From Ignavibacteriota bacterium (GTDB lineage: Bacteria; Bacteroidota; Ignavibacteria; UBA10030; SZUA-254), in the NCBI GenBank assembly GCA_016209795.1, contig JACQVI010000104.1, forward strand, positions 1-40,016: DNA of 40,016 nt, read 5' to 3'. The first letter of the stretch is position 1, and each line of letters begins with the position of its first letter. Position numbers and translations under genes: made by a program. Shown one piece after another: positions 1 through 40,016 of the stretch. Under the pieces are notes generated by a model, which searched no databases, was not told the DNA's origin, and saw nothing but the letters and a program-made list of their open reading frames with translations.

Positions 1-25
1 CACTTTTGTTGTATCATCTTCTCCT

Positions 26-1387
26 CTACACTGCAATGCGTACGCTCTCGTTTAGTTCATGTGTGCCCTGAAAGGCACCATATTTTTGGCTCGTGGCAAA
101 TTCTTCCAACTCTTCACGGAAATCTGGATGCGCTATTTCAATTAATGCCTTTACACGTTCACGAACCGTTTTCCCATACAAATCAGCAACACCATATTCC
201 GTAACAACGTAATGAACATCACCGCGGGATGTTGTCACCCCTGCGCCCTCGGCAAGGTGTGGGACAATTCTTGAAAGCTCTCCACACTTCGCTGTTGAAG
301 GCAATGCAATAATCGGTTTGCCACCCTTACTGCGAGCAGCGCCGCGGATGAAATCAACCTGTCCACCAAAGCCGCTGTAAAATTGCTTTCCGATGGAATC
401 GGCACAGACTTGTCCGGTGAGGTCGATTTCAATTGCCGAGTTTACCGCAACCATCTTATCATTCTTTGCAATGATGAATGGATCATTAACATAGTGGGAA
501 GGGTGGAACTCAATAATTGGATTATTGTCAATGAAATCAAAAAGCGAGCGGGAACCAAGCACAAAGGAGGCAACGATCTTTCCAGGATGCAGTGTCTTTC
601 TTTCATTAGTAATAACTGCTTCCTCGACAAGACTCACGACGCCATCGGAGAACATTTCTGTGTGCAATCCTAAATGGCGCTTGCCATACAGGTGCGACAA
701 GACAGCATCAGGTATACTGCCAATCCCCAATTGCAGCGTAGAGCCATCTTCAATCAGGTTGGCGATATTTTTTCCTATGCGGCGAAAAACATTCGCCTCT
801 TCGGGAGTGACGTCTTTATCAACCTGTGGTAGTTCCTGAAGGGGCACATCTGCTTCAACACAGTACGTCAACTTATCGACATGAATGAAGCAGTCTCCGA
901 GTGTGCGTGGCATGTTAGGATTGACCTGAGCGATCACGATTTTTGCAACTTCCGTCGCTGGCTTCGTGCACTCGACTCCAACACCAAAACTGCAGAACCC
1001 GTGTTCGTCGGGTGGGGAGACTTGAATCAGGGCGATATCGATGGGAAGAATGCCGCGATAAAACAAGTCCGGTATCTCGGACAGGAAGACCGGCGTAAAG
1101 TCGGCCCGACCATCATTAACCGCATCGCGGACATTCTTCCCAATAAACAATGCATTATGACGGAAATGACCTTCCATCTCGGGTAACGAATAACGCGTCT
1201 TGCCGACGGTGAGAAGGTGAATAACCTCGACATTTTCAAGCTCCAGGTACCCTACGCTCATAGCATTAACAAGCACACTGGGAACTGCACAGCCGGGATG
1301 TACGTACACTCGCTGACCTGATTGAATACATCGTACTGCCTCTTCGGGAGTTTTCAGCTTCGATTTATAGCGGTCAATCCAATGCAT
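26..1387 (-). CDS. Acetyl-CoA hydrolase/transferase family CoA-transferase (4-hydroxybutyrate or butyrate type)
   Basis: A 453-residue protein of the acetyl-CoA hydrolase/transferase family, the length expected for 4-hydroxybutyrate or butyryl-CoA:acetate CoA-transferases. Visible landmarks are SPPDEHGFCSFG at 124-135, GIGSIPDAV at 221-229, the active-site segment HTEMFSDG with the probable catalytic glutamate E244 (forms the glutamyl-CoA thioester in the family), and a C-terminal glycine-rich GFGGQVDFIRGA acyl-CoA-binding segment. It would move CoA between short-chain acids in the cytoplasm. GAGGAAT lies a few bases before the ATG, and the gene starts 9 bases after alanine dehydrogenase, so the two are one operon. 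Substrate cannot be read from sequence: acetate, butyrate, 4-hydroxybutyrate or branched-chain acids are all possible. The phosphate butyryltransferase/butyrate kinase pair elsewhere in the window favours short-chain fatty acids. Confidence 0.9.
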   Translation of the reverse strand: MHWIDRYKSKLKTPEEAVRCIQSGQRVYVHPGCAVPSVLVNAMSVGYLELENVEVIHLLTVGKTRYSLPEMEGHFRHNALFIGKNVRDAVNDGRADFTPVFLSEIPDLFYRGILPIDIALIQVSPPDEHGFCSFGVGVECTKPATEVAKIVIAQVNPNMPRTLGDCFIHVDKLTYCVEADVPLQELPQVDKDVTPEEANVFRRIGKNIANLIEDGSTLQLGIGSIPDAVLSHLYGKRHLGLHTEMFSDGVVSLVEEAVITNERKTLHPGKIVASFVLGSRSLFDFIDNNPIIEFHPSHYVNDPFIIAKNDKMVAVNSAIEIDLTGQVCADSIGKQFYSGFGGQVDFIRGAARSKGGKPIIALPSTAKCGELSRIVPHLAEGAGVTTSRGDVHYVVTEYGVADLYGKTVRERVKALIEIAHPDFREELEEFATSQKYGAFQGTHELNESVRIAV

Positions 1388-1396
1388 ACTGATTCC

Positions 1397-2518
1397 TCAA
1401 ACAGCCACAAGTGAGTAAACATCAATAGACGGAAGCTCAAATCGTCGAGCGATAACATCTTTTGTACAGGCTCCCTTGTATGTGCATACACCACGAGCAA
1501 GTCCTTGATTCTCATTGAGTGCACCATCAATCCCCTTTGCTGCAATTTCAGAAAGGTATGGCAGCAGAGCGTTAGTAAGACCGTAAGTGGCTGTGCGTGC
1601 AACATTGGCTGCCACGTTCGGCACACAGTAGTGGATCACATTGTGAAGAATGTACGTTGGATTTTCCAATGTTGTCGGACGACTTGTTTCGATGCAGCCA
1701 CCTTGATCAATGGAAACATCAATGATGATTGATCCGGGTCTCATTTGTTTCACCATTTCCTCGCTGACAACATGTGGGGCTCGTTCACCTTTCATGAGGA
1801 TAGCACCAATCACCACATCGGCATGACGAAGAACCTTTACTAGATTATATTGATTGGTGACTACCGTACTTACGTAATGACCACATCGATTTTCAATCGA
1901 TCGCAATCGACTCAAGTCCTTGTCGAACACGATAACTTTTGCCCCTACCCCAAGCGCGGTGCGAGTCGCTACCTGACCAACGGTTCCTGCGCCAATCACA
2001 ACCACCAATGCTGGAGGAACACCGGAAATTCCTCCGAGCACAATTCCGCGTCCATTATTGATGCTTTCGAGATAACGAGCTGCAATATGAATCGACATCT
2101 GACCTGCAATTTCACTCATCTCCTGCAGAATTGGCAAATTCCCTGAACCATCTTCAATCAGCTCATAGGCAATTGAACAAATATGCTTGCGCAGAAGTGT
2201 TTCCATGATACGAGTTTTTGTGACAGCCAAATGGAGAAAAGAAAAAAGAATCTGAGAATTAGTGAGCCGATTACATTCTTCCTCTGTCGGCGACAAAATC
2301 TTGAGAAGCACTTCAGATCGCCCAAACACTTCATCACGCATATAAACCACATGAGCTCCAATATCTTTATAGTCCTCATTGGAAAAATGTGAAGCGTCTC
2401 CCGCATCTTTTTCAACGTAAACAATGTGTCCTACACTGACGAGAGATTGTACAGCCGCAGGCGTCAAGGCAATGCGCCGCTCACGACGTGGATCTTCTTT
2501 AAGGATACCGATATTCAT
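1397..2518 (-). CDS. ald: Alanine dehydrogenase (AlaDH/PNT family)
   Basis: A 373-residue NAD-dependent alanine dehydrogenase: L-alanine + NAD+ + H2O to pyruvate + ammonium + NADH. It has the N-terminal RR/ALTP segment (R14-R15), the substrate lysine K73 in LLKILSP, H96 in FSFLHLA, a Rossmann loop GAGTVG at 176-181 followed by D198 at the end of the second strand (NAD rather than NADP preference), and DVSIDQGG with D271 matching the family catalytic Asp. The segment HYCVPN followed by VAANVARTATYG is a variant of the usual HYCVPN-PGAVPRTST and is the form seen in Bacteroidota relatives. Pyruvate from this enzyme would feed the oxidoreductase encoded divergently. The ATG has no obvious Shine-Dalgarno sequence. 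A TGGCAT-N5-TTG box lies about 70 bases upstream. Confidence 0.92.
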   Translation of the reverse strand: MNIGILKEDPRRERRIALTPAAVQSLVSVGHIVYVEKDAGDASHFSNEDYKDIGAHVVYMRDEVFGRSEVLLKILSPTEEECNRLTNSQILFSFLHLAVTKTRIMETLLRKHICSIAYELIEDGSGNLPILQEMSEIAGQMSIHIAARYLESINNGRGIVLGGISGVPPALVVVIGAGTVGQVATRTALGVGAKVIVFDKDLSRLRSIENRCGHYVSTVVTNQYNLVKVLRHADVVIGAILMKGERAPHVVSEEMVKQMRPGSIIIDVSIDQGGCIETSRPTTLENPTYILHNVIHYCVPNVAANVARTATYGLTNALLPYLSEIAAKGIDGALNENQGLARGVCTYKGACTKDVIARRFELPSIDVYSLVAV

Positions 2519-2586
2519 CGGCGACAGAGATTGCTAGTAAAGTTATAAATATTTCTTACAAAAGTTCTAATTCTGATCATTAAAAT

Positions 2587-2602
2587 GTCAATTCTTATGC
2601 CA
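2587..2602 (-). promoter_or_regulatory. TGGCAT-N5-TTGAC box upstream of ald (sigma-54-like)
   Basis: On the minus strand the sequence TGGCAT-AAGAA-TTGAC is placed about 70 bases before the ald ATG. The sigma-54 consensus is TGGCAC-N5-TTGCA; the -24 half matches 5 of 6, the -12 half keeps TTG but lacks the conserved GC. The same TGGCAT-N5-TT layout recurs upstream of three other operons in this window, one of which encodes an NtrC-type activator. A single site would be dismissed; the recurrence is the reason to list it. Confidence 0.35.
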
Positions 2603-2661
2603 GATAAAGAGCTTAGTTTAAAGGAGAATTAACAGGATATTACGCAAGAAAATCTGTAGAC

Positions 2662-2675
2662 TCTCAGCACTGAGA
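2662..2675. promoter_or_regulatory. Perfect palindrome TCTCAG-CA-CTGAGA, possible operator
   Basis: Six-base arms with a 2-base centre, a perfect inverted repeat in the divergent ald/OsmC-like spacer. It sits about 60 bases upstream of the sigma-54-like box facing ald and about 150 bases before the OsmC-like start. Placement fits an operator for a dimeric regulator. No family-specific match is recognised. Confidence 0.35.
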
Positions 2676-2822
2676 AATATATCCACCAGCCCTTTCATCT
2701 CTGATAAGAGAAAAAGGATTGTGTGGGGTACGGAAGATAATTTTAACTGTTTTGAAGTCGGTATATCCTTTGCATAAGTAGGAAAGCGAAATATCAACTG
2801 ATAACTTTTTCGAGGAGATTAC

Positions 2823-3287
2823 ATGGCAACAAAACGCGCATTTGTAAAGCAACTGCAAGGAATTACTCTTGCAGCAAAATCGGATTCAAACCACTGGGTT
2901 ATTATGGATGGACCTGCAGCTTTCGGAGGGAGTGAAGCCGGTTCTCGTCCAAAAGAGTTACTCTTAATGGCACTTGGAGGATGCACTGCAAGCGATGTTA
3001 TTCCGATTCTGAAAAAGAAACGTGTTCCTCTTGAGGGGTTTGAAGTCAATCTGACCGGTAATGTTCGAGAGGAACATCCGCAGGTCTTCACCGATATTCA
3101 CGTTGAATACGTATTCTATGGAAAGAACATCAATCCGGCAGAAGTCGAGCGTGCCATTGAACTTTCTACAACGAAATATTGTGCCATTTCAGCGATGATA
3201 CGAGCAACAGTGACTATAACTCATTCTTATAGGATCGAACATCCTGAAAAAATACAAGTCAACCAAGGAGCGGTTTTGATTGGTTAA
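2823..3287 (+). CDS. OsmC family protein
   Basis: A 154-residue OsmC/YhfA-type protein. The two family cysteines are visible: C54 in LGGCTASDV and C120 in KYCAISAMI; in Ohr/OsmC proteins this pair reduces organic hydroperoxides with a lipoyl or thiol partner. The upstream PKELLLMALGGC helix and the HPQVFTDIHVEY strand are typical of the fold. An AGGAG precedes the ATG. The gene ends only about 35 bases before the pyruvate:ferredoxin oxidoreductase, so the two are probably cotranscribed, which suggests protection of an oxygen-sensitive enzyme or thiol/lipoyl chemistry. The exact substrate is not predictable; many YhfA-type members have no proven peroxidase activity. Confidence 0.88.
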   Translation: MATKRAFVKQLQGITLAAKSDSNHWVIMDGPAAFGGSEAGSRPKELLLMALGGCTASDVIPILKKKRVPLEGFEVNLTGNVREEHPQVFTDIHVEYVFYGKNINPAEVERAIELSTTKYCAISAMIRATVTITHSYRIEHPEKIQVNQGAVLIG

Positions 3288-3322
3288 AACTTTTGGGGTC
3301 CTTATCATTTCAAATGTTCCTT

Positions 3323-6300
3323 ATGAATACAACATCTCATCGAAAAATGATGACCATCGACGGCAACGAAGCAGCCGCCTATATTGCACATAAGTTAAAC
3401 GAAGTCATTGCCATCTATCCCATTACTCCATCATCTCCAATGGGTGAATTGTGTGATGAATGGTCTGCACAAGGCAAGAAAAATTTGTGGGGGACGGTTC
3501 CGCTTGTTGTTGAGATGCAAAGCGAAGGAGGAGCCGCAGGTGCTATTCATGGTGCACTGCAAACGGGGGCGTTAGCAACGACGTTTACCTCGTCGCAAGG
3601 GCTTCTCCTCATGATTCCCAACATGTTCAAGATTGCTGGCGAGCTGACATCAACAGTCTTTCATGTCGCAGCGAGAACAGTTGCCACACATGCACTTTCA
3701 ATCTTCGGCGATCACAGCGATGTGATGGCTGTTCGGTCAACAGGATGGGCACTATTAGCATCGAATTCTGTTCAAGAGGTAATGGACTTTGCCTTGATAG
3801 CACAGGCGGCAACTCTTGAAGCACGCGTCCCTTTCATCCATTTTTTTGATGGCTTTCGAACATCCCATGAAGTAATGAAAATCGAGCAGTTAAGCGACGA
3901 TGATCTTCGAGCAATGATTGATGAAGAATTGATCCGGGCGCATCGTGCACGAGCACTTTCACCAGACCATCCTGTGCTCAGAGGTTCTGCACAAAACCCT
4001 GATGTATTCTTCCAGGCACGAGAGACTGTCAATCCATTTTATGCCGAATGTCCAGCCATCGTGCAGGGCGTAATGGATAAATTTGCAGAAGCAGTTGGAC
4101 GAAAATACTCATTGTTTGATTATGTCGGTGCACCAAATCCCGAACGTGTCATTGTCATGATGGGTTCGGGGACAGAAACAGTACAAGAGACCGTTGAATA
4201 TCTCAATGCAAAAGGTGAGAATGTCGGCTTGATCAAAGTACGACTGTTCCGACCATTTTCCGTTGAACATTTCATCAAGGCTCTTCCATTCACAGTAAAA
4301 TCAATTGCTGTCCTTGACCGCACCAAGGAACCCGGTGCTATTGGCGAGCCGTTGTATCAGGACGTTGTAACTGCCCTTTTTGAGACAAGTCTTAAATTCC
4401 AAACCTCAAATCTCAAATCTGTTATCTGCGGTCGGTACGGTTTGTCATCCAAGGAATTCACACCAGCGATGGTGAAAGCGGTATTTGACGAACTGAAAAA
4501 GGATCAGCCCAAAAATCACTTCACCATGGGCATTACGGACGACATCACACGCACAAGCCTTGAGTACGATCCCTCTTTTACGACAGAATCGAATGATGTC
4601 GTACGGGCGATTTTCTACGGTCTCGGCGCTGACGGGACTGTGAGCGCCAATAAGAATTCTATCAAGATTATCGGTGAAACGACAGATTTCCATGCGCAGG
4701 GATATTTTGTGTACGACTCGAAAAAATCCGGCTCAACGACAACTTCGCACTTACGTTTTGGCCCAGAGCCAATTCATTCATCATACCTTATCAATCGAGC
4801 AAATTTCATCGCCTGTCACCAGTGGTTCTTTATGGAAAAGTACGATGTCCTTGAGACTGCTGCACCAAATGGGACATTTCTATTGAACAGTATCTACGGT
4901 CCCGAAGACGTCTGGAACAAAGTTCCTCGGCAAATTCAGAAACACATCGTTGAGAAACATCTGAAGTTTTTTGTCATCGATGCATACAAAGTTGCGCGAC
5001 AATCAGGAATGGGTGGACGTATCAACACGATTATGCAGACGTGTTTCTTTGCAATCTCTGGCGTATTGTCCCGCGAACAAGCCATCGCTGCAATCAAGCA
5101 GTTTATTGAAAAAACGTACGGTAAGAAAGGCGAAGACGTTGTGAGGCAGAATTTCAAGGCAGTCGATGAAACGCTTGCAAATCTGTTTGAAGTCGCGGTG
5201 CCAGATAAGGTGACAAGTAGCGTCGATACCGCGCCACCGGTTTTAGAAAAAGCTCCGGCGTATGTTCGCAACGTCATAGGTCCAATGGTCGCAGGAAAGG
5301 GCGATACTCTGCCTGTCAGCGCTATGCCAATCGACGGTACCTTCCCCGTCGGAACGGCACAATGGGAAAAACGCAATATTGCGCTTGAGATACCCGTATG
5401 GGAACCGGACATCTGCATCCAATGCAATAAGTGTGTTATCGTGTGTCCTCATGCAACGATTCGTGTGAAAGTGTATGAGTCAAATCTACTGTCGAATGCA
5501 CCTCCTACGTTTAAGTCGATGGATTACAAAGGACTTGAGTACAAAGGAATGAAATACACAATTCAAGTTGCTCCAGAAGATTGTACGGGCTGTGGTCTCT
5601 GTGTTGAGGTGTGTCCAGCAAAGAGTAAAACAGAAACAAGAATAAAAGCAATTAACATGAAGCCCCAGCCTCCTCTACGGGAACAGGAACGATTGAACTA
5701 TGACTTCTTCCTGCGGCTGCCCGAAATTGATCGACGCCGGGTAAAGATCGATAGTGTGAAAGGCTCTCAATTTTTACAACCGTTATTTGAATACTCAGGT
5801 GCTTGTGCAGCGTGTGGTGAGACACCATATGTGAAATTGGTAAGCCAGCTTTTTGGTGATCGATCAATCATTGCGAATGCAACTGGATGCTCGTCAATTT
5901 ACGGTGGCAACCTCCCTACCGTTCCATGGACAACCGATGCAGAGGGACGAGGTCCCGCATGGTCAAATTCCCTCTTCGAAGACAATGCAGAATTCGGTCT
6001 TGGAATGCGCTTGACGATTGACAAACACACTGAGATGGCAAAAGAACTTCTAGCCAAGCTTGCTTCAGTGGTTGGCGATGTTCTTGCGTCTGCCATCCTG
6101 AACACCGATCAGTCTCACGAAGCAGGCATTTACGAGCAACGAGAGCAGGTCAAAATCCTGAAAGAAAAATTGCAAGCTATTATAGATTCTGATGCCAAAT
6201 CCGATGCTTCTGACAAGGCTTATCACCTCCTAGCCATTGTCGACAACCTCGTCAAACGCAGTATCTGGATCATAGGAGGTGATGGATGGGCGTACGATAT

Positions 6301-6964
6301 CGGTTACGGCGGTCTCGATCATGTCCTTGCATCAGGACGGAATGTTAACGTCCTCGTGCTTGATACGGAAGTATATTCTAACACTGGAGGGCAAACGTCA
6401 AAAGCAACTCCGCGTTCGGCTGTTGCAAAATTTTCTGCAGGAGGAAAACAGACAGCAAAGAAAGACCTTGCTCTCCTTGCGATGACGTACGGAAACGTGT
6501 ACGTCGCGCAAGTTGCATTGGGAGCGAACGATACGCAAACTCTTCGTGCATTCCTCGAAGCGGAAGCGTATGATGGTCCTTCACTTATCATTGCTTATAG
6601 CCATTGCATCGCCCACGGTATTGACATGGGAAAAGGAATGCACAACCAAAAAGTCGCTGTGGATACAGGCTATTGGCAGCTTTTCCGCTACAATCCAATG
6701 CTTGCAAAGAAAGGTGAGAATCCTTTCAAACTCGATTCAAAGCCGCCGAAACTTCCATTGAGGGAATTTACGCAATTAGAAACACGATTTAAAATGCTCG
6801 AAAAGAGTTACCCTGAACGCGCAAAAGAATTAGCAGCATTCGCACAAGATGATGTCTATGTGCGGTGGAAAATCTATGAGCATCTTGCACACGCTACTAA
6901 CAGCCAGCATTCCAAAGAATATATTCCATCCACTCTACAGCATGTGGATGAACGAGAAAATTGA
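3323..6964 (+). CDS. nifJ: Pyruvate:ferredoxin (flavodoxin) oxidoreductase
   Basis: A single-chain, about 1213-residue PFOR: pyruvate + CoA + oxidised ferredoxin to acetyl-CoA + CO2 + reduced ferredoxin. Landmarks: YPITPSSPMGE near 32-42; EGGAAGAIHGAL in the pyrimidine-binding domain; two ferredoxin motifs CIQCNKCVIVCP from about 698 and CTGCGLCVEVCP from about 754; CAACGETP near 828 for the proximal cluster; and the TPP-binding stretch GDGWAYDIGYGGLDH near 986, followed by SNTGGQTSKATPRSA. All three [4Fe-4S] sites are present. Start is uncertain: an upstream TTG (3293) and ATG (3314) are in frame, and the conserved family N-terminus MxTIDGNEAAAY would fit ATG 3347 or 3350; none has a strong ribosome-binding site. 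Residues 358-366 (KFQTSNLKS) are encoded by a copy of a dispersed repeat and look like an insertion. The enzyme links alanine dehydrogenase to the ferredoxin/Nfn genes. Confidence 0.95.
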   Translation: MNTTSHRKMMTIDGNEAAAYIAHKLNEVIAIYPITPSSPMGELCDEWSAQGKKNLWGTVPLVVEMQSEGGAAGAIHGALQTGALATTFTSSQGLLLMIPNMFKIAGELTSTVFHVAARTVATHALSIFGDHSDVMAVRSTGWALLASNSVQEVMDFALIAQAATLEARVPFIHFFDGFRTSHEVMKIEQLSDDDLRAMIDEELIRAHRARALSPDHPVLRGSAQNPDVFFQARETVNPFYAECPAIVQGVMDKFAEAVGRKYSLFDYVGAPNPERVIVMMGSGTETVQETVEYLNAKGENVGLIKVRLFRPFSVEHFIKALPFTVKSIAVLDRTKEPGAIGEPLYQDVVTALFETSLKFQTSNLKSVICGRYGLSSKEFTPAMVKAVFDELKKDQPKNHFTMGITDDITRTSLEYDPSFTTESNDVVRAIFYGLGADGTVSANKNSIKIIGETTDFHAQGYFVYDSKKSGSTTTSHLRFGPEPIHSSYLINRANFIACHQWFFMEKYDVLETAAPNGTFLLNSIYGPEDVWNKVPRQIQKHIVEKHLKFFVIDAYKVARQSGMGGRINTIMQTCFFAISGVLSREQAIAAIKQFIEKTYGKKGEDVVRQNFKAVDETLANLFEVAVPDKVTSSVDTAPPVLEKAPAYVRNVIGPMVAGKGDTLPVSAMPIDGTFPVGTAQWEKRNIALEIPVWEPDICIQCNKCVIVCPHATIRVKVYESNLLSNAPPTFKSMDYKGLEYKGMKYTIQVAPEDCTGCGLCVEVCPAKSKTETRIKAINMKPQPPLREQERLNYDFFLRLPEIDRRRVKIDSVKGSQFLQPLFEYSGACAACGETPYVKLVSQLFGDRSIIANATGCSSIYGGNLPTVPWTTDAEGRGPAWSNSLFEDNAEFGLGMRLTIDKHTEMAKELLAKLASVVGDVLASAILNTDQSHEAGIYEQREQVKILKEKLQAIIDSDAKSDASDKAYHLLAIVDNLVKRSIWIIGGDGWAYDIGYGGLDHVLASGRNVNVLVLDTEVYSNTGGQTSKATPRSAVAKFSAGGKQTAKKDLALLAMTYGNVYVAQVALGANDTQTLRAFLEAEAYDGPSLIIAYSHCIAHGIDMGKGMHNQKVAVDTGYWQLFRYNPMLAKKGENPFKLDSKPPKLPLREFTQLETRFKMLEKSYPERAKELAAFAQDDVYVRWKIYEHLAHATNSQHSKEYIPSTLQHVDEREN
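4394..4420 (+). repeat. Dispersed-repeat copy inserted in frame in nifJ
   Basis: This stretch of CAAACCTCAAATCTCAAAT type encodes KFQTSNLKS in the middle of PFOR. Its reverse complement carries the modules GATTTGAGA and GGTTTGG(A/G)ATT, which also occur at 29321-29350 (inside a T9SS gene) and at 25211-25239 (between genes). Three degenerate copies in different contexts point to a short mobile or slippage-derived repeat family. The copy keeps the reading frame. Confidence 0.5.
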
Positions 6965-7114
6965 TGCTACGATACTTCAATCCCTGTCACCTTGGATTTA
7001 AACTTTGAGGTATGCTGGTGTAAGAAATCTCAGCAGTGCATGTTGAAGATTTCTACATCGTGATTCGTTTTACACTGTAAAGACTTACAACACTTCTCAA
7101 CCTTTCTCCGTTCG

Positions 7115-7135
7115 AATGTTGAATTTCCCAACATT
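7115..7135. promoter_or_regulatory. Perfect inverted repeat AATGTTG-N7-CAACATT upstream of the redox operon
   Basis: Two 7-base arms are exactly complementary across a 7-base spacer. The site lies about 50 bases upstream of a TGGCAT-N5-TT box and about 105 bases before the first gene of the H-like/ferredoxin/NrfD operon. That geometry is what an enhancer-type site for an NtrC-family activator would show, and such an activator is encoded just downstream. A weak terminator for nifJ is the alternative; there is no U-tract. Confidence 0.45.
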
Positions 7136-7184
7136 GTGCTAAGTTCAAGGTATTCATTCTCATTGATTTCCGGAGGTTTTACTC

Positions 7185-7200
7185 TGGCATGATTCTTTCA
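7185..7200 (+). promoter_or_regulatory. TGGCAT-N5-TTTCA box upstream of the redox operon (sigma-54-like)
   Basis: TGGCAT-GATTC-TTTCA lies 39 bases before the ATG of the first gene. The -24 half is a near match to the sigma-54 consensus, the -12 half is poor (TTTC for TTGC). It is the weakest of the four such boxes but has a perfect palindrome at a suitable distance upstream. Confidence 0.3.
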
Positions 7201-7238
7201 CTTATAGAAGATGAACAAAGAAAGAAAGGAGAAAAACC

Positions 7239-7907
7239 ATGACAGTTCTGTTTGTCATTGCAACCATCATCATCTTCTTGACCATTGATTGGATCATCCA
7301 ACGACGTAAGCAGCCGGTGCCACAAACAGCAGTCGCTACAAGAAAACCTGCAGAGACATTTGCAGTCCGTCTGCCTGAAGGAATTTTCTTTGCACCATCG
7401 CACACGTGGTTGAATTTGTTCCCATCTGGCAAAATCCGGATCGGCGTTGATGATTTTATTTCAGGTCTGCTCGCGCATCCTGAAATCACCTTGTTAAAGC
7501 AACCTGGTGAAGAAGTACGAAGAGGAGACCCAATCATTTTGTTGAAAGAGAAAGATCATCTTCTGACGATACGCTCACCGATTGAAGGTCATATCCTCAC
7601 AGCGAATGATGAGCTTCCAAAAAATCCTAAATTATTAAAAGAACAGCTCTTTAGCGATGGCTGGGCATACATGATCAAGCCACTCAAGCTCAAGGAGGTG
7701 AAACATATGTTGATCGGCGACGAGACGCGAACATGGATTCAACACGAATTCCATCGCCTGCGTGATCTACTTGCCGGGTTAGGACGAAATGGATCGCTTC
7801 AACCTGCTTACTTGCAGGAAGGTGGCCCACCGATTGCTGGCGTATTAAATGTTATGGACGATGTAGTCTGGCAGCAGATCGATCAGGAATTCCTCCGAGT
7901 GCAATAA
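7239..7907 (+). CDS. Membrane-anchored glycine-cleavage H-protein-like subunit
   Basis: A 222-residue protein with one N-terminal membrane helix (about 3-21) followed by QRRK, which by the positive-inside rule leaves the rest in the cytoplasm. Residues about 45-160 resemble GcvH: FFAPSHTWLNLFPSGKIRIGVDDF matches the H-protein entry strands (key residues H54-W56, G69-D71), and RSPIEGHI matches the SPVSGEV turn. The lipoylated lysine should be eight residues before that proline; here the position is Asp, with lysines only one and three residues further upstream (KEKD), so lipoylation is doubtful. AAAGGAG precedes the ATG. It heads an operon with a ferredoxin subunit and an NrfD-type subunit, so a structural or electron-transfer role in that complex is more likely than glycine cleavage; no gcvT or gcvP is present here. 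Confidence 0.8.
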   Translation: MTVLFVIATIIIFLTIDWIIQRRKQPVPQTAVATRKPAETFAVRLPEGIFFAPSHTWLNLFPSGKIRIGVDDFISGLLAHPEITLLKQPGEEVRRGDPIILLKEKDHLLTIRSPIEGHILTANDELPKNPKLLKEQLFSDGWAYMIKPLKLKEVKHMLIGDETRTWIQHEFHRLRDLLAGLGRNGSLQPAYLQEGGPPIAGVLNVMDDVVWQQIDQEFLRVQ

Positions 7908-7924
7908 TTCAAGAGGAGAGAGCC

Positions 7925-8716
7925 ATGAAAAAGAAAGCGCTTCTCATCGACCTGACAATGTGCATTGGCTGCAATGCGTGCCAGGAAGCATGCAAGAAAG
8001 AAAATAATCTTCCTGAAGGAGAAGAGAAAAAATTATCAGCCACTGCTTACACAACGCTAGAAGAGCACGATGATGTCTTTGTACGACGACTGTGTCAACA
8101 GTGCATAGATCCCACATGTGTTTCCGTATGTCCCGTCGGTGCCTTCACGAAGACTGCTGAGGGTCCCGTCCTCTACGATGAATCAAAATGTATTGGCTGT
8201 CGGTATTGCATCCAAGCCTGTCCGTTTCAAGTACCTCGGTATGAATGGAACAGCACCTATCCCCGTGTCCAGAAATGCCGCTTTTGCTATGACCGCATCA
8301 AGCAAGGCTTACAGCCAGCATGTGCAGAAGCGTGTCCAACCGGTGCTACAAAATTCGGTGACCGTGACGATCTGATTCGGGAAGCTTATGAGCGAATTAA
8401 AGCAGAACCCGAAAAATACGTTGATAGAATTTACGGATTGCAAGAAGTCGGTGGGACATCGGTGCTGTACTTATCGAGTATTCCGTTCGAGCGGCTCGGG
8501 TTTAAGACGCAGTTAGAAACCACTGCATTGCCTTTGTTGACCTGGAATGCACTTTCAAAAATTCCGACTGTCGTCACAGTTGGCGGGGTGTTGTTGTATG
8601 GCATCTGGTGGATCACAAACCGTCGAACCTATGTACGTGAGTACGAACGAGCACTGCAAAAGAAGAAAGACCAGAAGAATAACGAGCAAGGAGATAAGCA
8701 TGAAGAACTATCTTAA
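7925..8716 (+). CDS. Four-cluster [4Fe-4S] ferredoxin subunit with C-terminal membrane helix (HybA/NrfC/DsrO-like)
   Basis: A 263-residue iron-sulfur subunit. Sixteen cysteines fall in four groups: C13/16/19/23, C57/60/65/69, C89/92/95/99 and C118/121/133/137, the standard arrangement of polyferredoxin subunits that feed NrfD-type membrane proteins. A hydrophobic helix at about 213-231 is followed by positively charged residues. There is no Tat or Sec signal: the protein begins MKKKALLIDLTMCIGC, so its clusters should face the cytoplasm, unlike periplasmic HybA and NrfC. AGAGGAG-type ribosome-binding sequence precedes the ATG. The 3' end overlaps the next gene by 17 bases, implying coupled translation. 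It would carry electrons between a soluble donor such as ferredoxin or NAD(P)H and the quinone pool; the catalytic partner is not in this operon. Confidence 0.9.
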   Translation: MKKKALLIDLTMCIGCNACQEACKKENNLPEGEEKKLSATAYTTLEEHDDVFVRRLCQQCIDPTCVSVCPVGAFTKTAEGPVLYDESKCIGCRYCIQACPFQVPRYEWNSTYPRVQKCRFCYDRIKQGLQPACAEACPTGATKFGDRDDLIREAYERIKAEPEKYVDRIYGLQEVGGTSVLYLSSIPFERLGFKTQLETTALPLLTWNALSKIPTVVTVGGVLLYGIWWITNRRTYVREYERALQKKKDQKNNEQGDKHEELS

Positions 8717-9920
8717 ATCTCTGACATTTTGGAAAACGGTCGGGACAATAATCATCACCGCTGGAATCTATGTTACTTACGTCAGATTCGCGAAGGGACT
8801 CGGTGGTACAACGAATCTGAGTGATGAATTTCCATGGGGATTGTGGATTGGCTTCGACATTCTTTGCGGAGTCGGTCTCGCCGCCGGTGGTTTCACGCTT
8901 GCAGCAATCGTTCACATTTTTCACATCAAACGATTCGAGCCAATCCTGCGACCGACAATCCTCACAGCGTTTCTTGGCTATCTCCTTGTCATCGTCGCCT
9001 TGCTGTACGATCTGGGACGACCGCTTCAGATTTGGCACGCCATTATTATGTGGAATCCGCACTCAGTGATGTTCGAAGTTGCTTGGTGCGTGATGTTGTA
9101 CACAGCCGTACTTGCACTGGAGTTCTCTCCCGTTGTCTTAGAGAAATTCAACATGACTCGAACGCTAAAAGTCTTCAAGCGCATTACTCTTCCACTTATC
9201 ATCATCGGTGTGTTATTATCAACGCTACACCAATCGTCACTTGGCTCTCTTTACCTTATTGTGCCTGAAAAACTTTACCCACTCTGGTACACACCGTATC
9301 TTCCTGTGTTCTTTTTCTTCTCAGCAATTGCTGTGGGATGTGCTATGATCATTTTTGAGTCGTTCTTAAGTGCACGGGCATTCAAGAAAGGATTGGAGCT
9401 ACACCTCCTCGCAGATATTGCCAGAGCAAGTGTTGTGATTCTTGCAGCCTACTTAACAATGAAAATTATGGACTTGATAGATCGCTCGACAATCTCTCTG
9501 CTCTTTCTGCCGCGGATGGAAACATATCTTTACTGGCTGGAAATTGTTGTAGGTGTTGTTGCACCACTGTTTCTACTCTCTTTGCTGAAAGTCAGACAAT
9601 ATCACAACGGACTTTTTTTCAGTGCCGTGATGATAATTCTTGGATTCATCCTCAACCGAATGAACATCAGCATTACCGGCATGGAAGCATGGGCGGGTCT
9701 GTCATACTTCCCAACATGGATGGAAATCACTGTGACGATGGCAATCGTCACGGTAGGATTCATCATTTTTAGACTTGCTGCAAAGTATCTACCGTTATTC
9801 ACACACGAATACGAGACACAAACACTAAAACCCATACTTGATCTCGACGAAGATTTGCAGTTGATTTCTCAGCCGAATTATCAGTCTGAAACCCATCCCT
9901 TCGGGAGAATCATACCATGA
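8700..9920 (+). CDS. nrfD: NrfD/HybB/PsrC-family polytopic membrane subunit
   Basis: A 406-residue integral membrane protein with about nine to ten hydrophobic segments, matching the polysulfide reductase NrfD family that exchanges electrons and protons with menaquinone. Family-like features include GLWIGFDILCGVGLAAGGF in the first part, LYDLGRP in the third helix region, and LLSTLHQSSLGSL in the middle. The start at 8700 is chosen because AAGGAG lies 8 bases before this ATG and upstream in-frame ATG codons fall inside the ferredoxin gene. It overlaps the preceding gene by 17 bases and the following gene by 4 (ATGA), so the four subunits are a tightly coupled unit. Symbol denotes family only; the substrate of the whole complex is unknown. 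Confidence 0.9.
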   Translation: MKNYLKSLTFWKTVGTIIITAGIYVTYVRFAKGLGGTTNLSDEFPWGLWIGFDILCGVGLAAGGFTLAAIVHIFHIKRFEPILRPTILTAFLGYLLVIVALLYDLGRPLQIWHAIIMWNPHSVMFEVAWCVMLYTAVLALEFSPVVLEKFNMTRTLKVFKRITLPLIIIGVLLSTLHQSSLGSLYLIVPEKLYPLWYTPYLPVFFFFSAIAVGCAMIIFESFLSARAFKKGLELHLLADIARASVVILAAYLTMKIMDLIDRSTISLLFLPRMETYLYWLEIVVGVVAPLFLLSLLKVRQYHNGLFFSAVMIILGFILNRMNISITGMEAWAGLSYFPTWMEITVTMAIVTVGFIIFRLAAKYLPLFTHEYETQTLKPILDLDEDLQLISQPNYQSETHPFGRIIP

Positions 9921-10666
9921 GATTTACATCAGATGATAAATCGTCTCACCCTATCGTACCCGAAAAATTGCGATGTATCTGGATGACGGCTGGCATACTC
10001 TCTTACCAGCTGTGTAACCGCCAGTTCGACTGTGAGAACTGTCCGCTCGATAAGGCAATGCGGATGCACTTCTCTCCAGGATCCCACGGTGCATTCTTTA
10101 ACGAACAGTACCACTGTGAACTTCCGAGCGAAGATTGTCTCTTTAGCAGAGATCACTGCTGGGTGAAAAATATGAATGAGGACATCATCCGTGTTGGGTT
10201 GGAACCAGGGTTTGCTGCTGCCCTCATCTCCCCAAAGGCGATTGCTCTTCCCTCTGTTGGAGAAAATGTGGAACCAGGCAAATTTTGCTGCTGGATTATC
10301 TTAGAAGGTGAGACTATTCCACTTCGTTCACCAGTCAGCGGTAAAATTGTTACGACGAATGCCCGTATCGCTGATGAACCCCACGAAATCTGTCAGCGTG
10401 CACTTACATCGGGATGGCTCTTCGAGGTGCAAGTATATGACCAAGCGCTCGAAGCAGACAATCTCATGACAAAAGAGGAGGCAGATCAGTGCTACAGCAG
10501 AGACTTCACACGATTCACAACAATGTTAAATGAAGCGCTGCGAGAAAACAATATGCAGGTCGGCATGACCATGCAAGACGGCGGGGCAGTTTTGCGAAAT
10601 GTTTCTGATATCATAGGAGCAAAAAAATATTGTGAGCTTCTTCGTACTGTATTCTTAGCCAAGTAA
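9917..10666 (+). CDS. Cys-rich H-protein-like subunit of the NrfD-type complex
   Basis: A 249-residue soluble protein without signal peptide or membrane helix. The N-terminus carries a four-cysteine set C20, C33, C39, C42 (pattern LC-N-CENCP) able to bind a metal or iron-sulfur cluster. Residues about 80-180 are H-protein-like: DHCWVKNMNEDIIRVGLEPGF matches the GcvH HTWV...GITD region and RSPVSGKIVTTN matches SPVSGEVVEVN almost exactly. The lipoyl-lysine position is Gly (GEGTIP-like context), so it cannot be lipoylated in the usual way. It shares this defect with the first gene of the operon, and the two resemble each other over the H-like domain. Probably a cytoplasmic assembly or electron-transfer subunit; function not established by sequence. 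Confidence 0.78.
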   Translation: MRFTSDDKSSHPIVPEKLRCIWMTAGILSYQLCNRQFDCENCPLDKAMRMHFSPGSHGAFFNEQYHCELPSEDCLFSRDHCWVKNMNEDIIRVGLEPGFAAALISPKAIALPSVGENVEPGKFCCWIILEGETIPLRSPVSGKIVTTNARIADEPHEICQRALTSGWLFEVQVYDQALEADNLMTKEEADQCYSRDFTRFTTMLNEALRENNMQVGMTMQDGGAVLRNVSDIIGAKKYCELLRTVFLAK

Positions 10667-10764
10667 AGCGTTCTCACAATTAAGAATCTTCTCTCTTCTG
10701 TTTTCACCAATGAGAATCCTTCTTTTAAAATCAAGAAGCTATGTGTGCAATTGACATTTCCCAA

Positions 10765-10780
10765 TGGCATATAACTTGTC
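10765..10780 (+). promoter_or_regulatory. TGGCAT-N5-TTGTC box upstream of the sensor kinase (sigma-54-like)
   Basis: TGGCAT-ATAAC-TTGTC ends 14 bases before the chosen kinase start. It keeps the TGG and TTG parts of the sigma-54 consensus but has GT rather than GC at -12. Transcription from it would give a very short leader. Just upstream, TTGACATTTCCCAA resembles the half TTGAATTTCCCAA within the palindrome at 7115-7135. Confidence 0.25.
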
Positions 10781-10794
10781 CATTAATTGAGGGA

Positions 10795-12435
10795 ATGCGT
10801 ATATCATTTTTCCACAGTCTAAGCGCTCGTGTCCTCATTGGCTCAATCGTCCTACTGTTGCTGCTTGTTGGCTGCTATTCCTATTTCACTGTTCATTTCT
10901 ACAGCGATCAGATGGTGAAACAAGTTCTCCAAAGCGCCAACAGAATGAGCGATGTGATCAAACAATCGATGAACTACAGCATGTTGCTCAATCGTAAGGA
11001 AGACGTTTACCATACAATCAGACTGATTGGGAAAGAGCCGGGCGTGGAAGGCATACGTATCTATAACAAACGAGGAGAGATCATATTCTCCACTGACAAG
11101 CATGAGGAACGGTCAGTCGTCGATATGCACGCCGAGGCTTGTTTTGCATGTCACGACCAAGAGAAACCGCTTGAGTCGCTGACTATGAACGACCGCACAA
11201 GAATTTATGAGGCATCGGATGGATATCGAGTGCTTGGCGTCATCAATCCGATCCGCAACGAAGCTTCTTGTTCAAATGCTTCATGTCACGCACATCCATC
11301 CGACCGCACAGTCCTTGGGGTACTGGACGTACGAATGTCATTAGCAGAATTAGACGGAAGCATCGTAAAAGCACAGAATACGATGATTCTCTTTGCCATT
11401 GGTGTGAGCTTGATCGTTGCGGTAGTCTCTGTTCTTTTCCTGTCGTCAACAGTTCTTAAGCCTGTAAAAAACCTAGTAAAAGGCACACGTGAAATTTCCT
11501 CCGGTAATCTTGCTCACCAAATGACGATCCACACGAAGGATGAGCTTGGAACACTTGCTCAAGCATTCAACGAAATGACTCGTTCACTCTTGCACGAAAA
11601 AGAAGAAAATCGCCGCTGGTCTGAAACACTTCAACAACGCGTCCGTGAGAAAACAGATGAGCTGAAAACAATCCATCAACAGGTCTTACACATCGAGAAA
11701 ATGGCGTCGCTCGGCAAACTCTCTGCCACCGTCGCACACGAACTTAACAATCCTCTTGAAGCGATCCTCACGTATGCGAAACTCGTCGCACGGCGCCTCC
11801 GAAAAGACGAAGCCCTGCTGCAAGCCAACAAGCAAACGCTGGAAGACATTGAGTTGATCGCTAAAGAAACTGACCGCTGTGGAACGATCGTGAAGAATTT
11901 ACTCCTCTTTTCGAAAAAGCAAGTTGGTGAATTTGGGCTTGCACCAGTGAAGCATATCGTTGAACAAGCTGCTAACCTTGTTCACCACCACTGTGAGATT
12001 TCCAATGTTCGTATGAGTGTGAGCTGTGATAGTGATGTAACTCTTTTATGCGATGAAAACCAAATCATACAAGCACTCGTTGCACTACTTGTCAACGCTG
12101 TCGAAGCAATGCCAGAAGGCGGCACCATCACTGTCGACGTCAAACAATCAGCGCACGGCGATGAAGTGCTCATTGCTGTATCGGACACGGGCGTAGGAAT
12201 TGCACAAGAAGATCTTCCCCATATTTTCGAGCCATTCTTTACTACAAAGAAAGACGGAAAAGGTGTTGGGTTGGGATTATCTGTCGTGTATGGAATTGCC
12301 GAGCGTCATGGCGGAAAGATTTCCGCCATTTCAGTACAGAGTAAGGGGACGACTTTCACACTTTCTTTACCCAACGCGAAGAGTACACCGCCAGTCTCTA
12401 AATCAGAACAACAAGTTAAACCTGTAATGCTATGA
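10795..12435 (+). CDS. Sensor histidine kinase with periplasmic heme c motifs
   Basis: A 546-residue transmembrane kinase. Order: membrane helix about 12-31; periplasmic domain about 32-195 with a CFACH heme c motif at 116-120 and a CX4CH motif at 159-165 (C159, C164, H165); second helix about 196-218; HAMP about 219-272; coiled coil; HisKA with phospho-acceptor H315 in VAHELNNPLEAI; and a HATPase domain with an N-box near LLVNAVEAMPEGG, then DTGVGI and GKGVGLGLSVVYGI. Covalent heme in the sensor would make it a redox or gas sensor. The ATG at 10795 is chosen because translation from there starts with the membrane helix; an upstream in-frame ATG (10741) adds an unrelated 18-residue extension. 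It overlaps the response regulator by 4 bases. It lies directly after the NrfD-type operon, its likely target. Confidence 0.9.
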   Translation: MRISFFHSLSARVLIGSIVLLLLLVGCYSYFTVHFYSDQMVKQVLQSANRMSDVIKQSMNYSMLLNRKEDVYHTIRLIGKEPGVEGIRIYNKRGEIIFSTDKHEERSVVDMHAEACFACHDQEKPLESLTMNDRTRIYEASDGYRVLGVINPIRNEASCSNASCHAHPSDRTVLGVLDVRMSLAELDGSIVKAQNTMILFAIGVSLIVAVVSVLFLSSTVLKPVKNLVKGTREISSGNLAHQMTIHTKDELGTLAQAFNEMTRSLLHEKEENRRWSETLQQRVREKTDELKTIHQQVLHIEKMASLGKLSATVAHELNNPLEAILTYAKLVARRLRKDEALLQANKQTLEDIELIAKETDRCGTIVKNLLLFSKKQVGEFGLAPVKHIVEQAANLVHHHCEISNVRMSVSCDSDVTLLCDENQIIQALVALLVNAVEAMPEGGTITVDVKQSAHGDEVLIAVSDTGVGIAQEDLPHIFEPFFTTKKDGKGVGLGLSVVYGIAERHGGKISAISVQSKGTTFTLSLPNAKSTPPVSKSEQQVKPVML

Positions 12436-13784
12436 ATTCAAATTATTCCATTCTCATTGTTGATGATGAAGCCATCGTGAGAGATTCTCTCTCGAAGTGG
12501 TTTCGCGAGGACGGCTTTGTTATTGGGGTTGCAGACAACTCCGCAACTGCATTACGACAACTTCAGGCTCATCGGTGGGATGTCATTCTTCTTGACATCA
12601 AGATGCCGGGAATGGACGGCATAGAACTGCAACAACGAATCATAGAACTTGATCCGAACGTCACAATTATTTTCATCACAGCTCATGCTACCATAGAATC
12701 GGCAGTACAAGCTTTGAAGCGAGGCGCATTTGATTACGTGACCAAGCCTGTGGACCCTGACCATCTCTCCCATCTTATACAGAATGCGCTTAAACAGCGC
12801 AAACTTACTGGTGAAAATATCAAGCTCAAAGAATCTATCACTGAGTTCTTCAAAGCTGATGATATCGTTGGCGAATCGCCACAGATGAAAAAAGTATACG
12901 AATTGATCCAAACCGTCGCGTCGACTGAGACAACAGTAATGGTCCGGGGCGAGAGCGGCACAGGAAAAGAATTGATCGCCCGTGCGATTCATAGTAACAG
13001 TCAGAGAAAATTTTTCCCTATTGTTACTGTCAACTGCGGTGCGTTGCCCGAGGGAATCCTTGAAAGTGAGTTGTTCGGCCATGAGCGTGGAGCATTTACG
13101 GGTGCTCAATATAGGCGAAAAGGAAAACTTGAGCTTGCTGACGGCGGAACGCTTTTTCTCGATGAAGTCGGCAACATTACAATGAAAACCCAAATGGACT
13201 TGCTACGTGTACTCGAGACAAAACAGTTTACACGTGTCGGGGGGAACGATATCATCAGAGTCGACTTCCGAGTGATCTGCGCAACCAACAAGGATTTAGA
13301 AAAAGCCGTCGCAGACGGAACTTTCCGCGAGGATTTGTATTATCGGTTGAATGTATTTTCGATCACCGTCCCGCCGCTTCGAGAACGAAAATCCGATATC
13401 CCACTCATCGCAAACTATTTTGTGAAGAAATATTCGCAGACGATGGGGAAACAAATCAATTGTATATCACCTGAGGCAATGGATGTTCTTGTGAGGCATG
13501 ATTGGCCTGGCAATGTGCGAGAGCTTGTAAATGCAATTGAGAGAGCAATGGTTATTGGAACATCGCCTGCCCTCAAGCCTCAGGATTTGCCCTTTCAGCT
13601 TTTGAATTTGGATAAGAAAAAGAAACCATCATCCGGCTCGTTAGCTGCAGTTGAGAAGGAACATATCGAACTGATTCTTGAACAGAACGGCTGGAATATT
13701 TCTCGTTCGGCAGAAATCTTGGGCATCGATAGAGTGACGTTGTACAACAAGATTGAAAAATATGGACTGCAAAAACCATCGTGA
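12432..13784 (+). CDS. NtrC-family sigma-54-dependent response regulator
   Basis: A 450-residue activator with all three standard parts. Receiver domain 1-120 has the acidic pair D11-D12, the phospho-acceptor D55 in LLDIKMPG and K105 in TKPVD. The AAA+ domain has Walker A GESGTGKE at 173-180, the sigma-54 contact loop GAFTGA at 220-225 and Walker B GTLFLDE near 239-245. A Fis-type helix-turn-helix closes the protein (NISRSAEILGIDRVTLYNKI). The intact GAFTGA loop means it should activate sigma-54 promoters, so such promoters are expected in the genome. Start overlaps the kinase stop (ATGA), its own stop overlaps the GTG of the archaemetzincin gene. Together with the kinase it forms one two-component system. 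Confidence 0.95.
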   Translation: MNSNYSILIVDDEAIVRDSLSKWFREDGFVIGVADNSATALRQLQAHRWDVILLDIKMPGMDGIELQQRIIELDPNVTIIFITAHATIESAVQALKRGAFDYVTKPVDPDHLSHLIQNALKQRKLTGENIKLKESITEFFKADDIVGESPQMKKVYELIQTVASTETTVMVRGESGTGKELIARAIHSNSQRKFFPIVTVNCGALPEGILESELFGHERGAFTGAQYRRKGKLELADGGTLFLDEVGNITMKTQMDLLRVLETKQFTRVGGNDIIRVDFRVICATNKDLEKAVADGTFREDLYYRLNVFSITVPPLRERKSDIPLIANYFVKKYSQTMGKQINCISPEAMDVLVRHDWPGNVRELVNAIERAMVIGTSPALKPQDLPFQLLNLDKKKKPSSGSLAAVEKEHIELILEQNGWNISRSAEILGIDRVTLYNKIEKYGLQKPS

Positions 13785-14317
13785 TAAATGCGATTTATAT
13801 CCTCAACGCTTCAACGCTACAGGAGCAAGACTTGGATCGCATCGTTCACACGGTGAAAACCATATTTCGTGTCCCTGTTTTCGTGAAGCAGGTGGGTCTT
13901 GATTTCGGAAGTGCATTTGACGGCTCACGAGGACAATGGAACTCCACTGTACTGCTCTCTCAGATCATCACGAACAGTGTAGGAGATGATGAGAAGCTGG
14001 TTGCCATCGTTGATGTTGACTTGTTTATCCCAGTACTTACATTCGTCTTTGGTGAAGCACAATTTAAAGGAACAGCGGCTATCGTGTCGACACACCGCCT
14101 TGCGAATCAGTTTTATGGTTTGGAAGAAGACAAGCAACAACTGCTACAACGACTCGAAAAAGAAATCGTCCATGAGCTTGGACACACGTTTGGACTTTAT
14201 CACTGTCGACAGTTTGAGTGTGTGATGCGATCGTCAACATACGTTGGGGAAATCGATTTAAAGCAGGTTTTTCCATGCCAAGATTGTCAACGATTGCTTT
14301 TAAAAAACTTTTCATAA
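13781..14317 (+). CDS. Archaemetzincin-family zinc metalloprotease (M54)
   Basis: A 178-residue protein with the complete archaemetzincin signature HExxHxxGxxxCx4CxMx(16-17)CxxC: zinc ligands H131, H135 and H141, catalytic E132, C142, C147, M149, C166 and C169. The four cysteines normally bind a second, structural zinc. No signal peptide, so cytoplasmic. The start is the GTG that overlaps the regulator's stop codon (GTGA), so translation is coupled to the sigma-54 activator. The family occurs in archaea, animals and scattered bacteria; its substrates are poorly known. Coupling to a redox-sensing two-component system is unusual and suggests a role in processing or turnover of a component of that circuit, which is inference only. 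Confidence 0.92.
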   Translation: MINAIYILNASTLQEQDLDRIVHTVKTIFRVPVFVKQVGLDFGSAFDGSRGQWNSTVLLSQIITNSVGDDEKLVAIVDVDLFIPVLTFVFGEAQFKGTAAIVSTHRLANQFYGLEEDKQQLLQRLEKEIVHELGHTFGLYHCRQFECVMRSSTYVGEIDLKQVFPCQDCQRLLLKNFS

Positions 14318-14444
14318 ACATACTTCAGGTCGATAGCCTCTTGAAGTCACCCATCTCCCTTACCGTCTCCATTATCTTACAAAAGAGAAAGAAGGTTCGA
14401 GGGGGTTAAGTTATGAGACGGGTTTTCAATACACACGAATAGTT

Positions 14445-14458
14445 TTGATCATGAACAA
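14445..14458. promoter_or_regulatory. FNR/CRP-like half-conserved box TTGAT-N4-AACAA
   Basis: TTGAT-CATG-AACAA differs by one base from the FNR consensus TTGAT-N4-ATCAA. It lies about 110 bases upstream of the hemerythrin gene. An oxygen- or redox-responsive regulator acting on an oxygen-binding protein would make sense, but a single near match of this length can arise by chance. Confidence 0.25.
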
Positions 14459-14569
14459 TGCAATCGAACGAACATATCGACCAACTCATCATTCGCTTGA
14501 AAAAGCCACAGTATAACAATCGACAGAAATTCTAAATCATTAAATAAACATTAACACAAGGAGATCACA

Positions 14570-15082
14570 ATGTCAACTCAAACAGTCACCACCTATTACG
14601 AATCAGATCATGATCGTCTGGATGAGCTTTTTAATAAGTTCCAGCAGTTGAAGCGTATCGACTTTCCAAAAGCAAAAGAATTCTTCCAAGAGTTCAAGTT
14701 CGGTCTCCAGCGTCACATCGTCTGGGAGGAAGAAATTCTCTTCCCTCTCTTTGAACAGAAAACAGGGATGTACGACCAGGGACCGACAGAAGTCATGCGG
14801 CAGGAACATCGCCTCATTAAGAAATACCTTGAAGCGATGCATGAGAAAGTGAAAGCATGCAATCCGGAAAGTAATGATGAAGAACAACTGCTGCTCAATA
14901 CCCTTTCGATGCATAACCAAAAGGAGGAGCAGATCCTTTATCCTGCGATTGACCACTCGCTCAGCGATCACGAGCGAGAAACGGTCTTTACATCAATGAA
15001 GACCATTCCCGAAGAGCGATACTGGTACTGCTGTACTCCAGACATCGAAAAGAAACGATATTTTCCCTTTCGTCGTCATTGA
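14570..15082 (+). CDS. Hemerythrin HHE domain protein
   Basis: A 170-residue four-helix hemerythrin-like protein expected to bind a non-heme di-iron centre. Candidate ligands are visible in the family spacing: H14 (SDHDRLDELF), H48 with E52-E54 (RHIVWEEEILFP), H80 (MRQEHRLIKKYL), and H115 with E119 (HNQKEEQILYPAID). No signal peptide. AAGGAG precedes the ATG at a normal distance. Roles of such proteins include oxygen binding, NO/ROS protection and iron-sulfur repair. It stands alone on the plus strand after the archaemetzincin gene, separated by 252 bases. A second hemerythrin is encoded at 22491-22991. Confidence 0.9.
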   Translation: MSTQTVTTYYESDHDRLDELFNKFQQLKRIDFPKAKEFFQEFKFGLQRHIVWEEEILFPLFEQKTGMYDQGPTEVMRQEHRLIKKYLEAMHEKVKACNPESNDEEQLLLNTLSMHNQKEEQILYPAIDHSLSDHERETVFTSMKTIPEERYWYCCTPDIEKKRYFPFRRH

Positions 15083-15138
15083 TCAGCAAATCCTGAAGCG
15101 ATAAGATACGGAATCAGTTTGTCATAGCAGGAGAGGCT

Positions 15139-16071
15139 TTACAGCCGGGTTGTTTTCTTATGCTCATATTCCGACATGATCACACCAAGTGCAATTGACA
15201 GCACTTTCGCATCACTTTTATCAGCACGAGAGGGAATCAGAATCGGCACCTTTCCACCGACGATAACGTGTGCAAGTCGCAGTCCTGCAAAGTAAGTGGT
15301 ACTCTTCGCAAGACTGTTCGCCGACTCAATATTGGCTGCAATCAAAATCTCGGCTTTGCCTGCTACAGGCGAGTTCAAATGTTTCTCAGCAGCAGCTTCC
15401 TCAGAGATTGCATTATCGAGTGCAAACGGCCCATCGACGATACAGCCTTTGATCTGTCCGCGCTCGTTCATTTTGGAAAGCGCTGCCGCGTCGAGCGTGG
15501 ATTGGAGATTCGGAAGTATAAACTCTGTGGCAGAGAGAACAGCCACTTTTGGATTGGGATTGCCTAGAGCATGAGCAACTTCGACGGCATTGTTAATCAA
15601 CTCTACTTTATTCTTGAGATCCGGTGCAAGTGTCATCCCTCCGTCGGTGATCATAACGAATTTATTTTCTTCGCGCTGAGGAAATTCCAAAATGAAAATG
15701 TCTGAGAGTAATCGACCAACCTTAATCCCTGCATCCTCTTGTAACACAGCCTTCATCATAGAAGATGTATCGACACCTCCTTTCATTAGAATGTCGCCCT
15801 GCTTATGGCTGACAAGCTCGATCGATTTTTTTAAAGCCCCTTGTACCGTTGGCTCAACAACCACCTCGATGTTAGGCAAGTGCTGCTGACCTTCAAAGAG
15901 CTTCTTGCAAATGATATTCTCATCGCCAACTAAAATAAATCGAGCAAGCTTCAGTTCTAATGTCCGTTTGACTGCTGCAAACGTTTCGTCATTATTCGGA
16001 TAAATGACAACAACACGCTTCCCTTCTACCTGAAGGGCTGCATCAAGAAGTTGTTCAAAATTTCCTATCAT
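15139..16071 (-). CDS. ptb: Phosphate butyryltransferase
   Basis: A 310-residue protein of the phosphate acetyl/butyryltransferase family: butyryl-CoA (or a related acyl-CoA) + phosphate to acyl-phosphate + CoA. Family features include KGGVDTSSMMKAVL near 97-110, MITDGGMTLAPDL near 144-156, a GCIVDGPFALDNAIS segment, and the C-terminal YFAGLRLAHVIVGGKVPILIPSRAD region (key residues G-G-x-V-P and S-R-A-D). Length fits Ptb rather than long Pta. AAAGGAG lies inside the end of the butyrate kinase gene, whose stop codon is 3 bases before this ATG. The pair makes ATP from acyl-CoA by substrate-level phosphorylation. Branched-chain acyl-CoA from amino-acid degradation is an equally plausible substrate. 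Confidence 0.92.
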   Translation of the reverse strand: MIGNFEQLLDAALQVEGKRVVVIYPNNDETFAAVKRTLELKLARFILVGDENIICKKLFEGQQHLPNIEVVVEPTVQGALKKSIELVSHKQGDILMKGGVDTSSMMKAVLQEDAGIKVGRLLSDIFILEFPQREENKFVMITDGGMTLAPDLKNKVELINNAVEVAHALGNPNPKVAVLSATEFILPNLQSTLDAAALSKMNERGQIKGCIVDGPFALDNAISEEAAAEKHLNSPVAGKAEILIAANIESANSLAKSTTYFAGLRLAHVIVGGKVPILIPSRADKSDAKVLSIALGVIMSEYEHKKTTRL

Positions 16072-16074
16072 GGG

Positions 16075-17136
16075 TCAATACTCCTTTACTTTTTCTTCTC
16101 CTCGTAGCGCACGGTGTACTGCCTGTGCCAGCGCCTCCATCTCATCGCCGCCAGGGTACACAATTACCCAAGCTATAAATTGCACACGCTCTTTAATCCA
16201 CGTCATCAACATGGACGATTGTGCAAGTCCTCCGGTCAAGATGATTGCATGAACGTCTCCCTTCAGCACACACGTCATCGCGCCAATCTCTTTCGCAATC
16301 TGATATGCCATAGCTTGATAGACTTCAAGGGCAACCTTATCCCCGACATTAATTCTCTGCTCTATTTCTGCTGCAGAATTGGTTCCAAGGTATGCAACGA
16401 GACCGCCCTTCCCCATGACCATTGCTCGTATGTCGGCTTCGGAACTTTTGCCTGAGAAACACAGAGAGATAAATGGCTGAAGTGGAAGGCCGCCAGTGCG
16501 TTCAGGTGAAAACGGTCCATCGCTCGCAGCATCGTTGACATCGATGATTTTTCCATTCAGCACTGCTGCAATTGAAATCCCACCGCCGAGATGTGCAACG
16601 ATGAACCGTGAACGTGAAAGCTGGATCGATAGTTCTTCAGCAGCTCTGCGAGCCACTGTGTGAATGTTCAACGCGTGGGAAAGGCTTCGCCGTTTCATTA
16701 ATGGGTGCCCAGAATAACACGCCAGCGGTTCGAATTCGTCGACAGAAACAGGATCGACAACGAAGGCATTGCAATGGTATTGCCGTGCCAATTCATTGGC
16801 GAGAGCACAGCCTAAATTGGATGCGTGTTCACCTTGGAGATTCATCCGGGCATCATCAAGCATTCTCTGATTCACATAATACACGCCACCGTCCAGAGGA
16901 CGAAGTAAACCGCCGATTGCAACAACCGCTGAATACTTACTTCCATGGGCTTGAGCCCATCTCTTACAGAGTTCCAAACGACAAGGAAACTGCTGCCACA
17001 CATTGGAAAAACGAGCAAGCTCATTTGCAGAATGGCGAAGTGTCTCGCTACAAACAGCGTTCTCGTTTGCATAGACTGCCACTTTGGTCGATGTTGAACC
17101 CGGATTGAGGATTAAGAGTGTAAGTTCTTTTCCCAT
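16075..17136 (-). CDS. buk: Butyrate kinase (acetokinase family)
   Basis: A 353-residue kinase converting acyl-phosphate + ADP to short-chain acid + ATP. Seen: phosphate-binding NPGSTSTK at 11-18, the GGLLRPLDGGVYYVN segment typical of butyrate kinases, DPVSVDEF at about 128-135, HLGGGIS at 182-188, and GPFSPERTGGLP at about 207-218. Start is uncertain: the ATG at 17136 puts the ASKHA N-terminus at the normal place, while an in-frame GTG at 17157 would abut the peptidase stop and add seven residues. Neither has a clear ribosome-binding site. It lies just downstream of the M28 peptidase gene and directly upstream of ptb. Linking a secreted peptidase and an acyl-phosphate pathway would suit amino-acid fermentation. 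Confidence 0.92.
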   Translation of the reverse strand: MGKELTLLILNPGSTSTKVAVYANENAVCSETLRHSANELARFSNVWQQFPCRLELCKRWAQAHGSKYSAVVAIGGLLRPLDGGVYYVNQRMLDDARMNLQGEHASNLGCALANELARQYHCNAFVVDPVSVDEFEPLACYSGHPLMKRRSLSHALNIHTVARRAAEELSIQLSRSRFIVAHLGGGISIAAVLNGKIIDVNDAASDGPFSPERTGGLPLQPFISLCFSGKSSEADIRAMVMGKGGLVAYLGTNSAAEIEQRINVGDKVALEVYQAMAYQIAKEIGAMTCVLKGDVHAIILTGGLAQSSMLMTWIKERVQFIAWVIVYPGGDEMEALAQAVHRALRGEEKVKEY

Positions 17137-17160
17137 TGATCTGAGGATTGAATTCACCGA

Positions 17161-18657
17161 CTATTTGATAAGAACCATTGATCGCCCTACACTAAAGTTT
17201 TTGGCAGTCAACCGATAGAAGTATACTCCACTTGGAAGTCCGTTCGCATCCCACTGCACCGACTTGTATCCAGCCTCTTGAGTCTCATTCACCAGTGTCA
17301 CCACTTCATGCCCCAGCAGATCATAGACCTTCAAACTTATTCTGCCGCTGACAGGCATCCGATATCTGATAACGGTTACTGGATTGAACGGATTTGGATA
17401 ATTCTGTTCTAACTTGAAACCCATCGGATATGAGGCTGTCACCTCCACACCAACAACCGGAGATGCTTGAACACTGTCTGACAATGGGCTTTCAAGCCCC
17501 AGTAAATCAACAGCACTCACACGGTAAATGTAGGTTTCTGCAACAAAGAGAGAGTCAATACAAACGGTGTCCGTGTATAGCTGAGAATTCAAGCGGAGAA
17601 AATCTGTTTCAGAGATGGATCGCCGATAGATATTGTACCCACGGAGATCCATATCACGATTTTTTTGCCACAAGAGTATAATGCTGTTTGAAACACCTTG
17701 CGCAATCAAACCAGTTGGTGTTGTAGGAACTTGATCGAGCGTGAGCAGGGTCGCAAGTCCCGATTTGATGATTTCACAGGCATACGGAATGTCAAGTTTC
17801 GATAGTGAATCTGACGGCTGGTGATAGTATGGATTAAAATCACGCTCGATGACAAACAATGTGTTATACCCATGTTGATAGAACGACCAGCTATCGCTGG
17901 AACTTCGAAATTGTGTAGTCAATATTGGCGTCAGCGGCGTATACTCTCTTACCACTGTTGTATACAAATTCGAATACGCCTCACTGCCAGGATACCAAAC
18001 AACATTACAATCCCGATCACTGCTTGATTGATCGCGATAACCGATCATATCGTAGTTGAACATAATCTTGATGTCACGATGTTGGTGCTGAGCCTTCTGG
18101 GCATAGTCAAGACTCCCTTTCAACCCAGCTTCCTCTGCAGCAAAACCAATAAACCGTAACGTTAGCGAGGGTTGATAATTTGCCTGCCTCAGAGCACGAG
18201 CCATCATAAGGACAGCAGCGGTACCACTGGCATTATCATCTGCACCTGGGGCACGTAAAAGATCAGAAGAATAAGAATCTAAGTGCCCGCCGACTATCAT
18301 TTCCACTCCTGGGTTTACAACTCCTTCAATTGTCGCTATGATATTCTCTTGCCGAGTACCAGAATATTCAAAGTTATCAACAAACACATCGGTAATGCCC
18401 ATTTCTAAAAAACTATTTTGCACCCAAGTGAATACACTATCACGATTAGGATTATTCCAATAGCGTGTTCCAAATCCCTGCAAGCCACCTATGTATGCAG
18501 TGACTGTGGATTCCTTCACCCCAGAGATAATACTGACAATCCCACTGTCCTGACTTAGTGACCACTCCGGAACTCCAAGGATTTGTCCACACAGTTCGTC
18601 TGTCCCATGTAGAACAATAATAACCAAACCAATCGTATAGTACCAAGAGGATATCAC
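17161..18657 (-). CDS. Secreted M28 zinc aminopeptidase with T9SS sorting domain
   Basis: A 498-residue secreted peptidase. After an N-terminal signal-like hydrophobic stretch (about 5-24), the M28 domain shows the full co-catalytic zinc set by comparison with Aeromonas aminopeptidase: H125 (GGHLDSYS), D141 (GADDNASG), catalytic E175 and ligand E176 (AAEEAGLKGS), D203 (NYDMIGY) and H279 (YYHQPSD). A fibronectin-III-like module (about 305-395) follows, then a T9SS type A sorting domain from about residue 415 ([15 protein letters not shown] to SGVYFYRL). It would be exported across both membranes and released or anchored at the surface to free N-terminal amino acids. Start is GTG with AGGAA upstream; the start codon lies inside a 15-base palindrome. 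Confidence 0.92.
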   Translation of the reverse strand: MISSWYYTIGLVIIVLHGTDELCGQILGVPEWSLSQDSGIVSIISGVKESTVTAYIGGLQGFGTRYWNNPNRDSVFTWVQNSFLEMGITDVFVDNFEYSGTRQENIIATIEGVVNPGVEMIVGGHLDSYSSDLLRAPGADDNASGTAAVLMMARALRQANYQPSLTLRFIGFAAEEAGLKGSLDYAQKAQHQHRDIKIMFNYDMIGYRDQSSSDRDCNVVWYPGSEAYSNLYTTVVREYTPLTPILTTQFRSSSDSWSFYQHGYNTLFVIERDFNPYYHQPSDSLSKLDIPYACEIIKSGLATLLTLDQVPTTPTGLIAQGVSNSIILLWQKNRDMDLRGYNIYRRSISETDFLRLNSQLYTDTVCIDSLFVAETYIYRVSAVDLLGLESPLSDSVQASPVVGVEVTASYPMGFKLEQNYPNPFNPVTVIRYRMPVSGRISLKVYDLLGHEVVTLVNETQEAGYKSVQWDANGLPSGVYFYRLTAKNFSVGRSMVLIK

Positions 18658-18665
18658 AGTGATAT
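18651..18665. promoter_or_regulatory. Palindrome ATATCAC-A-GTGATAT over the M28 start codon
   Basis: Seven-base arms with a single central base; the GTG start codon of the peptidase (18655-18657, minus strand) is within one arm. A repressor bound here, or a small RNA hairpin masking the start, could limit expression. Short A/T-rich palindromes are common, so support is limited. Confidence 0.3.
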
Positions 18666-18859
18666 TTCCTGCTCACTCACTCGGACGAAACTCAAGTTTG
18701 TATTTCGTCAATCAATGAAGTCTCTAACAAAGCTTCGAAGGATTTAGTGGTGTTCATTTCGTTTTGAACGCACGTAGTGATGAATTTCACCATGAACGTT
18801 GACAGCGAGTTTCGTTGGAATGAAACCGTCATAGATAATAAGAATAGAATGTCGCTTTG

Positions 18860-19822
18860 TCATGCTTTAAGTTTCATAAATGTTCGAAATGAGGAAAGGG
18901 TAAGTCCTAAGCGTTCAGCATCGAGTTTAATTCGGTGTTCGTCGCCCCAATCGCTCCAATACACACCTTCGATGGGAATGACACACAGCCGGTCAGGAAT
19001 CTTCTCCAAAATGGATTTAGAAAAATTTCTCGATGGGAGAGTCGTAAAGATACTCTGGACGGTCGCCGCTTCTTGAGGAGAGCCTAACACTTCACGTATC
19101 TTCGCGAATGGCTCATAAACCTCTGGCAACAGATTCTGGAACTGCTCGAGGAATGTCATCACGAGACCGACGATAACAAGCGTGTTCCATAAGCAACCGC
19201 TATTCTGTAAACGGGCGGCAGTCTGCGCGGACGGCTTCTCCCAAAATCTTCTTACCCTATGAATCACCATCTGGGGAAGTCGAAACAGTATATCACCCTT
19301 CTCGATCCAGCCATATTCGGTGTCAGGATATTCAGGCGTTATTCCAAGTACTGCCAAATAGTTAGGATGTGAACGTACAAATGTAAATGCCTGAGCGACA
19401 TATGCCATGAACTTATGTTCTTCCAGAATGAAATGGTCAGAGGGAAAGATCGCTGCAACAGCGTCGTGATCTCTATTATGAATTTGAAGCAATGGTAAGA
19501 GTATACCGGGGCCCGTGTCCCGACAAAACGGCTGGATAATTACTGTCTCCGGTGGTTGATCGCGAAGCTGCTCTTGAACATATTGACGATGATCGCTGTT
19601 GACAATCGTAAGAATATGGTTCTGCCGAAGAAGCCACTTTACACGATCAAGCGTTTGCTGTAACATGGAACTGTTGCCGATAATCGCTGCATACTGTTTC
19701 GGCCGGGCAAACCCATAGATCGATTTGGTGTACCTCTCAAGCCGGTGCCCTTCACCACCTGCAAGAATAATACCCCACGAATGTTCGCTGTCCAACAAAT
19801 CCCTATATCTCGTTGAACTCAT
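18860..19822 (-). CDS. Mannose-1-phosphate guanylyltransferase-like nucleotidyltransferase
   Basis: A 320-residue sugar nucleotidyltransferase of the GMP/ManC type. Seen: the nucleotide loop LAGGEGHRL at 20-28 (usual form LAGGxGTRLxP, with His for Thr), RPKQY at 40-44, FPSDH at 126-130 for metal and sugar phosphate binding, EYGWIEKG near 169-176, FWEKP at 193-197, and WNTLVIV near 212. There is no C-terminal cupin isomerase domain. It would make GDP-mannose for glycan synthesis. Its ATG immediately follows the NfnB stop (TAAATG), so it is part of the hemerythrin/ferredoxin/nfn operon, an odd partner with no obvious metabolic link. The 202 bases downstream hold no recognisable gene. Confidence 0.82.
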   Translation of the reverse strand: MSSTRYRDLLDSEHSWGIILAGGEGHRLERYTKSIYGFARPKQYAAIIGNSSMLQQTLDRVKWLLRQNHILTIVNSDHRQYVQEQLRDQPPETVIIQPFCRDTGPGILLPLLQIHNRDHDAVAAIFPSDHFILEEHKFMAYVAQAFTFVRSHPNYLAVLGITPEYPDTEYGWIEKGDILFRLPQMVIHRVRRFWEKPSAQTAARLQNSGCLWNTLVIVGLVMTFLEQFQNLLPEVYEPFAKIREVLGSPQEAATVQSIFTTLPSRNFSKSILEKIPDRLCVIPIEGVYWSDWGDEHRIKLDAERLGLTLSSFRTFMKLKA

Positions 19823-21322
19823 TTAGTAATCAGACCCACACCGTTCTGGCTCGGCTGTAATTACGTTAGAATGATCTACTGTACTTGTTCTTTTACCATC
19901 CAGTTTTGAAAGGAGATAGTTATGAATCGCCATCGCAGCGGTTTTTCCATCCCTCATTGCGAGAATCACCGTAGCACCGCCGCGTGCAAGATCACCACCA
20001 GCAAAAACGCCTTCTCGACTCGTGAGTTGCTGCTCGTTAACAACAACTGTCCCGCTCTTGCTTATCTCCAAGCCCGGCGTAGTCGACTGAATGATCGGAT
20101 TCGGTTTCTGCCCAATCGCTTCGATGACCGTTTGAACCTCAATAACAAATTCTGAATCTCTGATAGGCACCGGTTTGCGTCGACCTGACTCATCAGGTTC
20201 ACCCAGTTCCATGCGCTGACATTCGATTCCCCGAACCCAGTGGTTTTTATCCCCAAGAATCTTGATAGGATTCGTCAGCAAAATGAATTCAATCCCTTCT
20301 TCTTCGGCGTGATGGATTTCCTCCTCGCGGGCGGGCATTTCCTGTCGAGAACGGCGATAGATCAGATATGCATGTTCCGCTCCGAGCCTTTTCGCCGTTC
20401 TCACAGCATCCATTGCCGTGTTGCCGCCGCCAATGACAGCAACGTTCTTCCCAATTTTGACGGGTGTGTCATAGTGTGGAAAGTCATACGCTTTCATCAG
20501 ATTAACACGGGTGAGAAACTCGTTGGCTGAATAAACTCCACTCAGATTCTCTCCGGGAATTCCCATGAATAGAGGTGTACCTGCACCCGTTCCAAGAAAA
20601 ATCGCATCAAACTTCCACTCGTCAAACAACTCGTCGATTGTTGCCGTTCTTCCGACTACAAAGTTAGTGAAGATTTCAACCCCAAGTGCTTTCGCTCGCT
20701 CTATCTCGATGTCGAGGATATGCCTTGGCAATCGGAATTCAGGAATCCCATACCGCAAGACACCACCAGCAGCATGAAGTGCTTCAAAGATTGTCACCTT
20801 ATAGCCGAGTTTTGCAAGTTCTGCTGCGCAGGTGAGCCCCGCTGGTCCTGAACCGACAACAGCAACCCTTTCACCACGAACTCCTGAGATAATCGGGAAA
20901 GTAAAAAGATTATGTTTGATCTCGAAGTCAGCAACATATCGTTCTAATTTACCGATGGCAACAGGCGGATGTTTTTTCCCAAGCGTGCACACGACTTCAC
21001 ATTGTGATTCTTGAGGACACACCCTCCCACAAATTGCTGGGAAATAATTGGCTTCCCGTATTTTTTCGACAGCTCCTATGTAATCTTCCTGAAGAATAGA
21101 CTGAATAAAGCTCTTGATATCGATCGCAACGGGACACCCTTCAATGCATACGGGATTCGCGCATTCGAGACAGCGCGAAGCTTCAACCAGCGCACGTTGC
21201 TCATCCAGTCCATGTGATACTTCAGAAAAATTTGCCACTCGTTCAAGAGGGAGCTGTTCAATGGAAGATTGCCGAAGAATCTTCATCCGCTGTGATGGCT
21301 TCAGTGGGTTAATGTACTTCAT
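19823..21322 (-). CDS. nfnB: NADH-dependent ferredoxin:NADP+ oxidoreductase, large subunit NfnB (GltD-like)
   Basis: A 499-residue flavoprotein of the glutamate synthase small-subunit family. N-terminal [4Fe-4S] ligands are C51/C54/C59/C63 and C98/C102/C108/C112; the FAD site is VVGSGPAGLTC from about 155; the second dinucleotide site is VIGGGNTAMDAV; GGDLARGGATVI near the C-terminus closes the FAD pocket. Because it overlaps, by 14 bases, a gene for a flavodoxin-reductase-like NfnA subunit, it is read as NfnB of an electron-bifurcating transhydrogenase rather than as GltD; no glutamate synthase large subunit is present. The complex would couple NADPH oxidation to reduction of ferredoxin and NAD+, or the reverse, balancing the ferredoxin produced by PFOR. 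Sulfide dehydrogenase activity is known for homologues and cannot be excluded. Confidence 0.9.
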   Translation of the reverse strand: MKYINPLKPSQRMKILRQSSIEQLPLERVANFSEVSHGLDEQRALVEASRCLECANPVCIEGCPVAIDIKSFIQSILQEDYIGAVEKIREANYFPAICGRVCPQESQCEVVCTLGKKHPPVAIGKLERYVADFEIKHNLFTFPIISGVRGERVAVVGSGPAGLTCAAELAKLGYKVTIFEALHAAGGVLRYGIPEFRLPRHILDIEIERAKALGVEIFTNFVVGRTATIDELFDEWKFDAIFLGTGAGTPLFMGIPGENLSGVYSANEFLTRVNLMKAYDFPHYDTPVKIGKNVAVIGGGNTAMDAVRTAKRLGAEHAYLIYRRSRQEMPAREEEIHHAEEEGIEFILLTNPIKILGDKNHWVRGIECQRMELGEPDESGRRKPVPIRDSEFVIEVQTVIEAIGQKPNPIIQSTTPGLEISKSGTVVVNEQQLTSREGVFAGGDLARGGATVILAMRDGKTAAMAIHNYLLSKLDGKRTSTVDHSNVITAEPERCGSDY

Positions 21323-22205
21323 TCATCAAGGATTCATGTAGGTTTAACTCATCTCGTTTACGAATGTGGTATTCAGAATCTTTGCTTGCACAATACCGAA
21401 GGTCTGAAATCTGCTCCAAGTCAACATAGGTTTGATTGCGCATCATTAATTCATCGAAATCGACGTTATTGCCATCGAACTCGGGTCCATCAACACACGC
21501 AAACTTCATCCGACCACCAACCGTGACTCGACAGCCTCCACACATCCCCGTCCCATCGACCATGATGGCATTTAAACTGACAATTGTTTTCACTCCATAT
21601 TTTTTTGTGAGGGCAGAAACTGCCTTCATCATGGGGAGCGGACCAATAGCATAGACTGCGGAAATGCCAAGCGGTGCATCAAGAAGTTCCTTTAGCGGTT
21701 CGGTGACAAGACCTTTACGTTTATATGAACCGTCATCTGTAGTAATAAACATGCCGTTTGAAATCTCCGACATTTCTTTCTCTAAAATGAGACGCTCTTT
21801 CGTCCGCGCTCCTATGACGGAATACACCGTGTTCTGCACCTCTTTGAGTGCACAAGCGATGGGATAAAGCTCTGCCGTTCCCACTCCACCTCCGATACAT
21901 GCAACACCGCCGTAATATTCAATCGGGGTAGGATTCCCCAGTGGTCCCACAACATCGACAAGCACATCACCACTGTTCTTGGACAGCATTGCCTTCGTCG
22001 TTTTTCCAACTGCTTGAACAATGAGAGTGATGCTACCTGCGGAGCTATCGCTTTCAACAATAGTCAACGGAATGCGTTCTCCCGTCTCAAGTAGGCGAAC
22101 GATGACAAAATTTCCCGGACGATGCTTCCTTGCAACATATGGGGCTTTGATAACAAACTTCGCTATCGTTGAACAAAGAAATTCCTTCGATACAATTGGA
22201 AACAT
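21309..22205 (-). CDS. nfnA: NADH-dependent ferredoxin:NADP+ oxidoreductase, small subunit NfnA
   Basis: A 298-residue ferredoxin-NADP reductase-fold subunit. An FAD-binding barrel (RIPLTIVESD near 44-53) precedes an NAD-binding domain (CIGGGVGTAELYP near 103-115). A [2Fe-2S] site is formed by C222, C225 and C237 in DGTGMCGGC...FACVDGPEFDG; Asp217 just before it may be the fourth ligand, as reported for NfnA proteins. Soluble, cytoplasmic. No ribosome-binding site is evident; it begins 15 bases after the ferredoxin gene. The 3' end overlaps nfnB, so the subunits are made together. Confidence 0.9.
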   Translation of the reverse strand: MFPIVSKEFLCSTIAKFVIKAPYVARKHRPGNFVIVRLLETGERIPLTIVESDSSAGSITLIVQAVGKTTKAMLSKNSGDVLVDVVGPLGNPTPIEYYGGVACIGGGVGTAELYPIACALKEVQNTVYSVIGARTKERLILEKEMSEISNGMFITTDDGSYKRKGLVTEPLKELLDAPLGISAVYAIGPLPMMKAVSALTKKYGVKTIVSLNAIMVDGTGMCGGCRVTVGGRMKFACVDGPEFDGNNVDFDELMMRNQTYVDLEQISDLRYCASKDSEYHIRKRDELNLHESLMNEVH

Positions 22206-22220
22206 GGCTATCTCGAATTT

Positions 22221-22454
22221 TTAGACACCATCATCTTTGATACAATCCATCGGACACACCGACATAGCTTCGCGAATATCAGCTTCTTCTCGTTCATCAA
22301 TGGGCTGCTGATAAATGTAGTAGTACGAAGAATCGTTGCTGTACATAAAATTTTGGAGTGCAATAGAAAAGCAAAGTCCGCATCCATTGCATGCATCGGT
22401 GACATAGAATTTTCCAGGGGCGTTCTCTTCGAGTCGTTTACTAGCTACTTCCAT
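22221..22454 (-). CDS. Small single-cluster [4Fe-4S] ferredoxin
   Basis: A 77-residue acidic ferredoxin with the ligand set C22, C25, C28 (CNGCGLC) and C67 (VCPMDC), plus an extra C71. Only one cluster motif is complete. AAAGGAG lies 8-9 bases before the ATG. It is encoded between a hemerythrin and nfnA, so it is probably the electron carrier that shuttles between pyruvate:ferredoxin oxidoreductase and Nfn. The tyrosine run and acidic linker between the two cysteine groups replace the second cluster of bacterial 2[4Fe-4S] ferredoxins. Confidence 0.9.
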   Translation of the reverse strand: MEVASKRLEENAPGKFYVTDACNGCGLCFSIALQNFMYSNDSSYYYIYQQPIDEREEADIREAMSVCPMDCIKDDGV

Positions 22455-22490
22455 GGTTATGCTCCTTTACGAGTACCATTCATACAGTTG

Positions 22491-22991
22491 TTAAGAAACA
22501 GATACCGTTGATGAAATGATATCATGCCGCAGTTGTTTATATTCGTCCGATGTTAAGACTTGCTTTGCCCGGGGAAACAGTATAGTATTTTCTTTGGCAA
22601 TATGACTTCGCAGCAACTCGATGACAGCCATCGAACATTTGATCAGATCATGAATAGTCGATGGATGGATCCGAAGTTCCTCAACATCCTTGATGCATTC
22701 CTTCAATGCACTTAATGCCCGCAACAACTCACGATGTTCATCTCGCATTAACGCCGGCGACCCATTCCCATGCCGATCCATCAAGGGAAACAGGTACTTT
22801 TCTTCCTTTTCATTGTGCTTGGGGATTTCCATATTGATGTATAGTAACGCTTCTGTTATCTGTGCGAAGGCTTCGTAGGAAAATCCATTGACTTTGATAT
22901 ACTCGGTGGCATGTGCCAATCGATTGAGATGTTGGAGCACTTCATCATGCTCTTTCATAAGGATACCGATGGGGTCGCGGGGATTATTCAT
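22491..22991 (-). CDS. Hemerythrin HHE domain protein (first gene of ferredoxin/nfn operon)
   Basis: A 166-residue predicted four-helix di-iron protein. Candidate ligands: H15 (KEHDEVLQHL), H59 with E61-E63 (KHNEKEEKYLFP), H86 (RDEHRELLRAL) and H130 with E134 (SHIAKENTILFP). It is only distantly similar to the hemerythrin at 14570-15082. CGGAG precedes the ATG. It opens the operon with ferredoxin and nfnAB, suggesting oxygen or NO defence for these oxygen-sensitive carriers. The upstream region carries a sigma-54-like box and several inverted repeats. Confidence 0.88.
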   Translation of the reverse strand: MNNPRDPIGILMKEHDEVLQHLNRLAHATEYIKVNGFSYEAFAQITEALLYINMEIPKHNEKEEKYLFPLMDRHGNGSPALMRDEHRELLRALSALKECIKDVEELRIHPSTIHDLIKCSMAVIELLRSHIAKENTILFPRAKQVLTSDEYKQLRHDIISSTVSVS

Positions 22992-23084
22992 GTCGAGATC
23001 TCCGATCTCTAAAACCGGAATAGTTACACATTTTCACTGCCCTTTCACAGTTTCATCTGTTCTTATGTCAGTACTTTATTCTAT

Positions 23085-23100
23085 TACAACACTTATGCCA
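23085..23100 (-). promoter_or_regulatory. TGGCAT-N5-TTGTA box upstream of hemerythrin/ferredoxin/nfn operon (sigma-54-like)
   Basis: TGGCAT-AAGTG-TTGTA on the minus strand, about 95 bases before the hemerythrin ATG. It shares nine bases, TGGCATAAG, with the box upstream of ald, and matches the sigma-54 -24 half with one change; the -12 half is TTGT for TTGC. Confidence 0.35.
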
Positions 23101-23108
23101 CAGAGAGA

Positions 23109-23125
23109 TTGACAAATGCTGTCAA
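23109..23125. promoter_or_regulatory. Perfect inverted repeat TTGACA-N5-TGTCAA, possible CRP/FNR-type operator
   Basis: Six-base arms TTGACA and TGTCAA are exact complements over a 5-base centre, nine bases beyond the sigma-54-like box. TTGAC/GTCAA arms resemble sites of CRP/FNR-family regulators, but those usually have total length 14 while this is 17, so the regulator class is uncertain. Confidence 0.4.
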
Positions 23126-23368
23126 GAAATGGCAAAGTACTCTGGAATTCATGTCACTCAAAGAAAGAAGGAATTCTTGTTATCAACTGTGACAGGATAG
23201 GCAAGCACTTCTTTCAAGCTTGATAACGGTAACAACGGATATCTGATTTTACTTAGTGCGCGGCTGTGGAATCAAGAAAGAGCCCCTCTCAAGACACCAA
23301 TGATAGCAACATGGGCAAGGTGAAGTGAGTTGAGTGTATAACTGCTGGATGGCTTTGAATTTTCTGGT

Positions 23369-23599
23369 TTAGGATGTAGTGATGCCGGTGAAAATACCAG
23401 AGGCTGTGTTACAAATTAGTCCATTCTCCTCTCCACGATTTTCTTCGTCTTCATCAACACCGAAGAAACCGAAAAACCCGAAGAATCCGAAGAATCCAAA
23501 CAGTCCGTAGAGTGCTGGATTGTCCATGAACGTCCCTAACAAACCGAGTAACCCTAACAGACCGAGGAATCCCAAGTATCCGAGATGTTGTTTCTTCAT
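23369..23599 (-). CDS. Small Gly-Leu/Gly-Phe triplet-repeat membrane protein
   Basis: A 76-residue protein. After MKKQH come hydrophobic triplets: YLGFLGLLGLLGLLG (about 7-21), a short TFMDNPALY break, then FGFFGFFGFFGFFG (about 31-44), followed by an acidic tail (VDEDEENRGEEN). The two triplet blocks are long enough for two short membrane helices or a hairpin with glycines on one face. Start chosen because AAAGGAG lies 8 bases before this ATG; a longer frame exists but lacks such a site. At DNA level the repeats are 9-base units. It resembles small YLGFLGxLG proteins of unknown function (perhaps DUF3796-like, from memory). It is the last gene of the envelope island. Confidence 0.7.
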   Translation of the reverse strand: MKKQHLGYLGFLGLLGLLGLLGTFMDNPALYGLFGFFGFFGFFGFFGVDEDEENRGEENGLICNTASGIFTGITTS

Positions 23600-23674
23600 C
23601 GTCGTAGCTCCTTTCTCTTTGAACCTACTATCCTTTTGATATTCTGCCACCAAGAAGATTGTGGTCATTTGATA

Positions 23675-25084
23675 CTATCGTAAGAGAATGAGTTTTTTAG
23701 TTTCAACGAATTGACCTGCCTGCAATCGATAGAAATACACACCGCTTGCTAACTTAGATCCATCAAATTCAACCTCATACCTCCCCGCTTCCTTCTTCTC
23801 ATTCACTAACGTTGCCACCTCTTCTCCCAGCACGTTGTAAACTTTCAGCACAACGTGGCTCTGCAAAGGTAACGAATAACGGATAACAGTTAACGGATTG
23901 AACGGGTTGGGATAATTTTGATACAATGCGAATTCCTTCGGTAATTCATCAGCCGAGGCTGGTAAAAGCCTGAGCTTAATATTCGGTTCGAGACGTGGTA
24001 TGCGTATTTCTCCTCTGCCTTTCATTGAAATTTCCTTATCATGAACCAAAAGAGCTGCCGCATTGGATGGATCATCAATTCTCCATCTGATTGTCATAGG
24101 ATAAACGGCTGATGAAAGAAGAATAGCAATCTCCTTCTGTTTACCAATTTCAGCTACTTCAATCATACGGTGCGACGAGAATCTGACATCCAGCGGACCA
24201 ACAGGAGGTATGGGTGGCAATTCATACTTATTGAGATCAAGATCAGGCCACTTAGTGAAAAAATAGAGAGTTCGCTCTCGCCCTTTGGCATCTTTGAATG
24301 TCAATTGGTTGATCCCTTCTTGACCAGCTAACGATGCCGTGCTTAATTGGGATGACGGCTTCACCTTTGTGTCAACGAACAAGGTTGTTTGTGGCTCGAT
24401 CAAGACTGATCCTGAGCGTAAGAACAGCTTGCCTGTCTGACTAACCTTTATCCAGTATGCACTGCCTGGCTTTAAGGTGTCTGCCGTAAAGTAACCGCTT
24501 GCGTTGGAGTAGCCATAGAAGTTTGATATAATGGCTACAGGCGGAACCGGTGTTACATCGCCGATCAACACGGGATAGGATAGACCTCCAATGATGTTCC
24601 ATTTCGCATTGACGTCAATCGTATCTTCCGTCAGAGTTGTTCCTGATATTTCGATCGATTTTTCAGAAGGGAATTTGATCCAATAGCCAAGACCATTTGC
24701 CAGAACTGTTTGTACAGCGTAACCATTGTTATAACTAAAGGCACTGGATGATGCGGACGGATACAAGGTTGTCTTTGTGTAATCGCTCACTATGATCGGC
24801 ACCGAGACCATATTCCAGCTTGCTTCCATTACAAGATCGAGGGTTGTAGTTACGCCGGAGAGAAAACGCACACCGGGGATATAACCAGGTTCTAAGTTGA
24901 TGCCTCCTGACGTGCTGGCTTGTATCGCTGGCTGGCCGATAGAGCCATGCAGTGTTATCCCTCCCGCTGTTGATTTTCCTCCGCCGTTGTCGATGACCTT
25001 CCAGGGATGGATGATGGATTGAGCGTACGACAGGTTGACTGCGACGATCAAAACCAGTGCTGTTGTGTATATTGTTGTTTTCAT
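23675..25084 (-). CDS. Secreted protein with T9SS sorting domain and paired WN-type modules
   Basis: A 469-residue exported protein. Signal peptide 1-21 ends at SYAQ. The N-terminus has [19 protein letters not shown], a glycine motif common at the start of T9SS cargo. Two related modules follow, each opening with W-N-(M/I)-(V/I)-(S/G) ([10 protein letters not shown] near 90 and [11 protein letters not shown] near 162) and each closing with G-Y-W-I-K or A-Y-W-I-K; the same pair occurs in the BNR protein and in the large cytochrome. A segment [15 protein letters not shown] precedes the linker to the T9SS domain ([15 protein letters not shown] to SGVYFYRL, about 393-469). AGGAG precedes the ATG. 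Function unknown; no enzyme motif or heme motif was seen. Confidence 0.85.
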
Positions 25085-25089
25085 AATTT

Positions 25090-25250
25090 TACTCTCCTAT
25101 GTAGTTAGGTTTTAGGTGTTAGGTTAAAGATATTAGGTTTCATGTTTCAGGCTTCATGCTTCAAGGTTGTGGTTTGAGGTTACAGGTTAGAGGATTGAGA
25201 CAACACATTTCACGAATCCCAAACCTCGAACCTCTAACCAGCTTTTCTCA
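25090..25250. repeat. Degenerate AGGTTT/AACCTC repeats between two envelope genes
   Basis: The spacer is built of short variants such as TTAGGTTTTAGGTG, TTAGGTTAAAG, CATGTTTCAGG, CATGCTTCAAGG and GGTTTGAGGTTACAGG. Arms GGTTAGAGG (25185-25193) and CCTCTAACC (25231-25239) are exact complements with a 37-base loop. On the minus strand 25211-25228 reads GGTTTGGGATTCGTG, sharing 13 bases with the copy at 29321-29350. This marks it as the same family as the element inside nifJ. A hairpin between the two envelope genes could attenuate transcription. Confidence 0.5.
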
Positions 25251-25269
25251 CTTCAACTCACCTGACGAC

Positions 25270-28200
25270 TTATTTTGTTACCCACGCGCCATTTTCATAA
25301 AAATTAAACTGATTAGTCGTGGTGTTGTAGATAATCATGCCATTCACTGCCGTCAGGGCGTCTCTTTGGGCCGTGGTCATGCGGGGAACAATGAATGCAC
25401 CTGTGGTAGAACTAACGTCCAGCGCTCCTTGAGGATTTGTAGTCCCGATGCCGACGTTGCCCGACACCGCAAGCCCATTGCTTGGTCCCGCCGTGCTTGC
25501 GCCGTATCCAATAGCTGTATTGCCGTTGACCTGCAGCTTCGAGCCTGGTGTAGTCGTCCCGATGCCGACATTGCCTGCTTCTGTTATTCTCATCCTTTCG
25601 TTATAATTTGTCATAAATGCAAGGTCATGATTTAGAGTTGTTCCAAATTCCATTAATCCCGGCTTTGTTCCATGATTGTTCCCATACATATTCCACTGAC
25701 CGTAATTATTAGATCCCATTAGCTCAATTGATGCCACTGCACTATTACCTGTGTCCAAATTCCTTGCTCTTATCAAACGGGTGAAACCATTTGCATCCTT
25801 GACTATATCAACAAGTTCATTTGGACTCGTCGTCCCGATGCCGACGTTGCCTGCTTCTGTTATTCTCATTTTTTCCGATAGTTTTACAGAGAATGCCAGA
25901 ACATTCTCACTACCCGTTCGAAACATTCCCGTACCCGCAGCTCCTGGGAAAGAATAAGCTGGAGCCGCTGCAGTACCGTCGGCAGCATGGATTGTTCTAT
26001 CGGAGTTTATCATCACAAGATTACCAACGGTATAACCTTGAGTAGCATCAACCCTTCCAACCACGCTCAACTTCGCGCTTGGACTGGTCGTTCCGATGCC
26101 GACGTTGCCACTCGTATCTATGACCAGCCTTGCCGCCGCACCCGTGACATCATAAATAGTAAACCCTTTTGGTGGACCGTATGAGTTATAGATGGCGCTC
26201 CCTCCGCGAACCCCCAAGAGCCATTCCCTGTCCGAGACTTCCGAATTGAATATCTTGTATGCTGTTACTGTGGATACAGAGGAAGAATGGCGGATTGCAT
26301 CTCCTCGAATTTCCAGTCTTTCCGTCGGATTTGTTGTCCCGATGCCGACATTGCCGCTTGTGGTTAACGAAGCTATATTCAACGCTGCAGTTGTACTAAT
26401 ATCCAATCCAGTAATTGTCCCATCTGCGATTTTTGCAGAAGTAACCGAGCCATCAGCCATATCTACAGTTGCAACGGCACCGTCGAAAATCTTGGCACTA
26501 TTTACTGATCCATCGGCAAGTTTCGCTGTTGTAACTGCAGATGCAGCAATCGTAGGATTGGGATATGTTCCGGTCAAATCGCCGCCAGCACTTCCACCGG
26601 GCGGAGCCACTTTTGCATAGTCAGATGTGTCGGCATAAGGGGCTTTAAATGTTGATTGCACATTTGCTCGTTGGATTGTGCCATCTAATATTTTTGTAGA
26701 TGTTACAGAACCATCAGCCAGCTTTGTACTTGTTACAGCATTACTTGCAATGGTTGGATTGGGATAGGTACCAGTGAGGTCACCACCTGCATTACCCGCT
26801 GGTGGTGCACCCTTCGCATAATCAGCAGTGTCAGAGTATGGAGCCTTGAAGGTTGTTTGAACGTCGGCACGCTGAATTGTTGAATTCAGAATGTTCGTTG
26901 AGGTAACAGCGTCCGTTGCAAGCTTCGCATTCGTCACCGCACCGTTGGCAAGGTCACTCGTCCCAATCGTGCCATCGGCAATCTTTGCTGCGTTCACCGC
27001 ATCGTTAGCCAGATCGGCATTGGCTACTCCACCGTCAGCGATCTGGGTCGAACCCACTGCGCCAGTGGCGATCTTAGCACTCGTCACCGCACCGGTGGCA
27101 ATCGTCGGATTGGGATACGTCCCTGTCAAATCTCCGCCTGCGGTACCTGCTGGCGGTGCACCCTTCGCATAATCTGCTGTGTCAGAGTATGGTGCCTTGA
27201 ATGTTGTTTGAACATCTTCTCGCTGTATCGTTGCATCTTGAATCTTCGTGCTTGTCACAGCGTTATCGGCAAGCTTCGTCGTGCTCACGGCGCTGGCTGC
27301 AATCGCCGGATTCGGATACGTCCCTGTCAAATCTCCACCCGCCGAACCTCCGGAAGATGGATCCTGCCAGCTTGCCAAACCGTTGGCGTCTGATGTCAAT
27401 ACTCTTCCTAGCCCTTGTGTTCCATCTCTAATCCTCACTGAACCTGAAATTCCAAGCATGGCATCGGGCAAGCTGGTGTTGATCCCCACACCGCCTGATG
27501 CGCGAATGAGAAACTGATTGTTGTTAGTTGATGCGAAACTGGAATCGGTTGCGTCGGCCCAAACGAATGATCCTGCGTGCTGAGCATTGGCATGCCGACC
27601 AGCGGCGAATGAGAAATTGCCGTTCGCGACATTGTCACTTCCGCCTGGCACGGTAGAGTACTCGCCGCCAGCTCTGTTAACGCTTCCGCCAGAGACGGTG
27701 GAGAAGCTACCCCAGGCATTATTTACATTGCCGCCGCCAACAACTGAACGCACTCCATCTGCGGTGTTGTCCCATCCACCTGCGATGGTCGCATGGTCGC
27801 CGTCTGCTTGGTTCGAATTTCCTCCTCCGATAGTAGCGCCGTTCTCTGCAATATTTTCAGAACCTCCACTAATGGTTGAAGTGCCCCAACTCACGGTATT
27901 CCTAAAACCTCCACCAATTGTGGCAAATGAACTCATGGCTTTGTGTTGTTTACCACCGCCGATTGTCGAGTAATCTCCCGCGGCGAGATTGGAATCACTA
28001 TCGTAAGAGCCTCCACCGCCGCTAACCACTGAATAGTTGCCGGACGCGCGGTTGTAGCTCCCTGCCACGAATGCCATCGCTCCGGTGTTGGTATTGCCGC
28101 TTCCAAAATTCCCCTTACCCATTGTAATAGGTGGGTCGCCATTGCTCGTAATTTCCCCTGTCATATTTCCACCACTTAATGGGAGATAGACACCGGTACC

Positions 28201-28977
28201 AACGCCGATGGAATCATCCCCTGCAATCCATGCTGAACCATTCCACTTTATTACCTGACCGTTTGTAGCACCGTTGGCTGCGATGTTGCTGAAGAGAATT
28301 GTGCTTGATGCGATCTTTGCACCTGTAATCGCATTGCTGTTTATCGTCGGATTCGGATACGTTCCTGTTAAGTCTCCGGTGGCATTACCCACTGGTGGTG
28401 CCCCCTTCGCGTAGTCGGCAGTGTCGGAAAACGGCGCTTTGAAAGAAACACCAACGTCATTGCGCTGAATTGAGTTATCGATTATTTTGTTGCTATCAAT
28501 CGTATTGTCGGGCACTGTGCCTGCAATTCTCGCACTATCAACAAACCCACCTTGATATGTAAATCGTGCAAAGGTTGCGGAATCGGCTTTTATCGCATTG
28601 AGAGCGTACGGCGCACTTGTAAATGCTGATCGTGGTGCAAATGTGAGAGGGGTAGAAATACCTGGACCGGAATCTGCAACCACCTCAACAAACAGCTCTC
28701 GCTCAAATGCTATGTTCAGTGGCATTACGCTTCCAAGAATAACATTAAATGTACCCCGCTGGACATTCACAGTACCGTGTGTTTCCGACCAGAGAGTTGT
28801 GCCCCCGGATTGGCCTCCATAAATTCTGAATTGTAATTTATAATTACCGTCAGGTACAGGTGCACCAGGAGGTGTTGTTAACAATCCCTGGTATGAAATT
28901 TTGGTTGGTATCTGGCTGTAGACCACAAAGCTAAGTGCCAGAACCAACACTGCGACAAGAATGAATATCTTTTTCAT
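25270..28977 (-). CDS. Large repetitive fibre-like secreted protein (YadA-head-like and GNVGIGTT repeats)
   Basis: A 1235-residue protein with signal peptide 1-21 (VVYSQ). Residues about 22-125 form a beta-rich N-terminal domain (YQGLLTTPPGAPVPDGNYKLQF type) found on related surface proteins. Repeats follow: five GGDLTGTYPNP(T/A)I units and four FKAP(Y/F)xDTxDYAK units; about nine YadA-head-like turns of GxxSTIxGGxxNxA type near 315-470; and five GNVGIGTT(N/S/T)P units in the second half. The C-terminus ends FNFYENGAWVTK, without a T9SS sorting domain, transmembrane beta anchor or S74 chaperone motif. Architecture suggests a trimeric beta-helical fibre, as in phage tail fibres and adhesins, but the export and anchoring route is unclear. 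AAAGGAG precedes the ATG. Confidence 0.82.
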   Translation of the reverse strand: MKKIFILVAVLVLALSFVVYSQIPTKISYQGLLTTPPGAPVPDGNYKLQFRIYGGQSGGTTLWSETHGTVNVQRGTFNVILGSVMPLNIAFERELFVEVVADSGPGISTPLTFAPRSAFTSAPYALNAIKADSATFARFTYQGGFVDSARIAGTVPDNTIDSNKIIDNSIQRNDVGVSFKAPFSDTADYAKGAPPVGNATGDLTGTYPNPTINSNAITGAKIASSTILFSNIAANGATNGQVIKWNGSAWIAGDDSIGVGTGVYLPLSGGNMTGEITSNGDPPITMGKGNFGSGNTNTGAMAFVAGSYNRASGNYSVVSGGGGSYDSDSNLAAGDYSTIGGGKQHKAMSSFATIGGGFRNTVSWGTSTISGGSENIAENGATIGGGNSNQADGDHATIAGGWDNTADGVRSVVGGGNVNNAWGSFSTVSGGSVNRAGGEYSTVPGGSDNVANGNFSFAAGRHANAQHAGSFVWADATDSSFASTNNNQFLIRASGGVGINTSLPDAMLGISGSVRIRDGTQGLGRVLTSDANGLASWQDPSSGGSAGGDLTGTYPNPAIAASAVSTTKLADNAVTSTKIQDATIQREDVQTTFKAPYSDTADYAKGAPPAGTAGGDLTGTYPNPTIATGAVTSAKIATGAVGSTQIADGGVANADLANDAVNAAKIADGTIGTSDLANGAVTNAKLATDAVTSTNILNSTIQRADVQTTFKAPYSDTADYAKGAPPAGNAGGDLTGTYPNPTIASNAVTSTKLADGSVTSTKILDGTIQRANVQSTFKAPYADTSDYAKVAPPGGSAGGDLTGTYPNPTIAASAVTTAKLADGSVNSAKIFDGAVATVDMADGSVTSAKIADGTITGLDISTTAALNIASLTTSGNVGIGTTNPTERLEIRGDAIRHSSSVSTVTAYKIFNSEVSDREWLLGVRGGSAIYNSYGPPKGFTIYDVTGAAARLVIDTSGNVGIGTTSPSAKLSVVGRVDATQGYTVGNLVMINSDRTIHAADGTAAAPAYSFPGAAGTGMFRTGSENVLAFSVKLSEKMRITEAGNVGIGTTSPNELVDIVKDANGFTRLIRARNLDTGNSAVASIELMGSNNYGQWNMYGNNHGTKPGLMEFGTTLNHDLAFMTNYNERMRITEAGNVGIGTTTPGSKLQVNGNTAIGYGASTAGPSNGLAVSGNVGIGTTNPQGALDVSSTTGAFIVPRMTTAQRDALTAVNGMIIYNTTTNQFNFYENGAWVTK
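26546..27340 (-). repeat. Long internal repeats of the fibre gene (about 200-base units)
   Basis: Four copies of a DNA unit encoding GGDLTGTYPNPTIA occur at about 26546-26586, 26747-26787, 27097-27138 and 27299-27340, with a fifth at about 28335-28375. Three of the intervals carry IQRxxVQxTFKAPYxDTxDYAK. Nucleotide identity between units is high enough to allow recombination and copy-number change. Confidence 0.75.
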
Positions 28978-29059
28978 GACTAGACTCCTTTGAATTATTT
29001 AAATTGATTGATTTGGAATATGGTTTTAGATTTCATGGTTCACATCTCACGATTGAAGT

Positions 29060-31870
29060 TTATCGCACAAGCAGTAACTTTTTCGTGTCAACGAAATTAC
29101 CTGCCACGAAGCGGTAAAAATATACGCCGCTCGACAACTTTGATCCATCAAACTCAACCTCATACCTTCCCGCTTCTTGCTTCTCATTCACCAGCGTCGC
29201 CACTTCCTGCCCGAGCACGTTGTAGACTTTCAATGTAACCCAGCTATTAACTGGTAACTGATAACGAATAACTGTAACGGGGTTAAACGGATTGGGATAG
29301 TTCTGCTCAAGGGCAAAATGATTAGGGGTTTGGGATTCGAGATTTGAGAAGTGTTCCTCAGGTGGTGCAGGTGGCAACTCAGAACTTGACACAATCCTGA
29401 TCCGGTTCGCCACACCTTCAACACTTGATGACGAGAGAATCAGCTTCCCGTTCTGGCTCACCTTCACCCAGTAACCGTGCCCCGGTTCGATGGTATCGAC
29501 TTGCCGGTATCCGCCGTTGTACCCAAAGAAATCACTGGTAACGATGCCACCGGGATCGGAGGTGATTGTGTTGGTAGGAACTGGTATGGAAATCGAGCCA
29601 ACGATATTCCATCCTTCAAAGACATCCAAAGTCTCGCTCAGTAGTGGCTTTCCGGTAATTGGAATGAGCTGGGCATCAGAAAATTTCAGCCAATACCCTA
29701 TACCTGGTTGCAGCGTATCCTCCAGAACATACCCATTTGCATACATGTACGCACCGGAGATTGCCGTCGGGAAGAGTATTGTCTTTCGTGGATCGTTTAC
29801 AAGAAGAGGAAGAGACACTATGTTCCAGCGATTGATCATCGAGATCGACAATGTCGTTATCAGATTATGGACAATCTGGACTGAAGTGATTGAAGAGTCC
29901 GTTATCACACAGACGCTATCCGATCTCATGTCGAGGTTGATACTGTCTCCCTGTGTAAGCTCATCACGCAAGATAAACTCGCCCGAAGGCAGCGTCTCTG
30001 GATTCCATCGTAATGTCATGGGATACCCTTGATCTCCCGGCTGCATCTCTACTGTGTAGATACAGAGCGGCTTGATGAGGATCATTGTATCGCGGATGTC
30101 AACATCTGTTCCACTGGTACCGGGGATTCTCCATCGAACGTCAAACGTGTCGACACCCGGCTTTGGTGGTAATTCTACTTCACCGAAGAGTGAATCAATG
30201 CCATCGGTAGCACCGCCCATCTCGCCGAATCGAAGCGTATCCGAAAGACCACCATTATCGCTGACAATCAATTCTCTGACAAATTGCGAGGTATCTGAAA
30301 TCGTAAATGTTGTATCACTCAGATCATACAGTAGTGTATCATACTCATCGGTGATTTTTATGCGGCACATCGTCGATGGTGTGTGGGGTACAATCCATGT
30401 ATACGGTGAAGAAACAGAAGGAACATTGGATGCGATTTCGAGCCAGCTTGCACCATTGTCGGTCGTATATTGAATGCGAACATACAAAACACCCTCCGAC
30501 GTCCACGAAATGTCTTCTGTTGCATCAGCATACAATATCTCACCACCGTTGGGGTTTGACACAGCGATGGTTGAAAGGAAAATCGTGAAGGGGCTGCTGC
30601 TCATATCCGTGATTGTGCTATCACTCATATCTGCAATCCGGACACGACATTGTGTTGATGGTGTGTTCGGTATCGTCCAGCTATAAGAATTTGGAATTGT
30701 CGGAACATTTGATGCAATAGTGTCCCAGCTTGTTCCATTGTCTGTCGTGTACTCAATTCGCAGGGTCGATACATTTGCAGGCGTCCACGTAATGTTTGTA
30801 ATAGCATTGACCTTATAAACTTCTCCACCATCCGGCGATGTCAGTGTGAGTGACTTTTGAGGATACTGGAATTTCCAGATACCATCGCCTTGAAGAGCAA
30901 AAACACTCGAAGAGTCTACAACAAGACAGGCATAGTTAAGAGAATTGATGAGTCCCTGATATGTTCGTTCCCATGTCGCTCCCGTATCTCGTGAGATGTA
31001 AATACCCCCCGTGGTGGCAAGCGAAGGTCCGAACGTCCCAACAATCAAATAATTTGGTGTATACGGCGAAACGGAAACTCCCCACATATTAATCCCATTA
31101 AAAAGAGGAATGTAACTCCATGTTTCTCCTCCGTCTGTGGATTTCACAACGCCTCCACCCCCTGCCCAACGCACGCCGTACATTATTCTGGGAATGCCTG
31201 GGCTGTAAGTAATTGCAGGAACTTCCCCTGTCGCCACATGGGTTCGACGCCACGTAGTTCCCGAATCTTGAGATTTCCAGATACCAGAGACGTTATCTGA
31301 AACAAGGAGAACGTTAGCACTATCAGGATGAACGAATGCCGACTCCCAGCCTCCGTTGCTTGTGCCGAATGGACTCACAGCAACAGTATCCCACGAGCTG
31401 CCAAAATCGGTGCTTCGCCAGATGACATTGTTCCCCATTGTGTAGACTATTTCGTCATTGTGTGAAGGTTGGTACGTGAGTGGTCCACTCCAGTAGTAAA
31501 AATTTGCTGCAAGAGTCTGAAACCAAGAGGCGCCGTTGTTAGTGCTCTTCATGACTCGGTCAGGCGGACCGGCTTCCTGTGCGACGACGATAACGTTGGT
31601 ATCCTGCGCGCTGACAGCAATGGATTTGACTTGAAATCCTCCCGCAACAGTGGAGAGTGTCGTCCACGTATTGCCCCGATCTCGTGAAATGTAGACAACA
31701 CTACTCCCCGCCGCACCATAAATAATATTGTCATTCCATGGATTAACACAAAAGGGAATTCCTAATCCCGAATTCCCAATTTTATGAACCCACGTTGGAG
31801 TTTGCGAGAGACCCTTATGAGTGAGCAGCAGTATCAAGATCCATCCATACATGCAGATTCGTGATTTCAT
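29060..31870 (-). CDS. BNR/Asp-box beta-propeller protein with T9SS sorting domain
   Basis: A 936-residue exported protein. Signal peptide 1-22 (HKGLSQ). The first about 330 residues are a sortilin-like/photosystem-stability-factor-like propeller with repeated Asp-box turns S-x-D-x-G-x-T-W (SRDRGNTW, STDFGSSW, SQDSGTTW, STDGGETW, SRDTGATW). Two Ig-like modules of SPDGGEVY...ITWT / NPNGGEIL...ISWT type follow, then WN-type modules (WNIVSLPLLV and WNIVGSISIPV) and a T9SS domain (about 860-936). Start is the ATG with AAGGAA upstream; a longer frame overlaps the previous gene. A dispersed-repeat copy encodes part of the linker (SNLESQTPN). No catalytic residues are evident; probably binding or structural. 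Confidence 0.85.
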   Translation of the reverse strand: MKSRICMYGWILILLLTHKGLSQTPTWVHKIGNSGLGIPFCVNPWNDNIIYGAAGSSVVYISRDRGNTWTTLSTVAGGFQVKSIAVSAQDTNVIVVAQEAGPPDRVMKSTNNGASWFQTLAANFYYWSGPLTYQPSHNDEIVYTMGNNVIWRSTDFGSSWDTVAVSPFGTSNGGWESAFVHPDSANVLLVSDNVSGIWKSQDSGTTWRRTHVATGEVPAITYSPGIPRIMYGVRWAGGGGVVKSTDGGETWSYIPLFNGINMWGVSVSPYTPNYLIVGTFGPSLATTGGIYISRDTGATWERTYQGLINSLNYACLVVDSSSVFALQGDGIWKFQYPQKSLTLTSPDGGEVYKVNAITNITWTPANVSTLRIEYTTDNGTSWDTIASNVPTIPNSYSWTIPNTPSTQCRVRIADMSDSTITDMSSSPFTIFLSTIAVSNPNGGEILYADATEDISWTSEGVLYVRIQYTTDNGASWLEIASNVPSVSSPYTWIVPHTPSTMCRIKITDEYDTLLYDLSDTTFTISDTSQFVRELIVSDNGGLSDTLRFGEMGGATDGIDSLFGEVELPPKPGVDTFDVRWRIPGTSGTDVDIRDTMILIKPLCIYTVEMQPGDQGYPMTLRWNPETLPSGEFILRDELTQGDSINLDMRSDSVCVITDSSITSVQIVHNLITTLSISMINRWNIVSLPLLVNDPRKTILFPTAISGAYMYANGYVLEDTLQPGIGYWLKFSDAQLIPITGKPLLSETLDVFEGWNIVGSISIPVPTNTITSDPGGIVTSDFFGYNGGYRQVDTIEPGHGYWVKVSQNGKLILSSSSVEGVANRIRIVSSSELPPAPPEEHFSNLESQTPNHFALEQNYPNPFNPVTVIRYQLPVNSWVTLKVYNVLGQEVATLVNEKQEAGRYEVEFDGSKLSSGVYFYRFVAGNFVDTKKLLLVR
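29321..29350 (-). repeat. Dispersed-repeat copy in the linker before a T9SS domain
   Basis: Forward sequence contains GGTTTGGGATTCGAGATTTGAG. It combines the GGTTTGGGATTCG module of the intergenic copy near 25211-25228 and the GATTTGAGA module of the nifJ copy at 4394-4420. It encodes NLESQTPN just before [13 protein letters not shown], so insertion in a flexible linker was tolerated. Confidence 0.5.
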
Positions 31871-31904
31871 TGTTGTATTCCTTTTTATATTTTTAAGTGA
31901 AAAG

Positions 31905-33776
31905 TTATTGAACAAGGATAAGTTTTTTAACTACACTTTGATCTCGTGCTGACAACCGATAGAAGTAGACGCCACTGGCAAGATTCGATCCATCGAGATA
32001 CGCTGTGTGCAAACCTGCTGGATAGTACGTATCTGCAAGTCGCACAAGCTCTTTTCCCGTGATGTCATAGAGCACAAGTGAAGCCTCTGCGGATTCCGAA
32101 AGCCAGAATTCAATTGTTGACCTACTGTTAAATGGATTCGGGAAGTTCTGCGCAAGGCGGATTTCAATAGGAGTTGTTGGATCAGAGAATGTAGGTAGCG
32201 AGGGAGGTGTGTTCTTTACAGCAACTTGCTGCTGCGCCATCATCACAGGTTCTCCGTATAACTGCCAGGCATCGTACACTTTTTGTCCCCAGTCGTTCCA
32301 GTCATACGGATTATCAATGTTTTCTTCTCTCAAAAATTCAATAAACTCCTTACTGGCAACTTGATACCAGAGCGACACATAGACACTTTCGACACCGCTG
32401 CTCATTATGAATCTCGTTACATCCCAGTACTGACCATTTTCGTAATGATACTCAACCGGCTCTGCTCGGTGGCTGCGAAACGCCTCATAGCGAAACCCTC
32501 GTGGCGGTATTCGATTATCAAAGTAAATGGTATCATTTAATGCCGCATTGAAGGATGGACCAGGTGGAAGTCCCAGCACTGACGCAAGTGCCACAGATAA
32601 CCCCGGCTTTATCTGATATACTTTGATTTGAGAATCAACAACAAGTCTTCCGGTGACTGAATCATATTTTCCCGATTCAAAGATGGTCATGCCGATTTTG
32701 TTTTTTCCCACCACAGACATCCAGATTCGCCGTCCCTCTGGAAAGCCAGTTGGAAGCTTATGTCCAGTGAGATTTGTCAGTCGCACGAGTGCAACTACAG
32801 AATCGTGCTCGAGACCCGCAGCAACTTCCAATCTTGCTGCTCGTTGCAAGACTGAAATTGAACGAGTGATACCATCGAAGACAGCATCTCTGTTTGTGCC
32901 TTCCCAGGAATCAATGACGGCACGAGGAGAATAGGTGTTACCTCCAGTGAAGTCATGACTGGCAACATCTAAGCGATACCGGGATCCGGGCAATGAGGAA
33001 CCAAACCCGGGGAATTTTGCCATGTGGCAAGACTGACACGTTCCGGCTTCTCCTCGTGTTGCAAACCAGCTCAATTTCCATTCGCTGTACGTTCGCTCGA
33101 CAGGAACTTGAAGATGAGGCGGAGTAGTTCGTGGATTGGGAGAAAGATAAGGATTGCTCACATCATGACAAACACCGCAGAATTCACTTGTCTTGTAAAA
33201 CTCATCATAGACTGTCGGTAAAGAATGATCCAGACCTCCTCGACCTCCACGAATCGGTTGACCATATTTCTGGACAACGTACATCCCATTGCCATACCCC
33301 GGAACTTCTCCGCCAACAATCGCCGACGTATCTGGATGCAGTGGATCCAATGATCGGTGACAGAAATCGCAATTGACGCCATCAAGATCAGAACCGTAGA
33401 GTTCTTTCACCGTGCCGGGATGTGATCGTCCAGAAAGCCATCCCGATGCTGAATGACATCGTAAACAATACTCACCGACATCCAGCCCCAGTGGTTCCGT
33501 ATATTTTGTTGTGAGAACCAGGAGAGCATTGAACATCGGATCACGTGGCGCATGTGCCATCATGCTGCCGGACCATTCCCGAACTTGTTGTGCATGACAA
33601 GGCTTGCATGCATCTGTGCTGGCTGCTGAATCCGCTTGACCCGGCTGTGTGCCCGGAAGCCAGATGAAAACACCTCTCTTGCCGCGATCGCCAGTGGCAA
33701 GACTCAAATAGGTTATTAAACCAATCAGTATGCAACATAAAATGACAACAACAGAGTATTTCCAAAGTCGACTCAT
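31905..33776 (-). CDS. Pentaheme cytochrome c with T9SS sorting domain
   Basis: A 623-residue secreted cytochrome. An N-terminal membrane/signal helix (about 7-27) is followed by five CxxCH heme c motifs at 57-61, 104-108, 136-140, 200-204 and 247-251. The first heme is followed by EWSGSMMAHAPRDPMF, as in cytochrome c554-like multiheme proteins. Residues about 265-520 lack heme motifs and are beta-rich. A variant T9SS domain closes the protein (QNFPNPFNSRSTIEF to SGVYFYRL, about 545-623). Its heme-domain layout matches the adjacent lipoprotein cytochrome. A surface location is predicted, implying electron transfer outside the outer membrane. 34 bases separate it from the BNR gene. Confidence 0.92.
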   Translation of the reverse strand: MSRLWKYSVVVILCCILIGLITYLSLATGDRGKRGVFIWLPGTQPGQADSAASTDACKPCHAQQVREWSGSMMAHAPRDPMFNALLVLTTKYTEPLGLDVGEYCLRCHSASGWLSGRSHPGTVKELYGSDLDGVNCDFCHRSLDPLHPDTSAIVGGEVPGYGNGMYVVQKYGQPIRGGRGGLDHSLPTVYDEFYKTSEFCGVCHDVSNPYLSPNPRTTPPHLQVPVERTYSEWKLSWFATRGEAGTCQSCHMAKFPGFGSSLPGSRYRLDVASHDFTGGNTYSPRAVIDSWEGTNRDAVFDGITRSISVLQRAARLEVAAGLEHDSVVALVRLTNLTGHKLPTGFPEGRRIWMSVVGKNKIGMTIFESGKYDSVTGRLVVDSQIKVYQIKPGLSVALASVLGLPPGPSFNAALNDTIYFDNRIPPRGFRYEAFRSHRAEPVEYHYENGQYWDVTRFIMSSGVESVYVSLWYQVASKEFIEFLREENIDNPYDWNDWGQKVYDAWQLYGEPVMMAQQQVAVKNTPPSLPTFSDPTTPIEIRLAQNFPNPFNSRSTIEFWLSESAEASLVLYDITGKELVRLADTYYPAGLHTAYLDGSNLASGVYFYRLSARDQSVVKKLILVQ

Positions 33777-33842
33777 ACATGCTACTCCAGAAACGAAAGA
33801 TTTTCTTGATTGTCCTGGTGTGACATTAAACTATAAGAGCAT

Positions 33843-35147
33843 TTACCGAACCTCGATTAACGCTTCTCGAACAGCCATTTCAAAAATTGGCAGCTCTGTT
33901 ACATATTCATCAGTTCCAAGTGCACGGAATAAATACGGACCAAAGGGGCGGAACAGCAATCGTACTCTGAGGTTCCACATTCCAGCTCTTGGTACCTTGA
34001 ATCGATAGGTCGAAGTCCGACATTCAAACGGCTTGATAGAGTTGTTCACCAGAGAATCAAGCTCAAAAACATTACTCTCTTGACCATTCTTGTACAGCGT
34101 TCCGCCAAACATAACGAGGTCTTTATCTTCATTTGGTCGAAGTGCGCTATTCTTATCCATCAGATCTCCGTTGGCATCGAGATGACCACTTCCGTAGGCT
34201 GTATCTATTCCATTCCACACAGTCACTTCAAGCCACATCTGGCGGAAGAAAAAGACCGATGTGGGAATGTTGTGCCCCGTTTTGTCGTTGTAGACGCATA
34301 CAGCAAAGCGAAGGGAATCACTGATTCTCCCAGTTGTTGGGGCATCAAGCGTTACTGTCACTGCATTTTTGAGGATAGAATCGATGGCAGCGCGCTGTTC
34401 TGGCTTGTTTGGAAAATCTGTAATCGCTACATCTACCCCAGGCATGTCATGACGATGAAGATTATTTCGTATTGGCGCACCCGGCGCGGCTCTCCCAGTG
34501 TAGGTCGGCATGTGACACTTCTGACACTCCACCGACATCGCACCCCACGGACTGTTCTGCCATTCTGTATTGGTGATCTCAACGGGAACGTTATTGACGA
34601 TAAGATCATGACATGGTTTGCATGCATCTGAGCGGTCATAGGTTGCATCATAACCATGTTCGTGTACGGTGGGAATGGGATCTGATAGCGTCCCATATTT
34701 GACTAATCCCGGTTGGAGGTTGTATTGAATCCTTTGGTTTGTTGTGAGAAACGGAGGTCGCAGCACATGGCAGAAATCGCAGGTAACACCTTCCCTCACA
34801 AGATCGGGCAACTCCGAAAACTCAAACGTCGGTTTCGTGTTGCCTGTGACGAATGCAGTGCCGGCGTGACACTGAAAACAGGTTTTGTCCAGTCTGCCCT
34901 CCGTGCTGGACTGGAGCGCATTGTTCGCAAGCCTCCAGATGGGATCGTTGGAAGAGTAATGATGCATTGAGCCACTCCACTCGTCGTAATACTGTGGATG
35001 ACAGGTCGAACACACCTGAGCAGGCGTGAAATCTGTCAGCTTATATTGTGGCGGGCTGGGTGGTGGAGTGACAACCTCTTCTTTTTCACAACCCAAGATG
35101 AGAATAAACAAGAGAAGAAGATAAACAACAGAGTATCGAAGTTGCAT
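33843..35147 (-). CDS. Pentaheme cytochrome c lipoprotein
   Basis: A 434-residue lipoprotein: signal 1-19 with lipobox LILGC and lipidated C20. Five CxxCH motifs at 46-50, 90-94, 123-127, 176-180 and 208-212, with EWSGSMHHYSSNDPIW after the first. Spacing and flanking residues (VTCDFCH, CKPCHD, CQKCHM) parallel the neighbouring T9SS cytochrome, so the two are paralogues with different anchors. The remaining about 220 residues are beta-rich (TGHNIPTSVFFFRQMW). No sorting domain: it stays membrane-bound, either inside or outside the outer membrane. It starts 17 bases after the beta-propeller gene, so they are cotranscribed. Confidence 0.92.
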   Translation of the reverse strand: MQLRYSVVYLLLLFILILGCEKEEVVTPPPSPPQYKLTDFTPAQVCSTCHPQYYDEWSGSMHHYSSNDPIWRLANNALQSSTEGRLDKTCFQCHAGTAFVTGNTKPTFEFSELPDLVREGVTCDFCHVLRPPFLTTNQRIQYNLQPGLVKYGTLSDPIPTVHEHGYDATYDRSDACKPCHDLIVNNVPVEITNTEWQNSPWGAMSVECQKCHMPTYTGRAAPGAPIRNNLHRHDMPGVDVAITDFPNKPEQRAAIDSILKNAVTVTLDAPTTGRISDSLRFAVCVYNDKTGHNIPTSVFFFRQMWLEVTVWNGIDTAYGSGHLDANGDLMDKNSALRPNEDKDLVMFGGTLYKNGQESNVFELDSLVNNSIKPFECRTSTYRFKVPRAGMWNLRVRLLFRPFGPYLFRALGTDEYVTELPIFEMAVREALIEVR

Positions 35148-35164
35148 ACATACTACCTTTCATG

Positions 35165-36574
35165 TTATGGTGATATGGAAAGTCCCGTCGGCATTTCTCC
35201 CACCTCAAGGACTTTGATAACTTGATTAAGAGTGTTGTCAATGATACACACGTTCCCGACAAATTGGAGATTATAGCGGGGGACAAAGCCATGGCCTGAG
35301 TTCTCGTTTGAAACAAATGTATAACTGCCATCCGAGGTTATATCACAGCCGTGAGGGTAATCGAAATACTTTGGCGCTGACGGCGTACTTAACGTTTCCA
35401 TTACGTGTCGCATCGGGATATGGATCACGGAAACTGAATTCCCCCGACGATTTGTGACGTAACAGAAATCACCGTTGGGTGTAAACTCTAAATGCCAGGG
35501 TTGATCTTCAACTTGGAATGACTCTACGATTTCGTATGTAAATGCATCGAACGCGCGAACTTCCCGAGTTTCAGAACAGGAAACAGCAATGAGACTATCG
35601 TTTGGTGAAACTGCGATCTCCATTGGCATGTAGCGCGGCGGTCCAAAAGGATTCGCATCTACTCCCACCATAAACATTCCGATGACAGAATCTCGTGCTA
35701 CATCAATAACGGAAATGTTATCCGACATCATGTTAGCGACGTACACACGTGTCCCCGCATGATTCATCCGAATGCCGTGCGGCATCGTCCAGACAGAAAT
35801 CAGTTTCTGAACTTCCATCGTAGCAGTATTGACAACAATCACCTTATTTGTACTTGAAGTCGTAAATTGGGACACATACAATTTCGAACCATCCGGAGTG
35901 AGAGCCAGCAACGCCGGCGCTCCGGGAACATGAGCAATCTTCACAACAGTGTCTGTGTGCGCATCAAACTTCCATACTTCTCCTGACCCAATGAGCGAGA
36001 CATACCAGAATATTCCATCAGAGGCGGTGAAGTGAGGACCTTCAACCGCAGGCGAACTGCCGACATCCACATATTTGCAAACCACGAGGCTGGCAACATC
36101 GATGATAGCAACATTATCTTCTCCCTGGTTTGGAACGTAGACTTTCCTTGTTGAATGTTCGTACGGAACCTGTCCCTGATCGTTTTTGCATCCTTCAGTG
36201 ATCCATCGCTTGAGAAAATTGATTTCAATTTCAGAGAGGGAAGATTGCATTGTAGGGTGTTGCTTTCTGAGAGCAGTTCCATCGAAGAGACGTGTAAGCA
36301 AACTTCTACTTGGGTGCGCAGGAACAATCACCTCTCCGTGGTTCGAGCCTTTGATCAGATCATGCCACGATGCCAGCGAGAGTCCGGCGGCTCTGGCTGA
36401 TACATCGTGACATGAAGCAGTAGAGCAACTTCGGTTGAGTAACGGTTGAACATGTTGTGAGTATTTGATCGTGGAAATAGCATTGTAGTCCGTCTCCACT
36501 GAGTTATCGCACGATGCAACAAAAATCGAAACCATTAGACCGATGCTCGAGGACAGTAAAACTGAATGTTTCAT
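35165..36574 (-). CDS. YVTN/YncE-type beta-propeller lipoprotein with N-terminal cytochrome c domain
   Basis: A 469-residue lipoprotein: signal 1-21, lipobox FVASC with lipidated C22. Residues about 38-130 resemble the planctomycete-type cytochrome domain (HVQPLLNRSC, GLSLASWHDLIKGS, SLLTRLFDG, SEIEINFLKRWITEGC); the heme motif is CX4CH (C50, C55, H56). The rest is a seven-bladed propeller of the YVTN/NirF-like type, with repeats such as NVAIIDVAS, KVIVVNTATMEVQ, NISVIDVARDSVIG and SVSVIHI. ATG at 36574 is chosen because AAGGAT lies about 7 bases before it; a TTG two codons upstream is the alternative. First gene downstream of the promoter at 36872-36900. Role unknown; perhaps binds a partner cytochrome. 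Confidence 0.88.
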   Translation of the reverse strand: MKHSVLLSSSIGLMVSIFVASCDNSVETDYNAISTIKYSQHVQPLLNRSCSTASCHDVSARAAGLSLASWHDLIKGSNHGEVIVPAHPSRSLLTRLFDGTALRKQHPTMQSSLSEIEINFLKRWITEGCKNDQGQVPYEHSTRKVYVPNQGEDNVAIIDVASLVVCKYVDVGSSPAVEGPHFTASDGIFWYVSLIGSGEVWKFDAHTDTVVKIAHVPGAPALLALTPDGSKLYVSQFTTSSTNKVIVVNTATMEVQKLISVWTMPHGIRMNHAGTRVYVANMMSDNISVIDVARDSVIGMFMVGVDANPFGPPRYMPMEIAVSPNDSLIAVSCSETREVRAFDAFTYEIVESFQVEDQPWHLEFTPNGDFCYVTNRRGNSVSVIHIPMRHVMETLSTPSAPKYFDYPHGCDITSDGSYTFVSNENSGHGFVPRYNLQFVGNVCIIDNTLNQVIKVLEVGEMPTGLSISP

Positions 36575-36946
36575 AGACAATCCTTATGAAGTTAAAATTG
36601 ATTCTTACCAATGCGTGAGAACATTACAAGATCATTTCTTCTGGAGCGATAGGGAAGCCTACTCAACAACCGACAGAGAAAAATTGGCAGGAGGCTTTAA
36701 CACACCACCTTACCACAGTTGTACTGTGTGGCAATTAAAAAGCTCTACCAGATGAAACCAAAAATCTTGGAAAACGACAGAAGAAATGATTATTTCGAGA
36801 ACGGAACACTGAAGTTCGATCAAACTCCAGTAGCAGACTATAAGAGTTGCAAAACAGTTACAGCTTATATAAAGGTAATCAAGAAAATAGAAAATGTCAA
36901 CCCTTTATGGTTGCGATGTTTCCATTTTAACCTTGCAGGTATTTCC
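36575..36946 (-). other. Long intergenic leader region upstream of the cytochrome operon
   Basis: A 372-base gap without a credible gene. The promoter-like sequence near 36872-36900 would produce a leader of about 290 nucleotides. A stem CACAGT-TGT-ACTGTG (36714-36728, perfect) lies in the leader. No known riboswitch was recognised. Confidence 0.5.
36872..36900 (-). promoter_or_regulatory. Promoter TTGACA-N17-TACCTTTA driving the cytochrome operon
   Basis: On the minus strand TTGACA (36895-36900) is followed after exactly 17 bases by TACCTT (36872-36877), continuing as TACCTTTATATA. This fits both the general sigma-70 spacing and the Bacteroidota -7 pattern TAnnTTTG with one change. It is the best promoter match in the window and faces the beta-propeller/cytochrome/BNR genes. 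Confidence 0.6.
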
Positions 36947-39900
36947 TTATCGAAGTAACATCATTTTATGAACTTTAGAAAAAGTCGGCGTTCGTAGCCG
37001 ATAATAATACACCCCGCTCGGCAGTCCGCTTGCGTTCCACCTTACCTCATACCTGCCCGCTTCCCGCTTCTCATTCACGAGCGTCGCCACTTCTTGCCCG
37101 AGAACGTTGTAAACTTGGAGCGTTACAAAACTATTAACTGGCAACGAATAACGAATAACGGTCGCCGGGTTGAACGGATTGGGATAGTTCTGCTCCAATG
37201 CAAACTGTTCAGGAAGTCCAGGGGAACCATTCAGCTCTAAAACGATTTGTGAATGGGAATTACTAACAGTTGCAGCACCATCCACACTCAGAGCATAAAC
37301 TTGGTCACCCACAAAGAGTGATGAATGTACCGACGACGATTGGATCTTCCATTCCACACGCAGTGGATACGCTGCAGCGGATATTTCAACTGCGCTTCGC
37401 ATCGAAGCACCTGCTTCGACTGTCTGAATGAAGTGATCATCATGAAAACGAACATCAAATACACCTGCAGGTGGTCTTGGAGGCAATTCTCTGTTCTTTA
37501 CTGATAGGAAATCCAATTCTCCTCCAAAATACAAGACTTGGACTTTACCCACAGCATCCTTAATGATTAATCGAGACAGCTTAGAGTAATCGGTCGCACC
37601 AGAATGCGTTGCTTCAACCACTCCAGGGACGGCTTTGAGGGGATAACCCCAGGCATTTAAATACAGCGTTCCCGGTTCCGAAACTTTTACCCAGTAACCC
37701 TTCATCGGTTTCAACGTATCGGCGAGGTAATAACCGTTCTCATACCCAAAAAAATCTGTGAGGAGGATGTCTGGAGGTGAAGTGGTAAGCTGACTTATCA
37801 ATAATGGGACGGCTAATGAGCCAATTATATTCCAGCCTTTAACCAATTCGTCCATGCGGTAGGCTTGAGGGATCCCTCCTATTGTGATAACTTGCTGCGT
37901 ATCGAACTTAGCCCAATATCCCACACCGTTTTGGAGTGTATCGGTCTTCAGATAACGACCAAGAGACTGATATCGAAATGCCGGAGAGATAGCTGTAGGG
38001 AAGAGCACTGCTTTCCGATAGTCCAGAACAGCATAAGGCACAGAGACAATGTTCCAATCTCGCACGACGTCGCTGATAGATTCAAAAAGAATACCTGAAC
38101 CCGCAAGTGCGACAACTTCTGGGGAACCCGGTAGGTCATGCTCAAACGACAGAAAACCAGTGAGATGACCTTCCGCTGCTGGCGTAAACGTGATGTACAA
38201 TTTTTGGCTCTCACCCGGCAGAATTGCGGTAGTTGTGGGTGTAACGACAAACTCACTTCTATTAGATGACACATTGACAACATTAATCGTTGTCGACCCG
38301 AAGTTGTAGAAGGTCATGCTGTCCACTCGACTATACCCGAGCACTGTGTTTCCGAAATTAAGGCCGTTGGGTTGGATAGAGAATTCAGGATGTCCCAGCC
38401 CCCACTCCTTCCAGTGCGCATAGAGACTTTCAGCTAAGGCAATGTCGGTTAGCTCGGTCCAATCTGTGATAGTCGGATCAATACCGACCCCGAATGATTG
38501 TACATTCGCCGTTTGTCCTGACGGATTTCGATGACAACTGACAGCACACGAACTGAGCATCCCTTTAGTCGGAGTCGTGACATTTGAAAACTGAAGCGTG
38601 CGTGACGGCGGAACAACACGTATCGTGTGTGAATTCTGGTCATAGGGATTCTGAAATATTGACGTCATTGCCATATGACACTTTACGCACTGACCTGCAC
38701 CACCCGTGTTTCCTGTATTCGTCGGGTCATACGGATGATGGTTATGCTGAGTGACGAGCGCCCCGATCGAATCCTTATATGTCACAGGGTCGTGAACCCA
38801 CTCTTTCTTCATCGCAGTATACGGACCTCTTCCAGCGTGGCATGCAAGACAGAGTGTATTATCATCAACGCGAACAGTGAACACTTCGCCATCGACAACA
38901 AGACTATCAACAATATTATATTGACGATGGGTCTGCGGGTGCGAATCGTGGCATGTCCAGCACACTATTTCCATTGCAGTGGTAGTGTAGTGATCACTCA
39001 CCTGATATTCAAGATATTGCTGAGGTGAAATACGCGAGGTAAAAAGATCAGGCCACGTATAGAAACCTCTAATAGTAGGGGAATTGCGCGGTGTGCAGAA
39101 GTTGGCGAACTCTGCTAATGGATGAGTTGTATCAATTGGATTAAAGTACGTATTAAGAAGTTCATTTTTGTAGTAATCATGCGTACCAACCTGCCCCATT
39201 CCGCGATAAGAAGTGCCACGACTGTGGCATTGACCACAAACTTCTATCTTTGCAGCTTTTGTGGGAAGATTGTCCAACTTAAACATCATACCCTGTCCAG
39301 CGGTACCAGAAAACGGTCCATGACACATCTCGCACCCAACACCAAAATAATTTGATACGTTAGTATATCCCCACGTTGTTTTCCAAGACGTATCACCTGC
39401 TGAGACTGACACGTACACTTTTGCAGCAGTACTGTGGCATCGAACACAGTTTTTGTCCCATGCTCTTGTACGAAAAGAATTTGTATTAGTATTTTTGGGA
39501 GTTCCATCCGTATTGAACCAATATTCTGGGAAATATGGAATCCATATTCCAGAAGCAGGATTCATGTAGCTAATGGGGTTAAATTGAATTGGCAAGAGAT
39601 AGTAGGAAGAATCGATCTTCGTGATGTAGCGCTGTCGATATCCCCACCCTGTTGACATCAGTGCTTTGTATTTCGTGCCCCCTGTCCCAACCTGAATATA
39701 GAACTCTGTGTCGACTTTACTCAGGTAAACCTTAGCGTGGTTATAGCTCGCCCCCATATCGATAGAATCTCCCGCATTAAATTGTCCGAGAGGATAAACA
39801 GTTGAATCAGCCACTAATTGGATAGTCCGTGAATGGAGGGTATTCCACCAGCCATCATATTGCGTACCACCAATGGGGTTTTCACTGCTATGGCATGGTC

Positions 39901-39997
39901 GACAGAACTGGGAGCCCATGTATTCTTGCGCGTACAAAAGGGCTGAGCTTCCCAACAATACAAATCCCCCGAGCAAGAAAATCAGAATTGTTTTCAT
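36947..39997 (-). CDS. Large multiheme cytochrome c (7 CxxCH + 1 CX3CH) with T9SS sorting domain
   Basis: A 1016-residue secreted protein with signal 1-23 (LLYAQ). Heme c motifs: 32-36, 184-188, 222-226, 254-258, 346-350, 383-387 and 437-441, plus CX3CH at 484-489 (C484, C488, H489). Many extra histidines (QHNHHPYD, HDSHPQTH) could be distal ligands. Then an ASH/HYDIN-like Ig module about 533-630 (NGLNFGNTVLGYSRVDSM...ITFTPAAEG), two WN-type modules (WNIVSVPYAV, WNIIGSLAVPL), ELPPRPPAGVFDVRF, and a T9SS domain (about 937-1016). AGAGG precedes the ATG. It would present eight hemes at the cell surface, suited to extracellular electron transfer; a catalytic role, for example on nitrogen or sulfur oxyanions, is not excluded. 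Confidence 0.92.
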   Translation of the reverse strand: MKTILIFLLGGFVLLGSSALLYAQEYMGSQFCRPCHSSENPIGGTQYDGWWNTLHSRTIQLVADSTVYPLGQFNAGDSIDMGASYNHAKVYLSKVDTEFYIQVGTGGTKYKALMSTGWGYRQRYITKIDSSYYLLPIQFNPISYMNPASGIWIPYFPEYWFNTDGTPKNTNTNSFRTRAWDKNCVRCHSTAAKVYVSVSAGDTSWKTTWGYTNVSNYFGVGCEMCHGPFSGTAGQGMMFKLDNLPTKAAKIEVCGQCHSRGTSYRGMGQVGTHDYYKNELLNTYFNPIDTTHPLAEFANFCTPRNSPTIRGFYTWPDLFTSRISPQQYLEYQVSDHYTTTAMEIVCWTCHDSHPQTHRQYNIVDSLVVDGEVFTVRVDDNTLCLACHAGRGPYTAMKKEWVHDPVTYKDSIGALVTQHNHHPYDPTNTGNTGGAGQCVKCHMAMTSIFQNPYDQNSHTIRVVPPSRTLQFSNVTTPTKGMLSSCAVSCHRNPSGQTANVQSFGVGIDPTITDWTELTDIALAESLYAHWKEWGLGHPEFSIQPNGLNFGNTVLGYSRVDSMTFYNFGSTTINVVNVSSNRSEFVVTPTTTAILPGESQKLYITFTPAAEGHLTGFLSFEHDLPGSPEVVALAGSGILFESISDVVRDWNIVSVPYAVLDYRKAVLFPTAISPAFRYQSLGRYLKTDTLQNGVGYWAKFDTQQVITIGGIPQAYRMDELVKGWNIIGSLAVPLLISQLTTSPPDILLTDFFGYENGYYLADTLKPMKGYWVKVSEPGTLYLNAWGYPLKAVPGVVEATHSGATDYSKLSRLIIKDAVGKVQVLYFGGELDFLSVKNRELPPRPPAGVFDVRFHDDHFIQTVEAGASMRSAVEISAAAYPLRVEWKIQSSSVHSSLFVGDQVYALSVDGAATVSNSHSQIVLELNGSPGLPEQFALEQNYPNPFNPATVIRYSLPVNSFVTLQVYNVLGQEVATLVNEKREAGRYEVRWNASGLPSGVYYYRLRTPTFSKVHKMMLLR
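36950..37205 (-). repeat. T9SS sorting-domain coding repeat (one of five copies)
   Basis: This stretch and those at about 17164-17420, 23678-23945 and 29063-29320 encode QNYPNPFNP...[10 protein letters not shown]...SGVYFYRL with long runs of identical nucleotides, for example TTGCCCGAG/TCCTGCCCGAG and GGATTGGGATAGTTCTG. The fifth copy, 31908-32170, is much more diverged. Similarity at synonymous sites exceeds what protein constraint needs, suggesting recent duplication or gene conversion. Confidence 0.65.
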
Positions 39998-40016
39998 GGT
40001 AGAACCTCTTGTATAA

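Follow-up and report, generated by a model that had tools for sequence, protein, structure and literature searches.

In tail-anchored, Tat-exported iron-sulfur (FeS) proteins of the HybA and FdnH kind, the FeS domain lies outside. The NrfD-type subunit HybB has two quinone-site acids and a serine, D58, D109, and S129, near the P side, and an inverted orientation has been proposed for another NrfD-type subunit, SoeC (PMC8076601). An FeS protein that has a C-terminal tail and no signal, paired with HybB, is reported to be co-exported with a Tat partner (PMC10924467). H-like proteins also occur in redox pathways beyond glycine cleavage, as exemplified by LbpA of the sHdr pathway (PMC6067878). Searches of open-licence papers for H-like/NrfD, H-like/response regulator, and archaemetzincin/sigma-54 combinations returned no report of the system described here.

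We analyzed a 40,016-nucleotide stretch of DNA from an Ignavibacteriota bacterium (the window), in which a previous sequence-only reading had described an operon encoding H-like, four-cluster FeS, NrfD, and H-like subunits, with overlaps between the last three genes. All four open reading frames were found as placed; FeS and NrfD overlap by 17 nt and NrfD and H2 by 4 nt, while H1 and FeS are separated by a gap of 17 nt. The NrfD start was set at 8700 rather than at the mechanical 8547. The limits of 7239-10666 are right for these genes, but the unit was ended too early: three more genes directly 3' of H2, at 10741-14317, form part of the same conserved unit. The features are as follows:

7185..7200, forward strand: sigma-54-type -24/-12-like element TGGCATGATTCTTTCA, the best upstream site (shuffle p = 0.005)
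7239..7907, forward strand: H1, with an N-terminal transmembrane (TM) anchor (residues 2-23), an H-fold domain, a C-terminal helical extension, and Asp at the lipoyl position (Pfam GCV_H, 45.2 bits; AlphaFold model; alignment)
7925..8716, forward strand: FeS subunit, HmcB/HybA-like, with 4x[4Fe-4S] cysteine motifs, no Tat signal, and a C-terminal hydrophobic tail (NCBIfam HmcB 5e-78, below cut-off; termini; 16 Cys)
8700..9920, forward strand: NrfD subunit, HmcC/HybB-like, with 10 predicted TM segments (Pfam NrfD 4e-23; NCBIfam HmcC 5e-102, below cut-off; topology)
9917..10666, forward strand: H2, with an N-terminal four-Cys motif, an H-fold domain, a C-terminal DGG extension, and Gly at the lipoyl position (Pfam GCV_H, 54.1 bits; invariant Cys and DGG columns; model)
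10741..12435, forward strand: sensor histidine kinase with HAMP, HisKA, and HATPase domains and c-type heme motifs in its periplasmic part (Pfam; heme motifs)
12432..13784, forward strand: NtrC/AtoC-type response regulator with REC, sigma-54 AAA+, and Fis HTH domains (Pfam, NCBIfam)
13781..14317, forward strand: peptidase M54 (archaemetzincin-like), the conserved last gene of the unit (Pfam Peptidase_M54 3e-21; lies beside the regulator gene in the majority of type A loci and also among Desulfobacterota)

Judging from these sequences, we give an even chance to the reading that the locus encodes a quinone-linked module of the HmcBC/HybAB type, with non-lipoylated H-fold adaptor subunits and its own redox two-component switch.

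The four-gene order recurs in other genomes and extends to seven genes. The arrangement H1-FeS-NrfD-H2-kinase-regulator-M54 is found across Ignavibacteria in two sets of 13 and 14 loci, some from the same genomes; we refer to operons of this kind as type A. The adjacent kinase is missing in four relatives (L051, L057, L064, and L065) and H2 in one (L069). A contig search with H2 alone gave no match, and a broad alignment of H2 sequences showed too little conservation to serve as a query. In a sister system, type B, fusions of a receiver domain to the H fold (REC+GCV_H) adjoin a heme-kinase, a Tat-bearing FeS protein, NrfD, and a 13-heme cytochrome; the TM-REC-H protein of this system falls in one group with H1 (support 91, not starred). 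Other relatives have H-subunits around a Moco/cytochrome/NrfD complex, with a Moco subunit and a pentaheme cytochrome. Among Desulfobacterota, an H2-like protein lies next to a kinase, sigma-54 regulator, and M54 protease without FeS or NrfD, and a further protein, encoded in a NuoEF-like operon, fuses Fer2-Fer4 to the four-Cys and H module.

The window operon has no multiheme cytochrome, whereas such cytochromes are present in type B and planctomycete loci. The previous observation that no molybdopterin or cytochrome subunit is encoded holds for 7239-10666, but the adjoining kinase has two c-type heme motifs and some homologous operons do contain such subunits. The sequence-only reading had named one finding that would count against its proposed module, namely an additional subunit encoded consistently by homologous operons. 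This is partly borne out. Extra subunits do occur in the sister complexes (a 13-heme cytochrome, or Moco with a pentaheme cytochrome) and in some type A operons, three of which have a tetraheme cytochrome between H2 and the kinase (L041, L084, and L096); there is usually none in the window's own lineage.

We compared the termini and loops of the FeS and NrfD subunits across these relatives. All 16 cysteines of the FeS subunit (four clusters) are conserved, and the first cluster motif is reached at residue 13. A Tat signal (RR-x-F-[LIMV]) was found in no type A FeS protein, compared to 10 of 10 in type B, which favors the cytoplasmic side. A missed upstream Tat start was rejected, since in most type A loci the start directly precedes the first cluster motif, with the end of H1 immediately upstream. 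The lack of an N-terminal export signal is upheld. In contrast, the accompanying proposal that the clusters face the cytoplasm is not established: a C-terminal hydrophobic tail is present in all 21 type A FeS proteins, with more K/R after than before it, and such a tail anchor, together with the quinone face of NrfD, points to the periplasmic side. The NrfD loops show ordinary positive-inside topology, the same as type B (K+R of 19.0 in even versus 4.2 in odd loops), and these charges rule out an inverted NrfD. The conserved loops lie outside. Residues D53, D104, and S122 (counting from the start at 8700) show at least 90% conservation across types A and B and match the three HybB quinone-site residues by spacing only. 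The operon hence presents a directly testable topology puzzle, in which a signal-less FeS protein sits on an NrfD with an outward quinone side.

Two rival readings resolve this puzzle differently. The first, which the sequence-only reading had put forward and which we consider unlikely, is a cytoplasm-facing ferredoxin or NAD(P)H-linked:quinone oxidoreductase, in which the signal-less FeS subunit would pass electrons from ferredoxin to NrfD, with H1 and H2 as docking subunits. It accounts for the Tat-less FeS proteins and for the lack of an obvious export partner, given that Fe-Fe and NiFe hydrogenases were not found in the genome and that every Moco subunit not belonging to complex I is already paired with an FeS subunit of its own. 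The orientation proposed for SoeC would provide a precedent, but NrfD here is not inverted, and the charges following the FeS tail argue for the opposite side. Similarly, a PFOR is encoded next to the operon (3293-6964), but it is not a conserved neighbor in relatives, and we discarded a ferredoxin:quinone enzyme fed by it on this basis. The operon contains no NAD(P)H-binding subunit, and such a module is not established.

The second rival, to our minds quite improbable, is a periplasm-facing quinol/cytochrome module, i.e., a reduced Hmc/Hyb-like shuttle between quinone and periplasm, whose FeS subunit would hitch-hike through Tat with an unlinked partner and whose H proteins would be structural. 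The FeS tail charges and NrfD topology are consistent with this, TatC is present in the genome, the tail-bearing FeS proteins beside HybB offer a precedent, and the tetraheme cytochromes of three type A operons would fit such a module. However, the conserved unit contains no Tat-bearing gene, known partner types (hydrogenases) are missing from the genome, and the FeS tail segment is less hydrophobic in type A than in type B (1.22 versus 1.77). Export of FeS here by a hydrogenase or an orphan Moco partner was considered and rejected, as the genome searches found no hydrogenase and no Moco subunit outside complex I lacking an FeS partner.

The preferred reading, of a quinone-linked module with H-fold adaptors, depends on what H1 and H2 are. 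Both pass the Pfam GCV_H cut-off of 22.2 bits and fall far short of the NCBIfam GcvH cut-off of 117 bits (45.4 and 58 bits, respectively). Their structure models match solved H proteins, with TM-scores by target (TMt) of up to 0.89-0.90 and E-values of ~1e-11 in Foldseek: the H1 AlphaFold model (pLDDT 86.7) has a TMt of 0.89 to 1onl, and the H2 model (pLDDT 80) has a TMt of 0.90 to the E. coli H protein. Each retains the SPxxG turn. Alignment with the one genuine GcvH of the genome (EAVKA) places Asp in H1 and Gly in H2 at the lipoyl position, confirming that the lipoyl lysine is missing from both. No homologue group keeps this lysine; a chance Lys occupies the column in 7 of 81 H proteins, in none of them within an ExVKA context. 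The four cysteines of the H2 N-terminal motif (C20-x12-C33-x5-C39-x2-C42) are invariant, as are the DGG columns. Neither gcvT nor gcvP was found near the H1 and H2 genes, and the true GcvH is encoded separately. Judged by sequence, the usual lipoyl-carrier action is impossible for these folds; since the lysine is lost and the loss is general across homologue groups, the suggestion of a new role is well founded. It is very improbable that H1 and H2 are instead normal carriers of lipoyl or thiol groups that bear the modification on a different lysine (KEKD of the first subunit), as LbpA might suggest for genuine H-fold proteins: no group keeps the lipoyl-column lysine, and the KEKD lysines show no conservation in the H1 alignment, on which ground lipoylation there was rejected.

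The adjoining genes suggest how the module may be controlled. The kinase contains two heme motifs, CFACH (134) and CSNASCH (177), i.e., CxxCH and CX4CH, that are predicted to be periplasmic; both recur in further kinases, namely 15 others of type A, 10 of type B, and 2 from planctomycetes. The regulator has the make-up of the NtrC family, and a sigma-54 factor is encoded in the genome. The promoter-like element lies 54 nt before the H1 start, with TTTC in its -12 part (consensus TTGC), and TGGCNNGNNNNTTTC has a single match in the window, with 0.34 expected by chance. Sigma-54 sites scoring at least 11 precede H1 in 10 of 21 operons, compared to 2 of 122 control genes, and strong sites precede the Desulfobacterota H2-like gene in 9 of 9 cases (0 of 17 for controls). 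Upstream sites were not enriched in types B and C, and sigma-54 control of these types was dropped. Approximately half of the type A operons lack a scoring site, and the -12 element of the window is itself atypical.

We therefore favor the following model for the quinone-linked module with its redox switch. The HmcB/HybA-type FeS and HmcC/HybB-type NrfD subunits would form the membrane redox module; that the H proteins bind them, and the direction of electron flow, are points that we infer. H1, anchored in the membrane, and H2, with its putative four-Cys metal or Fe-S site, may serve as cytoplasmic adaptor or regulatory subunits. Given its heme motifs, the kinase would sense redox state or a heme ligand through two periplasmic c-type hemes and phosphorylate the regulator, which in turn would activate the putative sigma-54 promoter before H1. 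In type B, the direct fusion of receiver and H fold makes it probable that the kinase reaches the complex via the H domain. If such fusions do gate the NrfD complex, a phosphorelay would switch respiration directly, which to our knowledge is no known type of respiratory control.

More tentatively, in Ignavibacteria, Planctomycetota, and Desulfobacterota alike, the H fold may have become a general non-lipoylated signaling and adaptor domain linking respiratory and ferredoxin complexes to two-component systems. The NrfD complex would be controlled via sigma-54 transcription (type A) or, as a phosphorylation-gated respiratory complex, via a phosphorylated receiver-H protein (type B). In these three phyla, H-fold proteins without lipoylation show a consistent association with redox complexes and two-component systems, and automatic annotation labels them as glycine cleavage proteins, so that genomes are misread. 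Their position beside sensor-kinase switches or electron-transfer enzymes suggests that a well-known metabolic fold has found a second use as a regulatory component of respiration.

Among known systems, Hmc (HmcB/HmcC) and E. coli HybA/HybB give the FeS and NrfD subunits their best NCBIfam matches and share the FeS-NrfD gene order, the four-cluster FeS protein with a C-terminal tail, and the NrfD topology. However, the NCBIfam cut-offs are missed (262 versus 420 bits for FeS/HmcB; 342 versus 550 for NrfD/HmcC), and the operon lacks a Tat signal, an HmcA-type cytochrome, HmcE, and HmcF, while adding two H-fold subunits and control by a heme kinase/sigma-54 pair. The FeS subunit resembles tail-anchored HybA-like proteins in its C-terminal TM segment with a K/R-rich tail, though not in their twin-arginine signal. 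H1 and H2 share the fold and SPxxG turn of GcvH, but differ in the lost lysine, the extra TM segment or four-Cys N-terminus, and the C-terminal DGG helical extension. Like LbpA, they resemble GcvH and would serve a redox complex; in contrast, LbpA keeps a strictly conserved lysine, is lipoylated, and is linked to hdr-like genes, none of which occur in this operon. Finally, the REC-AAA-Fis regulator and the HAMP-HisKA kinase with periplasmic heme motifs resemble NtrC/AtoSC-type systems with c-heme kinases, but differ in being firmly linked to H-fold proteins and an M54 protease and, in type B, in having the receiver joined to the H fold rather than to a DNA-binding output.

The four genes at 7239-10666 (+), which the sequence-only reading had described, were recovered in the same order and proved to be part of a seven-gene unit, being directly followed by genes for a histidine kinase, an NtrC-type regulator and an M54 protein:

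7239-7907 (+), H1, GCV_H-fold protein
7925-8716 (+), FeS, four-cluster iron-sulfur protein of 263 aa
8700-9920 (+), NrfD, overlapping the FeS gene by 17 nt
9917-10666 (+), H2, GCV_H-fold protein, overlapping the NrfD gene by 4 nt
10741-12435, histidine kinase with two c-type heme motifs (CFACH and CSNASCH)
12432-13784, NtrC-type regulator
13781-14317, M54 archaemetzincin-like protein

The locus is best read as a quinone-linked module of the Hmc/Hyb type (FeS and NrfD) in which H1 and H2 would serve as cytoplasmic, non-lipoylated H-fold adaptor subunits, and whose expression would depend on the heme kinase and sigma-54 regulator encoded with it.

We searched 296 genomes of the phylum, fetched the surroundings of matching loci, and read the full order H1-FeS-NrfD-H2-kinase-regulator-M54 in 13 loci. 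It was also present in 14 loci with named records, a partly overlapping set with some genomes in common, whose names assign the group to Ignavibacteria and their relatives. Deviations were also seen: two loci carry a pair of H1-like genes but neither H2 nor kinase, two have no kinase next to the unit, one lacks H2, and in one genome the unit is split. Some of these H1-FeS-NrfD-H2 operons (type A) carry a tetraheme cytochrome gene (four CxxCH) between H2 and the kinase (L041:9833-10336, c554-like as judged by eye; L084; L096). The M54 gene is linked to a sigma-54 regulator in both Ignavibacteria and Desulfobacterota; at a guess, its product might perform regulated proteolysis of a component.

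Both H1 and H2 pass the Pfam GCV_H threshold, and the structures predicted for them agree with those of solved H proteins, at a TM-score by target of about 0.9. Alignment to the genuine GcvH of the same genome, its only other GCV_H protein and one that retains EAVKA, bore out the reported loss of the lipoyl lysine, with Asp in H1 and Gly in H2. Across these loci, 7 of 81 H-like domains have a lysine in this column, scattered and without ExVKA context; with one exception, it is missing from the Desulfobacterota and planctomycete sets. H1 and H2 do, on the other hand, conserve a helical DGG extension at the C-terminus, and H2 also keeps four cysteines without exception (C-x12-C-x5-C-x2-C), a motif duplicated in many Desulfobacterota H proteins.

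All 16 cluster cysteines of the FeS subunit are kept in type A, except for Asp replacing the fourth Cys of the first motif in one subclade (L043, L046, L048, L098); electron transfer is thus probably retained. That this subunit lacks an export signal held throughout, since no type A FeS has a Tat signal, which every type B FeS protein and the one complete planctomycete FeS protein possess. This lack favours the proposed cytoplasmic orientation, but other features point towards the periplasm. Type A FeS proteins end in a hydrophobic tail followed by K/R (21/21), and type A NrfD shares the positive-inside topology of type B (K+R 19.0 in even vs 4.2 in odd loops), its conserved loops lying on the outer side. 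The NrfD proteins that have been reviewed bind quinone close to the P side, SoeC being proposed as inverted (PMC8076601). A signal-less, C-tailed FeS protein beside HybB has been read as co-exported with a Tat-bearing Fe-Fe hydrogenase (PMC10924467). The present genome encodes TatC; no Fe-Fe or NiFe hydrogenase was found in it, and of its three Moco-type loci, one is a Psr/ACIII-like complex and one a Nar-like set, each with its own FeS partner, while the third is NuoG of complex I.

Sigma-54-type sites (best site scoring at least 11) lie upstream of H1 in 10 of 21 operons, compared with 2 of 122 control genes from the same loci (Fisher p = 3e-8), and upstream of the Desulfobacterota H gene in 9/9 cases vs 0/17 controls; the same upstream scan gave none in types B and C. 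The window's site (7185-7200) has TTTC as its -12 element, common to near relatives, and sigma-54 is encoded in the genome. We infer that the operon's own regulator acts at the H1-upstream site.

Related systems were also read. Type B comprises a FeS protein with a Tat signal, NrfD, a 13-heme cytochrome, a heme kinase and two receiver+GCV_H proteins, the second with an N-terminal TM; here the same signal would probably reach the complex via the receiver-H proteins. H1 groups with the TM-receiver-H protein in the domain tree (support 91, under the star threshold), which suggests that it is the same subunit minus the receiver. Type C comprises an H protein, a pentaheme cytochrome, a molybdopterin subunit with a Tat-like signal, FeS, NrfD and a further H protein, with kinase, regulator and M54 nearby. 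In Planctomycetota, the regulator and kinase genes run divergently from the H genes, and the loci also encode NrfD, a cytochrome with 13 or 17 hemes, and a FeS protein, which carries a Tat signal in L104. Desulfobacterota combine a heme-free kinase, a sigma-54 regulator, M54 and one or two H proteins of ~300 aa, without FeS or NrfD. Across these varied contexts, the H fold thus goes with two-component systems and electron-transfer enzymes at large and not with NrfD alone.

The four-Cys+H module also occurs fused to NuoG-type Fer2 and Fer4 domains in a single Desulfobacterota protein, encoded within a NuoE/NuoF-GltD-like operon (L117:6785-8110), and joined to an NAD-dependent epimerase-like domain in an 822-aa protein (L119:744-3212). 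The Desulfobacterota genome G301, which holds L109, has nine GCV_H matches, none sized like normal GcvH, an expanded set of non-lipoylated H proteins.

Elsewhere in the window, multiheme-cytochrome matches (c554/c7, MtrC-like) with type IX secretion C-terminal sorting domains (31908-33776 and 36950-39997, -), adjoined by a c554-like cytochrome (33846-35147), suggest T9SS-exported multiheme cytochromes. An adjacent NfnA/NfnB-like pair (DHODB-type FeS protein and GltD-like flavoprotein; 19826-22205, -) lies near PFOR (3293-6964), and two hemerythrin-domain proteins are encoded at 14570-15082 (+) and 22494-22991 (-).

Within the wider reading of the H fold in signalling or as an adaptor, a phospho-gated respiratory complex is conceivable, if somewhat doubtful. 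The open literature that was searched contained no mention of the added H-fold subunits or of their link to two-component systems. The catalytic parts are each of a known kind, FeS being most like HmcB/HybA and NrfD most like HmcC/HybB, both under NCBIfam cut-offs.
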